64,000 bases of DNA, taken from contig CAIVGN010000198.1 of NCBI GenBank assembly GCA_903905455.1, positions 1 to 64,000 of the forward strand. Reading direction: 5' to 3'. Every line of letters starts with the position of its first letter. The first letter of the stretch is position 1. Below, piece after piece: positions 1-64,000 of this stretch. Source of the stretch: an uncultured Archangium sp. Its GTDB lineage: Bacteria; Myxococcota; Myxococcia; Myxococcales; Myxococcaceae. A program made the position numbers and the translations under genes. The notes under the pieces were generated by a model that was not told the DNA's origin, searched no databases, and saw nothing but the letters and a program-made list of their open reading frames with translations.

Positions 1-2193
1 GAAGACAAGAACTTCCGCGACGAGGCCGAGCAGGTCTGGGCGCAGGTCGCGCAGCTCGAGCCCAACGACCCCGACGTGCAGGCGCGCAACGGCGCCATGG
101 CCCCTGCGCCGGTCTACGAAGCGCCGCCCCCGACGCGCGGCCCCCCGGCCGGAGCCACGGCGGCCATGCCCGCGTACGCAGGCGGTTCACAGGCGGCGGC
201 CCCGCAGCACTACCAGCAGCCCCAGCCGATCGCCGCGGCGCCCGCGCCGCAGAAGCCCAAGGGTGGCGACAATCTCGGCAAGCTGCTGACCGAGACCGAC
301 GTCTACGTGAAGTACGGGCTGCACGACAAAGCCCTCGAGCACCTGCGCAAGGTGTTCGCCATCGACCCCGAGAACATCGACGCGCACGAGAAGGCCTACG
401 CCATCTACGTTGCCTCGAACAACCACGCGCAGTCGTTCGAGCAGCTGCTCAACGTGCTGCGCCTGCACACGCGGTCGGGCGACGCGGTGCGCGCGCAGCC
501 GTACCTCGCGACGATCCTCCAGCAGAACCCGGCGCACCCCGAGGTGCCCGTTTTCCTCTCGTCGCTGCGCATCGCAGGCGGCGGGGCGACCGCGGCCCAG
601 CCGGCGATGAACCACGGCGAGCAGGAGGCGGAAGACGCCATCCTCGTCGACTCGAGTGACGACGAAGTGATCGTCGCCGACGAGCCCGAAGACGTCATCT
701 CCGCCGAGATGGCGGTGGTCAGCGAAGACGACGGCATGGGCTTCGAGCCGGCCGAGGTGCTCGCCAGCGACGAGGTGCTGCTCTCTCCGTCGGACGCCGA
801 CGCGGCTGCCCAGGTCGAGGTCGAGCCTCCGCCGGTGCCGGATCTCTACGAGGCCACGGGTGATCAGCAGGTGATCTCCGATTTCGAGGCCGACGCGCCG
901 TCGGCTTCGACGTTCGACGCTTCGCAGTACGAGGCGCCGCAGTACGAAGCGCCGCAGTACGAAGCGCCCCAGTACGAAGCGCCCCAGTACGAAGCGCCCC
1001 AGTACGACGCCTCGCAGTACGACGCGCCCGACGGGGAGCCCACCACGGGCGAGTTCGCGCTCGTCGACGAGCAGGCGGTCGACGAGGCCACCGGCGACAC
1101 CGGCGTGGCCGTGCAGAGCGAGCCCGCGCGCCCCGAGGACGACCTGATGGCCGCGGCGCCCAGCGACGCGCCCATCGAGTACGGCCTGGGCGACGACGAG
1201 CACGAGGCCCCGACCCGGGTCCAGCCGCGCATGGACCCCTCGATGCTGCGGGCGATGCCCCTCATCGAGGAGCCGCCCGAAGAAGACTTCGCGACCACCA
1301 CCACTCCGGTGCCCGAGGAGGCCGTCGAGGCGCCGCCCGAAGACGAGCCCGCCGGGGAAGAGTGCGACGAGGCGACCTTCTTCGTCGAGCAGAGCCTCTA
1401 CGAAGAGGCTCGCGAGATCCTCGAGACGGTGTTGATCGCCTACCCCGATCACCGCCGCGCGGCCGAGCTGCTGGCGCGCGTCGAGGCCGAGGAGGCGGGA
1501 GGCGCCGCGCCGGCCGCCGCCGAGGCTCCCGCGGGCAATGGCGCCGAAGAGGGGCGCGACGCGTTCGACCTCGCCGCCGAACTCGCCAACGAGCTGGGTG
1601 ACTTCGGGGAAGAGCAGGGTGATGCCGGCGAAGCAGCGGGCTCCAGTGGCGGTAGCGACGAGTACCAGGTCTCGGTCGAAGAGGTGTTCGCCGAGTTCAA
1701 GAAGGGCCTCGAGAAGGTCGTCAAACCCGAAGACGTCGACACGCACTACGACCTGGGCGTCGCCTACAAGGAAATGGGCCTCATCGACGACGCGATCGGC
1801 GAGTTCTCCATCGCCCGCAAGGGGTGCCTGGGCAAGCGCAAGGAGATCGACTGCCTCTCGATGATCGGCATGCTGCAGGTTCAGCGCGGCGAGGTGGTCG
1901 CGGCCATCGACGCGTACCAGCAGGGCCTGGCCAGCGAGCACGCGAAGGGCGACGTCGAGAAGTCGCTGCGCTACGAGTTGGGCGCCGCCTACGAGGCCGC
2001 GAACCAGTCAGGCCGCGCGCTGGGCCAGTACCTCAAGGTGCTGGAGATTGACGGCGCGTACCGCGACATCGCCTCGAACGTCGAGCGGTTGTCGGCGCTC
2101 ACGGTGCCGGAAGACGAAGCACCGCCTCCGCCGAAGCCGCCTCAGGGTCCACGGGGCGGCGGGAGCGGCGGGCGCAAGGTCGGGTACGTCTGA
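1..2193 (+). CDS. TPR-repeat protein, 5' end outside window
   Basis: The frame is open from base 1, so the N-terminus is missing; about 730 residues are visible. Tetratricopeptide helices occur near the visible start (around bases 300-560, with YGLHDKALEHLRKVFAIDP) and again near the C-terminus (bases 1735-2070, with HYDLGVAYKEMGLIDDA). Between them lies a long acidic, Pro/Ala-rich, probably disordered linker holding seven exact-length QYEAP-type pentapeptides. The stop is 6 nt before the next gene, so the two are probably co-transcribed. TPR proteins are scaffolds. The order TPR - ExeA-like ATPase - TamB - Omp85 recalls the region of SgmX, a polar TPR protein needed for type IV pili in Myxococcus xanthus; that orthology is my inference from memory and is unverified. 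Confidence 0.85.
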   Translation, partial: EDKNFRDEAEQVWAQVAQLEPNDPDVQARNGAMAPAPVYEAPPPTRGPPAGATAAMPAYAGGSQAAAPQHYQQPQPIAAAPAPQKPKGGDNLGKLLTETDVYVKYGLHDKALEHLRKVFAIDPENIDAHEKAYAIYVASNNHAQSFEQLLNVLRLHTRSGDAVRAQPYLATILQQNPAHPEVPVFLSSLRIAGGGATAAQPAMNHGEQEAEDAILVDSSDDEVIVADEPEDVISAEMAVVSEDDGMGFEPAEVLASDEVLLSPSDADAAAQVEVEPPPVPDLYEATGDQQVISDFEADAPSASTFDASQYEAPQYEAPQYEAPQYEAPQYEAPQYDASQYDAPDGEPTTGEFALVDEQAVDEATGDTGVAVQSEPARPEDDLMAAAPSDAPIEYGLGDDEHEAPTRVQPRMDPSMLRAMPLIEEPPEEDFATTTTPVPEEAVEAPPEDEPAGEECDEATFFVEQSLYEEAREILETVLIAYPDHRRAAELLARVEAEEAGGAAPAAAEAPAGNGAEEGRDAFDLAAELANELGDFGEEQGDAGEAAGSSGGSDEYQVSVEEVFAEFKKGLEKVVKPEDVDTHYDLGVAYKEMGLIDDAIGEFSIARKGCLGKRKEIDCLSMIGMLQVQRGEVVAAIDAYQQGLASEHAKGDVEKSLRYELGAAYEAANQSGRALGQYLKVLEIDGAYRDIASNVERLSALTVPEDEAPPPPKPPQGPRGGGSGGRKVGYV
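925..1029 (+). repeat. Seven tandem 15-bp repeats encoding QYEAP-type pentapeptides
   Basis: Seven contiguous in-frame copies of a 15-mer of the form CAGTACGAAGCGCCC encode five QYEAP units followed by QYDAS and QYDAP. The central copies are almost identical in DNA sequence; the outer copies have drifted. The array sits in the disordered linker of the TPR protein. Because the unit is a multiple of three, slippage would change linker length without breaking the frame. Confidence 0.95.
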
Positions 2194-2199
2194 GCCCCC

Positions 2200-3417
2200 A
2201 TGAGCTACCTCGAGTATTTCGGACTCAGCAGCGAACCCTTCAGTAACGCCCCGGTCAGCCGGTTCTATTACAACGCGCCGCAGCACCAGCAGGCGCTGGC
2301 GCGGCTGCTGTACGCCGTGAACTCGATGAAGGGGCTCGCGGTGTTGGTCGGCGAGATCGGCGCGGGCAAGACCACGCTGGCCCGGCGCATGCTCGATTCG
2401 TTGCCCGAGGAAGAGTACGAGGCCGCGCTGCTCGTCATCATTCACTCGGGCATCACCGCCAGCTGGCTGTTGCGGCGCATCGCGCTCCAGATCGGTGTCG
2501 AGAACCCGGCGCAGGAGAAGCTCGCGTTGCTCAGCCAGCTCTACCAGCGGCTGCTGCAGATCTACGAGCAGGGTCGCAAGGCCGTGGTGCTGATCGACGA
2601 AGCCCAGATGCTCGAGACCCGCGAGTTGATGGAGGAGTTTCGCGGGCTGCTGAACCTCGAGGTCCCGGAGCGCAAGCTGATCAGCTTCGTGTTCTTCGGG
2701 CTGCCGGAGATCGAGAAGAACCTCAAGCTCGACCCCCCGCTCGCCCAGCGCGTGGCGATGCGTTACCGGCTCGAGCCGTTCACCTCCGAGTCCACGGAGG
2801 CCTACGTGAAGCACCGGCTGCGCCTGGCCGGCAGCGCCCGCATGCCCTTCACCCCGGACGCCATCGAGGCCGTGCACCGCCGGGGTGGCGGCACCCCCCG
2901 GGTGATCAACACCATCTGCGACAACGCGCTCTTCGAGACCTTCCTCGCCCGCGGCGCCGAGATCCGTGGGCCGCTCATCGAGCAGATCGCCGACAACCTC
3001 GGCCTCGAGACGCGGCCCACCATGCCGCCCATCGTCGTGTCTTCCCCGGCGCCTGCCGCGGGGATCCCGGCGATCGCCCCCCTGGTGGCCCCGGTGGCCG
3101 TGCCGCACGCCCCGGCGACGGCGCCCACGCCGGTGTTCACCGTGCCCCCGGTCGCCCCGCCTCGGGTGGCTCCCGTGCCCCCGGCGCTCGCGGTGGCCCC
3201 CGTGGTGGCCACGGTGCGCGCCCCGGCGCCGCCCGCCATCGCGCCGCGGCCTCCCGACGGCTCGATGGCTTCGGCCGTCGCCGGGCTGACCGGTGAGGTG
3301 CCCAGCGCGCTGGCGCCCTCCGCTCCGAGTGCCGCCGGTGGTACGCCGTCCAAGCCCAAGGCTGGCGTCGACCTCGCGGAGATTGATCGCTACCTCGAGG
3401 GGCTCGGGAAGCTGTAG
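2200..3417 (+). CDS. ExeA/GspA-like AAA ATPase
   Basis: A 405-residue protein. It begins with the YLEYFGLSSEPFSNAP signature typical of ExeA-like ATPases, has a Walker A motif GEIGAGKTT at residues 51-59 and a Walker B motif VVLIDEAQ at about 129-136, and carries the helical lid of AAA+ proteins to about residue 265. The last 140 residues are Ala/Pro/Val-rich low complexity with a short conserved-looking end. The family includes GspA, which with GspB helps insert the type II secretin, and many stand-alone ATPases. No secretion gene is nearby; the tight spacing suggests it works with the upstream TPR protein or the downstream TamB/TamA pair. No transmembrane segment is evident, so it is probably cytoplasmic. 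Confidence 0.88.
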   Translation: MSYLEYFGLSSEPFSNAPVSRFYYNAPQHQQALARLLYAVNSMKGLAVLVGEIGAGKTTLARRMLDSLPEEEYEAALLVIIHSGITASWLLRRIALQIGVENPAQEKLALLSQLYQRLLQIYEQGRKAVVLIDEAQMLETRELMEEFRGLLNLEVPERKLISFVFFGLPEIEKNLKLDPPLAQRVAMRYRLEPFTSESTEAYVKHRLRLAGSARMPFTPDAIEAVHRRGGGTPRVINTICDNALFETFLARGAEIRGPLIEQIADNLGLETRPTMPPIVVSSPAPAAGIPAIAPLVAPVAVPHAPATAPTPVFTVPPVAPPRVAPVPPALAVAPVVATVRAPAPPAIAPRPPDGSMASAVAGLTGEVPSALAPSAPSAAGGTPSKPKAGVDLAEIDRYLEGLGKL

Positions 3418-3472
3418 TCCCGGCTGAATGTTGTGCCTGCGACCAGGCACAGCTGAACGGAAGGAGCGCCAG

Positions 3473-6400
3473 GTGCAGCCGTCTCGACGCCGCTGGCGAC
3501 AAGCGATCGGTGTGTTGGCCGCGTTGCTCGTGGCCGCCACGCTGCTCGTGCGCACGGATCGCGCCGGTGAGTTCGTGTGCGCCCAGTTGCGCCAGCGACT
3601 GCCCGCGGCGCTCGACGCCGACGTCGAGCTGGGCCGTTGTTCCATCGACCCGCTGACCGCGAACGTCGAGATCAGCCGTATTTCCGTCACGCTGCACCCG
3701 GCCACGCAGCCCCTGCTGACCGCGGAGAAGGCGGCCGTGTCATTGCGCGGGCTCTTCATGGGCGGCATCGCGCTCCAGGACGTCGAGCTGGTGCGCCCCC
3801 GTGTCGAGGTGGTGTTGCCGCAGGCCGCGTCGGCGGGGGGGGGCGGGTGCCCGGTCAGCGAGGTGGCGCGGCTGCGTGTCGGCCGGCTGCGGGTGGTCGA
3901 CGGGAGCGTGGTGGTGCATCACCCCAGCGGCAAGTCGGTGCGGCTCGACGGCTTGAGCGTGGAGGCCTCGCTCGATCGCCGGGCGGCGACGGTGCTCATC
4001 GACGCCCGCAGCGGGGCCGTCACCTTCGAAGGGCGCACCCTGCGCATGGGCAAGCTCCTGCTCGAGGGCGCGCTCGACCTCGAGGCCCTGCAGGTCGAGG
4101 TGCAGCGCGCGGAGGTCAGCGTCGAGGGCGTCACCCTCACTGCCACGGGCACCATCGACGGGCTGTGCGACCCCGCCCCGACGCTCGACCTCACGGCCCA
4201 GGCCTATGTGCCGCTCGAGGCGTTGCCTCGCCTCGGGGTGCCGCTGCCGACGCCCTCGGGCCAGGTGCTGGCCCGCGTGGCGGTGACGGGCAAGGTCGAC
4301 GCCCTGTCGGTGCGCGGAGAGCTCCAGGGGGCGCAGGTAGTGCTCGGCCCGTACACCCCGGGCGACTTCTCGGTGCGCGCGGCCTGGAGCGGCAAGACGG
4401 TGACGCTCGAGGAGTTCGTCACGAAGTCGGGCGACGGCGAGGTGCGCGTGTCGGGCGAGGTGTCGCTGCAGCCTGGCTACCCGGTCACCGCGCGCATCGA
4501 GACGAAGGACGCCTCGTTCGCCCGCATCATGGCGCGGGCCGGCGTCAGCGGGGCGTGGGTGGAGTTCCCGGCGTCGGTGAAGGGCTCGGTGAGCGGCACG
4601 CTGGGCCCCACCCCGGTGCTCGGCGGTGACATCGAGTTTCGCACCGGCCGCTTCGTGCTCGCGGCGCGCCCCTGGGACGGCCCCCGGGCGGCGGGCATCG
4701 ACATCCTGGGCTTCAAGCAGTCGGCGGGCCGGTTCCACCTCGGGGTGACCTCGCAGGTGATCAGCTTCGATGACGTGGCGATCAGCGTCGGCGCCGAGGA
4801 GCGCACCCGCGTCTCGGGCGCGGTGAAGCTCTTCCCCTGGCAGCCGGGGCTGGAGGTGCACGTCTCGGGCGACGCGCTCGATCTCTCCGACTTCGGGTCG
4901 ATCTCCGAGCTGCCCTGGTCGGGCCTGGGGCAGGCGCGGGTGTCGGTGACCGGCCCCTTCTCGGGCATCACGGTCGACGGCCAGCTCACCCTGCGCGACT
5001 TCAAGTTGAGCGGCTATTCGCCGGGCGTGGTGCAGAGCCCCCTTCACTACTTCGGGGAGACGCTGTCGTTCCCCGCGCTGGTCGCCCAGAAGGGCCAGAC
5101 CCAGTACTTCGGCGACGTCGCGCTGATGTTCAAGGACACCGGGTTGCACGCCCGGGCGACCGTGCAGTTGCCCGACGGGCGCGTCGAAGACGTGGTCGAG
5201 TTGCTCGCCGACCTGAGCCCCACGATGGAGAACCTGCAGGACGGCGCGCTGACCGGGCGCTTGAGCCTGCTGATGGCGATCGACTGCCCGGTGAGCGAGC
5301 TGACCGGGGTGATCGCCTCTCGGGTGCGCGACGTGCGCTACCTCGATCGGCGCATGGGCGAGGCCGATCTCATCGCGCGCTTCGAGGAGGGCAGCTCGAT
5401 GCTCCTCGAGCCGACGATCTTCACCGGGCCCCTGGGGCGCTTCGCCGTCGACGGGCGCTGGGCCTTCGCCGGGCCCCTCGATTTCCGCATGGCCCTGGAG
5501 GGGGGCTCGCTGGGGGAGCTGATCGACCCGGAGGGCGCGCGCAAGCTGCCGGTCTCGGGCGGCTTCGTGGCCAAGGCGAAGGTCGGCGGCACCACCGACC
5601 TGATGTTGGTCAACGGCTGGATGTCGTCCACCGACGTGACGTGGAAGCAGTCGGTGCTGGGGCCCATGCATCTGGAGGCGAAGGTGGTGGGGCGCGAGCT
5701 CGAGACCTCGGGCGCCGTCTTCCCCGGGCTCCAGCTCGGGCTGACCATGAGCATGCGCAACGAGTGGCCCTTCAAGGCGCACCTCGGGGTGCAGCTGGGC
5801 GATCTCTCTGCGTTCCTGCCGGAGGCGGCCGCGTCGGTGGCGCTGCGGGTGAAGGCCGAGGTCGACGCCCACGGCCCGATGCGCGACTTCGACAAGGTCA
5901 GCGCGCGGGCGACGCTCGGTGAGTTCAACATCGCGCGCGGCGAAGTGACCGCGGCCAACGTGGGCCCCATCGAGCTGGCGTGGAACGCCGGGGCCTTCGA
6001 GGTCGACGCGCTGGAACTCCGGGGGCCCACCACGGAGCTCACCGCGGCCGGCACCTGGGGGCCGGTGAACGTCGATCTCAAGACCCGCGGCTCCGTCGAC
6101 CTGCGCCTGCTCTCGAGCCTGAGCAGCACCTTCGAGCGCACCGCGGGGCGCCTCGAGTTCACCGCGGCCTTCGCCGGCCCGGTGCGCGCGCCGACGCTCG
6201 CGGGCAACGCCTCGCTGTCCGACACCCGCTTCTCGGTGCGCGGGTACGACGCGGCGGTGCGCTCGCTCTCGGGGCGGGCCGACTTCTCCGAGTCGCGGGT
6301 CATCGTGCAGGACGTGCAGGGGTTCCTGAACGACGGCCGGGTGCGCGGTCACGGCGACATTCGCCTCGAGCAGTTCGCCATGAAGTCGATGGAGTTCCAG

Positions 6401-7360
6401 ACCGACCTGGAGGACGTGTCGATCCAGGTGTTGCCCGAGGTGCCGGTGACGCTCACCGGGTCGCTGCTGCTCGGCTCGCGCAACGCCCAGCTCTTCCAGC
6501 TCTCGGGTGGCCTGGACATCGTGAAGTTCCGCTACACGCAGGCCCTCACGCTGGACCAGTTGGTGGCCACGGCGCGCGCCAAGCCGGTGCCCAGCGATGC
6601 GCGGCCCGACGAGTGGCTGCGCTTCGACGTCGACCTGCGGACCGCGGGCGACGTGCGCATCGAGAACAACCTCGCGCGGGCGCGCCTCGCGGGTCGCCTC
6701 AAGCTCTCGGGCACCAACGTCAAGCCGGTGCTGATCGGCGTGGTGGAGACGCAGGAGGGGGCGCAGGCCTTCTTCCGCGGGAACACCTTCAACGTGCAGC
6801 GCGGCCAGCTCCAGTTCAACGGCCTGTGGCCGACCTTCGACCTCTCGGCCCAGAGCCAGATGCGCGAGTACCTGGTCACGGTGAAGGCCTTCGGGCGCAT
6901 CGAAGACCCCAAGCTGACCTTCACCTCCGAGCCGCCGCTGCCCGACGCGGACATCCTCTCGCTGCTGACCCTCGGGGTGACCTCGCGGGAGCGGATCACC
7001 GAGAGCTCGGGCGCCGGGCTCGCCGCCGAGGCGCTGCTCTCGGCCTCCGGGCTCGACCAGCAGGTGCAGCGCTTCTTGAGCCAGAGCGTCGGGCTCAAGG
7101 ACCAGCAGGTCAAGCTGACCACGGCCTTCAACGAGGTCACCGGCACCGCCGAACCCGCGGTGATCTGGGAATCGAAGGTGCTCTCGGACAACCTCAAGGT
7201 CGGGGTGACCCAGCCCGTCACCGGCCGGGGGACCAAGGCCCAGGCCGAATACCGCTTCAATCAACGGGTCTCGGCGCGCGCGCAGTGGGACAATCAGACG
7301 CAGAACTCCACCGTCGGAAACCCCGGCGTGGAACTGCGATTCCGATTCGAATGGGAGTGA
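3473..7360 (+). CDS. tamB: TamB-like translocation and assembly module / lipid-bridge protein
   Basis: I choose the GTG at 3473 (1295 aa) because GGAAGGAG lies 6 nt upstream; an ATG at 3428 would add 15 unlikely residues. One N-terminal membrane anchor follows an Arg-rich start (residues about 11-27). The rest is a very long beta-rich AsmA-like region ending in a C-terminal DUF490/TamB domain (about the last 330 residues, with FFRGNTFNVQRGQLQFNG and PPLPDADILSLLTLG). TamB family proteins span the periplasm and pair with the Omp85 protein TamA; related proteins are implicated in moving phospholipids to the outer membrane. The gene overlaps tamA by 10 nt, which supports translational coupling. 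Confidence 0.9.
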   Translation: MQPSRRRWRQAIGVLAALLVAATLLVRTDRAGEFVCAQLRQRLPAALDADVELGRCSIDPLTANVEISRISVTLHPATQPLLTAEKAAVSLRGLFMGGIALQDVELVRPRVEVVLPQAASAGGGGCPVSEVARLRVGRLRVVDGSVVVHHPSGKSVRLDGLSVEASLDRRAATVLIDARSGAVTFEGRTLRMGKLLLEGALDLEALQVEVQRAEVSVEGVTLTATGTIDGLCDPAPTLDLTAQAYVPLEALPRLGVPLPTPSGQVLARVAVTGKVDALSVRGELQGAQVVLGPYTPGDFSVRAAWSGKTVTLEEFVTKSGDGEVRVSGEVSLQPGYPVTARIETKDASFARIMARAGVSGAWVEFPASVKGSVSGTLGPTPVLGGDIEFRTGRFVLAARPWDGPRAAGIDILGFKQSAGRFHLGVTSQVISFDDVAISVGAEERTRVSGAVKLFPWQPGLEVHVSGDALDLSDFGSISELPWSGLGQARVSVTGPFSGITVDGQLTLRDFKLSGYSPGVVQSPLHYFGETLSFPALVAQKGQTQYFGDVALMFKDTGLHARATVQLPDGRVEDVVELLADLSPTMENLQDGALTGRLSLLMAIDCPVSELTGVIASRVRDVRYLDRRMGEADLIARFEEGSSMLLEPTIFTGPLGRFAVDGRWAFAGPLDFRMALEGGSLGELIDPEGARKLPVSGGFVAKAKVGGTTDLMLVNGWMSSTDVTWKQSVLGPMHLEAKVVGRELETSGAVFPGLQLGLTMSMRNEWPFKAHLGVQLGDLSAFLPEAAASVALRVKAEVDAHGPMRDFDKVSARATLGEFNIARGEVTAANVGPIELAWNAGAFEVDALELRGPTTELTAAGTWGPVNVDLKTRGSVDLRLLSSLSSTFERTAGRLEFTAAFAGPVRAPTLAGNASLSDTRFSVRGYDAAVRSLSGRADFSESRVIVQDVQGFLNDGRVRGHGDIRLEQFAMKSMEFQTDLEDVSIQVLPEVPVTLTGSLLLGSRNAQLFQLSGGLDIVKFRYTQALTLDQLVATARAKPVPSDARPDEWLRFDVDLRTAGDVRIENNLARARLAGRLKLSGTNVKPVLIGVVETQEGAQAFFRGNTFNVQRGQLQFNGLWPTFDLSAQSQMREYLVTVKAFGRIEDPKLTFTSEPPLPDADILSLLTLGVTSRERITESSGAGLAAEALLSASGLDQQVQRFLSQSVGLKDQQVKLTTAFNEVTGTAEPAVIWESKVLSDNLKVGVTQPVTGRGTKAQAEYRFNQRVSARAQWDNQTQNSTVGNPGVELRFRFEWE

Positions 7361-10300
7361 CCCTTCTTCTTCTCGCGCTGCTCACGCAGGCGCCGGCCGA
7401 GACGGCCCAGACCATCACCGGGGTCGAGGTGCGCCTGCCCGCTGGCGCCGACTCGCACCTGCTCGACCGCGTGCCCCAGTTGGTCACCGTGCGCCGGGGC
7501 CAGTTGCTGTCGCGCCGGGCCATCGAGCGCTCCATCGAGAGCCTCTTCGCGACGGGCAAGTTCGCGGACATCGAGGTGCTCGGGCAGGACGGGCCGGGGG
7601 GCGTGGCGGTCATCTTCAACCTCGTGCCGCGCAAGAACATCGGCACCCTCTTCGTCGAGGGGGCGCTGCAGCTGAGCCGGGACGAGGTGCTCGCCTCGAC
7701 CGGCCTCGAGAGCGGGGCCGAGTACTGGCCCGAGCGCATCGAGCACGCCGCGGAGAACGTGCGCGCGCAGTACCGGCGCCGGGGCTACCGGGCGGTGGAG
7801 GTGCGCACCGAGGCCGTCGCGCTCGAGGGCACCATGACGGTGGGCTTCATCGTGCGCGAGGGTGAGCCGAGCCGGGTGCGCGCGGTGGCGCTCTCGGGAG
7901 ATCCCGGCCTGCCGCTGGGGCGCGTCGTCGAGGCCTTCGGGCTGAGCCCCGCGGACGTGCTCGACCTCTCGAAGGTCGACCAGGGCCTCGAGCGGGTGCG
8001 CAACCTGTACCGCCGGGAGCGCTTCTTCCGCGCGCGCGTGGACGTGCCGGAGGTGACGGACGACGGGCGCGTGGTGATCCCCGTGGTGTCGGGGCCGCGC
8101 TACGACCTGGTGTTCAGCGGCAACCGCGTGGTGTCCGACAGCGGGCTGCGGGTGATCCTCGGGTACGACGGCGACGAGACCCTCGACCAGGCGCTCTCGC
8201 AGCGGCTGGGGGCGCGCGTCGAGCGCTTCTACCGGTTCCGCGGGTACCACGACGTCCGGGTGACCACCTCCGAGGTGCGCCGCGGCGGGGGCGAGGCGGC
8301 GCTGGGCTTCGACATCGAAGAGGGCGCGCCCGTGCGGGTGGCGTCGATCGCCTTCGACGGCGCCCAGGTGATTGGGCCGGCCGAGCTGCGCGCGGTGCTG
8401 CAGGGGGTGATGGAGGCGGCCGCCCCCCCGGTGCCCTTCGAGCTGCACAGCACCGGCGACCCCACCGACGTCCACGGGCGCCACGAGCCGGTGTTCGCCC
8501 AGTCGCTGCCGCACCCCGCGATGGACACCGTGCTCGAGGAGGCGACGTGGGGCGAGGCGGCGAAGGCCATGGCGGTGCTGTACCGCGAGCGGGGCTACCT
8601 CAAGGCCAGCGTTGCCTTCGCCGGGGCCGAGGTTCGGGGCCCGTCTGCCACCGCGCGCTTCACCGTCGACGAGGGCCCCCGGGCCCGGTTCAGGCGCGTC
8701 GACGCCACGGGGCTGCCCGCAGGCTTCACCTCGGAGGCGATGGCCCTGGTCCGCATCGACGCGCCCTTCAGCCCGGGCGAGCTGCAGCACCTCGAGCAGG
8801 ACGTCACCCGCGAGCTGGGCCGCAAGGGCTACCTCTTCGCCGACGTGAACACCTCGTACACCCTCGACACCTCGGGGCAGCTCGCCGACGCGCTGGTGAG
8901 CGTGACCGCGGGGCCGCAGGTGAAGGTGCGCGCGGTGCTGCCGGTGGGGCAGGTGCGCACCGCGGAAGAGATCATCACCCGCCAGGCCACGATGAAGGAG
9001 GGGTTGCCGCTGGACGCCGAGTCGCTGTTCTCGACGCAGGCCAACCTCTCGGGCCTGGGCATCTTCCGCACGGTGCAGGTGGAGATGCTGTCCCCGGACC
9101 GGCCCGAGCCGCTCAAGACCATCGTCCTCAAGGTTCGCGAGCGGCCCCTGTTCTCGGCCGAGGGCTTCCTCGGGTACTTCTACGCCGACGGCATTCGCGG
9201 CGGCGTCGAGGGCTCGATCTCCAACATCGGCGGCCGCGGCATCACGCTGAGCGGCCGCGCGCAGGGCAACCTCTTCTTCACCTCGGTGCCCGCGCTGACC
9301 AACCAGGTCGATCTCTCGGACCTCGCCATCTACCAGCGCATGGGCGGGCGCGTGAACCTCTCGCTCGACGCGCGCAGCCTGCTGCCGGCGGGCCTGGGGT
9401 TGCGCTTCGACGTCATCGCCGAGCGCGTGTTTCGCCCCCAGTTCCGTTTCTCGCGCGTCGCCGGGGTGCCCACGCTCGACTGGAGCCGGGCCTTCGAGAT
9501 CCCCCGCATCGAGTGGCTGCGCCCCAAGTTCTCGGTGGCCCTGCAGTACGAGGCCGAGTGGAGCTTCGTCGAGCGGGTGGGCACGGCGCTCACCTCGCTG
9601 CCCCCCACGAGCATCGTGGACCAGGAGCGGCTGCGGTTCCTCTTCGGCGAGTTCGCGCTGCACGGGGTGCGGCTCAACAGCACCCTCGACCTGCGCGACA
9701 GCGCGCTGACGCCGAAGCGGGGGTTGCTGCTGCAGGCCTCCGGCGAGATCACCGGGGCGCTGTACGCCCGCGACGAGAAGGGCAACGACGTCACGGTGAA
9801 CTTCGCGAAGGTGAGCGCTTTGGCGACCGCCTACGTGCCCATCGGCGAGCGCCTGGTCTTCGCGGTCTCGGCGCGCGGGGGCCGCATCTTCCCGCTGGCT
9901 GCGGGTTCGACCACGCCCCCGGTGCGGCGCTTCTTCATGGGCGGGGCCACGAGCGTGCGCGGCTTCAACGAAGACCAGCTCATCGCCGAAGACAGCCGCC
10001 AGAAATACCAGGAGCAGGTGAAGGCCTGCCAGGTGCTCGCGGTGAAGGACGGGTGCTCGTCGGCGGCCAAGACGGTGCTCGCGGGGCGGCAGGTGCCTTC
10101 CCAGGGTGGCGAGCTCTTCGCGCTCTTCAAGGGCGAGCTCCGGTTCCCGGCGCTCAGCGTGTTCGACCTCGGGGTCTTCTTCGAGATGGGCAACCTCTGG
10201 CTGGCGGTGCCCGACGCCTTCTCGCTGCGGCCGGTGGTGGGGGCGGGGGTGCGCTACGTGACCCCCGTGGGCCCGCTGGCGCTCGACTTCGGCGTCAACC

Positions 10301-10365
10301 TCGTGCCCGATCTGCTGATCAACGAGCCGCGAGTCGTGGTCCACTTCAACATCGGCGTCTTCTGA
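7351..10365 (+). CDS. Omp85-family outer membrane assembly protein (TamA/BamA-like)
   Basis: 1004 aa starting at the ATG at 7351 inside the end of tamB. A short signal peptide (MGVTLLLLALLTQAPA) precedes a long series of POTRA-like modules (to about residue 600) and a C-terminal 16-strand barrel domain. The L6-loop motif VRGF, diagnostic of Omp85 proteins, is at residues 869-872 (base 9955), and the chain ends in the aromatic HFNIGVF. The POTRA region is longer than in E. coli TamA (three POTRAs), nearer to BamA or larger. Its place directly behind tamB argues for a TamA role. The open frame extends upstream to 5980, but that part is out-of-frame tamB sequence. Confidence 0.9.
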   Translation: MGVTLLLLALLTQAPAETAQTITGVEVRLPAGADSHLLDRVPQLVTVRRGQLLSRRAIERSIESLFATGKFADIEVLGQDGPGGVAVIFNLVPRKNIGTLFVEGALQLSRDEVLASTGLESGAEYWPERIEHAAENVRAQYRRRGYRAVEVRTEAVALEGTMTVGFIVREGEPSRVRAVALSGDPGLPLGRVVEAFGLSPADVLDLSKVDQGLERVRNLYRRERFFRARVDVPEVTDDGRVVIPVVSGPRYDLVFSGNRVVSDSGLRVILGYDGDETLDQALSQRLGARVERFYRFRGYHDVRVTTSEVRRGGGEAALGFDIEEGAPVRVASIAFDGAQVIGPAELRAVLQGVMEAAAPPVPFELHSTGDPTDVHGRHEPVFAQSLPHPAMDTVLEEATWGEAAKAMAVLYRERGYLKASVAFAGAEVRGPSATARFTVDEGPRARFRRVDATGLPAGFTSEAMALVRIDAPFSPGELQHLEQDVTRELGRKGYLFADVNTSYTLDTSGQLADALVSVTAGPQVKVRAVLPVGQVRTAEEIITRQATMKEGLPLDAESLFSTQANLSGLGIFRTVQVEMLSPDRPEPLKTIVLKVRERPLFSAEGFLGYFYADGIRGGVEGSISNIGGRGITLSGRAQGNLFFTSVPALTNQVDLSDLAIYQRMGGRVNLSLDARSLLPAGLGLRFDVIAERVFRPQFRFSRVAGVPTLDWSRAFEIPRIEWLRPKFSVALQYEAEWSFVERVGTALTSLPPTSIVDQERLRFLFGEFALHGVRLNSTLDLRDSALTPKRGLLLQASGEITGALYARDEKGNDVTVNFAKVSALATAYVPIGERLVFAVSARGGRIFPLAAGSTTPPVRRFFMGGATSVRGFNEDQLIAEDSRQKYQEQVKACQVLAVKDGCSSAAKTVLAGRQVPSQGGELFALFKGELRFPALSVFDLGVFFEMGNLWLAVPDAFSLRPVVGAGVRYVTPVGPLALDFGVNLVPDLLINEPRVVVHFNIGVF

Positions 10366-10387
10366 CCGTCGCCAGGGGGTCGCAACG

Positions 10388-11719
10388 ATGTTCTACCGGC
10401 TGGTGAGGGCGATCGTCTCCGTGGCGCTCGGGCTGTTCTACCGGATCGAGGTCGTGCGGCGCGTGGACGACTTCCGGGGCCCGGTGATGTTCGTCGGCAA
10501 CCACCCCAACAGCCTCATCGACCCGGCGATGGTGTTCGTGATCACCGACCGCCAGGTCACCTTCCTCGCGCGCGAGCCGCTCTTCCGCGTGCCCGTGCTG
10601 GGGTGGATCTTGCGCGGCATCAACGCGCTGCCGGTGTACCGCAAGCAGGATCACCCGGGCCTGATGGAGAAGAACGAGGGGACGCTCGACGCCGCGGCGA
10701 AGGCCCTCGCCGACCAGTTGGCGATCACCATCTTCCCCGAGGGCAAGTCGCACTCGGCGCCGCAGCTCTCGGACATCAAGACCGGCTGCGCGCGCATCGC
10801 GCTCAAGGTGGCCCGGGGCGGCCAGTCGCTGCGCATCATCCCCATCGGGCTGACCTACGCGCAGAAGCACCAGTTCCGCAGCCGGGTGCACGTCGAGGTG
10901 GGCGAGCCGATCCTGGTCGAGGCGGTGGGCGCGCTCGAGGGCGACGCCGAGCACCAGTGGGTGCGCGCCTTGACCAACCAGGTGGGCGACGCGATGCGGG
11001 CCGTGACCCTCAACCTCGAGACCTGGGAAGACCTGGACCTCATCAAGACCGCCGACCGGCTCTTCGCCCTGCGCAACGGCTACCGCGAGCAGGACAGCGA
11101 TCGCCTGCGGCTCTTCGCCAGGGGCGCCTCGATGCTGCGCACCGTCGACCCGGAGCGCTTCGACGATCTCAAGGAAGACGTGCTCTCGTACTGCGCGCGA
11201 CTCGAGGTGGTGCGCTCAGACCCGGGCGATCTCGCGGTGCACTTCGAGGGCTCGCAGGTGCGCTCCTTCGTGTTGCGCAACCTCGCGGCGCTGGTGTTCG
11301 GGTTCCCCCTCTTCGCGCTGGGCCTGCTGCTGTTCTTCGTGCCCTTCCTGTCCTTGAGGGCGTTGGCGCTGGCGGTGCCGGTCTCGCGCGATCGCCAGGC
11401 GACGGTGAAGTTCAGCCTCGCGGTGTTCATCGTGCCCGCGTGGTGGACGTTGCTGACCTGCGCCGGTTGGTACTTCGCGGGCCTGCCGGGCCTGGTGCTG
11501 ATGCTGGTGGGCTCGCTGCCACTGGCGATCTTCACCCGCTACTTCCTCGAGCGCCGCCACGCCGCGCTCAACGACAGCGTGGCTTTCTTCAAGCTGGGCA
11601 ACCGCTCGCGGCTGCGGGCGCACCTCCTGGCCGAGGGCGAGCGCCTGCAGGAGGAGATTCAGCGCACCGTCGACGAGCTCATGCCGAAGCTGGAGGCGGA
11701 GTCCCGGGCGCAGGCTTGA
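10388..11719 (+). CDS. PlsC/GPAT-like glycerolipid acyltransferase
   Basis: 443 aa. The catalytic motif is NHPNSLIDP (His39, Asp45), one residue longer than the classic HX4D and like the GPAT subfamily of yeast Gat1/Sct1; the substrate-binding motif FPEGKSHS is at 116-123. Hydrophobic segments at about 295-385 anchor the C-terminal part. It should acylate glycerol-3-phosphate or a lysophospholipid at the inner membrane. It starts 22 nt after tamA with AGGGGG ahead of the ATG and ends the envelope block. Its 3' end overlaps the convergent MFS gene by 41 bp. Confidence 0.85.
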   Translation: MFYRLVRAIVSVALGLFYRIEVVRRVDDFRGPVMFVGNHPNSLIDPAMVFVITDRQVTFLAREPLFRVPVLGWILRGINALPVYRKQDHPGLMEKNEGTLDAAAKALADQLAITIFPEGKSHSAPQLSDIKTGCARIALKVARGGQSLRIIPIGLTYAQKHQFRSRVHVEVGEPILVEAVGALEGDAEHQWVRALTNQVGDAMRAVTLNLETWEDLDLIKTADRLFALRNGYREQDSDRLRLFARGASMLRTVDPERFDDLKEDVLSYCARLEVVRSDPGDLAVHFEGSQVRSFVLRNLAALVFGFPLFALGLLLFFVPFLSLRALALAVPVSRDRQATVKFSLAVFIVPAWWTLLTCAGWYFAGLPGLVLMLVGSLPLAIFTRYFLERRHAALNDSVAFFKLGNRSRLRAHLLAEGERLQEEIQRTVDELMPKLEAESRAQA

Positions 11720-12938
11720 AATAACGGGCGCCGATCAGCAGCACCACGCCGCCCAGCAGCACCGGCAGCGCGTTGATCTGGATGGCCGTCGCCAACCCGG
11801 GGCCGCCGCGCTGCTTCGAGGCGTCGCTGACCCAGCCGATGAGGTACGGCGAGGCCGCGTCGCCCAGCAGGTGCAGCATCATCGTCGAGATGCTGAAGGC
11901 GAAGGCCCGGAAGCCCGGCGACACCACGTTGACGATGGCCGCGTTGAGCGGGCCCTGGTTCAAGAAGATGAGGAACTGGGCGAGGAGCAGGGTGATCAGC
12001 AGGAGCGCCTTCGACTCGGCGTGCACCGCGAGGATCATCATGGGGGCCGCCAGCGCGAGGCCCACGCCCGACATCCAGATGCCGCCGCCCGGAGATCGCT
12101 TCTCGATGCGATCTCCCAGCACGCCGCCGACCAGCGTGCCGAGGAACCCGCCGATGACCGTGGTCGCGCCCAGGGCGAGGCCGGCGTCGGTGCCCGAGAA
12201 GCCGCGCTCCGACTCGAGGAACTTGGGCATCCAGTTCGACAGGCCGCCGATGGAGAAGGTCATCAACGTGAGCCCCGAGGTGACCACCCAGAAGCGGCCG
12301 TTCGACGCGAGCGCCTTGAGTCCCTCGAGGAAGGGGACCTTCTCCAGCGGCCCCTCGTCCATGCCCCCGCGCTTCGGCTCGGCGAGTCCGAACGCGAAGA
12401 GCCCCAGCAAGATGCCCGGCGCGCCGCCCACGAAGAACGCGGCCTGCCAGCCGAAGCGGTCGCCGACGAAGCCCCCGAGGATGAAGCCCAGGGCCGCGCC
12501 CAGCGGCATGGCCGTGTAGAAGACCGCCAGCATGCGGCTGCGCTGTTCCCGCCGAAAGAGGTCGGAGATGAACGACGGCGCCACGGTGCCGTAGCCGGCC
12601 TCACCGACGCCGGTCGCCGCGCGGGCGAAGACCAGCAGCAGGAAGCTCGCCGCGAGGCCCGAGGCGATGGTGGCGAGGCTCCACAACAACACGGCGCAGC
12701 CGATGAGAATGCGGCGGGGCACGCGGTCGCCCAGGAAGCCGCCGATGGGGCTGGCCACGAGGTAGACGATCATGAAGGTCGTCGCCAGCAGGCCGCCCTG
12801 GGCGTCGCTGAGCGTGAAGTGGTCCTGCACCTTCTTCATCACGCCCGCGAGGATGTAGCGGTCGGTGTAGTTGAGCAGGTTGACGAGCGTGAGAATGGCC
12901 AGCCCGTAGCGGGCCTGCTTCGGCGTGAGCGTGCTCAT
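11679..12938 (-). CDS. MFS transporter, Spinster-like
   Basis: 419 aa with about twelve hydrophobic helices. The start region LVNLLNYTDRYILAGV and the first loop GGFLGDRVPRRILIG are typical of the major facilitator superfamily, closest by eye to the Spinster/lysolipid or organic-anion branch; RAATGVGEAGYGTVAP in helix 4 supports that branch. The substrate cannot be read from sequence. It follows the Ppx/GppA gene by 4 nt on the same strand and is probably the last gene of a three-gene operon. Its last 41 bp are antisense to the end of the acyltransferase gene. Confidence 0.88.
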   Translation of the reverse strand: MSTLTPKQARYGLAILTLVNLLNYTDRYILAGVMKKVQDHFTLSDAQGGLLATTFMIVYLVASPIGGFLGDRVPRRILIGCAVLLWSLATIASGLAASFLLLVFARAATGVGEAGYGTVAPSFISDLFRREQRSRMLAVFYTAMPLGAALGFILGGFVGDRFGWQAAFFVGGAPGILLGLFAFGLAEPKRGGMDEGPLEKVPFLEGLKALASNGRFWVVTSGLTLMTFSIGGLSNWMPKFLESERGFSGTDAGLALGATTVIGGFLGTLVGGVLGDRIEKRSPGGGIWMSGVGLALAAPMMILAVHAESKALLLITLLLAQFLIFLNQGPLNAAIVNVVSPGFRAFAFSISTMMLHLLGDAASPYLIGWVSDASKQRGGPGLATAIQINALPVLLGGVVLLIGARYFKPAPGTPPPASA

Positions 12939-12942
12939 GGGG

Positions 12943-13854
12943 TCAGTGGAACCGATCGGCGAGGAGGCCCCAGCGCAGGCCGCGATCGCTCACCGTCACC
13001 TCGGCGACGCCCAGGGCCCGCATCGCGGCGCGGAACACCAGCGCCCCGGCGACGATCACGTCGGCGCGCTTGGGCTGCAGCCCGGGCACCGTCTTGCGCA
13101 GGTGCGTGGGGAGCGAGGCGAGGCGGTGCAGCGTGGTGTTCACGTCATCCATCGAGAGGATCGCGCCGTGAATAAGGTCGGGGTCGTAGGGCGCCACGCG
13201 GCGGGCGACGGCGGCCAGGGTGGTGACGGTGCCGGCGACGCCGACCATCTGAAACCCCGCGGGCGGCCGGGGCAGCGACGCGAACTGCTCGGCCAACATG
13301 GCGTCGATGGCGTCGAGCTCGGCCTGGCTGGGCGGGTCGGTCTTCACGTGGCGCTCGGTCAGGCGCACCGAGCCGACGTCGAAGCTGTGGCGGAAGGTGA
13401 TCTCGCCGGCGGGGTTGCCGTAGATGAACTCGGTCGAGCCGCCGCCGATGTCGAGCACCACCAGCGGGTGCTGGCCGCCGAAGTCGGCGTGGGCCGACGA
13501 GAACGAGAGCCGGGCCTCTTCCACGCCGGAGATGATCTCCACGTCGACGCCGGCGCGGGCCCTGGCCCCGTCGATGAAGTCGCGGCCGTTGATCGCGTCG
13601 CGCGCGGCCGAGGTGGCGCTCACCACGATGCCCTTCGCGCCCAGCTCGCGCGCTTCCTGCGCGTAGCGCTCGACGGCCTTGAGCGTCGTCTCGATGGCCT
13701 CGGGCGAGAGGCGCTTCGATTGGTCCACGCCCTGGCCCAGGCGCGTGATGTCCGCGCGCTCGGCGACGGCCACGAGGCGCCCATCGGGCTGCCGCTCGGC
13801 CACCAGCAAGAGTACGGAATTGGTCCCCACGTCGATGGCTGCGAATCGACTCAC
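12943..13854 (-). CDS. Ppx/GppA-family phosphatase
   Basis: 303 aa from the GTG at 13854; the longer frame upstream overlaps the preceding aminotransferase gene and lacks homologous sequence. The ASKHA-fold signatures are clear: AAIDVGTNSVLLLVAE at the start, VSATSAARDAING, SGVEEARLSF, VLDIGGGSTEFIYG (phosphate-binding loop) and VGVAGTVTTLAAV. The family hydrolyses inorganic polyphosphate and/or pppGpp. At about 300 residues it lacks the C-terminal HD-like domain of E. coli Ppx, matching the short single-domain type. It lies 10 nt behind the aminotransferase gene and 4 nt before the MFS gene. Confidence 0.9.
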   Translation of the reverse strand: MSRFAAIDVGTNSVLLLVAERQPDGRLVAVAERADITRLGQGVDQSKRLSPEAIETTLKAVERYAQEARELGAKGIVVSATSAARDAINGRDFIDGARARAGVDVEIISGVEEARLSFSSAHADFGGQHPLVVLDIGGGSTEFIYGNPAGEITFRHSFDVGSVRLTERHVKTDPPSQAELDAIDAMLAEQFASLPRPPAGFQMVGVAGTVTTLAAVARRVAPYDPDLIHGAILSMDDVNTTLHRLASLPTHLRKTVPGLQPKRADVIVAGALVFRAAMRALGVAEVTVSDRGLRWGLLADRFH

Positions 13855-13864
13855 GGGCCGCAGG

Positions 13865-15016
13865 CTAGGCTGCTCGCTTCGGGGGCGCGAGCTTTCGCAG
13901 CGCCTCGAGAAGCGCCGGCAGGTCACCGGGGCGCACATGGCGCTGGGCGGAGATGCGCACCAGGACCTGCTCCCCGAAGGGAATGACCGGCACCTCGACG
14001 TGGAAGTCGTGGAACAGGCGCTCGCCCAGGTCGGCCGGGGCCCCGGGCACGATGACGCTCGCCATGGCCCCCAGCAGCGCGGGCGGGCAGGGGACCTCGC
14101 TGCCCAGCAGCGCGAGGAGCGCCTCCCGGCCGGAGACCGCGTCGTCGTGGTTGCGCTGCATCAGCTCCGGCCAGCCGCCGGGCAGCAGCGAGCCCATGAA
14201 CGCCAGGGCCGCGGGGACGCACAGCTGGGGGGTGGGGTCGGCCGTGCCCACCCAGTCGAACTCGAGGTGAAAGCGCGAGCGATCGGTGCGCCGGGCGTTG
14301 GCGCCGTGGCTGATGACCGGGGGCCTGACGCGGGCCTGCCAGTCGCTCCGGACGTGCAGAAAGGCGGCGCCCTTGGGGGCACAGACCCATTTGTGGAGGT
14401 TGCCGGTGGTGAAGCTCGCCCCGGTCTGCGCCAGGTGGAGCGGCACCTGTCCGGGCCCGTGGGCGGCGTCGACGAGCACGGGGATGCCGGCCCCTTCGAG
14501 CTGTCGCACCAGCGCGTCGATGGGGAAGATGAGCGCCGTGGGGCTGGTGAGCTGGTCCAGCAACACCAGCCGGGTGCGGGGGCTCACCGAGGCCAGCACC
14601 GCTCGCTCCAGGGCCTGTGCGTCTGGCACCGGAAACGGCACGTCGGCGATCACCACCTTCGCGCCGGTCCGTTCGGCCACGTAGCGCAGCACGTTGGTGC
14701 AGGCGTTGTACCCGTGCGAGGTGGTGAGCAGCTCGTCGCCGGGCGCGAAGTCGATCGAGCGGACCACCGCGTTGACCCCGGTGGTGGCGTTGGTGACGAA
14801 GACCAGCTCGTCGCTGGGGGCGCCGACGAAGGCGGCCAGGGCGTGCCTCGCCTCGTCGAGCAGGGGCTCGAGCTCCCGGGCCATGAAGCGCACCGGTTCC
14901 GACTCGAGCTGGTCCCGCAGGGCGCGCTGTCGCTCGAGCACCACCTTCGGCGTGGCGCCGTAGCTGCCGTGGTTCAGGAAGTGGATGGAGTCGTCGAGGG
15001 CCCAGGCGTCGCGCAT
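13865..15016 (-). CDS. Class V aminotransferase, isopenicillin-N-epimerase-like
   Basis: 383 aa PLP enzyme. It opens with FLNHGSYGATPK, has FVTNATTGVNAVV for cofactor phosphate binding, the LVDAAHGPG segment with Asp183 and His186, and the Schiff-base lysine at Lys209 in TTGNLHKWVCAPKG. The subfamily named after isopenicillin N epimerase (CefD) mostly holds uncharacterised enzymes, including cysteine desulfurase-like ones; no beta-lactam genes are nearby, so the CefD reaction is not implied. First gene of a minus-strand operon with the phosphatase and the MFS transporter. Confidence 0.85.
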   Translation of the reverse strand: MRDAWALDDSIHFLNHGSYGATPKVVLERQRALRDQLESEPVRFMARELEPLLDEARHALAAFVGAPSDELVFVTNATTGVNAVVRSIDFAPGDELLTTSHGYNACTNVLRYVAERTGAKVVIADVPFPVPDAQALERAVLASVSPRTRLVLLDQLTSPTALIFPIDALVRQLEGAGIPVLVDAAHGPGQVPLHLAQTGASFTTGNLHKWVCAPKGAAFLHVRSDWQARVRPPVISHGANARRTDRSRFHLEFDWVGTADPTPQLCVPAALAFMGSLLPGGWPELMQRNHDDAVSGREALLALLGSEVPCPPALLGAMASVIVPGAPADLGERLFHDFHVEVPVIPFGEQVLVRISAQRHVRPGDLPALLEALRKLAPPKRAA

Positions 15017-15193
15017 GCGGGCGCGAATTGATCACAGCGCCCCCGCGAGCGCGAGGCGGGGGCTCCCCACCACGAACTCCGGGTGCGAAAGTGATTACGC
15101 AGCCCGTGACGCGACGTGTCGGTCGGGTTCGCTTGCCTCCCTGCGCGTGCGCCCGCTAATCGCGGCCCGCGTTTCACTCCTTGGAGGCATCAC
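15017..15193. promoter_or_regulatory. Divergent control region, aminotransferase / fabH
   Basis: 177 bp between divergent genes. It holds a perfect GC-rich inverted repeat, GCCCCCGC (15039-15046) and GCGGGGGC (15056-15063), with a 9-nt spacer close to the aminotransferase start. For fabH a weak promoter could be TTGCCT (15132-15137) with TAATCG (15156-15161), 18-nt spacer. The fabH start has a GGAGG ribosome site at 15183-15187. No other structure is visible. Confidence 0.4.
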
Positions 15194-16264
15194 ATGGTTC
15201 AGGCTCACTCTCGCATCTACGGCTCCGGCTTCGTCACCGGGGAAGTCCTGGTGCCCAACGAGCGCATGACGATGATCTGCGACACCACCAGCGAGTGGAT
15301 CCGCGAGCGGTCCGGCATCGAGCAGCGCTACTTCGTCAACGAGGGCACCGGCACCAGCGATCTCGCCCTCGGCGCGGCCCACAAGGCGCTGGCCAACGCG
15401 GGCTGGCAGGCCTCCGAGGTCGACTACATCGTCGTGGCCACCATGACGCCGGACTACTACTTCCCGGGCGTCGCCAGCCTGGTGCAGGCGAAGCTGGGCA
15501 TCGGCAACGTCCCCAGCCTCGACATCCGCCAGCAGTGCTCGGGCTTCGTCTACGGCCTGCAGGTCTGTGACGCCTTCATTCGCGCGGGCGTGGCCAAGAA
15601 GATCCTCTTCATCGGCGCCGAGATCCACTCGGGCTTCATGCCCTTCAGCAAGCACGGCTGGGACGTGGTGATGGGCCGCTCGAACGAGCCGGTGACCCAG
15701 GAGGAGCGCGACTGGAACTCGAAGTTCCGCCACCTCACGGTGCTCTTCGGCGACGCGGCCGGGGCGATCTGCGTGGGCACGACCGACGACCCGAAGCGCG
15801 GCATCCTGGGCTTCGCGCTGCACTCCGACGGCAAGGACTTCGAGAGCCTCTACGTGCCCTCGGCCGGCTTCAAGTACCGCCCGTACTACAGCGAGGAGCA
15901 CATCCGCGAAGGGCGCTTCGTGCCGGTGATGGAAGGCCGCAACGTCTTCAAGATGGCGGTCACCAAGATGCCCGAGGCGGTGCACGAGGTGCTGGCGAAG
16001 TGCGAGCTGAAGCTCGACGACGTCAACCTGCTCATCCCGCACCAGGCGAACCTGCGCATCAGCGAGGGCGTGCAGAAGCAGCTCAAGCTGGGCGACGACC
16101 GCATCTACAACAACATCCAGCGCTACGGGAACACGACGGCGGCGACGATCCCCATCGCCTACGACGAGTGCAAGAAGAGCGGCAAGGTCAAGCAGGGCGA
16201 CCTCGTGGCCTTCTGCGGCCTGGGCGCCGGCTTCCACTGGGGCGCGGCCCTGATGCGCGAGTAA
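15194..16264 (+). CDS. fabH: Beta-ketoacyl-ACP synthase III (FabH-like)
   Basis: 356 aa from the ATG at 15194, preceded by TTGGAGG. The catalytic triad is visible: Cys115 in QQCSGFVYGL, His283 in IPHQANLRI and Asn313 in YGNTTAATIP. The protein is about 40 residues longer than E. coli FabH because of an insert near residues 145-180 (SKHGWDVVMGRSNEP region). FabH condenses acetyl- or branched acyl-CoA with malonyl-ACP to start fatty acid synthesis. It stands alone, without fabD/fabG/acpP, so it could also be a specialised paralogue; the symbol denotes the family. Confidence 0.88.
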   Translation: MVQAHSRIYGSGFVTGEVLVPNERMTMICDTTSEWIRERSGIEQRYFVNEGTGTSDLALGAAHKALANAGWQASEVDYIVVATMTPDYYFPGVASLVQAKLGIGNVPSLDIRQQCSGFVYGLQVCDAFIRAGVAKKILFIGAEIHSGFMPFSKHGWDVVMGRSNEPVTQEERDWNSKFRHLTVLFGDAAGAICVGTTDDPKRGILGFALHSDGKDFESLYVPSAGFKYRPYYSEEHIREGRFVPVMEGRNVFKMAVTKMPEAVHEVLAKCELKLDDVNLLIPHQANLRISEGVQKQLKLGDDRIYNNIQRYGNTTAATIPIAYDECKKSGKVKQGDLVAFCGLGAGFHWGAALMRE

Positions 16265-16301
16265 CGGGCACCGGGGCGCCCGCCGGGTCGGACTGGGTTG
16301 C

Positions 16302-17579
16302 TCAGTTCGCCCAGTCGGGCGTGGTGAAGTCGCCCTTCTCCATTGGCAGCGCCATCTGGTTGTTGCCGTCGAAGGTCATGACGTGCAGCCCGCGCGATCC
16401 GCCGCGCGACGAGGTGAAGAGGATCAGGCGGCCGTTGGGCGAGAACACCGGCTCTTCGTTGCCCGCGGCGTCCTGGGTGAGGCGGGTGACCTTGGCGTTG
16501 TCGACGTTGACGGTGAAGAGGTCGAAGGCGTTGCGCTCGTCGCGGGCGGTGAAGGCGACGAGGTCGCCTCGGGGGCTCCACGAGGGCGTGGTGTTGTAGT
16601 TGCCCTGGAAGGTGAGGCGCTTCTGGCCCGCCCCGTCAGCGCCCATCACGTAGATCTGCGGGTTGCCCGCGCGGTTCGACACGAACGCCAGGCGCTTGCC
16701 GTCGGGCGACCAGGTGGGGCTGGTGTTGAGGAAGAACTTGGTGTCGGTGAGCTTGGTGATGTTCGAGCCGTCGGCGTTGGCCACGAAGATCTCGGCGTTC
16801 TCGCCCTCGGAGATCGACACCGCGACCCGCTTTCCGTCAGGGGAGAAGGCTGCGCCGGTGACCATGCTGCCCTTGGCGATGAGCGAGACGGGCTCGCCGC
16901 CGCCCTGGGCGGAGAAGAGGAAGGGCTTGCGGCTGCGGTAGGAGGTGAAGGCCACGCCGCCCCCGGGGATCAGCGCGGGCAGCACGTTGACGTCGCCGTT
17001 GGTGATGCGCTGGGCGTTCTTGCCGTCCCAATCAGCGACGTACACGTCGCGGCCGCTGGGCGTCTTCCGGGTGAAGGCGATGCGCGTCTCGAAGGGGCCG
17101 GTCTCGCGCGTGTAGTGTTTGTAGACGGCGTTCGCGAGCTTGTGGGCGAGGCGGCGGGCGTCCTTGAGCGGCGCGGCCTCGCTGACCTTCAACTCCTCGC
17201 GGCCGGCGGCGACCGAGAACAGGCGCAGGTCTGCGCGCAGGCTCGCCCCGTCAGACGAGAGCTGGGTCTTCACCAGCGACTCGGCGCCCACGTCGGTCCA
17301 GCGGTTGAACTGGATGCTGGAGGCGGTGACGCCTTCCTTGGCGTCGGCGAGGAAGCCCTTGCGGTCGAGCACCTGGAAGAGGCCGCAGGCGGCGAAGTCG
17401 AAGCTGAGCGCGGCGTCGAACTCGGCGACGGCGGCCCGGGCGCCCTCGTCCTGGGTGAGGGGCACGGCCACGGCGACCGGCATGGGGCGGAAGTTGGCTC
17501 CCGAGATCTCGATGACGGGGCGCTGCGCGAGGACGAACGACGGGACCAGCACCAGCAACGCGGCGAGGCGGGAGAACAT
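16302..17579 (-). CDS. tolB: TolB, periplasmic beta-propeller of the Tol system
   Basis: 425 aa with a signal peptide (MFSRLAALLVLVPSFVLAQ), an N-terminal TolB domain and a C-terminal propeller made of WD40-like PD40 repeats: SPDGKRVAVSISEG, SPDGKRLAFVSNRAGNPQIY, SPRGDLVAFTARDE and SPNGRLILFTSSRGG. TolB binds Pal and the TolA C-terminus and helps keep the outer membrane attached during constriction. Its start is 23 nt after the tolA stop and it is last in the tolQ-R-A-B order. A pal gene would usually follow; here the next gene is the convergent fabH, so Pal must be encoded elsewhere. Confidence 0.95.
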   Translation of the reverse strand: MFSRLAALLVLVPSFVLAQRPVIEISGANFRPMPVAVAVPLTQDEGARAAVAEFDAALSFDFAACGLFQVLDRKGFLADAKEGVTASSIQFNRWTDVGAESLVKTQLSSDGASLRADLRLFSVAAGREELKVSEAAPLKDARRLAHKLANAVYKHYTRETGPFETRIAFTRKTPSGRDVYVADWDGKNAQRITNGDVNVLPALIPGGGVAFTSYRSRKPFLFSAQGGGEPVSLIAKGSMVTGAAFSPDGKRVAVSISEGENAEIFVANADGSNITKLTDTKFFLNTSPTWSPDGKRLAFVSNRAGNPQIYVMGADGAGQKRLTFQGNYNTTPSWSPRGDLVAFTARDERNAFDLFTVNVDNAKVTRLTQDAAGNEEPVFSPNGRLILFTSSRGGSRGLHVMTFDGNNQMALPMEKGDFTTPDWAN

Positions 17580-17602
17580 GCAGCACCTTTTAGTCAGAGA
17601 GT

Positions 17603-18352
17603 TCACGGCGTGAACACGAACGAGACGCCGTTCTTCTTCAGCGAGTCGCGCAGGTGTTCGGGGGGCGCGGAGAACGGGGCGGCCTTCTTCACCGCGCCCA
17701 GCACGGCCGAATCGAACAGTTCGTTGCCCGAGGGCTTGATGAGGTTGACGTCGATCAGCTCGCCCCCGTGGCCGATGCGCAGGGCCACCTCGGCGCGCAG
17801 CCGGCGGCGCTCGGCCTCGTCGATGGTGCTCGAGACGTCGTAGTTGCGCTTCACCACCGAGTTGAGCAACCCGTAGTAACGCTCGCCTTCCTGCTTCGCC
17901 GAGTCGCCGTTGGGGTCGCCGTCGGCTGCGCCCTCGAGCTCCTGGGGCTTGCCCGCCTTGCCGGTCTTGTTGAAGGCGTCGAAGAGGCTCTTCTTCGCGT
18001 CTTTCGCGCCGTCCTTCTTCTCGGCCGACTTGTCGGGCTTGGCGTCCTTGCTGGGGATCTTCACCGCGGTGTCCGTGGCCGGCGGCTTGGCCACGGCGAC
18101 CTCCTCGACCTTCGCGGCCGGCGGGGGCGCCTCTTCTTCCTTTCGCGGCAGCAGCTTCTGGTCGCGCGGCTTGCCCAGGCGAACCAGCGAGGCCTTGATG
18201 GGCGTCTGCTCGAGATCGACCTTCGGGCCGGCGAAGACCCACCCCAGCAGCAGCCACGCCGCGACGGCCAGGACATGGCCCAGCGTCGAGAGCCCCACGA
18301 AGATCGGGAGCGGGGAAGGGCGGTCCTGCAGGAGGCTGGCCGGGGTCGACAT
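17603..18352 (-). CDS. tolA: TolA/TonB-type energy-transducing protein
   Basis: 249 aa: a short cytoplasmic start, one transmembrane helix (about residues 17-41, GHVLAVAAWLLLGWVFAG), a Lys/Glu/Ala/Pro-rich periplasmic spacer (about 60-150) and a C-terminal TonB/TolA domain (about 155-249, with RAEVALRIGHGGELIDVNL and PSGNELFDSAVL). It transmits the proton-driven motion of TolQ-TolR to TolB and Pal. The spacer is short compared with E. coli TolA (421 aa). Between the tolR stop and the ATG is CCCCACCC; no purine-rich ribosome site is seen. Confidence 0.88.
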   Translation of the reverse strand: MSTPASLLQDRPSPLPIFVGLSTLGHVLAVAAWLLLGWVFAGPKVDLEQTPIKASLVRLGKPRDQKLLPRKEEEAPPPAAKVEEVAVAKPPATDTAVKIPSKDAKPDKSAEKKDGAKDAKKSLFDAFNKTGKAGKPQELEGAADGDPNGDSAKQEGERYYGLLNSVVKRNYDVSSTIDEAERRRLRAEVALRIGHGGELIDVNLIKPSGNELFDSAVLGAVKKAAPFSAPPEHLRDSLKKNGVSFVFTP

Positions 18353-18360
18353 GGGTGGGG

Positions 18361-18810
18361 CTACTTCTGGTCCTTGTCCTTGTCGTGGGACGCCTTGGAG
18401 GCCCCCATCGGGTCCGTGATCATGCCCACGTTCGTCACCCCGGCCCGCTGGGCGGCGGCCATGACGTCGACGACGATGCCGTAGGGGAGATCGCGGTCGG
18501 CGTGGAGGTACATCTCCTTGTCCTGCTGGGCCTTGGCGTTGGCCTTGAGCTTGACCTCGAAGTCGGCGAGCGCGACCTCGGCCTCGCCGATGAACACGCG
18601 CTTGTTCACGTCGATGGAGACCACGAGCTTCTTGTCGCTGGCCTCGACGGGCGCGGCCTTCGTCTCGGGGAGGTTCACCTTCACGCCCTGCTGGATGAGC
18701 GGGGTGGTCACCATGAAGATGATGAGCAGCACGAGCATCACGTCGACCATCGGCGTGACGTTGATCTCACTCAAGGTGGCGCGGCCCCCACCACCCTTGT
18801 TGGTCGACAT
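18361..18810 (-). CDS. tolR: TolR/ExbD-family proton-channel protein
   Basis: 149 aa from the ATG at 18810; an in-frame GTG at 18816 is the alternative, and AGGTGA lies 10 or 4 nt upstream respectively. The single transmembrane helix carries the essential aspartate in TPMVDVMLVLLIIFMV, followed by a periplasmic domain with the typical YLHADRDLPYGIVVDVM. It forms the rotor or plug of the TolQ-TolR motor in the inner membrane. The end is charged (KASHDKDKDQK). The gene sits between tolQ (15 nt) and tolA (8 nt). Confidence 0.93.
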   Translation of the reverse strand: MSTNKGGGGRATLSEINVTPMVDVMLVLLIIFMVTTPLIQQGVKVNLPETKAAPVEASDKKLVVSIDVNKRVFIGEAEVALADFEVKLKANAKAQQDKEMYLHADRDLPYGIVVDVMAAAQRAGVTNVGMITDPMGASKASHDKDKDQK

Positions 18811-18825
18811 GCTCACGGGGTCACC

Positions 18826-19512
18826 TCACTTGAAGAAGTGGCGCTTGACGATGTTCAGGAAGTCGTTCGAGAAGTTCGACATCTCGGTGTCGAAGATCTT
18901 GATGCGCGAGACATACGAGTTGTAGGCGATGACCGCGGGGATGGCGGCGAACAGCCCGGCCGCGGTGGCCAGCAGCGCGTTGCCGATGGGCGCGGCGACG
19001 GTGGTGATGGTGGCGTTGCCCTTCTCGGCGATCTCGTTGAAGGCCCCGAGGATGCCCATCACCGTGCCGAAGAGGCCGACGAAGGGGGCGGTGCTGCCGA
19101 CGGTGCCGAGGAAGGGCACGTGGGCCTCGAGGGTGGTGATCTCGGCCAGGGCGGCGCGGTTGAGCGAGCGCTCGACGTTCTCGATGCCACCGAGTTTCTC
19201 GCTCATGGCGCCCTCGGTGCCGCCCTTCTGCTGGGCGAGCTTCGAGAGCTCCTCGTAGCCGGCGCGGAACACGCGGCTGAGCGGCGACGACTCGAGCTGC
19301 TGCGAGGCGGTGTAGATGGCGTCGAGGCGCGAGGCCTTCCAGAAGGTGTCGAGGAAGGCGACCGACTCGGTACGGGCCTTGCGCAGCTGGGTCGACTTCA
19401 TCGCGATGAGCCCCCAGCTGTAGGCCGAGGCGGCGGCGAGGACGATGAGCACCATCAGCTCGACGCCCGACGCGCTCTTGAGCACGTCGATGTAGTTGAT
19501 CGAGGCAAGCAT
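18826..19512 (-). CDS. tolQ: TolQ/ExbB-family proton-channel protein
   Basis: 228 aa from the ATG at 19512; MLASINYIDVLKSA aligns well with the start of E. coli TolQ. An upstream ATG at 19530 would add six residues, but an extended -10 element sits exactly there, which makes it unlikely. Three membrane segments are visible: about 12-35, and the pair GTVGSTAPFVGLFGTVMGI and TTVAAPIGNALLATAAG that line the proton path. It is the stator of the Tol motor and the first gene of tolQ-R-A-B. Confidence 0.94.
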   Translation of the reverse strand: MLASINYIDVLKSASGVELMVLIVLAAASAYSWGLIAMKSTQLRKARTESVAFLDTFWKASRLDAIYTASQQLESSPLSRVFRAGYEELSKLAQQKGGTEGAMSEKLGGIENVERSLNRAALAEITTLEAHVPFLGTVGSTAPFVGLFGTVMGILGAFNEIAEKGNATITTVAAPIGNALLATAAGLFAAIPAVIAYNSYVSRIKIFDTEMSNFSNDFLNIVKRHFFK

Positions 19513-19520
19513 GGGTGGGG

Positions 19521-19529
19521 CGCGTAACA
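19521..19529 (-). promoter_or_regulatory. Extended -10 element of the tol operon
   Basis: On the minus strand TGTTACGCG has the TGN-TANNNN layout of an extended -10, with T of TA 14 nt before the tolQ ATG. A transcript starting 6-8 nt after it would begin at or just before the start codon, so the message would be leaderless. No ribosome binding site is seen upstream of the ATG. Confidence 0.5.
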
Positions 19530-19667
19530 TCCCTGTCGCAGTGCAGCAAGAAACAACCCTGTGGAATCATGGAGTTGGCGCGCGCCCCTGAATAGGGAAC
19601 CATGGGTGCCGTATCTGGCGCCAACCCCGCTTCATTCCCCGGCCGCACGCACCACAACGAGAAGACC

Positions 19668-20687
19668 ATGACCGCTCATTCCCGTTTCTTGTCGAACGTC
19701 ATCGCCCTTGCCGCCGTGATGTCCGCATCTGGTTGTATTTGCGTGACGACTCCTGCGGGCACCAACGGCGACATCACCTTCAAGTGGTCGTTCAACGGCC
19801 GCACCTGCATGCAGTCGCAGGAGCTGAGCCAGATCGTGGTCCGCATCCCCGGGCAGACGTTGCAGAATGGCGGCGTCTACCCGTGCACCACGGCGAACGT
19901 CGACGGCATCAAGCTGCTCAACTTCCGGCCGGGCACCTACAACTACACCATCGAGGCGATGAACACGGCGGGCACGGTGGTGTTCTCGGTGGCGAGCAAG
20001 GTCGCGGTGAACGGTGACGTGACCGAGGTGGTCGACTTGAAGCCCACCGCGGGCGCCACCGGCAGCGCCTACATCGCGTGGGAGTTGCCCGCGGGCACCA
20101 GCGTCACCTGCCAGTACCTCGCGTCCATCGACATCACCATCGACGGCGCCTCGCAGCCGGTGCCGAACACGTGCTCCAGCGGCCTGTACAACCCCAGCGC
20201 GCAGACCTTCCAGGGCTTCGGGGTCGCGCTCGCGCCGGGGACCCACTCCATCCTCATCGACGCCCGCGACGCGAACGGCCTCTATTACTACCGCAAGCAG
20301 GGCACGTTCACGGTGAACGTGGCCGAGACCACGCAGCAGCTCTTCACGCTCGAGTGGTTGATGGGCACGGTGCCGCTGCGGTGGACGTTCTCCAACGGCA
20401 CCTCGACGCTGACCTGTCAGCAGGCGGGCGTTTCCGAGGTGCGGGTCATCTTCCGCGACGTCAGCGGCGCCGATCTCCCCGCGCAGTTGGTGCCCTGCAT
20501 GTTGAGCGGCTTCGACGGCTACACGCCGTACCTCTACTCCGGCACCTTCCAGGTGTTCCTCGACGCGTACGGCGCGGGCGGGGTGCTCTACCGGTCGTCG
20601 ACGGTGGCGCCGCCGCAGGTCACCGCGCAGGCGGGCGTGTTCCCCCCGCTGTCGAATTCCGTGGTGCCGTTCTTGATGGCGCGCTGA
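19668..20687 (+). CDS. Secreted lipoprotein, function unknown
   Basis: 339 aa from the ATG at 19668; the open frame begins at 19602 but the extra residues are not signal-like. A lipoprotein signal peptide (SNVIALAAVMSASGC) ends in a lipobox with cysteine at about residue 26. The mature part is made of three similar beta-rich segments of about 100 residues, each with a Cys pair and a phrase such as LNFRPGTYNYTIEA, VALAPGTHSILIDA or YSGTFQVFLDAYG, suggesting a triplicated immunoglobulin-like fold. No enzymatic motif is seen. It is followed by a good terminator, so it is probably monocistronic. Confidence 0.75.
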   Translation: MTAHSRFLSNVIALAAVMSASGCICVTTPAGTNGDITFKWSFNGRTCMQSQELSQIVVRIPGQTLQNGGVYPCTTANVDGIKLLNFRPGTYNYTIEAMNTAGTVVFSVASKVAVNGDVTEVVDLKPTAGATGSAYIAWELPAGTSVTCQYLASIDITIDGASQPVPNTCSSGLYNPSAQTFQGFGVALAPGTHSILIDARDANGLYYYRKQGTFTVNVAETTQQLFTLEWLMGTVPLRWTFSNGTSTLTCQQAGVSEVRVIFRDVSGADLPAQLVPCMLSGFDGYTPYLYSGTFQVFLDAYGAGGVLYRSSTVAPPQVTAQAGVFPPLSNSVVPFLMAR

Positions 20688-20715
20688 GCCCCTTCGTGAG
20701 GCCTTGAAGCAGGAG

Positions 20716-20740
20716 AACCCCGGGCTGGTCCCGGGTTTTT
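20716..20740 (+). terminator. Rho-independent terminator after the lipoprotein gene
   Basis: AACCC-C-GGG, loop CTGGT, CCCGGGTT forms an 8-bp stem with one bulged C, followed by a run of five T (20736-20740). It is 28 nt after the stop codon and is the clearest intrinsic terminator in the window. Confidence 0.8.
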
Positions 20741-20769
20741 CGTTGAGGGACCGTGGCTGGCCCGGCGTG

Positions 20770-20778
20770 TGCTACGGG
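20770..20778 (+). promoter_or_regulatory. Extended -10-like element of murI
   Basis: TGCTACGGG has TGN followed by TA, with the TA 14 nt before the murI ATG. It lies just after the upstream terminator, which fits a separate promoter. Match to TATAAT beyond the first two bases is poor; the support is positional. Confidence 0.4.
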
Positions 20779-20786
20779 CACCGGCC

Positions 20787-21605
20787 ATGCGTCACGGCAG
20801 ACACGCGGCGATCGGCGTCTTCGACTCAGGCGTCGGTGGGCTCACGGTACTCAAGGCGATCATGGACCGGCTCCCCCTGGAGTCGACCGTGTACCTCGGC
20901 GACACCGCCCGCGTGCCCTACGGCACCAAGTCGGGCGAGGTGGTGACCCGCTACTCGCTGGCCAACGCCCACGCGCTCTTCGAGTACGACATCAAGGCGC
21001 TGGTGGTGGCCTGCAACACCGCGTCGGCCGTGGCGCTGCCGGCCCTCGAGCGGGAGCTCCCCATTCCGGTCATCGGGGTGATCATTCCCGGCGCGGAGGC
21101 GGCGGCGAAGGTGACCCGCACCGGCAAGGTCGCGGTCATCGGCACGCCGGGCACCATCGCCTCGGGCGCGTACCAGGCGGCCCTCAAGGTGGCGGCGCCG
21201 TCGATGGAGGTGCACACCCGCGCCTGCCCGCTCTTCGTGCCCCTGGCCGAGGAGGGGTGGACCGAGGGCGACGTGCCGCGCCTCGTGGCTGAGAAGTACC
21301 TGGGCGCGGGGTTGCTCGACGGCGACGTCGACACGCTGGTGCTGGGCTGCACCCATTACCCACTGCTCTCGTCGATCATCCAGGCGGTGGTGGGGCCGCG
21401 GGTCACGCTGGTCGACTCGGCCATCGCCACGGCCGAGCGCCTGGCGACGGTGCTGCGCGAGCGCGACCTGGAGCGGCTCGAGCCGACGCCGGTCGAGCGG
21501 CACTACCTGGTGACGGACACCCCGGCGCGGTTCCTCGAGGTGGGCGCCCGGTTCCTGGGCCAGCCGCTCTCAGGCGCGCGGCAGATCGACCTGCACGTGA
21601 AGTGA
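20787..21605 (+). CDS. murI: Glutamate racemase
   Basis: 272 aa from the ATG at 20787 (MRHGRHAAIGVFDSGVGG); a GTG at 20769 is possible but falls on the -10-like element. Both catalytic cysteines are present: VVACNTASA and LGCTHYPL. IGVFDSGVGGLTVL and GDTARVPYG are family signatures. It interconverts L- and D-glutamate in the cytoplasm to supply D-Glu for peptidoglycan. It ends 7 nt before the convergent carF stop. Confidence 0.97.
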   Translation: MRHGRHAAIGVFDSGVGGLTVLKAIMDRLPLESTVYLGDTARVPYGTKSGEVVTRYSLANAHALFEYDIKALVVACNTASAVALPALERELPIPVIGVIIPGAEAAAKVTRTGKVAVIGTPGTIASGAYQAALKVAAPSMEVHTRACPLFVPLAEEGWTEGDVPRLVAEKYLGAGLLDGDVDTLVLGCTHYPLLSSIIQAVVGPRVTLVDSAIATAERLATVLRERDLERLEPTPVERHYLVTDTPARFLEVGARFLGQPLSGARQIDLHVK

Positions 21606-21612
21606 CCGCGGC

Positions 21613-22413
21613 TCAGAGCGCCTGGGGGCTCGGCTTGGGCGCGTCGGCGGAGGTCAGCGGCGCTACCTTCAGCGCGGCCTCGAGGCCGATGTCGTCCTTG
21701 CGGGGGATGAGGCCGGTCACCGCGGTCACGAGCCGTTCCATGTGGCGGTAGAAATTGAGCTTCGCCAGCGGCCAGTTCAGCCAGCCGGTGGTGATGCAGT
21801 AGTAGGTGTCGAAGGGCGCGGTGTGGTGCGTCTGGTGGTGCCCCGGCGGCAGCACGAGGTGGAGCCGCTGGAAGGTCTGGAGCAGGGGCGGCATCTCGTC
21901 GACTTCGAGGTGCGACCACTTGTGGATCTGGTTGGTCATCATCACCCAGAAGATCATCGAGCCGATGCTCACCAGCGCGAACAGCGCGGGGGCGACCCAG
22001 CCCTCGATGGTCAGGGGAATCAAGAGCGCCCCGGCGGCCACGGGCACCGCGACCATGCAGTTGGCGCCGTTGGTCTCGATGTAGTCGTGGCGGGTCATCG
22101 CCTTCTCGTCGACGTGGTGCTCGCGGAAGGGGCGGATGAGCGCCTTGCCGAGGATGGGCATCTCCGTGGAGCCCCAGGTGTCACCCAGCCAGTGCACGAA
22201 GCCGCCCACGAAGTCGGCCATGAGGAAGCCCGCCACCAGCGCCGCCACCAGTACCCAGGGGTAGGTGGAGGTGAAGGCCGAGGCCTTCACCGCGATGGCG
22301 ATGGAGAGGCTCCAGAACGAGATGATGGAGAGGATCTCCACCATGCGGAACGACTTCGAGTAGCCCGCGGCGAGCGCCTTCGCGTCCTGCTGTTTGATGT
22401 CGAGATCGTTCAT
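21613..22413 (-). CDS. carF: CarF-type plasmanylethanolamine desaturase
   Basis: 266 aa from the ATG at 22413, with GGGGGAG 8 nt upstream. Four or so membrane helices and a histidine-rich set typical of CarF/TMEM189 are visible: MADFVGGFVHWLGDTWG (His74), FREHHVDEKAMTRHDYIE (His99, 100, 109), IHKWSH (164, 168), and PPGHHQTHHTAPFDTYYC (192, 193, 196, 197). CarF of Myxococcus xanthus makes the vinyl-ether bond of plasmalogens and is needed for the singlet-oxygen/light response; human TMEM189 (PEDS1) is its homologue. No carotenoid or ether-lipid genes are adjacent. Length is close to the Myxococcus protein. Confidence 0.93.
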   Translation of the reverse strand: MNDLDIKQQDAKALAAGYSKSFRMVEILSIISFWSLSIAIAVKASAFTSTYPWVLVAALVAGFLMADFVGGFVHWLGDTWGSTEMPILGKALIRPFREHHVDEKAMTRHDYIETNGANCMVAVPVAAGALLIPLTIEGWVAPALFALVSIGSMIFWVMMTNQIHKWSHLEVDEMPPLLQTFQRLHLVLPPGHHQTHHTAPFDTYYCITTGWLNWPLAKLNFYRHMERLVTAVTGLIPRKDDIGLEAALKVAPLTSADAPKPSPQAL

Positions 22414-22538
22414 GGAAGGGCTCCCCCAAGCAGAGTTCGCGGCACGAATCGCATGATGCCGTCGCTTTGTCACCCCGTCGTCAGCGCTGCGCACACCCAC
22501 TTCACGCAAACAATGCGGGTGGTTGCGAGGCCCCTCGC

Positions 22539-23219
22539 CTAGAACTTTTCGTAGTCGGGCTTCTTCTTCTTCACGATGTTGGGGTTGGAGAGCTTGCCGT
22601 CCTTGAAGAGCTCGACGCGGCCGGTGGAGGGGGAGGCGATGCCCTTGGCCATGCCGATCAGCGGCTTGGAATCCGGCGGGTGGTACACGAGGCGCAGCTG
22701 CTTGCCGGCGGGCTGGTTGCCCATGTTGGCGTCGATGAGCAGGTAGACCGAGGTGTCCGAGGCGAGCACGCGCTCGGAGTCGTTGACGGGGTCGAGCTCG
22801 GTGAGGGTGTGGCCCTCTTCGACGCTGGTGGCGTCTTCGGCGTACTGCATCACCTTGATGCGCAGCACCGACGCGGTGACGGTCTCGCTGAGCGACTTCG
22901 CGCCCTGGATGGTGACGGCGATGTCCGCGCCGGTCTCTGGGGCCTTGGGGTCGGCGAGCTTCAGCCCGGTGGCCTTGTTGTTGTCGGTGTCGAGGAAGAG
23001 GGTGGCGTTGGCGCAGCGCGTGCGGCAGGCGTCACCCCAGGGGGCCTTGTTGAACTCGAGCTTGAACGCGTAGTCGGTGCCCTGGGGGCTGACCACGATC
23101 GAGGTCAGCACCGGCCGCTCGTCCTCGCCCGACGCCGGGGCCTTGTAGGTGATGGTCGGCTTCTCGGCGCCGGCGAAGGTGGCGACGAGGCATGCTGCGA
23201 ACAGGAGACGCGAGGACAT
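22539..23219 (-). CDS. Secreted protein of unknown function
   Basis: 226 aa with a cleavable signal peptide (MSSRLLFAACLVATFAGA). The mature protein looks beta-rich, with one Cys pair (WGDACRTRCANA) and a TLFLDTDNNKATGLKL segment that resembles calcium-binding or DOMON-like secreted domains; the tail is Lys-rich (NIVKKKKPDYEKF). Its ATG overlaps the ATG of the divergent hydrolase in the palindrome CATG (23217-23220), so its promoter must lie inside that gene. A short GCGAGG/CCTCGC palindrome (22525-22538) directly follows the stop, without a T-run. Confidence 0.75.
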   Translation of the reverse strand: MSSRLLFAACLVATFAGAEKPTITYKAPASGEDERPVLTSIVVSPQGTDYAFKLEFNKAPWGDACRTRCANATLFLDTDNNKATGLKLADPKAPETGADIAVTIQGAKSLSETVTASVLRIKVMQYAEDATSVEEGHTLTELDPVNDSERVLASDTSVYLLIDANMGNQPAGKQLRLVYHPPDSKPLIGMAKGIASPSTGRVELFKDGKLSNPNIVKKKKPDYEKF

Positions 23220-23892
23220 GACCCAGACGAGAACAGAGTCGGTCTACGTGCGCCAGATGGCACTGGGGCCCATGAAGAACTTCGTCTACCTGGTGGGGGC
23301 TCCGGGGGGAGACGAGGCCTTCGTGATCGACCCCGCCTGGGACGTGCCGGCCATCCTGCGCACCGTCGAAGAAGACGGCCGCCGCCTGAGCGGGATCGTG
23401 CTCACGCACCACCACCACGACCACGTCAACGGCGTGCCCGAGTTGCTGCGCCTGCGAGACGTGCCCGTGCACGTGCAGCAGCTGGAGCTCGCCTTCGCCG
23501 CGAAGGTGTTCGCCGAATACCGCGACGCGCTGCGGCCCACGGCCCCGGGGGAGCGCCTGCAGCTGGCCGGGCTGGAGCTGACCTGCCTCCACACCCCGGG
23601 CCACACGCCCGGCTCTCAGTGCCTGTCGTGCGGCGGCGCGGTCTTCACGGGAGACACGCTCTTCGTCAACGCCTGTGGTCGCTGCGACTTCGAAGGCAGC
23701 GACCCCACGGCCATGCACCACTCGCTCTTCGAGGTGCTGGGGACGCTGAGCCCCGCGACCGCGGTGTTCCCCGGCCACGACTACGGCGACGTGAAGGTCT
23801 CGAGCATCGGCCGGGAGCAGCAGCGCAACCCGTATTTCCAGCTGGGGGCGCAGGCCGACTTCGTGCGCCACCGCATGACGCCCCGGAAGTGA
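23218..23892 (+). CDS. Metallo-beta-lactamase-fold hydrolase, glyoxalase II-like
   Basis: 224 aa from the ATG at 23218, with AGGAG upstream. The metal-binding motif THHHHDHVNG, the third-ligand segment CLHTPGHTPGS, FTGDTLF and FPGHDYG are all present, so a dinuclear metal site is expected. The family includes hydroxyacylglutathione hydrolases and persulfide dioxygenases; the substrate cannot be told. The conserved start VRQMALGPMKNFVYLVG begins at residue 11, so a later start is possible. It converges with ligA, with 3 nt between stop codons. Confidence 0.88.
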   Translation: MTQTRTESVYVRQMALGPMKNFVYLVGAPGGDEAFVIDPAWDVPAILRTVEEDGRRLSGIVLTHHHHDHVNGVPELLRLRDVPVHVQQLELAFAAKVFAEYRDALRPTAPGERLQLAGLELTCLHTPGHTPGSQCLSCGGAVFTGDTLFVNACGRCDFEGSDPTAMHHSLFEVLGTLSPATAVFPGHDYGDVKVSSIGREQQRNPYFQLGAQADFVRHRMTPRK

Positions 23893-23895
23893 GGC

Positions 23896-26019
<2,124 letters not shown>

Positions 26020-26088
26020 TCACCCCACAATCATCACTCAATCGCAGCCTTGAAGTTTCAGGCAGCCGCTGCGACCCCCAAGACCCAC

Positions 26089-27732
26089 ATGGCACCCGCC
26101 CGGACCAAGTCTCACGCTGACTCCTCTTCCAAGAAGCGCCGTGGAAAGGAAGACGAGAAGCCGAAGAAGAAGCCGGCGGCGAAGAAGCCCGCCGAAGAAG
26201 TCGAGACCGGGCCCGAGCTCGAGACGGTGCGCGCGCAGGCCGCCGCCGACGAGCCCGAGGAGCGCGACGAGCGGGCGGACGACAGCCACCGCGGCGACGA
26301 CGAAGAGCGCCCCCGGCCGGTGATGACGCCGATGAGCCACGCGGTGCGCGACGACGACCTGCAGGAGGCGCGCATTTCCGGCGAGGAGACTCCCGCCGAG
26401 ACCGTCGCTGCCGCCACGGAAGCGCAGGACGAGGCGAACGCGGAGGCGGCGCAGGGCCCGGAGAAGAAGCTCCAGGTGCTCAAGCTCACCGATCTCAAGC
26501 GCATGAAGATCAGCGAGCTCAACAAGATGTCCCACAACCTGGGCATCGAGGGCATGCAGGGGCTCAAGAAGCAGGAGCTGCTGGTCGCGATCCTCTCCAA
26601 CGTCACCGAGAAGCGCTACGAGGTGCAGGCGGAAGGCGTCATGGAGTTGATGAGCGACGGCTACGGCTTCTTGCGCAGCGCCGACTCGGACTACCAGGAG
26701 AGCCCGGACGACATCTACGTGTCGCTCTCGCAGGTGCGCCGCTTCAACCTTCGCCCCGGCGACACCGTCAGCGGCCCGATTCGCCAGCCTCGCGAGGGCG
26801 AGCGCTACTTCGCCTTGCAGCGCGTGGAGAAGATCAACTTCAGCGACCCGTTCAGCGCCGAGGTCCGGGAGCGCACGCGCTTCGAAAACCTCACGGCGCT
26901 CTACCCGACGCACAAGATGCAGCTCGAGCACGACGCGAGCGACTTCACGACGCGCATCATCGACATGTTCAGCCCCATCGGGCTCGGGCAGCGGTGCCTG
27001 ATCGTCGCGCCGCCCAAGGCGGGCAAGACGGTGATGCTGCAGAACATCGCGCACGCCATCTCGAAGAATCACCCCGACGTGCACCTCATCGTGTTGCTGG
27101 TCGACGAGCGGCCCGAAGAAGTGACCGACATGCAGCGCTCCGTGCGGGGCGAGGTGGTCAGCTCGACCTTCGACGAGCCCGCGACGCGGCACGTGCAGGT
27201 CGCCGAGATGGTCATCGACAAGGCCAAGCGCCTCGCGGAGCAGAAGAAGGACGTGGTGATCCTGCTCGACTCGATCACCCGCCTGGCGCGCGCCTACAAC
27301 ACGGTGATGCCGCCCTCGGGCAAGATCCTCTCGGGTGGCGTCGACGCCAACGCGCTGCACCGGCCCAAGCGCTTCTTCGGCGCGGCCCGCAACATCGAAG
27401 AGGGGGGCTCGCTGACGATCATCGGCACCGCGCTCATCGACACCGGCAGCCGCATGGACGAGGTGATCTTCGAGGAGTTCAAGGGCACCGGGAACTCGGA
27501 GATCGTGCTCGACCGCAAGCTCTTCGAGAAGCGCATCTTCCCCTGCATGGACATCAACAAGTCCGGCACGCGCAAGGAAGAGCTGCTGCTCACCCCGGCC
27601 GACCTGGTGCGCGTCACGGCGCTGCGGCAGGTGCTGCACCCCTTCACGCCCATCGACGCCATGGAGTTCGTGCTCAAGCACATGCGTCCGACCAAGGGGA
27701 ACGTGGAGTTCCTCGGCGGCATGAACCGCTGA
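26089..27732 (+). CDS. rho: Transcription termination factor Rho
   Basis: 547 aa from the ATG at 26089; the open frame starts at 26011 with a GTG but those residues look untranslated. An N-terminal extension of about 130 Lys/Glu/Ala-rich, probably disordered residues precedes the Rho N domain ([20 protein letters not shown]), the RNA-binding cold-shock domain ([15 protein letters not shown]) and the ATPase core with Walker A APPKAGKT and the [11 protein letters not shown] segment. The end, VEFLGGMNR, is canonical. Rho is the hexameric RNA helicase that ends transcription. E. coli Rho is 419 aa, so the extension accounts for nearly all the difference. No good ribosome site precedes the ATG. 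Confidence 0.97.
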
Positions 27733-27752
27733 GCGAGCGGCCAGAATGAAAG

Positions 27753-27778
27753 ACCTGCGTACGTGCGCGTACGCAGGT
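27753..27778 (+). repeat. Perfect 11-bp hairpin after rho
   Basis: ACCTGCGTACG, loop TGCG, CGTACGCAGGT: an 11-bp perfect stem with a four-base loop, 20 nt after the rho stop. No T-run follows on either strand, so it is not a standard intrinsic terminator. It could protect the mRNA 3' end, act with Rho, or be a protein-binding site for the next gene (ATG at 27832). Confidence 0.85.
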
Positions 27779-27831
27779 ACCGAGAATTCCATGCTTGCCT
27801 GACGGCCCCGCGCTTGCTTGACCGTCGACCC

Positions 27832-28392
27832 ATGAAAACTCTCCTTCGTCTGTCGCTCCTGGTCGGAGTTCTCGCCACCTCGTCGGTCGCCCTCGCGCAG
27901 GACGAGGGCGGCGAAGGCGGTGGCAGTGGCATGCACCGGTCGGGCTTCTTGCTCGATCGCGCCGAGCACTCGCGGCCCATGCTGCTGACGGTGCAGGCGG
28001 TGATCCCGTACGGCTACTTCGGCTACGGCTTCCCGATCGGCGTCGGCGGGCTCTTCTACATTCCGCTGGTGAAGGACGGCTTCATTCCGCCCCTCAATGA
28101 CGAGTTCGGCATCGACTTCGGCGCCGACGTCATCTTCCACCTGGGCTGGGCGACCGCGGTCTTCGACCTGATCATCCCCGTCTCGGTGCTGTGGAAGTTC
28201 CACATCACGGACACCTTCGCCGCCTACGCCAAGGCCGGCATCGCGCTGCGCATCTGGCCGGGCTCGGCGCACGCCGTGTGGCCTGACTTCGTGGGCGCCG
28301 TGGGCCTGGACTGGATGTTCTCCAAGAGCATCGGCCTGCGCGCCGAGGTCGGCTACCCCGGCATCAAGGTCGGCCTGAACTTCGCGTTCTGA
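27832..28392 (+). CDS. Small outer-membrane-like protein, unknown
   Basis: 186 aa from the ATG at 27832. It has a cleavable signal peptide (LLVGVLATSSVALAQ), a short acidic Gly-rich stretch (DEGGEGGGSG), then alternating aromatic/hydrophobic segments (YGYFGYGFPIGVGGLFYIP, IDFGADVIFHLGW, LRAEVGYPGIKVGLNFAF) ending in Phe, as in small eight-stranded beta barrels. No enzyme motif is seen. It is 5 nt upstream of the small Cys-rich lipoprotein gene and may be the first gene of that operon. Confidence 0.75.
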   Translation: MKTLLRLSLLVGVLATSSVALAQDEGGEGGGSGMHRSGFLLDRAEHSRPMLLTVQAVIPYGYFGYGFPIGVGGLFYIPLVKDGFIPPLNDEFGIDFGADVIFHLGWATAVFDLIIPVSVLWKFHITDTFAAYAKAGIALRIWPGSAHAVWPDFVGAVGLDWMFSKSIGLRAEVGYPGIKVGLNFAF

Positions 28393-28397
28393 GGCTG

Positions 28398-28688
28398 ATG
28401 CGCTGCTTCGTCCTGGTGTGGGGCGTGCTGCTCTGCGGCTGCGGGTCGATCATCGACCCGCTGCCCGGGGACGCGGGGCGCGCCTGCACCGGTGACTTCG
28501 AGTGCGTGCCCGGCGGCTGCTGTGGAGAGGGCACGAGCGCGGTTCATGCGCTCGACGCCCCGAGTTGCGCGGGCATGGTGTGCAACGGCATGTGCCCGGT
28601 GTCGGAGGTGCGGTGCGGGTGCGGGCTCCCGGTGTGTCGCGACGCCCGGTGCGTGGTGGCGGTGGCGGTCGACCCGCGCTGCGGCTGA
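28398..28688 (+). CDS. Small Cys-rich lipoprotein
   Basis: 96 aa. A lipoprotein signal (FVLVWGVLLCGC) is followed by about a dozen cysteines in patterns such as ACTGDFECVPGGCC and CGCGLPVC. The number and spacing suggest a compact disulfide-bonded domain at the cell surface or in the periplasm. Too short and too Cys-dominated to assign. It has the same C-x(4)-D-x-E/D-C style as the next two genes and is probably co-transcribed with them. Confidence 0.7.
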   Translation: MRCFVLVWGVLLCGCGSIIDPLPGDAGRACTGDFECVPGGCCGEGTSAVHALDAPSCAGMVCNGMCPVSEVRCGCGLPVCRDARCVVAVAVDPRCG

Positions 28689-28743
28689 TCGCTGCGCGCC
28701 CAGTAGATCGCCCGGGGCGGGTGGGGTAGACGCCTCGACCCTG

Positions 28744-30084
28744 ATGCCCCGCATTCTTGCTCTCCTCGTGATGGGTTGCGTGCTGTTTGGCTGCACGACG
28801 AAGACCCCGACGTTGCCGGCCGACGCAGGCACGTCGGACTACGTCGGTCGCGCGTGCAACGTGGACGCGGAGTGTGGCGCGCTGCGCTGCGACAAGGTGC
28901 GCCGCCAGTGCATCTGCCTGTCCGACCTGAGCTGCGCGCCGAGCGACCCCTTCGCCGCGCCGCGCTTCTGCAACAACTACACGGGCCTGTGCGTGACGGA
29001 GATCTCCGGCTGCAAGAGCGACGCAGACTGCGCGATGACCGAGTTCTGCGACGCCTCGACGCGCTCGTGCCGCCCGCTCAAGAGCTTCTGCGAGGCCTGC
29101 AGCACGGACCTCGAGTGCGGTGGCACCGGCGACAACTGCCTGCTCGACGCCACGCTCAACCGGAAGTTCTGCGGCAAGGCGTGCACCGTCACCACCGACT
29201 GCCCGCGCGGCGCGACCTGCCAGGACAAGGCCGGGGTGCTGCAGTGCTGGCCCGATCGCACCAGCACCGGCCAGGTGGCGACCTGCAACAACTTCGCGGG
29301 CTGCGTGCCCGACTCGCTGCGCACCTGCAACACCGCGGCTGACTGCGGAGATCTGAGCCAGCGGTGCGACGCGGCCCAGGGCAAGTGCGTCGCCGCGCTG
29401 CAGGTCTGCCCCTTCGGCACCACCTGCGACCCGCGGCTCAAGCTGTGCGTCGCCCAGTGCGTGCAGGACGCCGACTGCGGGGTCTCGACGCTGCGCTGCG
29501 TGAACCGCGTCTGCGAGCCGGTCAGCGAGTGCACCACCGACGCCGAGTGCCCGGTCAACAAGAGCTGCGCGGTGGCCCCGGGGGCAACGACCGGCGAGTG
29601 CAAGCCGTCGTGCAGCGCCGACCCCGAGTGCCCGCTGGGCCAGGTCTGCGCGAGCAACGGGGGCCGCGGCTCGTGCCAGGCGGGCTGCGCGAGCAACGCC
29701 GGCTGCGCGCTCGACCAGCGCTGCAACGCGACGACCCGGCACTGCGAGGGGCCGGTGGTCAACAACGTGCGCATCTGCCAGGGCACCAGCGCCTGCCGCA
29801 GCTGCGAGCTGTGCGACGGCATCGCCAACACCTGCGCGCTGGCCACCACCACCTTCCCCCACTGCCAGCCCTGCGGCTCGTCGACCGAGTGCGCCGGCGG
29901 CACCTGCGTGGCGTTGCCGGTGACCCTGGCCGACGGTGGCGCGGGCATCGGGCAGCGCGTCTGCGCCCGGTTCTGCGGGCCCGGGCAGCAAGAGTGTCCC
30001 CAGGGCTTCGCCTGTCTCTCCCTGACGACGGGCAACCAGGCCTGCGTCCCCTCCGATCGAAGCTGCACCGGAAAGTGCCCATGA
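28744..30084 (+). CDS. Cys-rich repeat lipoprotein
   Basis: 446 aa from the ATG at 28744; the open frame begins at 28492 but the lipoprotein signal MPRILALLVMGCVLFGC fixes the start. The mature part holds roughly ten modules of about 40 residues built on the pattern C-x-D/T-D-A-D/E-C (ACNVDAECG, GCKSDADCA, QCVQDADCG, ECTTDAECP), the Dickkopf-like Cys-rich style common in secreted myxobacterial proteins. Likely an extracellular or surface disulfide-rich rod. Stop and next start overlap (ATGA at 30081), showing translational coupling. Confidence 0.78.
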   Translation: MPRILALLVMGCVLFGCTTKTPTLPADAGTSDYVGRACNVDAECGALRCDKVRRQCICLSDLSCAPSDPFAAPRFCNNYTGLCVTEISGCKSDADCAMTEFCDASTRSCRPLKSFCEACSTDLECGGTGDNCLLDATLNRKFCGKACTVTTDCPRGATCQDKAGVLQCWPDRTSTGQVATCNNFAGCVPDSLRTCNTAADCGDLSQRCDAAQGKCVAALQVCPFGTTCDPRLKLCVAQCVQDADCGVSTLRCVNRVCEPVSECTTDAECPVNKSCAVAPGATTGECKPSCSADPECPLGQVCASNGGRGSCQAGCASNAGCALDQRCNATTRHCEGPVVNNVRICQGTSACRSCELCDGIANTCALATTTFPHCQPCGSSTECAGGTCVALPVTLADGGAGIGQRVCARFCGPGQQECPQGFACLSLTTGNQACVPSDRSCTGKCP

Positions 30085-30857
30085 TCCGTTGGCTCGTCCC
30101 CTCGCTCCTCGCCTCGTCGTTGATCTTCTTCGCCTGCCCCGGCCCGACCCTGCGGGAGATCTGCGGAGACACCATCGACAACGACGGCAACGGCCTCGTC
30201 GATTGCCAGGACCCGGACTGCGCTGGCCAGGCCGAGTGCGCGCCCCCGGACTACGGGCTGTGCTCGAAGTGCTCACAGGCCTGCACCGTGCAGTCGCAGT
30301 GCGTGATCAGCTTCATGGATGACCGGCCGATCCCCTACTGCATCGCGGGCGTCTGCACGGCGAAGGAGACCTTCATCCAGCCGCGCGTCTACCTGGACAC
30401 GGCAGGCTCGTGGGGGGCGCTGGGCGTCAGCCCGCAGTCGGGCACCACGCGTTTCATCAAGAAGGTCGCCAACGACGGCTCGGCCGTCACCTGCGCCACC
30501 GTGGCCGCCATCGCCGCCGACCGAAGTGCGGCCGGGGCCATCGAAGCCAGCGGCAAGCTGGTGATGCAGGGCCTCGACGTGACGCGGATCACCAACCCGC
30601 AGCTGGGCCAGGGGGTCACCTACACCTTCGTCAACACCCAGACCGGCGGCGACTACCTGATCTGGACCGAGTTGTGGGGCGGGTCCCCCGACTCGAACAC
30701 CAAGCTGCCGCAGGGCCGGCGCCTGGGCTACGGCTGCTACGAAGACGCAGCGACCACCACGCCGCTGACGACCAGCGACAACTGCCCTTCCACGACGTCT
30801 GACGCGGGGAGCTGCAGGGTCTTCCGGCTGAAGATGCCGGGCCCCGAGATGCCCTGA
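30081..30857 (+). CDS. Lipoprotein with DNDGNG motif
   Basis: 258 aa. Lipoprotein signal LLASSLIFFAC, then CGDTIDNDGNGLVDCQDPDC, a calcium-loop-like motif that recurs in myxobacterial surface proteins, then a Cys-rich knot (CSKCSQACTVQSQC) and a beta-rich C-terminal domain of about 160 residues without recognised motif. It is coupled to the preceding Cys-rich lipoprotein by a 4-nt overlap, so the two products are probably made in equal amounts. It ends 6 nt before the convergent aldo/keto reductase stop. Confidence 0.75.
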   Translation: MIRWLVPSLLASSLIFFACPGPTLREICGDTIDNDGNGLVDCQDPDCAGQAECAPPDYGLCSKCSQACTVQSQCVISFMDDRPIPYCIAGVCTAKETFIQPRVYLDTAGSWGALGVSPQSGTTRFIKKVANDGSAVTCATVAAIAADRSAAGAIEASGKLVMQGLDVTRITNPQLGQGVTYTFVNTQTGGDYLIWTELWGGSPDSNTKLPQGRRLGYGCYEDAATTTPLTTSDNCPSTTSDAGSCRVFRLKMPGPEMP

Positions 30858-30863
30858 CGGACC

Positions 30864-31784
30864 TCAGGTCCAGCGGAGCTTCGATCGCTCCGCCCAGTAG
30901 GTCTGCGGCGGCACGGCCAGCGCCTGCCACGCGAGGCCTTCGATCGAGGTGTGGTTCGCGCGCAGGTTCGACTCGAGCTGCGCGCGCGTGGCGGCGCCCG
31001 AGAGCACCACGTCGAGGCAGGGCTGGGCGAGGGCCACGGCCAGGGCCAGCGCGTCGGGACTGACCGCCCGCGATTGGGCCAGGTCGAGCCAGGGCGTCAA
31101 CGCCCCCCGCATCGACAGGCGGCCGTTGGAGAGGCCCTCCTTGGCGATGGTGTGCAGGCCGGCGGCCTTCGCGCGGGCGAGCGCCGGGCCGGCCGAGGGC
31201 TCGAGCACGTTCCAGGTGGCCTGCACCCAGTCGAAGAGCCGGCGGCCGCCGCGCTGAATCGCGATGGCCGTGTCGATGATCTCGGGCTGCCTCGCCCCGG
31301 TGACGGACAGGCCCACCGGCGTGCCCTCGTCGCGGAGCCGGGCGAGGCGGTCGAGCACGGCTGCGTCGGCCAGCACGCCGCCCCCGAGGGTCACCGAGTG
31401 CACCTGGTAGACGCCCAGGCGCGCGCCGAGCACGGCCTGGCTCTCGGCCCACTGGGCCTCGAGGTGCGCCACCGAGTGGTCCTTCACCTCGTGCACCGCG
31501 GCGGTGGCCTGCCAGTCGGCGGTGTAGCGGTAGCCCCACTTGGACGAGACGAAGGCGCCGGTGGGCTGGCGCAGTTCGAGCCAGTCGCGGAGGAACGTTT
31601 CGGCGCGGCCGTAGCTGCGCGCGGCGTCGAAGTGACGCACGCCCCCGGCCCAGGCGGTGTCGAGCACCTCGAAGGCCTGCGCGCGCATCGCCTCGAGGGT
31701 CGTCGAGGGGAAGTCGCGGGCGTGCTCCAGGGTCATGTACCCGGGGCGACCGAGCGCGGCGAGGCCCAGCCCGAGGACGGCCAT
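30864..31784 (-). CDS. Aldo/keto reductase
   Basis: 306 aa TIM-barrel oxidoreductase. The tetrad is visible: Asp and Tyr in HFDAARSYGRAE, Lys in SSKWGYRY and His in VYQVHSVTLGG. The rest (LARLRDEGTPVGLSVTG, AIAIQRGGRRLFDWVQATWN) fits the NADP-dependent aldo/keto reductase family, which reduces aldehydes and ketones. The substrate is not predictable. It is 7 nt behind map on the minus strand and likely the last gene of an operon starting at 34092. Confidence 0.9.
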   Translation of the reverse strand: MAVLGLGLAALGRPGYMTLEHARDFPSTTLEAMRAQAFEVLDTAWAGGVRHFDAARSYGRAETFLRDWLELRQPTGAFVSSKWGYRYTADWQATAAVHEVKDHSVAHLEAQWAESQAVLGARLGVYQVHSVTLGGGVLADAAVLDRLARLRDEGTPVGLSVTGARQPEIIDTAIAIQRGGRRLFDWVQATWNVLEPSAGPALARAKAAGLHTIAKEGLSNGRLSMRGALTPWLDLAQSRAVSPDALALAVALAQPCLDVVLSGAATRAQLESNLRANHTSIEGLAWQALAVPPQTYWAERSKLRWT

Positions 31785-31791
31785 GGGGCGC

Positions 31792-32799
31792 TCAGCTCTC
31801 CTGGGTGAGGATCTCGGCGCCGGTCTCGGTGACGAGCACGGTGTGCTCGAACTGGGCGGTGCGCTTGAGATCCTTGGTGACCGCGGTCCACTCGTCGTCC
31901 CAGGTCGACTCTTCCCAGGTGCCCAGGGCGATCATCGGCTCGATGGTGAAGGTCATGCCGACCTCCATCTTCGTGTTCGAGCGGGGGTCGTAATAGTGGG
32001 GGATCTGCAGGGGCGCGTGGAAGGTCTCGGAGATGCCGTGACCGCAGTACGCGCGCACCACGCCGTAGCCGAACTGCTCGGCGTGGCGCTCGATCTCGCG
32101 GCCGATGTCGTTGATGGGGCGACCGGGCTTCACCGCGGCGATGCCCTGCATCAGGCACTCGTGGGTGACGCGCACCAGTTGCTTCGATTCTTCGTCGACC
32201 TCGCCCACGAAGAAGGTGGCGTTGGTGTCGCCGTGCATGCCCTCGAGGAAGATGGTGACGTCGAGGTTGACGATGTCGCCGTCGACCAGCTTCCGATCGT
32301 CGGGGATGCCGTGGCAGATGACCTCGTTGACCGAGGTGCACACCGACTTGGGGTAGCCCCGGTAGTTGAGGGGGCTGGGGTAGCCGCCTTCCTGGATGGT
32401 CAGCTCGTGGACGTACGCGTCGATCTCGTCGGTGGTGAGGCCGGGCTTCACGAAGGCGCCGGCCTTGCGGAGGATGCGGGCGGCGGCGGTGCAGGCGTGG
32501 CGCATGCGGACCAGCTCTTCGGGGGTGCGCACGGTGCGCCCGGTGCCGCGGCCGGGTACGCCGGTCTTCCAATAGTCGGGCTTGGCGATGGAGTCGGGCA
32601 CGCTGCGCATGGGCGAGATGCGGCCGGGCTTCACGCGGTTCAGGTCGAGGCGCTTGCGCTCTTCCTTGGCGAACTCGAGGTCGAGCTCCTGGTGGCACTT
32701 CTTGTACTTCTTGCCGCTGGCGCACCAGCAGGCGTCGTTGGGCCTGGGCAGCTTCTGGGGCGGGCGGGCGGAGGCGGCCTTGGTGGTGGCTTGGTTCAA
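31792..32799 (-). CDS. map: Methionine aminopeptidase with N-terminal SEC-C zinc motif
   Basis: 335 aa starting at a TTG (32799) that overlaps the preceding stop as TTGA. The N-terminus carries a SEC-C type zinc knuckle (RPNDACWCASGKKYKKCH, residues about 19-36), which may dock the enzyme on the ribosome as in long-form type I MetAPs. The pita-bread core has the five metal ligands in NLDVTIFLEGMHGDTN, CGHGISETFH, TIEPMI and QFEHTVLVT. It removes the initiator methionine from new proteins. The SEC-C motif is upstream of every in-frame ATG, which supports the TTG start. Confidence 0.93.
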   Translation of the reverse strand: MNQATTKAASARPPQKLPRPNDACWCASGKKYKKCHQELDLEFAKEERKRLDLNRVKPGRISPMRSVPDSIAKPDYWKTGVPGRGTGRTVRTPEELVRMRHACTAAARILRKAGAFVKPGLTTDEIDAYVHELTIQEGGYPSPLNYRGYPKSVCTSVNEVICHGIPDDRKLVDGDIVNLDVTIFLEGMHGDTNATFFVGEVDEESKQLVRVTHECLMQGIAAVKPGRPINDIGREIERHAEQFGYGVVRAYCGHGISETFHAPLQIPHYYDPRSNTKMEVGMTFTIEPMIALGTWEESTWDDEWTAVTKDLKRTAQFEHTVLVTETGAEILTQES

Positions 32800-33278
32800 G
32801 AGAGGGGCCCTCGGGCGAAGAAGTGTCGTTCGGTACGGCTCAAGACGTCGAGCAGGTGGGCGCGGGTGAGGCGGCCTTCGGTGAACTCCGCGAGGCCCAG
32901 GAGCTGTTCGGCCATGAACCGCGAGAGGAAGAGCAACATGGCCTTGTCTTTAGCCGCCAGCCCGCTCGTCATCCACCGGCCGTTCCGCAGGGAGTCGTCG
33001 AAGGCCTCGAGCTCCCGGCCCAGGTCGAAGCGCGTGAGGGCGAAGGCCTCGACGAAGAGCCGCGGGTCAGGGGCGAGCGGTGCTTCAGCCAGCAGTTCCG
33101 AGAGCTTCTGGCCGGTGACGGGGTCGAAGTCTTCGATGCGGGGGGGCCAGCGGGCGAGGTCCTGGGCGAAGAGCTGGGCGACCTCCTCGAGGAGGTGGGC
33201 CTGCAGGGGCACCGGCTTGCGGTCGAGGATGAGGTCCCACTTGCTGGGCTGCACGGCGAGGGCTCTTACACCACCCAC
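32796..33278 (-). CDS. Hypothetical protein
   Basis: Up to 160 aa, starting at a GTG at 33278 or more probably at the GTG at 33254 (MQPSKWDLILDRKP), which has a weak AAGAG upstream. I do not recognise the family. It is soluble and mostly helical, with LLEEVAQLFAQDLARW, a proline stretch (EAPLAPDPRLFVEA) and a basic end. It lies 13 nt after the lipase gene and overlaps map by 4 nt, so it belongs to that operon. Confidence 0.65.
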   Translation of the reverse strand: MGGVRALAVQPSKWDLILDRKPVPLQAHLLEEVAQLFAQDLARWPPRIEDFDPVTGQKLSELLAEAPLAPDPRLFVEAFALTRFDLGRELEAFDDSLRNGRWMTSGLAAKDKAMLLFLSRFMAEQLLGLAEFTEGRLTRAHLLDVLSRTERHFFARGPLS

Positions 33279-33291
33279 GCCGCCGTGCGCG

Positions 33292-34092
33292 TCAGCGGAT
33301 CGGGATCAGGCGCTTGCTGCGCGGCTCGGCGGGCACCTCGAGGCCGTAGCCGGTGAACAGCTCGCGGCGCACCACCTGGTACACGGTGCGGCTGGTGAGG
33401 AACTCGCGGTGCACCACGTCGGCCACCTCGATGTTGCTCAGGTTCGGCGCGACCTGGGTGTCTTCGAGGATGCAGCTGGGGAAGGCGTTGACCCGGTCGG
33501 CCTTCGAGAAGATGGAAGACAGGCGTACGTCGCGGGGGAAGGCGCCCATCTTCAGCCGGCGAATGAAGGGCGACATGGGGGTGAGCTGCCAGATGCTGCG
33601 CGAGATCATCCCGTAGGCGGCGATGCCGAAGTAGGCCGAGGGCGAGCCATTGTGCGGGGTGCCGAGGGTGACGATGTTGCGCACCCGCCGGTCGCCCCCG
33701 AGGCGCTTGACGTAATAGGTGGCGATGAGGCCGCCCTTGGAGTGCCCCACGATGGAGAGGGGGCCCATCTGCGGGTAGCGCTGGTAGAGGCGCTCGACCT
33801 TGTCGCGGACCTTCTCGGCGAGCACGTCGATGGCGTCGGTGTTGAAGGCCTGCTTCCACCCGCCGAGGTTCATGCTCCACACGCAGAACTGGTCGCGGCG
33901 CAGCCGGTGCTCGACGATCTCGAAGCTCTGCCGGGTGGACATGAAGCCGTACAGCATCAGCACCGGCCGGCTGCAGTTCGTGAAGTCGGTGCGCCGGACG
34001 ATCTGGTTCGTGGTGCGATCGAAGTCGAAGTAGCCCTTGAGGTAGCGCGCGGTGCGCTTGAGCTGCCGAAGTCGCAGATCGAACATCGACAT
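33292..34092 (-). CDS. Alpha/beta-hydrolase, lipase-like
   Basis: 266 aa. The nucleophile elbow GHSKGG and the preceding VLMLYGFMSTRQSF (oxyanion region) match the triacylglycerol lipase / palmitoyl-thioesterase-like alpha/beta-hydrolase group; LGTPHNGSPSAYFG follows as in class I lipases. No signal peptide is visible, so it may be cytoplasmic. The second in-frame ATG (34086) is an alternative start. First gene of the minus-strand run lipase - unknown - map - aldo/keto reductase. Confidence 0.83.
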   Translation of the reverse strand: MSMFDLRLRQLKRTARYLKGYFDFDRTTNQIVRRTDFTNCSRPVLMLYGFMSTRQSFEIVEHRLRRDQFCVWSMNLGGWKQAFNTDAIDVLAEKVRDKVERLYQRYPQMGPLSIVGHSKGGLIATYYVKRLGGDRRVRNIVTLGTPHNGSPSAYFGIAAYGMISRSIWQLTPMSPFIRRLKMGAFPRDVRLSSIFSKADRVNAFPSCILEDTQVAPNLSNIEVADVVHREFLTSRTVYQVVRRELFTGYGLEVPAEPRSKRLIPIR

Positions 34093-34214
34093 CGCGGTGC
34101 TCCCCGACTGGTGGCCCTGGGGGAAGCCTAACGAGCCTCACGCGGCCGCGGCGATCGATCAGCCGGGGGACTTCGGTGCTGCGACATGCGCCCACACCGC
34201 GCGCCGGCCGCCGC

Positions 34215-34796
34215 TCAGGCCCGGCAGAGCACGAACCAGTTGTCGAGCCGACGGGTGCCGCGCCACGCGCGACCGATGGACACGTGCTGGGACACCCCGC
34301 GGACCACGTCCTTGGTCTGGTGGTACACGAAGCGGGAGAGGCGGGCGGCGTTGGACAGGATGGGAGGCGCGCCCACCAGCGGCTTCTCGGGCAGGCGGGT
34401 GTAGTCCACCAACACCTCGTCACCCTGCTGCACGGTGACGAAGTAGCCGGGGCCGACGGCGGTGCTCACCAGGGCCGAGGTGGCGTTGTAGCCCCAGCGC
34501 TCAATGGTGGCGGTGGCGCCGTCGGGCACCGCGAAGACCTTGGCGAAGCGGGTGAAGAGCAGCAGCGAGTTCCGCCCTTCGTGGCGAACACCCGTCAGCG
34601 CGGGCGTGGCGGCCGGCGCGAGATCGTCGAGCGTGAAGCGGCGGGCGCCCTCGACGATCTCGAACAGCCGGGCCTGCGAGGCGGCGCCGAGCGCGAGCAC
34701 CTGGGACAGGCGCACCTCCGAGGGCAGGGCGTCGAGGTGGGCGGCGAGCGTTACCGCGGTGACGGACGACGAGGCGATGAGGTCAGCCAGCGACAT
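34215..34796 (-). CDS. Hypothetical protein
   Basis: 193 aa. I do not recognise it. The N-terminal half is Ala/Leu-rich helical (SLADLIASSSVTAVTLAAHL), the C-terminal half more mixed with GYFVTVQQGDEVLVDY and a Trp/Arg-rich end. No signal peptide or membrane helix. An extended -10 element on the minus strand is 12 nt upstream of the ATG and no ribosome site is seen. It is separated from the lipase gene by 122 bp in which I see no further gene. Confidence 0.6.
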   Translation of the reverse strand: MSLADLIASSSVTAVTLAAHLDALPSEVRLSQVLALGAASQARLFEIVEGARRFTLDDLAPAATPALTGVRHEGRNSLLLFTRFAKVFAVPDGATATIERWGYNATSALVSTAVGPGYFVTVQQGDEVLVDYTRLPEKPLVGAPPILSNAARLSRFVYHQTKDVVRGVSQHVSIGRAWRGTRRLDNWFVLCRA

Positions 34797-34802
34797 CCGG
34801 CG

Positions 34803-34811
34803 CGCCTAACA
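34803..34811 (-). promoter_or_regulatory. Extended -10 element of the 34796 gene
   Basis: Minus-strand TGTTAGGCG, with TA 12 nt before the ATG. The core TGTTAG is identical to that at 54978-54983. The spacing would give a leaderless transcript. Confidence 0.45.
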
Positions 34812-34864
34812 CGAAAAACGTCCTCGACTGCGCGGGGCTCCGTCGGTCAACCTGTGCGGCCCCC

Positions 34865-36484
34865 ATGCAGTCCATCGATGCCAGCGAGTCGGCCACGTTT
34901 GATCTCCGACGCCGGGTGCTGGTGGTGGCCGCCGGGGCCCTGCGCGGGGCGTTGAGCGCGCAGCTGCAGGCCGAGGGCTTCGAGGTGCAGGACACCGACG
35001 ACGCGCAGGCGGTCGTGGCGACCATTCGCGCGTGGCGGCCGGACCTCGTGCTGGTCGACGAGGTGCTCCCGGGTCGTTCGGGGCGCCAGGTGGTGCTCTC
35101 GCTGCGCGCGCACGGGGACACCTTCGCGGTGCCCGTCGCCGGGGTGCTGACCGACGTCTCGGTGCTCAACGTGCTGCAGTGGCTGCGCGTGGGGACCACG
35201 GACATCTGGCGCTTCCCCTTCTCTCGCGACGTCGCCACGAGGACGCGGGCGCTCATCGACGAGTGCGATCGCTCTCAGGTGCAACTGGGCCGGGTGAAGG
35301 CGCGGCTCCTGGCCTGGACGGCGCGCGCGAAGCTCAGCGGCACCGTGACCACGCACGCCGGGACGCCCTTCGAGGGCCGGGCGACCTTCGTCGACGGGGA
35401 GCTCAAGGCCGCGCAGTTTGGTTCGCTCAGCGGAGAGAAGGCCCTCGAGCAAATCATCGAGATCGAGGACGGCGCGGTGTCGTGGGAAGACGCGGCGCTC
35501 ACGCAGCCCGCGGCGCCGGTGGTGGCTCCGTCGGGCTACCGCGTGCGGGTGCTGGTGGTGGAAGACGATCCAACCATCCGCATGATGCTGACCCGGCAGC
35601 TCGAGGCATCGCACTACCTCGTGGAGGCTGCGGTCGATGGGCAGACGGGGCTGCAGCTGGCGAACCAGAAGCCGTGGGACATCATCGTGGCCGACCTCGA
35701 CCTCCCCAAGCTCGACGGCTGGGGGCTGTTGCGCGCGCTCAAGGCCGACGTGTCGCTGCGGGAGATCGCGGTGATGCTGCTCTCGGCCCACGAGGGCGAG
35801 GTGGACACGCTCAAGGCAGCGCGGTCGGGCGCGCGGGCCTACCTGAAGAAGTCGGGGCGCTCGAAGCAGATGCTCGACGCGGTGTCGCTGCTGGCCTCGC
35901 CGCGGGCCCGGGCGTGGGACGCGCTCTCGGAGCGCCGCGAGACCCGGGTGGAGCTGCGGGCGATGGGCCCGCTGTGGCTGCTGCGCACGCTCGCCGAGCT
36001 CGACTGCTCGGGCCGCCTGGAGCTGGAAGACGCGCTGGGGCGCTACGAGCTGGTGATCTCGCAGGGGCACCTCCTGGACGCCACGGCACAGACCGGGAGC
36101 CTGCGCGTACAGGGCCTGGTGGCGTTGGAGGAGCTGCTGGCCAGCCGAGGCGAGGGGCGCTTCGTCTTCCAGAAGCTCGAGCCGCACGAGGGGGCGCGCT
36201 GGCTCTACGAGGTGCTCGACGAGGCCTGTGAGGCGCGGCGGCGCGCCGAGCAGCGGCACCTGGGCGACGCGGCGACCCGGCCCGGGAAGCTCTTCCTCAA
36301 CGAGGAGCTGGCGCTGCTCTTCGCGCGCAGGGCCAACGTGGCGGAGCTCAAGGTGCTCGACGCGGTGCGGCTGCGACCGGTCGACCTGCGGGCGCTCGCG
36401 GCCCTCGCGGTGCTGCCCGTGCCCGAGGTGGAGATCGCCCTGGCGGAGCTGATGCGCCGAGGCGTGCTGGCGACCGAGGCCTGA
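34865..36484 (+). CDS. Response regulator with two receiver domains and DUF4388-like segments
   Basis: 539 aa. Receiver 1 (about 16-130) keeps a phosphoacceptor-like Asp65 in VLVDEVLPG but lacks the acidic pair (VVAAGA instead of two acids). Receiver 2 (about 226-345) is complete: Glu233-Asp234-Asp235, Asp277 in VADLDLPKLDG and Lys328. After each comes a DUF4388/PATAN-like segment (about 150-212, with KLSGTVTTHAGTPFEG; about 355-520, with DCSGRLELEDALGRYELVI). Such proteins are abundant in myxobacteria and act in protein-protein signalling. There is no kinase or output DNA-binding domain. Next gene encodes a PilZ-like protein. Confidence 0.87.
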   Translation: MQSIDASESATFDLRRRVLVVAAGALRGALSAQLQAEGFEVQDTDDAQAVVATIRAWRPDLVLVDEVLPGRSGRQVVLSLRAHGDTFAVPVAGVLTDVSVLNVLQWLRVGTTDIWRFPFSRDVATRTRALIDECDRSQVQLGRVKARLLAWTARAKLSGTVTTHAGTPFEGRATFVDGELKAAQFGSLSGEKALEQIIEIEDGAVSWEDAALTQPAAPVVAPSGYRVRVLVVEDDPTIRMMLTRQLEASHYLVEAAVDGQTGLQLANQKPWDIIVADLDLPKLDGWGLLRALKADVSLREIAVMLLSAHEGEVDTLKAARSGARAYLKKSGRSKQMLDAVSLLASPRARAWDALSERRETRVELRAMGPLWLLRTLAELDCSGRLELEDALGRYELVISQGHLLDATAQTGSLRVQGLVALEELLASRGEGRFVFQKLEPHEGARWLYEVLDEACEARRRAEQRHLGDAATRPGKLFLNEELALLFARRANVAELKVLDAVRLRPVDLRALAALAVLPVPEVEIALAELMRRGVLATEA

Positions 36485-36492
36485 CTCGGGTG

Positions 36493-36498
36493 TAGCGT
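36493..36498 (+). promoter_or_regulatory. -10-like element of the PilZ gene
   Basis: TAGCGT, preceded directly by TG, lies 14 nt before the ATG at 36507 in the 22-nt gap after the response-regulator gene. Same spacing as the other leaderless-type elements. Confidence 0.3.
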
Positions 36499-36506
36499 CG
36501 GCGGCG

Positions 36507-37247
36507 ATGACCGTCTCTTCGATGCAGGTGCGCTACGGATCGCTCGACGAGTTTCGGGCGGCCTTCGTGGCTGAGATTTCCCGGGGCGGGCTGCTGGTGC
36601 GGGGCGCGGAGCTGGTCCACGCGCAGGCCGGGGCCGAGGTGCAGCTCACGGTGACCGTGGCCGGCGCTCCGCCGGTGCAGCTCGGGGCGCGCGTCGCGGC
36701 GGTGGTGCCCGGGGTGGGCGTGGCGGTGATGTTCCAGGGCGTGCCGGTGTCGCTGGCGACGCTCGCGGGCGGCGAGGCCCAGGTGGAGCCCGAGCTCGAG
36801 GGAGAGCTGGTGGCGGAAGAGGCGCCGGAGCCCGAGGCCCCCGTGGTGCCGGGCTCGCTCTTCGAGCGGCTCAAGAAGATGACCCACACCGAGAAGATGC
36901 AGCTGGCGCTCTCGGGCTCGCGCGACGAGCGGGCGGCGATCCTGCGCGACACCAACAAGGCGCTGCACCTCTTCGTGATGAAGAACCCGCGCATCGGCCT
37001 CGACGAGGTGCAGGCGGCGGCGAAGCTCCCCCAGCTCTCGCCCGACGCCATCAAGATGATCTGCGATCACCGCGAGTGGGGCACCAACCCCACCATCTGT
37101 TCCTGCCTGGTGCGCAACCCCAAGACCCCCATTCCGCTCGCGCTGCGCATGCTCGACCGGGTGCCGATGACGGAGCTCAAGGCCATCGCCAAGGGCGGGG
37201 CGCGCGACGCGCTGGTGCACGCGGCCCGCAAGAAGCTCGCGGGGTGA
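36507..37247 (+). CDS. PilZ-domain-like protein
   Basis: 246 aa. Residues about 1-85 look like a PilZ domain of the myxobacterial TIGR02266-like type: RYGSLDEFRAAFVAEISRGGL contains the (D/N/E)-x-S-x-x-G motif, but the canonical RxxxR c-di-GMP motif is not clear. An acidic linker (EAPEPEAP) leads to a C-terminal helical domain (about 115-246) with repeats such as LFVMKNPRIGLDEVQ and LVRNPKTPIPLALRML, resembling leucine-rich-variant repeats. Probably a c-di-GMP-linked or degenerate PilZ adaptor. It lies between the response regulator and the helicase gene. Confidence 0.75.
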   Translation: MTVSSMQVRYGSLDEFRAAFVAEISRGGLLVRGAELVHAQAGAEVQLTVTVAGAPPVQLGARVAAVVPGVGVAVMFQGVPVSLATLAGGEAQVEPELEGELVAEEAPEPEAPVVPGSLFERLKKMTHTEKMQLALSGSRDERAAILRDTNKALHLFVMKNPRIGLDEVQAAAKLPQLSPDAIKMICDHREWGTNPTICSCLVRNPKTPIPLALRMLDRVPMTELKAIAKGGARDALVHAARKKLAG

Positions 37248-37293
37248 ACCGCCTTCGTTGATTCCGCCGCGCGGGCGTGGTTCTGGGGAGGCT

Positions 37294-39792
<2,499 letters not shown>

Positions 39793-39872
39793 GCCGCGCA
39801 AAGCGGGTCTCGCACACCCCAGCCAGCTCCTGATCAGACGCACAACGCGTTCCTGTGTGGGTGCAACGATTG

Positions 39873-39903
39873 TTGGCGTGACCGCTGACGGAACTGTTAC
39901 ACC
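39873..39903 (+). promoter_or_regulatory. Putative promoter of the kinase operon
   Basis: TTGGCG (39873-39878) and an extended -10 TGTTACACC (39895-39903) with a 19-nt spacer. Start near 39910 would give a leader of about 29 nt holding AGAAGG at 39922-39927. A 12-mer here (39897-39908, TTACACCCGAAG) recurs in reverse orientation at 47891-47902. Confidence 0.45.
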
Positions 39904-39938
39904 CGAAGCGTCAAGTCGACGCAGAAGGTGCCTCATAC

Positions 39939-41720
39939 ATGGCCGATCTCAGTAACCCCTCCCGTCCCGGAGCGACCCCTCAACAGCCCGCAGAATCGCC
40001 CTCTGGGATGGGCAAATATCGGCTCATCGCCGAACTCGGTCGTGGCGGGATGGCTGACGTTTACCTCGCGGTCGCCGCAGGGCCGGGTGGCTTCAACAAG
40101 CTGCTGGTGATCAAGCAGCTGCGCATGGTCGACGACCCGTCGATGGTGACGATGTTCCTCGACGAGGCGAAACTCGCCGCGCGGGTCAGCCACCCGAACA
40201 TCGTGCAGACCTTCGAGGTCGCCCAGGAAGCGTCACGCGCGTACATGGTGATGGAGTTCCTCGACGGCCCGTCGCTCTCGCGCCTGCGTCGGGCCGCGGT
40301 GAAGCAGGGCGAGCGGGTGCCGCTGGGCATCGAGCTGCACATCATGCGCGAGGCGCTGCTGGGGCTTCACTCGGCCCACGAGCTGCGCGACTACGACGGG
40401 AAGCCACTCAACGTGGTGCACCGCGACTTCACGCCGCAGAACATCATGACCACCTATGCCGGCGACGCGAAGATCGTCGACTTCGGCATCGCCAAGGCGC
40501 TCGACCAGGAAGGCAAGACCTCCGCGGGCGTCTTCAAGGGCAAGCTGAGCTACGTGCCGCCCGAGCAGTTGATGGGCGCGGCGGTCGATCGCCGCACCGA
40601 CGTCTTCGCGGCCGGCGTGATGCTCTACGAGGCGGTGACCGGTGCTTCGCCGTGGCAGGGCAAGACCAACGCGCAGATCACCCACGAGCTGGCGAGCGGC
40701 AACATCCCGCGGCTCATGGAGAACGAAGACGCGCCCGCCGAGCTCGCGGCGATCATCGACCAGGCGATGGCCATCGATCCCGACGATCGCTACGAGACGG
40801 CCGATGAGCTGCGGCTGGCCCTCGACGAGTTCATTCGGGAGCACAAGCTCGAGCTCGATCGCGCCAAGCTCGGCACCTACGTCACCAGCGTGCTCGGCGA
40901 CGCCAAGGAGATCACCCGTCGCTTGATCGAGCACCGCCTGCGCGAGGTCAACTCGCTGCCCTCGGCGGAGACGCTCAACGTAGCGCTGCCCACGCTCGAC
41001 AGCCTCACGCCGTCGCCCGCGGCCAAGCAGGTCGGGCGATCGTTGCCGCAGATGATGGCGTCCGACCAGATGCCGGACACCGGCCGCGGTCCGTCACCCG
41101 ATCCGGTCTCGGTCGTCACCGTGGCCAGCCCCATGACGCGGGTGGTGCTCGGGGGCCTGGGCGTCGTGGTCCTGGCGCTGGTGGTGGTGGTCGGGTTCCT
41201 GGTGTCGCGCTCGCCCGCGCAGCCCGTGGCGGTGGTCGCGACGCCCGTGGTCGCACCCGCGGCCGTGACGCCTGCCCCGGCGCCGGTGGAAGTTCGCCCA
41301 GTGGTCGCCCCTGAGCCGGTCCCTGCCGCGCCCCCGGCCGAAGCGAAGCTGGTGACGATGCGCTTCAGCGCCTCGCCCTCGACGGCGCGGTTGTTCCTGG
41401 ACGCCCTGCAGCTGCCTTCAAACCCCTACGAGGGTTCCTTTCCCGCTGACGACCGTCTCCACGAGCTGCGGGCCTCGGCCCCTGGCCACGTCGAGGTGCG
41501 GCGCGGCATCGCGCTCGATCGTGACCTGTCGATCGACTTGACCCTCTCGAGGGAGGTCGCCGCGGGTACTGCTTCTCGGAGGCCGACGCCTCCGGCTCCC
41601 ACCCCGACGGCCCCCGCGAAGCCTGCGACGGGCAAGACCGATGACCCTGAATACTTCGCGCCCGCGAGCGGCGAGAAGAAGCAGCCCAAGCGCTCGCTGG
41701 ACAACGTCGAGTTCGAATGA
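39939..41720 (+). CDS. Membrane Ser/Thr protein kinase with extracytoplasmic PEGA-like domain
   Basis: 593 aa. Kinase domain about 27-300: Gly loop GRGGMADVYLA, Lys59 in VIKQL, Glu76, catalytic HRDFTPQN (161-168) and DFG (181-183), so it should be active; Phe-Thr replaces the usual Leu-Lys in the catalytic loop, as often in myxobacterial kinases (HRDVSPxN). After a juxtamembrane linker there is one transmembrane helix (about 402-423), a Pro/Val-rich spacer and a PEGA-like domain (about 475-535, SPSTARLFLDALQLPSNPYEG). Kinase domain in the cytoplasm, PEGA outside. Stop overlaps the next ATG (ATGA). Ends in an acidic tail. Confidence 0.92.
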   Translation: MADLSNPSRPGATPQQPAESPSGMGKYRLIAELGRGGMADVYLAVAAGPGGFNKLLVIKQLRMVDDPSMVTMFLDEAKLAARVSHPNIVQTFEVAQEASRAYMVMEFLDGPSLSRLRRAAVKQGERVPLGIELHIMREALLGLHSAHELRDYDGKPLNVVHRDFTPQNIMTTYAGDAKIVDFGIAKALDQEGKTSAGVFKGKLSYVPPEQLMGAAVDRRTDVFAAGVMLYEAVTGASPWQGKTNAQITHELASGNIPRLMENEDAPAELAAIIDQAMAIDPDDRYETADELRLALDEFIREHKLELDRAKLGTYVTSVLGDAKEITRRLIEHRLREVNSLPSAETLNVALPTLDSLTPSPAAKQVGRSLPQMMASDQMPDTGRGPSPDPVSVVTVASPMTRVVLGGLGVVVLALVVVVGFLVSRSPAQPVAVVATPVVAPAAVTPAPAPVEVRPVVAPEPVPAAPPAEAKLVTMRFSASPSTARLFLDALQLPSNPYEGSFPADDRLHELRASAPGHVEVRRGIALDRDLSIDLTLSREVAAGTASRRPTPPAPTPTAPAKPATGKTDDPEYFAPASGEKKQPKRSLDNVEFE

Positions 41721-42670
41721 TCCGCCCAATCCCGCTGATGATGTCGGTGGTGCTCCTTGCGAGCGCCGCCCAAGCTGCAGACCCCGCCGCAAACGAGGCC
41801 GCGAAGAAGCACTTCACGCGGAGCAAGGAGCTGTACGACGACGGTGACTTCGCCGCGTCGCTCAACGAGCTCGAGCGCTCCTACCAGGCGGTGCCCAACT
41901 ACAAGCTGCTCTACAACATGGGGCAGATCCAGGCCCAGTTGCAGAACCACGCCGGGGCGCTGCGGAGCTTCCGGCGGTTCCTCTCTGAGGGCGGCAACGA
42001 GATCATCGACGCGCGTCGCGGCGAGGTCCTCAAGGAGATCGACAAGCTGCGCACGCGCGTCTCGGAGCTCACCATCACCGTGAGCCAGCCCGGGGCCGAG
42101 ATCAGCGTCGACGACGTGGTGGTCGGAACCAGCCCATTGAGCGACCCCATCACGGTCAACGCGGGCAAGCGCAAGGTGAGCGCGACGCTGCCCGACTACT
42201 TCCCGGCGACGAAGCAGGTGGACGTGGTGGGGCTCGAGACGCCCCGCCTGGCCCTCGAGCTGCGCCCGCTGGTGACCTCCTCGGCGACGAGCTCCACCAC
42301 CGCGGCCCCGGCCGAGGCGGTGAAGGTCGAGCCTTCCAAGCCGTTCCGGCTCCCGGTCTGGGTGCCGTGGGCGGGGACCGTGGTGCTCGCCGGCGGTACG
42401 GCGGTGACCGCGGTGCTGGCCAACCAGGCGTCGCAGAAGCAGACGGCGCTGCTCAAGACCTACGGGGTGACGCGGCCGCAGCTCGACGCGGCGAGCGCCT
42501 CGACGCGCAACCTGGCGCTGACCACCGACATCCTCGCCGGCGTGACCGGCGCGGCGGCGGTGGGCTCGTTGCTCTTCACCTTGCTCCGCGCGCCGGAGCC
42601 CGCCCCCGCGGCGACCACCGTGCAGGTCGGCGTCGGCCCCAACTCTCTCGTCGTCAGCGGATCGTTCTGA
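41717..42670 (+). CDS. TPR- and PEGA-domain membrane protein
   Basis: 317 aa. A signal sequence (MMSVVLLASAAQAA) precedes TPR helices (residues about 28-105, KHFTRSKELYDDGDFAASLNE, YNMGQIQAQLQNHAGALRS) and a PEGA domain (about 115-185, ITVSQPGAEISVDDVVVG). Two hydrophobic segments follow (about 215-235 and 272-292), so the middle part is probably periplasmic with a membrane-anchored C-terminus. Its PEGA domain mirrors that of the kinase directly upstream, with which it overlaps by 4 nt. Common myxobacterial architecture, function unknown. Confidence 0.85.
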   Translation: MIRPIPLMMSVVLLASAAQAADPAANEAAKKHFTRSKELYDDGDFAASLNELERSYQAVPNYKLLYNMGQIQAQLQNHAGALRSFRRFLSEGGNEIIDARRGEVLKEIDKLRTRVSELTITVSQPGAEISVDDVVVGTSPLSDPITVNAGKRKVSATLPDYFPATKQVDVVGLETPRLALELRPLVTSSATSSTTAAPAEAVKVEPSKPFRLPVWVPWAGTVVLAGGTAVTAVLANQASQKQTALLKTYGVTRPQLDAASASTRNLALTTDILAGVTGAAAVGSLLFTLLRAPEPAPAATTVQVGVGPNSLVVSGSF

Positions 42671-42672
42671 TC

Positions 42673-42981
42673 ATGTCGCGAATTCTTCTCGTGGTGGGCG
42701 CCCTCGTGGCGCTCTCGGGCTGCTCGTTGATCGTCGAGCAGCGCAAGGTGCAGTGCTCCACCGATGCCGACTGCGTGGCCTTTGCCCCGCACCCCTTCTG
42801 CATCGAGGGCGTGTGCGTGGAGTCGGGCCTGGGGCCTGCGGGCTGCTTCGTGGGCGAGGCGTCGAGCGATCTCGACTACCTGAACCGGTGCTCGACCGGC
42901 TGCATCGAGTTCGACAACTGTGCGCGGCTCGGCTGGTGCGACGCCGCCGCGACTCTCCCTGCGATCCTCGCGAGGCCCTGA
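42673..42981 (+). CDS. Small Cys-rich lipoprotein
   Basis: 102 aa from the ATG at 42673. Lipoprotein signal LLVVGALVALSGC, then CSTDADCVAFAPHPFCIEGVC, the same Cys pattern as in the 28744 repeat protein, and a second Cys group (CSTGCIEFDNCARLGWC). It starts 2 nt after the TPR-PEGA stop and ends 3 nt before the next start, so it belongs to the kinase operon. Likely anchored in the outer or inner membrane, facing the periplasm. Confidence 0.75.
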   Translation: MSRILLVVGALVALSGCSLIVEQRKVQCSTDADCVAFAPHPFCIEGVCVESGLGPAGCFVGEASSDLDYLNRCSTGCIEFDNCARLGWCDAAATLPAILARP

Positions 42982-42984
42982 ACC

Positions 42985-44205
42985 ATGTCCCGCCAACTCT
43001 TCCTGACCCTGACCACCCTGGCGACCGGTGCCTTCGCGCAGACCGTGATGCCGACCGCCGGCTACAACTGCAAGGACGCCGCTGACGGGCGCGCGAACGT
43101 GATCTACGTCGCCGGCTCTTCGGCCATCAGGCCCTTCCTGGGCGTGGTCGCGGGCCTGGTGAAGGCCGACGGCTACACGCTGGTGTACCAGTCGCAGGGC
43201 TCGTGCACGGGCGTCGCGGCCATCCTCGACCCCGACGCCACCAAGCACCTCATCAAGGACATCCCCGCGGCGGCAGGCAAGGCAGCCAACTACGCGCTGG
43301 TGCTCAACGCCGATGGCACGGGCAAGGAGTGCTTCCTCGACCCGGCGGGCAACACCGTCGACGTCGGCGCTTCCGACGTGTTCGCCGATTCGTGCGGCTA
43401 CACCCTGGGGGCGGGCTTCAGCGACTTCGAGGGACCGGTGCAGCCGATGACCATGGTGGTCTCTGCGGTCTCGACGCAGCAGTCGATCAGCGCCGAGGCG
43501 GCGTACATGGTCTTCGGCATGGGCGGCAACGAGGGGAAGGCGACCCCGTGGACGGACCCGACCTACTACTTCGTGCGCAACGCCAGCTCGGGCACCCAGC
43601 AGATGGTCGCCCGCGCGGTGAAGGTGCCCGCGGACAAGTGGTGGGGCAAGGACCGTGGCGGCTCCGGCGCGGTGCGGACCGGCATGAAGACGCTGCTCGA
43701 CCAGGCGGGCGCAGAGAAGGGCATCGGCATTCTCTCGACCGACGTGGTCGACGACGAGCGCGGCAACCTGCGCGTGCTGGCCTTCAAGCCCTTCGGTGGC
43801 CTGTGCGCGTACCTGCCGGACTCGACGGCGACGAGCTTCGACAAGCGCAACGTGCGTGACGGCCACTACCCCATCTGGGGCCCGGTCCACTTCTTCGCCC
43901 AGACGAGCAGCGGCGTGCCCAGCGCGGCGGCCTCGTCCCTGGTGACGCGCTTCGCGGCCCCGAAGCTCGACCAGACCTTGATGGACGCCATCATCAAGAA
44001 GCACCTCGTGCCCAAGTGCGCGATGGCGGTGAAGCGCTCTGCGGAGATCGGCCCGTTCCAGAAGCGCGTCGCCACGGACTTCCGTTGCGATTGCTACTTC
44101 GAGAAGGTCGCCACGGGCGCGTCGAGCTGCGCGACCTGCACCACTGCGACGGACTGCCCGTCGGACGCGCCGGCCTGCAACTACGGGTACTGCGAAGCCC
44201 ACTGA
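42985..44205 (+). CDS. PstS-like periplasmic binding protein with Cys-rich tail
   Basis: 406 aa. Signal peptide MSRQLFLTLTTLATGAFAQ. The core resembles type II periplasmic binding proteins of the PstS group: NVIYVAGSSAIRPFLGVV at the start, QGSCTGVAAI, VDVGASDVFADSC and the later NASSGTQQMVARAV. Cysteines are more frequent than in PstS. The last 25 residues form a Cys-rich tail (CATCTTATDCPSDAPAC). No ABC permease or ATPase is near, so it probably serves sensing rather than transport. Last gene of the kinase operon, 3 nt after the lipoprotein. Confidence 0.7.
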   Translation: MSRQLFLTLTTLATGAFAQTVMPTAGYNCKDAADGRANVIYVAGSSAIRPFLGVVAGLVKADGYTLVYQSQGSCTGVAAILDPDATKHLIKDIPAAAGKAANYALVLNADGTGKECFLDPAGNTVDVGASDVFADSCGYTLGAGFSDFEGPVQPMTMVVSAVSTQQSISAEAAYMVFGMGGNEGKATPWTDPTYYFVRNASSGTQQMVARAVKVPADKWWGKDRGGSGAVRTGMKTLLDQAGAEKGIGILSTDVVDDERGNLRVLAFKPFGGLCAYLPDSTATSFDKRNVRDGHYPIWGPVHFFAQTSSGVPSAAASSLVTRFAAPKLDQTLMDAIIKKHLVPKCAMAVKRSAEIGPFQKRVATDFRCDCYFEKVATGASSCATCTTATDCPSDAPACNYGYCEAH

Positions 44206-44220
44206 AGGGGCGCCTCAAAA

Positions 44221-44265
44221 GGGCGTCAGGGCGCCGAGGCCTGACCTCGCGTATACCTGACGCCC
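44221..44265 (+). promoter_or_regulatory. Inverted repeat around the add promoter
   Basis: GGGCGTCAGG (44221-44230) and CCTGACGCCC (44256-44265) form a perfect 10-bp inverted repeat with a 25-nt spacer, ending 1 nt before the add ATG. A -10-like TATACC (44252-44257) lies next to the right arm. Inside is a smaller hairpin, CGAGG (44235-44239) and CCTCG (44245-44249), and a second CCTGAC (44240-44245) that could pair with the left arm instead. Confidence 0.6.
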
Positions 44266-44266
44266 C

Positions 44267-45424
44267 ATGCCTTCCTTCCACGACGACGACGGCCCGGTTG
44301 ATGGCGGTATCAGCAGCACGGCGTGGCATCCGCCCCCGCCCACCACGCTGCAGATCCCCAAGCTGGAGGTCACCGAGGAGCTGCTGCGCGCGCTCCCCAA
44401 GACCGACCTGCACTGTCACCTGGACGGCAGCATGCGGATCAAGACGATCCTCGAGCTGGCCGAAAAGCAGAAGGTGAAGTTGCCCTCGGACACCGAGGAA
44501 GGACTCTCCAAGGCGATCCACAAGGGCGAGATCTGCAAGAGCCTCGAGGACTACCTCGTGGCCTTCGACGTGACCTGCAGCGTGCTGCAGACCGAGGAGT
44601 CGCTGTACCGCGCGGCCCTCGAGCTGGGTCTCGACGCGGCGGCCGAGGGCGTGCGCTACCTCGAGGTTCGCTACGCACCGGTGCTGCACCAGGCGCGCGG
44701 GCTCAAGCTGACGCACATCATCGACTCGGTGCTCGAGGGGCTGCGCGCCGCCAAGCACCAGACGCGCATCAAGTACGGCGTCATCTTGTGCGGCATCCGC
44801 CACATGAGCCCGGAGACGAGCTTGCGGTTGGCCGAGCTGTGCGTGGCCTACAAGAACCGCGGCGTGGTGGGCTTCGACCTCGCGGGCGCGGAGGCGAACT
44901 TCCCGGCCAAGGAGCACCGCCAGGCGTTCCAGTTGATCCTCAAGAACAACGTCAACTGCACGGCCCACGCGGGCGAAGCCTACGGCCCGGAGTCCATCGG
45001 CCAGGCGCTGCACTACCTGGGCGCGCACCGCATCGGTCACGGCGTGCGGCTGCGCGAAGACGGGGATCTCCTCAACTACGTCAACGATCACCGCATCCCG
45101 CTGGAGTGTTGCCCTTCGTCGAACGTGCAGACGCGCGCGGTCGACGACATGAAGACCCACCCGCTGAAGTTCTATTTCGACTACGGCCTGCGGGTGACGA
45201 TCAACACGGACAACCGGTTGATCACCGACACCACGGTCAGCCGCGAGTACCTCATCGCGCACCAGGAGTTGGGGCTCTCGCTCGAAGATCTCACCACGAT
45301 CATGGTCTCGGGGTTCAAGAGCGCGTTCCTGCCGTTCCGCGAGAAGCAGGACCTGCTCAAGCAGGTCAACTCGGAGATCGACGCCACGCTCAAGGCGTTC
45401 GAGCGGAAGCAGGCGGCGAAGTAG
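44267..45424 (+). CDS. add: Adenosine deaminase family protein
   Basis: 385 aa. After a 35-residue unconserved start comes the metal-binding TDLHCHLDGS, then HAGEAYGPESIGQALHYLGAHRIGHGV and VTINTDNRLI, the four signature segments of adenosine/AMP deaminases with the zinc His residues, catalytic Glu and Asp. It converts adenosine (or a related aminated purine) to inosine. No ribosome site lies before the ATG at 44267; a transcript from the TATACC -10 would be nearly leaderless. The gene is separated from the kinase operon by a structured 61-bp gap. Confidence 0.92.
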   Translation: MPSFHDDDGPVDGGISSTAWHPPPPTTLQIPKLEVTEELLRALPKTDLHCHLDGSMRIKTILELAEKQKVKLPSDTEEGLSKAIHKGEICKSLEDYLVAFDVTCSVLQTEESLYRAALELGLDAAAEGVRYLEVRYAPVLHQARGLKLTHIIDSVLEGLRAAKHQTRIKYGVILCGIRHMSPETSLRLAELCVAYKNRGVVGFDLAGAEANFPAKEHRQAFQLILKNNVNCTAHAGEAYGPESIGQALHYLGAHRIGHGVRLREDGDLLNYVNDHRIPLECCPSSNVQTRAVDDMKTHPLKFYFDYGLRVTINTDNRLITDTTVSREYLIAHQELGLSLEDLTTIMVSGFKSAFLPFREKQDLLKQVNSEIDATLKAFERKQAAK

Positions 45425-45427
45425 CGA

Positions 45428-46759
45428 TCAGCGGGTCAGCAGGCGCCAGCCTCGCGCCGTGCGGACCTCTTTCCAGGCGGATGGAATCGGCCAGGTCTCG
45501 GGCACGAGCGCGAGCTGTGCCGTGGCCGGGAGCCCCTCGGTGCTGGCTGCGAGCCCGTCGATCAGCCACGGCGTGAGCCGGAGCTCGGCGGCGATGACGG
45601 CGATCTCTCGCCAGTGCGCCGCGGTGGGCGAGGCACCCACCAGCACCACGCTGTTGGCAGGCAGCGCCTCGAGATCGGCCGCGAAGTCGGTGCACGATGC
45701 GGCGCGCCCGCGGGGGCCGAAGGCGACGAAGGCGAGCACGGCGAGGGCGATGACCATGCCCCCTGCGAGCAGGGCGCGTCCCGGGCGTTGGATCAGCGGG
45801 GTGAGCCCGAGGGCCACCAGCAGCGCGAGCCCGGGGAAGACGATGAGCACGTGGTGCCAGAGCTTGCGCGAGGGGAGCATCAGCGCGACCAGGCACAGCA
45901 CCAACCACAGCGCCACGAGCCGCGCGCTGCGGTGCTCGTCCGGGCGCCTCGCCTGCCAGAGCCCGAGCGCCACGAAGGGAAGCCACGGCCAGAAGCGGGT
46001 GCCGATCGACGCGAGGGGAAAGAGGAGGCTGGTGCTCCCGTCGTTGCGCGTGCCGACGGCCGAGGCGAGGAGTTGGGCTTCGACGTAGCCGCTCCACCAG
46101 TCGCTGCCGAGGCCGTGCTCATGGAGCAAAAAACCGGCGGTCGGGACGAGGGCGACGAGGGTCGCGGCGGCGCCCCACGGCAGCCAGCGCAGGTCTCGCT
46201 CGAGGACGGCCCGGGCGACGGCGGCGCCCACGAGGGGCACGAGGCCGAACGGCCCCTTGATGAGCACGGCAAGGGTGGCGGCGACGGTCACCAGCACCCA
46301 CGCGGCCACCGAGCGCTTCGACGCGACGAGCACCGGGGCCGCGGCGAGCAGGGCGAAGAAGACCAGCGGCGGGTCGAGGTGGTGGCCCGCACCGTTGAGG
46401 ATGAACTGCTCGGTCGTCCCCAGCACCAGTCCCGCCAGCGCGCCGGTGTTCGCCTGTCCCAATCGTCTTCCCAGGTCGGCGACGAGGGCCACGGTGAGCA
46501 GGCTCCACAGCGCCGAGAGCCACGGCAGGCCGCGCTCACCGACCAGCTTGATGGTCACCGCCGAGGGCCACAGGCCGAAGGGCAGGTGCTCGCGGTAGTG
46601 CGCGTGCACGTTGGGCGTGTAGGCGAGGTCGAACCACGTGCCGTCGCGCACCATGTTGCGCGCGACCACCGTGTAGAGGCCCGCGTCGGAGTCGTCGTTG
46701 TGCCGCAGGCAGGCCACGGCGAGCACCACCGCGGCGAAGACGATGGCCGCGCGGGTCAC
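45428..46759 (-). CDS. GT-C family glycosyltransferase (ArnT/PMT-like)
   Basis: 443 aa from the GTG at 46759, overlapping the upstream stop as GTGA. About ten membrane helices. The first loop carries SDAGLYTVVARNMVRDGTW, equivalent to the catalytic Asp loop of ArnT and other GT39/GT83 enzymes, and IKGPFGLVPL resembles the conserved K-G-P of dolichyl-phosphate-mannose transferases. It should move a sugar from a polyprenyl phosphate to an acceptor outside the inner membrane. The C-terminal soluble tail is about 95 residues. Coupled to the PIG-V-like gene. Confidence 0.82.
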   Translation of the reverse strand: MTRAAIVFAAVVLAVACLRHNDDSDAGLYTVVARNMVRDGTWFDLAYTPNVHAHYREHLPFGLWPSAVTIKLVGERGLPWLSALWSLLTVALVADLGRRLGQANTGALAGLVLGTTEQFILNGAGHHLDPPLVFFALLAAAPVLVASKRSVAAWVLVTVAATLAVLIKGPFGLVPLVGAAVARAVLERDLRWLPWGAAATLVALVPTAGFLLHEHGLGSDWWSGYVEAQLLASAVGTRNDGSTSLLFPLASIGTRFWPWLPFVALGLWQARRPDEHRSARLVALWLVLCLVALMLPSRKLWHHVLIVFPGLALLVALGLTPLIQRPGRALLAGGMVIALAVLAFVAFGPRGRAASCTDFAADLEALPANSVVLVGASPTAAHWREIAVIAAELRLTPWLIDGLAASTEGLPATAQLALVPETWPIPSAWKEVRTARGWRLLTR

Positions 46760-47868
46760 GAGATGTACCGGCCGATGGAGAACTTCGAGATGCACACGAT
46801 GAGCAGCACCACGCTCACCGGGAACCACGCGCGCTGCCACTTCGGGTGCTCCTCGAGCCAGCCCCCGAAGCAGAACACCGCGGGGAAGCAGGCGAGCGCG
46901 TAGCGACCCAGGCCGATGAAGTCGATGCTCGAGACCAGCGGCATGCCGGCGACCACCACGATGTAGACCGCGTAGCCGATGCCCAGCCGCGTCCACGCGC
47001 GCTTGATCATCAACAGGCAGATCGAGATCAGCCCCAGGTGCATCAGCGAGCGGGGCAGGCGCTCGAAGAACCGGTCACCCATCAGCCAGTTCACCTTGAA
47101 CCACGTACGCGGACCGGGGGTCTGGTTCCAGTGCGTCTGGGTCTCGACGAAGGCCGTGGGCGTGCCGAACTTGAAGTACTGGTAGGCCATGTACGCGACG
47201 AGCCCGAGGCCCGCGAGCGCCGGGAGGAAGTCGACGACCCGCAGCGGCTTCTTCTCGCGCAGGCGCAGCTCGAGGCTCCGCACCAGCAGGCCGAGCACCA
47301 CGCCCGGGCCCACCGGCCTCGTCGCGGTGGCGAGCATGCCCAGCACCATGGTGAGCCAGTGGTTGCCCTTCTCGAGCGAGAGGAACGCGCCGCACACCAG
47401 CACGAAGAACAGCGCGTCGGAGTACACCGCGCCGTACAGGTAGAACGAGAGCGGCCACAGCGCGAGCACCCAGCCGGCGCGCCGCGTGGTGTGGGCCGGG
47501 GCGAAGTGGTTGCCCCACTTCCAGAACAGGAAGAAGCCGGTCGCGCCGAGCGCCGTGGTCAACAAGATGCCCGAGGCCAGCGGGCCGAAGCCCAGCTGCA
47601 TCACCCCGTGCATCAGCAGCGGGTAGAGCGGGAAGAACGCCACCGAGCTCTGCCGCGTGGGGTCGAAGAAGTACCCGTCGCGCGCGATGGACTCGTACCA
47701 CTGCGAGTCCCACCGGGCCCACATGTCGAGGAAGGGCCAGCTCGCGAGCTCGTCGCTGAAGCGGGTCACCGGGCCGCCTTCGACCACCAGGGAGATCCAC
47801 CCCACGATGGCGAGCCCCACCCAGATCGCCGCGAAGCGGATGAACAGTTCGGCTCGCGGGCGCCCCAT
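46756..47868 (-). CDS. PIG-V-like mannosyltransferase (GT-C)
   Basis: 370 aa from the ATG at 47868. Typical PIG-V features: the first loop WARWDSQWYESIARDGYFF, then FFPLYPLLMHGV, FYLYGAVYSDALFF and MLATATRPVGPGV, with about eight or nine membrane helices. In eukaryotes PIG-V adds the second mannose of the GPI anchor from dolichol-phosphate-mannose; bacterial homologues also occur in Actinobacteria. The gene overlaps the next GT-C gene by 4 nt and is divergent from the O-antigen-ligase-like gene with only 43 bp between. Confidence 0.85.
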   Translation of the reverse strand: MGRPRAELFIRFAAIWVGLAIVGWISLVVEGGPVTRFSDELASWPFLDMWARWDSQWYESIARDGYFFDPTRQSSVAFFPLYPLLMHGVMQLGFGPLASGILLTTALGATGFFLFWKWGNHFAPAHTTRRAGWVLALWPLSFYLYGAVYSDALFFVLVCGAFLSLEKGNHWLTMVLGMLATATRPVGPGVVLGLLVRSLELRLREKKPLRVVDFLPALAGLGLVAYMAYQYFKFGTPTAFVETQTHWNQTPGPRTWFKVNWLMGDRFFERLPRSLMHLGLISICLLMIKRAWTRLGIGYAVYIVVVAGMPLVSSIDFIGLGRYALACFPAVFCFGGWLEEHPKWQRAWFPVSVVLLIVCISKFSIGRYIS

Positions 47869-47875
47869 GCGGGCG

Positions 47876-47905
47876 TATGTACACCAGCTCCTTCGGGTGT
47901 AAGGG
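47876..47905. promoter_or_regulatory. Compact divergent promoter region, PIG-V-like / ligase-like
   Basis: Within a 43-bp spacer, TACACC (47880-47885) and GGTGTA (47896-47901) form a 6-bp inverted repeat with a 10-nt spacer. The arms belong to GGTGTA-type -10 elements on each strand: TACATA on the minus strand (47881-47876, 13 nt before the ATG) and TAAGGG on the plus strand (47900-47905, 12 nt before the GTG). Confidence 0.4.
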
Positions 47906-47911
47906 GGCGCA

Positions 47912-49129
47912 GTGCAGCGCCTGCGTTTCGTCGCGTTGATCATCTGGGCGGTCGGCGTGCAGGTGCACGAGCTGATGGCCACGTTGGGCATCGCCGTGTT
48001 CGCCTTCGCCTCGCTGCCCGAGTTGCTCAAGGTGCGCTCCATCACCCTCCCGGTCATCGAGGAGTGGGGTCCGCTGTTTGCGTTCGCCACCTGGTCGCTG
48101 CTCGCGCCGACGCTCACGGGGTTTCCGCCGGATGGCTCCGGGGTCGGGCGCACGCTGGACTGGGTCACCATTCCCCTCGTGATGCTGGCCGCGCAGTCGC
48201 TGACTCCGGGTCAGTGGAAGTGGCTGGCCATCGCGTCCTTCGTGACGCTGGGGCTCTCGTGCCTCGTCGCCGGGCTGCAGCACTTCGGGTGGTGGCCGCC
48301 GTTGAGCGCGTTCGCCCCGCTGGCGCACCTGCCGATCTCCTTCTCGCGGGTGTACGAGCCCATCGCCGACAGCAGCCGATTCATGGGCGGCGGGTTGTTG
48401 TTCCACCGGCTCAAGTTCAGCCACGTCTCGGGGCTCGCGCTGGTCGCGGTGGTGGTGGTCGCGCGCTACTCGAAGCACCGGGCGCTGCTCATCGCCCTTG
48501 GCTTGTTCGGCTTCATCGCGGTGTGGCTCTTCCCCTACGCGCGCATGGGCGCGGTGGCGATGACCCTGAGCGTGGGCATGACGGTGGTGCTCGTGTCCCC
48601 GTCGCCGGCCAAGGCGTTCCTCTTCAGCGGTGCGCTGGGCCTGGCGGCGGTGTTGGTGGTGGTCGCCGTGCCTTCCTTGCGTGCGCGCTTCGCCGCGGGG
48701 CTCACCGACCAGGGCAGCGGCCAGCGCAGCCAGCACGTCGCGGCGGGCCTCGAGGCGGTCCGTCAGCACCCGCTCGCCGGCGTGGGGCCCGGGCAGTTCC
48801 GGCCATCGAAGTTCGGCGGCGCCCAGATGGCGGAGCACGTGAAGGACAATCCCGGCAAGGCGCACAACGAGTTCGTGTCCATCGCCGCCGAGACGGGCAT
48901 TCCCGGGCTGGTGATCTTCCTGGCGACGCTGGGCATGTTGCTCAAGCGCGCGCGCAAGCCACCCATGGGGGCGATGGCCATCGGGGCGATCGCGCTCTTC
49001 GTGGTGCTCTCCATGGCCCACGACCCGCTCTACCAGGCGCCCTTCAGCATGGGCCTGGCGCTGATCATCGGGCTGGGGCTCGGAGCTCCCACACCGCCAG
49101 CCCTTCAAACTCCGTATCCACGTGCGTGA
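47912..49129 (+). CDS. O-antigen ligase / Wzy-type membrane protein
   Basis: 405 aa from the GTG at 47912, with AAGGGGG upstream. About ten membrane helices and one large periplasmic loop (about residues 110-160, LQHFGWWPPLSAFAP, SRVYEPIADSSRF). The downstream HNEFVSIAAETGIPGLVIF is the signature of the WaaL/Wzy superfamily, and AGVGPGQFRP precedes it. Such enzymes join or polymerise lipid-linked glycans at the periplasmic face. Its last 65 bp are antisense to the end of the next gene. Confidence 0.85.
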   Translation: MQRLRFVALIIWAVGVQVHELMATLGIAVFAFASLPELLKVRSITLPVIEEWGPLFAFATWSLLAPTLTGFPPDGSGVGRTLDWVTIPLVMLAAQSLTPGQWKWLAIASFVTLGLSCLVAGLQHFGWWPPLSAFAPLAHLPISFSRVYEPIADSSRFMGGGLLFHRLKFSHVSGLALVAVVVVARYSKHRALLIALGLFGFIAVWLFPYARMGAVAMTLSVGMTVVLVSPSPAKAFLFSGALGLAAVLVVVAVPSLRARFAAGLTDQGSGQRSQHVAAGLEAVRQHPLAGVGPGQFRPSKFGGAQMAEHVKDNPGKAHNEFVSIAAETGIPGLVIFLATLGMLLKRARKPPMGAMAIGAIALFVVLSMAHDPLYQAPFSMGLALIIGLGLGAPTPPALQTPYPRA

Positions 49130-50525
49130 GGCTGAGGCGCTCGAGGTCGAGCTCCCGGTTTCCGCGTTCGCCCATCACCAGGTAGCGGCAGTGTGTGAGC
49201 CCGACGGGGATCACCTTGTTCGCGCTGAACGCTTCGCTGGTCGTCGTGAAGTGCCGGGTGCCGCCCTGCAGGGCGTTGAGCAGTTGCACCGCGTAGTTGT
49301 CGATGAGCGGGCCCGTCTCGCGCGCCGGCAGCCGACCCGCGGCCAGTGACCAGCCCGGCTCGAAGGTGAAGACGCAGTCCTTCGAGTCCCGCAGCGTGGA
49401 GCGCACCAGCGAGAGGTGGTGCTCGGTGGTGGGCTGACTGCGGCGCACCGTGTGGGAGATCGACAGGCCGATGCTGAGCACGCTGGCGAGCGCGAGGGCC
49501 CCGCGCAGCCGGGAAGGCAGCAGCGAAAAGAGCCCACCGGCGACCAGCGCCTCCGAGGCGATGAGGTGGGCGTTGTACTGGTTCCACCACGCAGCCGAGG
49601 CGAAGAAGGCCAGCAGCGTCAGCGCCCAGGCCGCGACCGAGATGCGCGCCAGCGGGCTCCACTGCCGCTTCCACGCGAGCAGGGCCACGGTCAGCGCCGC
49701 GAGCAGCGGAGACGCGAGGTGCCGCACCGAGACGATCTGCGTGAGCCGGTCACCACGCGCGATGAAGCTGTCGGGGGGGCGCCACGCGTGGAACAGCGCC
49801 ACCTGGGTGAAGAACGCTTCGGGCGCCAGCAGCGCCAACGGCCCCACGAGCAGCAGCGCCGTCCCCGCGACGGTGAGCGCAAAGTGGAGCAGCTCGCGGC
49901 GCGTGGTGAACGAGGCCAGGGCCCAGAGCGCGCCCACCACCCACACCACGGCCCACAGCTTGATGGTCAGGGCAAAGCCGCCCAGCACCCCCGCGAAGGC
50001 CAGCCACCGCCCGCGACGGGGCGAGGCCTGGGCGTGGAGCAGCGCCAGCACCAGCCCCAGGCAGACGAGGTTGAGCAGCGGCTCGAGGAAGGGCCCGCGC
50101 TCGGACTGAACGATCTCCGAGTACGTGGCGTAGAAGCCCGCCGCCAGCAGTGAGGCCCAGGCCGGCCCGTTCCAGCGCGAGACGATGCGCGCCACGAGCA
50201 CGGTGTTGAGCACCCCGATGAGCACCGCGAGCCAGCGGGCGAAGGTGAAGGCGCCGTCGACGCCGAGGAACGCGTGGGTCCACGCCGAGGTCGCCGCGAG
50301 AAAGAACAACAGCCCCGGCGGGTGCACGAAGACGAAGTCGCGCCACGGGAGCACGCCCTGCAGGAGGTACGACGCCGCGCTGAAGTAGACGCCCTCGTCG
50401 TAGTCGACGCGGTAGGTCCACGCACCCTCGGGGCCGAAGAAGGGCAACGCGCGCAGCCCGAAGGCCACGAGCGCGATGCCCACCAGCGCCCACCTGGCGA
50501 GCCGGTTACTCGAGGTGCCAGTCAT
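49065..50525 (-). CDS. GT-C family glycosyltransferase (GT39/83-like)
   Basis: 486 aa, about ten membrane helices. DYDEGVYFSAASYLLQG in the first loop holds the Asp-Glu pair of ArnT-like transferases and DFVFVHPPGLLFFL follows as in that group; SERGPFLEPLLNLVCLG is another conserved loop. It should use a polyprenyl-phosphate sugar donor. A soluble tail of about 90 residues ends the protein. The start overlaps the end of the GT22-like gene by 20 nt, so the two are coupled. Confidence 0.82.
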   Translation of the reverse strand: MTGTSSNRLARWALVGIALVAFGLRALPFFGPEGAWTYRVDYDEGVYFSAASYLLQGVLPWRDFVFVHPPGLLFFLAATSAWTHAFLGVDGAFTFARWLAVLIGVLNTVLVARIVSRWNGPAWASLLAAGFYATYSEIVQSERGPFLEPLLNLVCLGLVLALLHAQASPRRGRWLAFAGVLGGFALTIKLWAVVWVVGALWALASFTTRRELLHFALTVAGTALLLVGPLALLAPEAFFTQVALFHAWRPPDSFIARGDRLTQIVSVRHLASPLLAALTVALLAWKRQWSPLARISVAAWALTLLAFFASAAWWNQYNAHLIASEALVAGGLFSLLPSRLRGALALASVLSIGLSISHTVRRSQPTTEHHLSLVRSTLRDSKDCVFTFEPGWSLAAGRLPARETGPLIDNYAVQLLNALQGGTRHFTTTSEAFSANKVIPVGLTHCRYLVMGERGNRELDLERLSLTHVDTEFEGLAVWELRAPAR

Positions 50526-51894
50526 AGGTGGGGTCCGGCGTGCAGGGGGCGTCGTTCAGCTTGATCAGCGCCACGTCGTGATCGACGGCGAGCTCGGTGC
50601 CCTCGACGGTGCCGTGGCGCGCGATGACATAGTTGTAGTGGCCGGCGCCCTCTTCGGGCTTGTCGGCGCGGTAGATCGGCGCGCGGTGGTGGAAGTACGC
50701 GTAGCCCCCGGTGCGCCAGTGGGTGAGGCTCGCGAGGCGCAGGCCGCAGAGATCGTCGAGCTTCCCCGCGCGGATCAGCAGGCGGTTCTCCGGGCCTCCG
50801 AAGTCGAGGGCCGAGGTGTCGCGCGGCGGATCATGGATGCCCAGTCGCCCGAAGGTGAGCCAGGGCAGGGTGAGCAACGAGAGCCCCGCCAGCGCGAGCA
50901 CCGCGAGCTGCACCTTGGGCTTCACCAGGTCGAGGCCCAGGGCGGCCTGCGCGGCGAGCAGGGGCACGAGGGGGAAGAGGAAGCGCAGTTCCTTGTGGGG
51001 GATGAGGGAGTGCACGAGGAAGAAGCCGAGCACGATCAGCGGCAGCTCGGGACGCTTTCGGGCGCCCAACGCGGTGAGCAGCACCAGCGGCACGAAGGTC
51101 AGCCCCTCGGCGGTCACGAACGCGCTCACGTAGTGAAAGAAGGGCGACGTCCCGAAGGCCGACGCACGGCCCTCGACGAGGTTGAAGCGCAGGTAGGCCC
51201 TCGCGGAATGGAACGGCTCGCCCCAGGTGAGCTGATCGACGAGCCCGTAGCCCACCGCGCCCACCACCAGCACCCCGAGCAGCAGCGCGACGGGGCCCTT
51301 GAGCCTCCACAGCACCGCCAGCGCGCCGAGACAGAACAGCCCGTTCTGCAGCCGCAGCCCCACGGCGAGGCTCAGGAGCAACCCCGCGGCGATCACCTTG
51401 CCTCGCGAGGGGGCCATGAAGAGCAGCGCGAAGGCGAGGGTGATGGGCAACCCCGAGAGACCTTCCCCCATGGCGCGCGGGGCGATGAACACCGCGAGCC
51501 CCATCAGCGAGAAGACCGCCGCGCTGATCGCCGAGGCCCGCTGCGAGGCACCCTGGGCCCGGGCCAGCAGGGACACCGCGTAACCCGTGGCCGAACCCAC
51601 GAGGCAGAAGCTGAACTCGATGACCCGCAGGTACGGCAGGCCCGCCGCTTCGCTGACCTTCATCAGCGCCGCGACGAGGCCGGGGAGCGTCCAGTGGCGC
51701 GCGCCTTCGAGGAACTCCCACGCTTGCCAGCCGTAGCCGAAGACCGCGCGGTGGGCGGGCTCGAGCGCCTGGTAGTACTCGTCGGGCCACCACAGCCCAT
51801 CATCGGCGACCGCGAAGACCAGCCGCGCCACGAGGCCCACGGCCAGCCCACCGAGCAGCAGCAGGCGGGCGGGGCGATCGGGCACGGGGTTCAC
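50506..51894 (-). CDS. GT22 (Alg9/PIG-B-like) mannosyltransferase
   Basis: 462 aa from the GTG at 51894. The first loop WWPDEYYQALEPAHRAVFGYG corresponds to the D-E-x-x-Q catalytic loop of Alg9/PIG-B, and HKELRFLFPLVPLLA is the hallmark H-K-E-x-R-F of GT22 mannosyltransferases. About ten membrane helices and a soluble end of about 90 residues. In eukaryotes these transfer mannose from dolichol-phosphate-mannose to lipid-linked oligosaccharide or GPI precursor. A bacterial enzyme of this type next to a PIG-V homologue is notable. Confidence 0.85.
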   Translation of the reverse strand: MNPVPDRPARLLLLGGLAVGLVARLVFAVADDGLWWPDEYYQALEPAHRAVFGYGWQAWEFLEGARHWTLPGLVAALMKVSEAAGLPYLRVIEFSFCLVGSATGYAVSLLARAQGASQRASAISAAVFSLMGLAVFIAPRAMGEGLSGLPITLAFALLFMAPSRGKVIAAGLLLSLAVGLRLQNGLFCLGALAVLWRLKGPVALLLGVLVVGAVGYGLVDQLTWGEPFHSARAYLRFNLVEGRASAFGTSPFFHYVSAFVTAEGLTFVPLVLLTALGARKRPELPLIVLGFFLVHSLIPHKELRFLFPLVPLLAAQAALGLDLVKPKVQLAVLALAGLSLLTLPWLTFGRLGIHDPPRDTSALDFGGPENRLLIRAGKLDDLCGLRLASLTHWRTGGYAYFHHRAPIYRADKPEEGAGHYNYVIARHGTVEGTELAVDHDVALIKLNDAPCTPDPTYDWHLE

Positions 51895-51906
51895 GGGGGC
51901 TGGCGC

Positions 51907-51932
51907 TTACTACAGCGACCTCGTGCTATGCG
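51907..51932. promoter_or_regulatory. Compact divergent promoter region, GT22-like / PLP enzyme
   Basis: TTACTA (51907-51912) reads TAGTAA on the minus strand, 18 nt before the GT22-like GTG, and overlaps a plus-strand TACTAC. Closer to the PLP gene, TGCTATGCG (51924-51932) is an extended -10 with TA 13 nt before the ATG at 51940; it includes the ATG at 51928. Confidence 0.35.
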
Positions 51933-51939
51933 CTCGGGG

Positions 51940-53730
51940 ATGCAGAGCTTTGCCGAAGTCGCCGCGTTCATTCGCCAGAACGAAGTGGGTCGTCGCGCCT
52001 GGCTGGACACCCCGTATGGGCGCCGCCTCATCACCTACGCCGATCTCACGGCTACCGGTCGCTACCTGCACTTCGTCGAGGCCTGGCTGCGTCGCGTGCG
52101 GCCGTTCTACGCGAACTCGCACACCGCGATCTCCTCGACGGGCCGGGTGATGACCGAGCTGCGCGAAGAGGCGCGCCGGGTGATCAAGCGGGCAGTCAAC
52201 GCGGGCTCCCACGACGAGGTGCTCTTCGTCGGCAGCGGCGCCACCGCGGCGATCAACAAGCTGGTGGGCCTCCTGGGCTGGCGCATCTCCGAGCCGCTCG
52301 AGCGCGAGTTCAACCTCTCGTCGCTGATCCCCCGCGAGAAGCGCCCGGTGGTCTTCGTGGGTCCCTACGAGCACCACTCCAACGAGCTCCCGTGGATCGA
52401 GTCGATCGCCGAGGTGGTGGCCATCGGCCTCGACGCGAAGGGCCAGGTCGACATGGCCGACCTCGAGCGCAAGCTGGCCCAGTTCCCCAACCGCCCGATG
52501 AAGATCGGCGCGTTCTCCGCCGCCTCCAACGTCACCGGCGTGGTGACCGACGTGAAGGCCGTCTCGCGGCTGCTGCACAAGTACGGGGCCTACGCATGCT
52601 TCGACTACGCGGCGGGCGGGCCGTACATGCCCATCGACATGCACCCGGCTGACGAGGCCGAGCGCATCGACGCCATGTACCTCTCGACGCACAAGTTCAT
52701 CGGCGGACCGGAGGGCTCGGGCGTGCTGGTGGCGCACCGGGACTTCTTCCGCACCCGCAGCCCCGAGCGGCCGGGCGGCGGCACCGTGGACTACGTGGCC
52801 TCGTTCGATCGCACCTCGGTGGACTACGTGGGGCGCCTCGACGAGCGTGAAGAGGGCGGCACCCCGGCGATCCTCGGCGACATCCGCGCGGGCATCGGCT
52901 TCTGCGTGAAGGAGATGGCCGGGCCGACCCGCATCCTCGAGCACGATCTCCACCTCTCGGAGTACGCGCTCTCGCGCCTGGGCCGGCACCCCAACATCCA
53001 CATCCTCGGGCCCACCGACGTGCAGCGGCTGCCGATCATCAGCTTCAACATCAAGCGCCTGCACCACGACTACGTGTCGGCCCTGCTCGACCACCTCTTC
53101 GGCCTGCAGAACCGCGCCGGCTGCAGCTGCGCGGGGCCGTACGGGCACCGGCTGCTGGGCATCGATCGCGAGCGCTCCGAGCTGTACCGCAACCAGATCG
53201 CCCGCGGCATCGGCGGCCTCAAGCCGGGCTGGGTGCGCGTCACGCTGCCGTATTACGCCAGCGACGAAGACATCGAGTTCATCCTCTCGGCCATCGAGTT
53301 CGTCGCCGATCACGGCCACGACTTCCTGCCCGAGTACCGGCTGGGGTGGCTCGACGGCGTGTGGCGTCACGTCGACCGCCCGATGAACGACATCAAGCCC
53401 ATCGAGCTGACGGTGGACGCGCTCACCGAGGCCGCGCAGAGCTTCGCGGCGGGTGATCACGAGCAGCCCATGTCCACGGTGCAGATCCGCGCCGAGCGCC
53501 GGCGCTACTTCGACGAGGCGAAGACCCGGGCCAAGGAGCTCAAGGATCGGGCGGCCCGCGAGGCGCCGCTGCTCAACGTGGGCACCGGCCGTCCCGACGT
53601 GGACGCGCTGGTGTGGTTCGACTGCGTGCACGGCGACGACCCGTGGAGCCGGGTCCCCGACCGTGCCCCCGAGCGCCTGCTGCCCAGCCGATGCGGGCTG
53701 TTCTCGGACGTCGGGGTGGCGCTGAACTGA
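51940..53730 (+). CDS. Class V PLP-dependent enzyme with long C-terminal extension
   Basis: 596 aa from the ATG at 51940; an ATG at 51928 would add four residues but lies on the -10-like element. The fold-type I core is clear: TPYGRRLITYADLTATGR, FVGSGATAAINKLV, DYAAGGPYMPIDMHP and Schiff-base lysine in LSTHKFIGGPEGSGVLV. A cysteine pair in NRAGCSCAGPYGH is where cysteine desulfurases have their catalytic cysteine. The C-terminal 150 residues or so (LGWLDGVWRHVDRP and onwards, charged helix, then CVHGDDPW) are beyond the usual 400-450 residues of the family. Substrate unknown; cysteine desulfurase-like activity is possible. Confidence 0.82.
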   Translation: MQSFAEVAAFIRQNEVGRRAWLDTPYGRRLITYADLTATGRYLHFVEAWLRRVRPFYANSHTAISSTGRVMTELREEARRVIKRAVNAGSHDEVLFVGSGATAAINKLVGLLGWRISEPLEREFNLSSLIPREKRPVVFVGPYEHHSNELPWIESIAEVVAIGLDAKGQVDMADLERKLAQFPNRPMKIGAFSAASNVTGVVTDVKAVSRLLHKYGAYACFDYAAGGPYMPIDMHPADEAERIDAMYLSTHKFIGGPEGSGVLVAHRDFFRTRSPERPGGGTVDYVASFDRTSVDYVGRLDEREEGGTPAILGDIRAGIGFCVKEMAGPTRILEHDLHLSEYALSRLGRHPNIHILGPTDVQRLPIISFNIKRLHHDYVSALLDHLFGLQNRAGCSCAGPYGHRLLGIDRERSELYRNQIARGIGGLKPGWVRVTLPYYASDEDIEFILSAIEFVADHGHDFLPEYRLGWLDGVWRHVDRPMNDIKPIELTVDALTEAAQSFAAGDHEQPMSTVQIRAERRRYFDEAKTRAKELKDRAAREAPLLNVGTGRPDVDALVWFDCVHGDDPWSRVPDRAPERLLPSRCGLFSDVGVALN

Positions 53731-53736
53731 AGCCCG

Positions 53737-54969
53737 TCAGGCGACGTGCGCCCCCTTGGGGATCACCACGATGCCGCTCTCGGTGACGTGGAAGCGACGT
53801 TTGTCGTCTTCCTCGTTCACCCCGATCTTGGTGTTGGGCGGGATGGTGACGTTCTTGTCGATGATCGCCCGGCGGATCTGGCAGTGCCGGCCGATCTCCA
53901 CGTTCTCCATCAAGATCGAGTCGTGCACCTCGGCCCACGAGTTGACGCGCACCCGGGGTGAGAGCACCGAGCGGTTCACGAGGCTGCCGGAGATGATGCA
54001 GCCCTCGCTGATCAACGAGTCGAGGGCCCGGCCCACGCGGTTCTGCGGGGCGTCGGCGAACACGAATTTCGCGGGGGGCAGCGAGCTGCTCGCGGTGATG
54101 ATCGGCCACTGCGAGTTGTAGAGGTTGAAGATGGGCTCGACGGCGATGAGATCCATGTTCGCCTGGAAGTAGGCGTCGAGCGTGCCCACGTCGCGCCAGT
54201 AGCCGCGCTCGCGCTGGCCCAGGCCCGGCACGTCGTTCTTGAGGAAGTCGTAGGCGTAGACCCGGCCGCGCTGGTTCAACGACGCGAGGATCGACTTGCC
54301 GAAGTCGTGGGCCGAGGCCGCGTTCTTCGCGTCTTCGGTCACCTCGCGCACCAGGGTGTCGGTGTTGAAGAGGTAGTTGCCCATGGACGCCAGGCAGCGC
54401 GTCGGGTCGCCGGGCATGGGCGGCGGGTTCTTCGGCTTCTCGACGAAGTTCTTCACCTCGCCGTCTTCGGCCACCTCGAGGATGCCGAACTCGCTGCCCT
54501 GCTCGATGGGCACCGGCAGCACCGCCACCGTGCACTCGGCCTTCTTCTCCTCGTGGAAGCGCAGCATCTGCTGCACGTCCATTTGGTAGACGTGGTCGGC
54601 GCCGAACACGAAGACCGTGTCGGGCGACTCGTCGGTGATCAGGTTCAGGTTCTGGAAGATCGCGTCGGCCGAGCCCTTGTACCAGTCGCCGCCGGTGCGC
54701 ATCTGCGCGGGCACGGTCTCGCAGAAGTGGCCGAGGAACGCCGACATGCGCCACGTGCGGGAGATGTGGTTGTTGAGCGAGTCGGACTTGTACTGCGTCA
54801 ACACCTTGAGCTTGTAGACGCCCGAGTTGGCGAAGTTCGAGAGACAGAAGTCGATGATGCGGTACCGGCCTCCGAACGGCACGGCCGGCTTGGCGCGTTC
54901 ACGGGTGAGGGGATCGAGGCGCGTTCCTGCGCCACCAGCGAGGACCATTGCGAGAGTTCGGCCGGACAT
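53737..54969 (-). CDS. glgC: Glucose-1-phosphate adenylyltransferase
   Basis: 410 aa. [27 protein letters not shown] is the nucleotide-binding start, [10 protein letters not shown] and [10 protein letters not shown] the catalytic regions, with the left-handed beta-helix domain in the last 120 residues ([19 protein letters not shown]). It makes ADP-glucose for glycogen synthesis. No glgA or glgB lies nearby. Only 23 bp separate it from the divergent 54993 gene, and a -10-like TAACAT is 13 nt before its ATG; no ribosome site is seen. Confidence 0.96.
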
Positions 54970-54976
54970 GCGCGCG

Positions 54977-54986
54977 ATGTTAGACC
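54977..54986. promoter_or_regulatory. Overlapping back-to-back -10 elements (glgC and 54993 gene)
   Basis: The plus strand has the extended -10 TGTTAGACC (54978-54986, TA 12 nt before the 54993 ATG) and the minus strand has TAACAT (54982-54977, 13 nt before the glgC ATG). The two -10 hexamers share two base pairs. Both transcripts would start at or next to their start codons, about 24 bp apart. Confidence 0.5.
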
Positions 54987-54992
54987 AGCGAG

Positions 54993-55547
54993 ATGATTAC
55001 GCGACTGCTTGTCCTCTGCCTCTCGGCGGCACCCGAAGCGAAGCTCGACGCGGTCGGCGACTTCCCTCAGCTGAGCTTCACTGACAAGGCGGGGGCGCAT
55101 TTTGTGCGCTTCCAACTCAGTGTCGAGCGCACGCGACAGAAGGACGATTCCGTGCTGCGCAGCCGCGACCTGCTGGTGGTGCACACCGTCGGCAAGAAGG
55201 AAGTCTGGCGCGCGAAGGACTTCGTCGACGCCTGCGAGTTCGACCTCACCCTCGAGCTCCTCGAGGGGTCCATCGAGGTGACCGATCTCGATGACGACGG
55301 CGAGCCGGAGATCTCGTTTCTCTACCAACTGGCCTGCCGCAGCGACGTGTCGCCCAAGGTGGTGAAGTTGCTGATGTACGAGGGCGCCACCAAGTACGCC
55401 CTCCGCGGGGAGTCGCGGGAACAGGTCGGGGAGCACGAGTTCATGGGCGGGGACTTCAAGGCAGACCCTGCGTTCGCCAGGGCGCCCCCGAAGTTCCTCG
55501 AGTTCGCCAGGGCGAAGTGGAAGGCGAAGGTCGTCGAGGCGAAGTGA
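54993..55547 (+). CDS. Hypothetical secreted protein
   Basis: 184 aa. A short hydrophobic start ([16 protein letters not shown]) suggests export. [22 protein letters not shown] contains a D-x-D-x-D-G loop, and [22 protein letters not shown] follows; this combination reminds me of the family named M949_RS01915, linked to surface polysaccharides, but I cannot verify it. No catalytic motif is recognised. It is 16 nt upstream of the Tat-exported protein gene and may be co-transcribed with it. Confidence 0.65.
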
Positions 55548-55563
55548 TACCGTCCCGCGCACC

Positions 55564-56199
55564 ATGAAGATGTACCTGCCCCCGAGGGGCGCATCGAAGT
55601 CGCGACGCGGCTTTCTGAAGAAGGGCCTGGTGGGTGGCCTGGTGCTGGCGCTCGGTGGTGGCGGCTGGCTGTTGACCCGCCGCAGCGCGCAGGTGGTGGT
55701 GCCCGAGGGGCTCCAGGTGCTCAACGCCACCGAGTACGCCGTGATGTGGTCCCTGGTTCAGCGCTTCGTGCCCGCCCGGGAAGGGTTCCCCTCGACCGAG
55801 GCCCTCAAGACGGCGCTGGCCTGCGACGGCATCCTCGCCATGACCGAAGAGGTCACCCGCGCCGAGGTGAAGCAGTTGCTGATGCTCTTCGAGAACGCGC
55901 TCCCCAACTTCCTCTTCGGGGGCCGCACCTCGCCCTTCACGCAGCTCGACGCCACGGAGCAGGAGCAGGTGCTCGCCGAGTGGCGCGACAGCCGGCTGAC
56001 GATTCGTCGCACGGGCTACTCGGCGCTGCGGGGTATCGCCATGGCCGCGTACTACGGCAACCCCCAGAGCTGGCCTGCGGTGCACTACCCGGGGCCGCTG
56101 CCGGGCATCCACGACCCCAACGCGCCGGTGTGGAAGGGCGGCCTCGAGCCGCGCCCGGTGGGCAACGGCACCTGGATCGAGCCGGAGGTGACGCCATGA
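55564..56199 (+). CDS. Tat-exported small subunit, gluconate 2-dehydrogenase subunit 3-like
   Basis: 211 aa. A twin-arginine signal SRRGFLKKG precedes a hydrophobic helix (LVGGLVLALGGGGWLL), then a helical domain (LNATEYAVMWSLVQRFVP, TQLDATEQEQVLAEWRDSR, GYSALRGIAMAAYYGNP) like subunit 3 of membrane-bound FAD dehydrogenases. It overlaps the GMC gene by 4 nt. Because the partner lacks a signal peptide, this subunit probably carries it through the Tat system. ATG at 55570 is an alternative start. Confidence 0.8.
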   Translation: MKMYLPPRGASKSRRGFLKKGLVGGLVLALGGGGWLLTRRSAQVVVPEGLQVLNATEYAVMWSLVQRFVPAREGFPSTEALKTALACDGILAMTEEVTRAEVKQLLMLFENALPNFLFGGRTSPFTQLDATEQEQVLAEWRDSRLTIRRTGYSALRGIAMAAYYGNPQSWPAVHYPGPLPGIHDPNAPVWKGGLEPRPVGNGTWIEPEVTP

Positions 56200-57749
56200 G
56201 CGCAGGCCGCATCTTCACCGGCGACGAGCTCACCGCCGACCAGACCCTCGAGTGTGACGTCTGCGTGATCGGCAGCGGCGCCGGCGGGGCGTGGACCGCG
56301 CACCAGCTGGTCAAGCAGGGCAAGCGCGTGGTGTTGCTCGAGGAGGGCGGGTACCACACGCGCCGCGAGTTCGACATGACCGAGGCCCGCGCCTTCACCA
56401 ACCTGTACCAGGAGCTCGGCAACCGGGCGACCGACGACCTGTCGATGACCATCATCCAGGGCCGCAGCGTGGGCGGTGGCACCACGGTGAACTGGTGCTC
56501 GAGCTTCCGCACCCCCGAGCGCATCCTCGCCACCTGGCGCGATCGCTTCGGCGTCGACACCCTGACCACCGAGGCGCTCACCCCGCACTGGGACGCCATC
56601 GAGCGGCGGCTCCACGTGGCCGAGTGGCCGCTGGAGGCGATCAACGCCAACAACAAGGTGCTGTGGGACGGCCTGGGCGCCCTGGGCTACGAGCGCGCGC
56701 TCATCCGGCGCAACGTGAACAACTGCCTCAACCTCGGCGCCTGCGGCCTGGGCTGCCCGGTCGACGCCAAGCAGTCGATGCTCGCCACGGTGCTCCCCGA
56801 CGCGGTGGAGCTGGGCCTCGAGCTCTACGCCAACGTCTCGGCCCGGCAGCTCGAGTGGTCCGGCCGGCGCGTGACCGCGGTGCACGCCGAGGTGCTCGAC
56901 CCGGTGAAGAACCGGCCGACCGGCGTGCGGCTCACGGTCAAGGCGAAGCTCACCGTGGTCAGCGGCGGGGCCATCAACTCGCCGGGCCTGTTGATGCGCA
57001 GCGGCCTCGACGGCGACGGCCGCGTCGGCACCCGCACCTGGTTCCACCCCGTGGTGGCCACGTTGGCCGAGATGCCCTTCGAGGTGAACGCCTTCGCCGG
57101 CGCGCCCCAGAGCGTCAGCTCGCACCACTTCCTCGACCGGGGCGCCGACAAGGTCGGCTTCTTCCTCGAGGTGCCTCCGCTCCAGCCGATGCTCGGGTCC
57201 ATCGCCTCGGGGGGCACCGGCGCGCAAGTGCAGGACATCTTGTCGCGGCTGCCCTCCGTCAACGCCATGCTCGCCCTCCACGTCGACGGCCTGCTGCCCG
57301 ACGAGAACGGCGGCACGGTGCGCCTCAAGGACGGGGCGATGTCGAAGTACTCCATCACCTACGACTTCCAGCCCGCGCACTGGGAAGCGTTCCGCGAGGC
57401 GTGCAAGGAGATGGCAAAGCTGCAGTTCGCCGCCGGCGCGAAGCGGGTGCTCTCGTTGCACGCCAACCCGGTGGTGATGGAAAAGGTCGAGGACATCGGA
57501 AAGCTCGACGACGCGCCCTGGGAACCGGTGCGCGTGCGCGTGCTGACCGCGCACCAGATGGGCGGCTGCGGCATGGGCAAGGACCCGTTCACCTCGGTGG
57601 TCGACCCGCACCTCAAGTTCCACACCCTCGACAACCTCTTCGTCGTCGACGGCTCGGTGCTGCCCACCGCGCTGGGGGTCAACCCCCAGGAGACCATCTT
57701 CGGCATCGCCCGCTGGGCCGCGGCCCACATCGGCGACGCCGTCGGCTGA
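56196..57749 (+). CDS. GMC-family FAD oxidoreductase
   Basis: 517 aa from the ATG at 56196. FAD-binding CVIGSGAGGAWTAHQL near residue 22, GRSVGGGTTVNWC and the C-terminal GMC motif LFVVDGSVLPTALGVNPQETIFGIA are clear, and the catalytic His in TAHQMGGCGMG is present. LGACGLGCPVDAKQS suggests an extra Cys region as in alcohol or sugar dehydrogenases of this type. Together with the upstream Tat subunit it forms a two-subunit dehydrogenase; the third cytochrome c subunit of gluconate dehydrogenases is absent. Substrate unknown. Confidence 0.9.
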   Translation: MSAGRIFTGDELTADQTLECDVCVIGSGAGGAWTAHQLVKQGKRVVLLEEGGYHTRREFDMTEARAFTNLYQELGNRATDDLSMTIIQGRSVGGGTTVNWCSSFRTPERILATWRDRFGVDTLTTEALTPHWDAIERRLHVAEWPLEAINANNKVLWDGLGALGYERALIRRNVNNCLNLGACGLGCPVDAKQSMLATVLPDAVELGLELYANVSARQLEWSGRRVTAVHAEVLDPVKNRPTGVRLTVKAKLTVVSGGAINSPGLLMRSGLDGDGRVGTRTWFHPVVATLAEMPFEVNAFAGAPQSVSSHHFLDRGADKVGFFLEVPPLQPMLGSIASGGTGAQVQDILSRLPSVNAMLALHVDGLLPDENGGTVRLKDGAMSKYSITYDFQPAHWEAFREACKEMAKLQFAAGAKRVLSLHANPVVMEKVEDIGKLDDAPWEPVRVRVLTAHQMGGCGMGKDPFTSVVDPHLKFHTLDNLFVVDGSVLPTALGVNPQETIFGIARWAAAHIGDAVG

Positions 57750-57752
57750 CCG

Positions 57753-58544
57753 TCACGGGGGCTCGGCCGCCCCGTCGTCGCGGGTCACCTTCTTCTTCGG
57801 GAGCTTCGGCGCGCGGCTGACGTTCTCGGCCGGGTACCTCGCGGCGACGTCGAGCCACACCTTCGGGTCGGGCTCCTTCTTGGTCTTCTTCGCGGTGGGA
57901 TCGGGCTGCCAGGCCGGCGGGTTGCCCGGCGAGGCCACCACCTTCGAGCCATCACAGAACAGCCACTCGAGCTTCGCGGTCTCGTCCTCGGCGGCGAAGT
58001 AGAGGATGGGCGCGGGCGGCTTCATCTTCACCACGCAGTTCTGCTCCTTCGCCGTCTGCGTGAGGGCGGGGCGCGCGTCCTTCCACTTCGCCAGCGCCAG
58101 CCGCGCCTTGATCTGCTGCGCGAGCCAGGGGGTCTCTTCGACGCGGCGCCGGGCCTGGGCGTTGAGCTCGTTGGCCGAGCCCAGGCCGGTGAAGTGGCAG
58201 CCCACCTGGGCCGACTTCTCCAGCGCCTCCTTCTGCAGGTCGAGGGCGGGGGGCAGCAGGCGGGTGCCCTCCTCGAGCAGGGCGAGGTGCTCGTCGTCCC
58301 ACGCGCCGTCGGCCGGCGCCGAGGTCTGGCCCAGCCAGTCGGCGAGCAGGCTCGAGAGGCCCTGCTGCTCGGTCACGAACTGGTTGGGGTCGATGGCGCA
58401 CAGGTCCTCCACCCGGGCCCAGGCGCGGTAGCTCGCCTTCTTTCCACCGAGCGTCACGAAGGCCTCGGGGGGCGGTCGCACCACGCGTTTCACACATCCA
58501 ACCACCATCAGCGCCAGGACACCGGTCACGAGCAGTCGCTTCAT
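57753..58544 (-). CDS. Lipoprotein of unknown function
   Basis: 263 aa with a lipoprotein signal (LLVTGVLALMVVGC). The mature part is helical and charged (DEHLALLEEGTRLLPPALDLQ, VEETPWLAQQIKARLALAKW), with a few cysteines and a Lys/Pro-rich end (PKLPKKKVTRDD). I do not recognise the family. A TAGAGT -10-like element lies 17 nt before its ATG (58561-58556 on the minus strand). Convergent with the GMC gene with 3 nt between stops. Confidence 0.7.
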   Translation of the reverse strand: MKRLLVTGVLALMVVGCVKRVVRPPPEAFVTLGGKKASYRAWARVEDLCAIDPNQFVTEQQGLSSLLADWLGQTSAPADGAWDDEHLALLEEGTRLLPPALDLQKEALEKSAQVGCHFTGLGSANELNAQARRRVEETPWLAQQIKARLALAKWKDARPALTQTAKEQNCVVKMKPPAPILYFAAEDETAKLEWLFCDGSKVVASPGNPPAWQPDPTAKKTKKEPDPKVWLDVAARYPAENVSRAPKLPKKKVTRDDGAAEPP

Positions 58545-58571
58545 ACGGGGCCAAGACTCTACCCGGCAGCG

Positions 58572-58580
58572 TGCTAGAAA
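58572..58580 (+). promoter_or_regulatory. Extended -10 of the FHA-GGEEF gene
   Basis: TGCTAGAAA, an extended -10 with four of six matches to TATAAT; TA is 14 nt before the ATG at 58589. The surrounding GCGTGCTAG is repeated at 60808-60815 upstream of the cNMP-domain gene. No ribosome binding site is seen between it and the ATG. Confidence 0.5.
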
Positions 58581-58588
58581 TCTGGCGA

Positions 58589-59470
58589 ATGCCCGGGCCT
58601 GAAACGCGAGTCACGAAGATCTCGAAGCTCAAGGACGCGAAGGTCAGCGGCGAAAGCTGCCTCGTGATGATCGCCGGCCCCTTCCTCGGCAAGCGCTACC
58701 CGCTGGTCGACGAGGACGAGTTCACGGTGGGCCGCGACGAGAAGAACTTCATCGTCTGCGACATGGACAACGTGAGCCGAAGGCACGCCCAGGTGGTGCT
58801 CAAGGGCGGCAAGTTCTTCGTCAACGACCTCGGCTCGACCAACGGCACGTACCTCAACGACGAGGAGATCCGCGAGCAGCAGCCCCTGCGCTCCGGTGAC
58901 CTGGTGAAGATCGGCAGCGCGATCTTCAAGTTCCTCTCGGGCGGCAACATCGAGCAGCAGTACTACGAAGAGATCTACACCCTGACCATCTGCGACGGCC
59001 TCACGCAGGTGTTCAACAAGCGCTACTTCCTCGAGTTCATCGAGCGCGAGATGGGCCGCTGCCACCGCTACAACCGCGCGCTCTCGCTGATGATGCTCGA
59101 CATCGATCACTTCAAGAACATCAACGACACCAACGGGCACCTCGCCGGCGACTACGTGCTGCGCGAAATGGCGGCCGTGATCCGCCCCCGCGTGCGCAAG
59201 GAAGAGTGCTTCGCCCGCTACGGCGGCGAGGAGTTCGCCTACGTGATGCCCGAGTCAGGCGGCGAGAACACCCGCAAGCTGGCCGAGAAGATCCGCCGGC
59301 TGATCGAGGATCACCGCTTCACCTTCGAGGGCAAGGAGATCAAGGTCACCCTGTCCATCGGCGTGGCCGACCTGGTGGGCGACATGACCGAGCCGCTCCA
59401 GTTCATCAAGCTGGCCGACGCCAACCTCTACAAGGCGAAGAAGGCCGGCCGGAACCGCGTCATCGGCTGA
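58589..59470 (+). CDS. FHA-GGDEF diguanylate cyclase
   Basis: 293 aa from the ATG at 58589 (a GTG at 58571 adds six residues). FHA domain about 24-115: VGRDEKNFIV, SRRHAQVV (63-70) and GSTNGTYLN (82-90). GGDEF domain about 130-293 with DGLTQVFNKRYF, MMLDIDHFKNINDTNGHLAGD and the active signature GGEEF (212-216). The inhibitory I-site would be RxxD at 203-206 but reads RKEE, so product inhibition may be lost. It makes c-di-GMP and docks on phosphothreonine partners. DgcB of Bdellovibrio has the same architecture. Confidence 0.95.
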   Translation: MPGPETRVTKISKLKDAKVSGESCLVMIAGPFLGKRYPLVDEDEFTVGRDEKNFIVCDMDNVSRRHAQVVLKGGKFFVNDLGSTNGTYLNDEEIREQQPLRSGDLVKIGSAIFKFLSGGNIEQQYYEEIYTLTICDGLTQVFNKRYFLEFIEREMGRCHRYNRALSLMMLDIDHFKNINDTNGHLAGDYVLREMAAVIRPRVRKEECFARYGGEEFAYVMPESGGENTRKLAEKIRRLIEDHRFTFEGKEIKVTLSIGVADLVGDMTEPLQFIKLADANLYKAKKAGRNRVIG

Positions 59471-59484
59471 AACGCGCGGGGCCT

Positions 59485-60780
59485 TCAGAAGGCGAAGCGC
59501 AGCGAGGCGTTGCCCCCGAGGTACGTGTCGGTGGCCCCCGCGGCGACGTAGGTGTCGGTCGGCTGGGTGTTGAAGGTCAGAGCGTAGTTCGCGAACTCGA
59601 ACGACGCGCGCAGCTGGAGGAACGAGGTCAGCCACACGCCCACGCCGGCGTTCGCCTCGAGCCCGAAGACCGAGCCCTTCTGGAAGAACGCCGCAGAGAG
59701 GATCTCGCCCGCGCCGAAGACCGGCATGATCCCGAAGCGGCCAAAGACGCTCAGGCGGTCGGCGATGATCGGCACGTCGAGCCCGAGGCCTGCGCGCAGC
59801 CCCAGGAAGCTCACGTTGGCCAGGCCGGCGATGGGGTTGCCCTGGAAGGCGCCCACCGAGAAGCTCTGCGAGCGCACGCCCACGTAGGGGGAGATCACCA
59901 GGTGGAAGCTCTGGATGGGCGCGAGATCGAAGCGCAAGCCGCCGTCGAAGCGCAGCATCGAGGTCGGGTAGACGGCGTTGGGGTCGTTGACCAGCCGCGA
60001 CTGGATCCACGGGGCAAAGGCCACGCTGCCCTCGAGGCCCAGTCCGGCGAGCAGATCGTCGCGCACCAGGGCCAGGGGGAAGAACTGGAGACCCAGCGCC
60101 GGCTGGCCCACGGGCCCCAGCTCGTAGCGGCGGAGGTTGCCGGTGGCGACCTGCGCGTACTCGAGCTTTCGCGTCATCACGTCGGCGCCGACGTCGATCA
60201 CCAGGAACTTCGGCTTGCGGCGCGAAGGGGAGGGCACGACGGGCGGGGTGGGCTCTTCCCGGCGCGCCTGGATCGCCGGCTTCTTGGCATCCGTGGGCGG
60301 GGTGGTGCGGGTGACCGGCGCGTCGCGCGGCGCCTGCTTCGTCGGCGCCACCGCGGGCGTGGGCTCGGCGGGCTCGGGCACCTTGTTGCTCCCGAAGGCC
60401 GAGGTGAGCAGTTCCATCGCGCCCTGGAGGCCCTTGGCGGGGAGCGTGCCGTTCTTGTCGAGCACGAAGGTCTTCTTCGCCTTGGCCGGGCCCACCTTGT
60501 TGAGCACCTGCAGGTCGAGGGAGAGCACCTTGCCCTTCTTCACGACCTTGCCGGCCACGAAGAACGCGACGGATTCCTTCTTCGCCTTCTTCCAGTCGGG
60601 GTTGCCGCCGGTGGTGGTCCTGGTGGCCGAGACGCAGTCGGCGGTGTCGCAGACCGCGCCCACGAGCTGGTTGCGCACGGCGTTCGCGCCGGGCCCGGTG
60701 AAGTTGGGAAAGGAGACACGCTGAGCTGCCGCGCTCGTTGCGGTCATCCCGAGGAGGACCACGGCCAGTCGGAAAGTCAT
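59485..60780 (-). CDS. Hypothetical protein with N-terminal signal and C-terminal barrel-like domain
   Basis: 431 aa from the ATG at 60780, signal peptide LAVVLLGMTATSAAAQ. Residues about 20-130 form a small domain (FPNFTGPGANAVRNQLVGAV, KKGKVLSLDLQVLNKVG), followed by a Pro/Thr/Lys-rich spacer (about 135-190) and a C-terminal membrane beta-barrel-like domain of about 220 residues (LRASFEFANYALTFN) that ends in the Phe of LRFAF, as outer membrane proteins do. Similar two-part proteins are common in myxobacteria; function unknown. TACACT lies 17 nt before its ATG on the minus strand. Confidence 0.75.
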   Translation of the reverse strand: MTFRLAVVLLGMTATSAAAQRVSFPNFTGPGANAVRNQLVGAVCDTADCVSATRTTTGGNPDWKKAKKESVAFFVAGKVVKKGKVLSLDLQVLNKVGPAKAKKTFVLDKNGTLPAKGLQGAMELLTSAFGSNKVPEPAEPTPAVAPTKQAPRDAPVTRTTPPTDAKKPAIQARREEPTPPVVPSPSRRKPKFLVIDVGADVMTRKLEYAQVATGNLRRYELGPVGQPALGLQFFPLALVRDDLLAGLGLEGSVAFAPWIQSRLVNDPNAVYPTSMLRFDGGLRFDLAPIQSFHLVISPYVGVRSQSFSVGAFQGNPIAGLANVSFLGLRAGLGLDVPIIADRLSVFGRFGIMPVFGAGEILSAAFFQKGSVFGLEANAGVGVWLTSFLQLRASFEFANYALTFNTQPTDTYVAAGATDTYLGGNASLRFAF

Positions 60781-60809
60781 GAGGTGCCGGCAGTGTAGCC
60801 CTGCAGGCG

Positions 60810-60818
60810 TGCTAGGAA
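60810..60818 (+). promoter_or_regulatory. Extended -10-like element of the cNMP-domain gene
   Basis: TGCTAGGAA with TA 13 nt before the ATG at 60826. The overlapping AGGAAAG (60814-60820) could instead be a ribosome site with 5-nt spacing, so the two readings compete. Confidence 0.4.
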
Positions 60819-60825
60819 AGTGTTG

Positions 60826-61929
60826 ATGAGTTCTGCCAACCCGGCGCTCGCCCAGTTCATCCGCAGCATTCCGCTGTTTTCGCTGGTCGACGACGCTGAC
60901 CTGAACGCCGTGCTGCGCCTGTTTCGGCCCGTGGACCTGGTCGCCGGCGACGTGCTCTTCGCCGAGGGTGACCCCGGCAAGGCCATGTGGGTGCTGGGCG
61001 AGGGCGCCGAGGTGTCCGTGGCCACGACCGCGGGCCAGAACCGCCCGGTGGTGGTGGCCTATGCCCGCAAGAGCGACGTGCTGGGCGAGATGGCGCTGGT
61101 CGACGAGGGCCCCCGCTCGGGCACCGCCATCGTCACCCAGTCGGGCACCGCCCACCAGATCGACGCCGACGAGTTCTACGCCATGCGCAGCACCTTCGTG
61201 CCCGCGGCCTTCAAGGTGCTGCGGAAGATCTGCGTCGATCTCTGCGGCCGGCTGCGGAACACCAACGAGCGCATCGTGCCGTCGGGTCATGCGGCCGTCG
61301 AGACGCCGGCGCTCCCGTCCGGGCCCCGGCCCGAGACCGTCACCCTCGACCGCTACCCCGCCTTCCGCGGCCTGCCCGCGGTGGTGAAGTTCGCCCTGGC
61401 GCAGAAGCTGGAGGTCGTCCACCTGGAAGAGATGACGCCCATCTTCGCCGAGGGCGAGAAGGCCGACGGGGCCTACTTCATCGTCGAGGGCGAGGTCTCG
61501 GTGGGGCGCAACGGCAAGACCCTGGCGAACCTCCCTTCGGGCACCATGTTCGGCGTGGTGGCCTGCATCGACGCCGGGGTGCGCTCGGCCAGCTGCGTGG
61601 CCACCGGCCCGGCGCTGCTGCTCAAGATGAGCGACCGCGACTTCGACCAGCTCTTCGCCGCCGGCCACCGCTTCGCCTTCCAGATGGTCGATCTCCTCGC
61701 GCGCCAGCTGGTGCAGCACCTGCGGGAGGCGAACCAGATGTTGCCCCTGCCGGGCCGCCAGTCGGGCGTGGCGAAGGTCTCGAAGCCCGTCGAAAAGATG
61801 TTGCCCACCCAGCCCTCGCCCGCCGATCTCGACCTCATCTCGACCGAGCTCGAGGTGGACACCGCGATGCCCATCGAGATGGAGCTGGACCTCGGCGACT
61901 TCCCGGTCGAGCCCGAAGCGCTCAGTTGA
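60826..61929 (+). CDS. Protein with two cyclic-nucleotide-binding-like domains
   Basis: 367 aa. Domain 1 (about 15-130) has the phosphate-binding cassette LGEMALVDEGPRSGTAIV, with Glu and Arg as in active CRP-type sites. Domain 2 (about 180-295) has MFGVVACIDAGVRSAS, where the glutamate is replaced by Val, so it may not bind nucleotide. The last 70 residues are acidic/Pro-rich without a helix-turn-helix, so it is not a CRP transcription factor. It may be a sensor or regulatory subunit acting through protein contacts. Divergent from the outer-membrane-like gene, upstream of nfu. Confidence 0.85.
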   Translation: MSSANPALAQFIRSIPLFSLVDDADLNAVLRLFRPVDLVAGDVLFAEGDPGKAMWVLGEGAEVSVATTAGQNRPVVVAYARKSDVLGEMALVDEGPRSGTAIVTQSGTAHQIDADEFYAMRSTFVPAAFKVLRKICVDLCGRLRNTNERIVPSGHAAVETPALPSGPRPETVTLDRYPAFRGLPAVVKFALAQKLEVVHLEEMTPIFAEGEKADGAYFIVEGEVSVGRNGKTLANLPSGTMFGVVACIDAGVRSASCVATGPALLLKMSDRDFDQLFAAGHRFAFQMVDLLARQLVQHLREANQMLPLPGRQSGVAKVSKPVEKMLPTQPSPADLDLISTELEVDTAMPIEMELDLGDFPVEPEALS

Positions 61930-61993
61930 TCGGGCTGGTCCACTTGATTTCGCCGCCCGGAGTCCCTAGGGCTGACCCCAAGGAGCATTGCCC

Positions 61994-62560
61994 ATGTCCG
62001 TAAACATCCAGCTCGAGTGGACCCCGAATCCCAGCACCCTCAAGTACGTCGTCGACACGGCGCTGCTGCCGCGGGGGGCGATGAACTTCGTCTCGCGCAG
62101 CACGGCCGTCGAGAAGTCGCCGCTCGCCGAGAAGCTCTTCGACATCAAGGGCGTGACCGCGGTCATGCTGGGCACCAACTTCGTGACCGTCACCAAGGGT
62201 GACGACGGCGAGTGGGACGAGCTCAACGACGGCGTGATGCTCGCCATCGACAAGCACCTCACCGCGGGCGACGTGGTGGTCAACGCGGCGGTGCTCGAGG
62301 CCTGGAGCGCGGCGACGGCGGCCGGCGGCGGCGGCGCGATGGAGGTGCGCGTGCGTGAGATCCTCGACACCGAGATCCGGCCCGCGGTGGCCATGGACGG
62401 CGGCGACATCACGCTCGACCGCATCGAGAACGGCGTGGTGTACCTGCACATGCAGGGCAGCTGCGCCGGCTGCCCGTCGTCGACGGCCACGCTGCGCAAC
62501 GGCATCGAGACGCGCCTGCGCGAGGCGATCCCCGAGATCGTCGAAGTCGTGGCCGTCTGA
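61994..62560 (+). CDS. Nfu-type Fe-S cluster carrier
   Basis: 188 aa from the ATG at 61994, with AAGGAG 8 nt upstream (61980-61985). An N-terminal Nfu_N domain (EWTPNPSTLKYVVD, residues 8-21) and a C-terminal NifU domain with the cluster-binding CAGC in MQGSCAGCPSSTATL. Such proteins receive [4Fe-4S] clusters and hand them to target enzymes. The N-terminal domain makes it like mitochondrial Nfu1 and many alphaproteobacterial homologues. It begins a plus-strand run with the next two genes. Confidence 0.93.
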   Translation: MSVNIQLEWTPNPSTLKYVVDTALLPRGAMNFVSRSTAVEKSPLAEKLFDIKGVTAVMLGTNFVTVTKGDDGEWDELNDGVMLAIDKHLTAGDVVVNAAVLEAWSAATAAGGGGAMEVRVREILDTEIRPAVAMDGGDITLDRIENGVVYLHMQGSCAGCPSSTATLRNGIETRLREAIPEIVEVVAV

Positions 62561-62563
62561 GCG

Positions 62564-63397
62564 ATGAAGGCCCGCGAAGCAGTCGAGGCGAAGCACGTTC
62601 GGGCCGAGCTGCTCCCCAACCAGTCCATCGAGTTGCTCAAGGCGCTGCACCTCGTCACGCGTGACGGGCAGCTCAACGCCGACTCGCGTCGAAAGCTGAA
62701 GCAGGTCAACCACTTCGTGGGGCTGCTCCAGCCCGCCATGGACGACGCGTTGACCCGCTTCCCGCAGCCGCTGGTGGTCGACGTGGGCAGCGGCAACGCC
62801 TACTTAGGCTTCATCCTCTACGAGCTGTTCCTCAAGGACCGGGCCGGCGAGCTGCTCAACGTCGAGTCCCGGCCCGAGCTGAGCGCCAAGGGCCAGGAGC
62901 GGGCCACCGAGCTCAAGTTCGGCCGCATGAAGTTCGCCACCGCCGACATCGAGGGCGCGGCGTACCCCGAGCACATCCACGTGCTCACCGCGCTGCACGC
63001 CTGCGACACGGCGACCGATGACGCGCTGGCCGTGGCGATCGCCCACAAGGCCGATCACGTGGCCCTGGTGCCGTGTTGCCAGGCCGAGGTCGCGCAGCAG
63101 CTCAAGGACGCGCGCCCCAGGGTCGACTCGGCGATGCAGTCTCTCTTCTCGCACCCCTGGCACCGCCGGGAGTTCGGCTCGCACTTGACCAACGTCATCC
63201 GCGCGCTGGTGCTCGAGGCCAACGGCTACCAGGTCACCGTGACCGAGCTCGCCGGCTGGGAGCACTCGCTGAAGAACGAGCTCATCCTGGGGCGCCGCGT
63301 GCAGCACGAGAACGGCATCGCCAAGAAGCGCCTCGAGGCGCTGCTCGCCGCGACCGGTGTCCGGCCGAAGATCGTTCGCACCCTGGGCCTCGCGTGA
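62564..63397 (+). CDS. SAM-dependent methyltransferase
   Basis: 277 aa. Motif I VVDVGSGNAYLGFILYEL fits class I methyltransferases; NVESRPELSAK follows as the acidic loop, and LTALHACDTATDDALAVAI with VPCCQAEVAQQL resembles the Methyltransf_32 group, members of which act on RNA or proteins. The substrate is unknown. It starts 3 nt after nfu and overlaps the next gene (GTGA at 63394), so the three form an operon. Confidence 0.85.
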   Translation: MKAREAVEAKHVRAELLPNQSIELLKALHLVTRDGQLNADSRRKLKQVNHFVGLLQPAMDDALTRFPQPLVVDVGSGNAYLGFILYELFLKDRAGELLNVESRPELSAKGQERATELKFGRMKFATADIEGAAYPEHIHVLTALHACDTATDDALAVAIAHKADHVALVPCCQAEVAQQLKDARPRVDSAMQSLFSHPWHRREFGSHLTNVIRALVLEANGYQVTVTELAGWEHSLKNELILGRRVQHENGIAKKRLEALLAATGVRPKIVRTLGLA

Positions 63398-64000
63398 AGC
63401 ACGAGACGCTGTTCGTCGGCACCACGCCGGGCCTCGAGGGCGTGCTCGCGGAAGAGCTGCACGAGCTCGGCTTCCCGGGCGAGCCCTCGTCGGGCGGGGT
63501 CACGCTGGAGGCGCCCGCGGGGAGCTACCGCTTCATCAACCTCTGGTCGCGCCTCGCCAGCCGCGTGCTGCTGCGCGTGGCCGAGGTCGCGTCGGTGGAC
63601 GCGCTGCGCAAGCTGCCGCTCAAGGGCTACTCGGCCGACTTCGAGATCGACGCCTTCGGTGAAGGTGCGGCCGCGTGGGGCGGGGTGCTGAAGTCGACGC
63701 CCGGCGCGGTGAAGCTGCTGCTGCGCGGCACCAAGGGCCGCTGCCAGGTGAGCATCGACACCTCGGGCGAGCTGCTGCACTTCCGTGGGTACCGGCAGGA
63801 GGTCGGCCGGGCTCCGATGCGCGAGACGCTGGCCGCCGGCGTGTTGCGACTGGCGAAGTGGAAGCCCGAAGAGCCGCTGTGGGACGTGATGTGTGGCTCG
63901 GGCACCTTGCTCATCGAGGCCACCGAGATGGCCGCGGGGCTGGCGCCGGGTCGCAACCGGAAGTTCGCCTTCGAGTCGTTCGCCTCGCATGACGCGGCGG
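63394..64000 (+). CDS. THUMP-containing RNA methyltransferase, 3' end outside window
   Basis: Starts at a GTG (63394) that overlaps the previous stop as GTGA and stays open to the window edge (202 codons). The first half is a THUMP-type region (TTPGLEGVLAEELHELGF, VSIDTSGELLHFRGYRQEVG), then APMRETLAAGVL and the class I motif WDVMCGSGTLLIEATEMA, as in RlmL/TrmG10-type N2-guanosine methyltransferases of 23S rRNA or tRNA. About half of the protein is missing, so the exact target is not assignable. Confidence 0.9.
   Translation, partial: MKHETLFVGTTPGLEGVLAEELHELGFPGEPSSGGVTLEAPAGSYRFINLWSRLASRVLLRVAEVASVDALRKLPLKGYSADFEIDAFGEGAAAWGGVLKSTPGAVKLLLRGTKGRCQVSIDTSGELLHFRGYRQEVGRAPMRETLAAGVLRLAKWKPEEPLWDVMCGSGTLLIEATEMAAGLAPGRNRKFAFESFASHDAA

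Follow-up and report, generated by a model that had tools for sequence, protein, structure and literature searches.

The window, i.e., the whole 64,000-nucleotide stretch of an uncultured Archangium sp. contig that was analysed, carries four closely packed genes at positions 39,939–44,205 of the forward strand, on which all window features given with coordinates below lie. The packing is exactly as the initial annotation described it: genes 1 and 2 overlap by 4 nt (ATGA), and gaps of 2 nt and 3 nt separate gene 2 from gene 3 and gene 3 from gene 4, respectively. The operon is flanked by a UvrD-type helicase gene upstream and an adenosine deaminase gene downstream. No transporter genes were found among the window neighbours of gene 4, and the earlier description of a PstS-like gene standing without them holds, with PstC, PstA and PstB all absent beside it. 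The pst genes of this genome are located on a separate contig (C173).

Gene 1 (39,939–41,720) was assigned from its open reading frame, Pfam matches and an alignment of the operon kinases as a transmembrane Ser/Thr kinase of 593 amino acids. Its kinase domain (40,017–40,799; residues 27–287) matches Pfam Pkinase with an E-value of 2e-39, and the glycine loop, K59, E76, H161-R162-D163, N168, D181-F182-G183 and P208-E209 show little or no variation across the operon kinases. The intact catalytic residues, together with a single transmembrane helix (41,142–41,198; hydropathy peak 2.95), agree with the original view of an apparently active transmembrane Ser/Thr kinase, as judged from sequence. The extracytoplasmic domain (41,346–41,558) is common to the operon kinases; in a search of the genome, which contains about 123 kinase-like matches, this ectodomain gave 105.6 bits for gene 1, 57 bits for the kinase of a second copy of the operon (see below) and at most 37 bits for all others. 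Its description as PEGA-like stands in that the domain is shared and PEGA-like, whereas the gathering score of Pfam PEGA (PF08308) is not reached, and gene 1 gave no match to that profile at E-values up to 1. Membership in two known kinase classes was considered and rejected. For the PASTA kinases, the NF033483 score is 216.8 bits vs. a cut-off of 450 bits, with the match confined to the kinase domain; for PknG, which consists of rubredoxin, kinase and TPR regions and has no transmembrane helix, gene 1 differs in its N-terminal kinase domain, its one transmembrane helix and its lack of TPRs. The cut-off of NF052427, considered for kinases coupled to a solute-binding domain (MSMEG_1200/StpK7, see below), was likewise not reached.

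Gene 2 (41,717–42,670) encodes a predicted secreted protein of 317 amino acids with a signal peptide, TPRs recognized by Pfam and a C-terminal helical hairpin at residues 215–290. It is indeed the second PEGA protein with TPRs that had been proposed, since its PEGA domain (42,062–42,268; residues 116–184) matches PF08308 with an E-value of 9.5e-8 and a score of 32.3 bits, above the gathering score of 20.8 bits. Gene 3 (42,673–42,981; 102 amino acids) possesses a lipobox, LSGC, whose cysteine is residue 17, and a Cys motif, consistent with the Cys-rich lipoprotein recognized at the outset, and we propose that it may act as a tether. Genes 3 and 4 are fused into one polypeptide in three relatives (L025, L027 and L028); in L080, L135 and L136, the binding protein fused to a short gene 3-related head is a different one. 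A gene 3-like C-terminus was also seen after distant gene 4 homologs (L030–L032 and L036), with weak matches of 21.7 to 68.7 bits, and we leave it out of the argument.

Gene 4 (42,985–44,205), assigned from profiles and a predicted structure, encodes a secreted PstS-like binding protein of 406 amino acids with a Cys-rich tail. Its scores lie below the curated cut-offs of both PF12849 (15.4 vs. 27 bits; E 0.016) and TIGR02136 (24.8 vs. 206.6 bits; E 1e-5), and annotation pipelines therefore probably overlook it. The doubt first raised over the PstS-like core was addressed by structure prediction, which gave a PstS fold (pLDDT 88.6) with the ligand motifs kept. The two-lobed core (43,090–44,088; model residues 36–368) was compared by VIA-align, the leading matches being 4ecf (Z 25.3; 2.6 Å over 252 residues), 4lat (Z 25.2) and the phosphate-bound 4gd5 (Z 23.4). 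The motifs GSC(T)G, GxSD, RxxSSGT and RDGHYPIWG line up with PstS, and S73, S130-D131, R198 and T204, aligned to these motifs, are invariant among 26 homologs; we take their ligand roles to be those of the corresponding residues in E. coli PstS.

The pocket is nonetheless divergent, with Cys in place of the Ser adjoining the first ligand Ser, large inserts and extra conserved cysteines relative to PstS. This Cys and the sub-cut-off scores indicate that the ligand could differ from phosphate, and the fold of gene 4 also occurs, at lower Z, in proteins that bind molybdate or sulfate. A different oxyanion or a phosphorylated compound as the ligand is, however, unlikely in our judgement: the best structural matches, from Z 25 to 16, are all phosphate binders, with the first molybdate binder appearing at Z 15, and the phosphate gene context and shared operators described below also argue for phosphate.

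The same invariant motifs bear on a further alternative, in which stress on the cell wall or outer membrane is sensed by the PEGA domains together with the Cys-rich lipoprotein, and the PstS-like fold has lost its small ligand and serves as a scaffold for protein interactions. PEGA domains are commonly extracytoplasmic, and this genome encodes several more TPR-PEGA and lipoprotein pairs that are accompanied by non-binding-protein domains, e.g., L116 with its MopE-type motif. However, the PstS-core ligand motifs are invariant in the 26 homologs, and where the binding protein is replaced, the substitutes are other solute-binding folds, i.e., Peripla_BP_6 in the second copy and ANF_receptor in L113; we regard this alternative as quite improbable.

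The conserved synteny that the initial annotation proposed to look for was found among myxobacteria. When a locus was counted if it held a kinase with a gene 1-type ectodomain, a TPR-PEGA protein, a lipoprotein and a PstS-like protein, all four components occurred together in 11 loci outside the window's genome (L017–L020, L022, L023 and L025–L029), spanning Myxococcaceae, Archangiaceae, Polyangiaceae, Kofleriaceae and metagenome-assembled genomes. Pyxidicoccus fallax, Hyalangium and Polyangium are among the carriers. The placement of the kinase varies, e.g., it is convergent in Polyangium and 2.4 kb upstream in L028. A full-length gene 2 is present in 11 of the 12 family genomes with a close gene 4, the twelfth (G080) ending at a contig edge, and G039 has lost the whole operon as a unit. 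That four unrelated genes became neighbours by chance could be entertained in that kinases are common neighbours in a genome with so many of them; however, the cross-family synteny, the gene fusions, the co-occurrence and the joint loss in G039 make it vanishingly improbable, and we reject it. With the second copy and the shared ectodomain added, there is good support for the proposal that the four genes make up a single envelope-sensing unit. The operon is sporadic, occurring in 15 of 96 family genomes and in none of the other five genomes of its genus, and is thus dispensable.

Strict orthology of the kinase across these operons was rejected. The operon kinase domains fall into at least two supported clades of the tree, in which starred branches force 3 label changes. 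The ectodomain of P0001 matches that of L022 with an E-value of 2e-21 and that of L041, closer kin by its kinase domain, with 1e-7, suggesting that the ectodomain goes with the operon and the kinase domain does not.

A second operon in the same genome (L080) encodes a lipoprotein head fused to a Peripla_BP_6 domain (1e-27), followed by a kinase and then a TPR-PEGA protein. The latter shares 36% identity with gene 2, and the kinase is related to gene 1, with a weak PF08308 match (16.5 bits). No transporter genes were found next to the binding protein of this locus. G088 keeps this arrangement (84/70/75% identity), and G052 keeps part of it. We tentatively suggest, at slightly less than even odds, that both operons belong to a modular class of myxobacterial receptor kinases, in which interchangeable tethered binding proteins are read out by TPR-PEGA proteins and kinase ectodomains, the modules being swapped and the connector kept. 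The lipoprotein head would be common to this class, and the binding module is PstS-like in the window and Peripla_BP_6 in the second copy; the window version would represent a Ser/Thr-kinase arm of the phosphate-starvation response.

The link to phosphate comes from gene context and from a shared operator. The Polyangium operon adjoins PhoX; the L032 neighbourhood contains pho/pst genes, that of L035 a 5′-nucleotidase gene, and the phosphate-selective porin next to distant gene 4 homologs (see below) belongs to this context too. No PhoX gene was found in the window's own genome. Ahead of the operon in relatives lies an operator of 17-bp repeats with strong tandem sites at 11-bp spacing, which is the Pho box spacing (PMC4415409), and it is also found at their canonical pst operons. 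A first scan with an E. coli-type Pho box was only suggestive, and an exact-pattern search of three genomes returned very few sites. A matrix built from the operon promoters of the relatives gave, at ≥15 bits, 11 sites in six pst loci (78 kb), vs. 4 sites in 529 kb of background. All 11 are confined to two intergenic gaps, ahead of a porin–pstS pair and between pstS and pstC; pstS upstream regions alone had looked empty, and the sites appeared once whole pst loci were scanned. In the window's own genome, the matrix scan found no strong copy at the pst locus and two sites (16.0 and 15.5 bits) at a porin locus. The candidate Pho-box-like motif ahead of the window operon (39,885–39,900) is weak, reaching 7.2 bits, a score equalled by 9 of 385 window tiles (about 2%).

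These data could also be read as phosphate scavenging, in which gene 4 and the lipoprotein capture phosphate at the envelope and pass it to PstCA encoded elsewhere. The kinase and the TPR-PEGA protein would then be passengers, induced by starvation, that regulate envelope remodelling and do not read gene 4. The relatives' operons are truly in the Pho regulon, and distant gene 4 homologs adjoin a phosphate-selective porin with ExbB/ExbD/TonB, i.e., an uptake context. However, the gene 4 homologs in kinase context form a separate clade (support 100/100) without porin or TonB genes, and the second copy retains the kinase, TPR-PEGA protein and lipoprotein head around an unrelated binding protein that has no adjoining transporter genes. 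Scavenging therefore seems unlikely to us. We instead favour, with a probability of roughly 0.55, a binding-protein-coupled Ser/Thr receptor kinase for phosphate availability within the Pho regulon. Against it stand the weak motif copy ahead of the window operon, the missing strong copy at this genome's pst locus, the sub-cut-off scores and altered Cys of gene 4, and the sporadic distribution of the operon. The earlier reading missed both this phosphate-starvation context and the modularity of the system.

In the receptor-kinase reading, gene 4 would act in the periplasm, binding phosphate or an anion that resembles it, and the gene 3 lipoprotein may keep gene 4 near the membrane; in several relatives, the two are one lipid-anchored chain. 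The binding protein, liganded or unliganded, would then touch the gene 2 adaptor and the PEGA-like ectodomain of gene 1, altering kinase dimerisation or activity, and Ser/Thr phosphorylation would thereby join the phosphate-starvation response. A route by which the kinase is informed via the PEGA domains, with the binding protein or the lipoprotein as the source, had been suggested before; here we infer phosphate as the ligand, the physical contact, the direction of signalling and the kinase targets. To our knowledge, the activators of bacterial Ser/Thr kinases, which myxobacteria possess by the hundred, are largely unknown. A recognisable solute-binding protein within the module makes the stimulus testable, i.e., phosphate here and a different small molecule in the case of the second copy, and the natural swaps of binding part and kinase domain around a fixed connector indicate the signal-carrying surfaces. 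If correct, a Ser/Thr-kinase arm of phosphate-starvation signalling would exist next to PhoR–PhoB. Searches of the open literature turned up no account of the four-gene set, of Myxococcus PEGA kinases or of binding-protein-coupled myxobacterial kinases; as these searches leave subscription papers uncovered, the result is weak evidence of novelty.

Our best reading is that the operon may be comparable in its working, with other parts, to GlnH–GlnX–PknG of mycobacteria and corynebacteria, in which the genes for a lipid-anchored, non-transporter solute-binding protein, a membrane protein and a Ser/Thr kinase go together, and control of the kinase by the ligand has been proposed (PMC6069109, PMC9769921). 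The likeness is one of gene make-up (kinase, solute-binding protein and membrane protein), and we note four differences. First, the window kinase itself spans the membrane. Second, its adaptor is a TPR-PEGA protein, whereas theirs is a four-helix-bundle protein. Third, its binding protein is PstS-like, whereas theirs binds amino acids. Fourth, the lipoprotein of the window type is usually a separate gene.

Relative to PstS in the PstSCAB–PhoU–PhoR system, gene 4 has the same fold and aligned ligand motifs, and the operators of its relatives are shared with pst operons; it differs in its lack of transporter genes, its large inserts and Cys-rich tail, its scores below the PF12849 and TIGR02136 cut-offs, and its partnership with a Ser/Thr kinase rather than a histidine kinase. 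The PASTA kinases (PknB/Stk1) are likewise transmembrane Ser/Thr kinases that carry a sensor domain outside the cytoplasm, whereas the ectodomain of gene 1 is PEGA-like. MSMEG_1200/StpK7, as mentioned in PMC6069109, also couples a solute-binding domain to a Ser/Thr kinase; there the two are fused in one polypeptide, whereas the window operon encodes separate proteins with interchangeable binding modules.

The four genes at window positions 39939-44205 lie on the + strand as the initial annotation placed them, with the overlap and gaps it described, and its observation as a whole is confirmed. The gene 1 product is a Ser/Thr kinase that crosses the membrane once and retains its catalytic residues. 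Gene 2 codes for a secreted TPR-PEGA protein, gene 3 for a short Cys-motif lipoprotein and gene 4 for a secreted PstS-like protein; the flanking genes, for an adenosine deaminase and a UvrD-type helicase, are functionally unrelated. The predicted structure of gene 2 comprises TPR helices (residues 23-112), a PEGA sandwich (115-181) and, at lower confidence than these parts, a helical hairpin (215-290). At its C-terminus (window 42637-42670), Phe is the last residue in all gene 2 homologs, preceded by a conserved V-GVGPGS-like stretch that is unstructured in the model.

Gene 4, present once in its own genome, occurs in 15 of 96 Myxococcaceae genomes and was found in none of five other genomes of the window's genus. 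Wherever close relatives of gene 4 have enough flanking sequence, the lipoprotein and TPR-PEGA genes adjoin it. A kinase whose PEGA-like ectodomain is of the same type lies upstream at six loci (L022, L023, L025-L027 and L029), 2.4 kb upstream at L028, and downstream and convergent in Polyangium (L017-L020), and the gene 4 proteins of these kinase-associated loci form one clade (support 100/100). In G039, gene 4 is reduced to a 131-residue remnant in surroundings like those of the intact G041 operon, which we read as loss of the operon as a unit. All four genes are conserved jointly in relatives, and this comparison of loci shows that they belong together.

The operon kinases are not a single group on the kinase-domain tree: in the operons of Pyxidicoccus, Myxococcus and Hyalangium, the kinase domain belongs to a different clade from the one in the window, Polyangium, Kofleriaceae, L025 and L035 operons. 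Their ectodomains are nevertheless related, and that of gene 1 (window 41346-41558) matches L022 (2e-21) better than L041 (1e-7), although L041 is the closer kinase-domain relative. On these sequence relationships, the kinase domain has been swapped and the ectodomain kept; the ectodomain stays with the operon, which would fit a role as the kinase's point of contact with the other three proteins. This modular history is unusual and testable.

Family models barely detect gene 4. The PstS-like assignment nevertheless holds: a confident model from 26 homologs (pLDDT 88.6, pTM 0.86) has phosphate-binding proteins as its closest structures (Z 25.3 to 16), with the first molybdate binder below them at Z 15, and the PstS ligand motifs GS(S/T)A, GSC, GxSD and RxxSSGT align, with little or no variation. 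The phosphate-contacting residues in these motifs are presumably those of E. coli PstS, and the ligand is likely phosphate. Genes 3 and 4 are joined in a single open reading frame at L027 and L028, and likewise in the first tandem gene 3/gene 4 pair of two at L025. These fusions indicate that the lipoprotein and the binding protein work jointly, the simplest arrangement being that the former anchors and the latter is the receptor. A weaker lipoprotein match lies in frame with the gene 4 homolog of L034. The L025 pairs (5842-9221) share one operon, the second remaining two genes.

The gene neighborhoods also involve phosphate. In Polyangium, the operon kinase and a PhoX phosphatase gene (8e-65) have a common intergenic region, and directly before gene 2 lies a glycosyltransferase gene (PF13506) whose product is 44% identical to one that Pyxidicoccus/Myxococcus relatives encode after phoU in their pst operon. 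A 5'-nucleotidase adjoins the kinase in L035, and L032 holds a response regulator, histidine kinase, PstB, PstS and permease within 8 kb. Downstream of distant gene 4 homologs lies a porin gene (phosphate-selective porin O/P match in L031, L037 and L038), and in L030-L032, L036, L138 and L139 also ExbB/ExbD/TonB. These last six loci represent a gene 4 sister group in a conserved porin, ExbB, ExbD and TonB cluster, mostly with a TonB-dependent receptor; their gene content suggests an uncharacterized TonB-driven phosphate uptake system.

Ten family genomes carry a tandem repeat of ~17 bp, GTCACGAANNNGTRAC, in two to four copies upstream of the kinase, its half-sites spaced by 11 bp; the Pho box is defined as two 11-bp direct repeats (PMC4415409). 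A matrix derived solely from operon-kinase promoters gave 11 positions of at least 15 bits in six canonical pst loci (78 kb), compared with four in 529 kb of other sequence; one of those four lies upstream of a gene 4 homolog. The 11 pst positions come from five of the six loci (the best in L182 scores 14.6), and every one lies either ahead of the porin-pstS pair or in the pstS-pstC interval. In Polyangium, each of the four genomes has two sites in the kinase/PhoX region, and another porin locus in the window's genome has two (15.5 and 16 bits). The window's own best site is weak (7.2 bits, with 9 of 385 tiles scoring as high), and Pho control of this copy is therefore no more than possible.

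The signal would probably run from gene 4 through the PEGA-type domains to kinase activity: phosphate, the likely ligand, would bind gene 4, anchored by gene 3; this complex would contact the PEGA-type domains of gene 2 and the kinase, and the activity of the cytoplasmic kinase domain would change. The proposal of the initial annotation, that the binding protein or lipoprotein reports to the kinase through PEGA domains, is strengthened and narrowed. Among known mechanisms, GlnH-GlnX-PknG comes nearest, and the authors who described it anticipated further kinases coupled to binding proteins (PMC6069109). The present operon does not belong to that system, having a different kinase architecture and a different connecting protein; it would be a further variety of binding-protein-coupled Ser/Thr kinase, a kind that is already known.

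Only two of about 123 kinase matches in the window's genome clearly fit the ectodomain profile: gene 1, at 105.6 bits, and one from contig C43, at 57 bits, with the next at 36.8. The C43 kinase has a TPR-PEGA protein 3' (36% identity to gene 2, 5e-52) and, 5', a lipoprotein with a gene 3-like head and a Peripla_BP_6 body, a binding-protein fold family other than that of gene 4. This operon type is kept in G088 (84, 70 and 75% identity), and G052 keeps its binding protein and TPR-PEGA protein. Within L080 (contig C43:30000-48000, 1920-12101), the second-copy operon is flanked by other kinases (1920-4745 and 10131-12101) and lies near a sigma-factor-like gene (4785-5639); the order kinase, sigma-like gene, binding-protein gene recurs in G088 (L136). 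At L113 in the same genome (contig C48:17000-34000, 6823-9095), the lipoprotein that comes after a TPR protein has a Cys motif and an ANF_receptor/Peripla_BP_6 domain. This locus lacks an adjacent kinase, and its gene content makes it a possible third, kinase-less relative. At L116, also in the window's genome (contig C127:8000-24000, 5488-8162), a TPR-PEGA gene overlaps that of a lipoprotein rich in Cys and bearing MopE-type metal-binding motifs, and a similar pair adjoins a kinase in G090 (L137).
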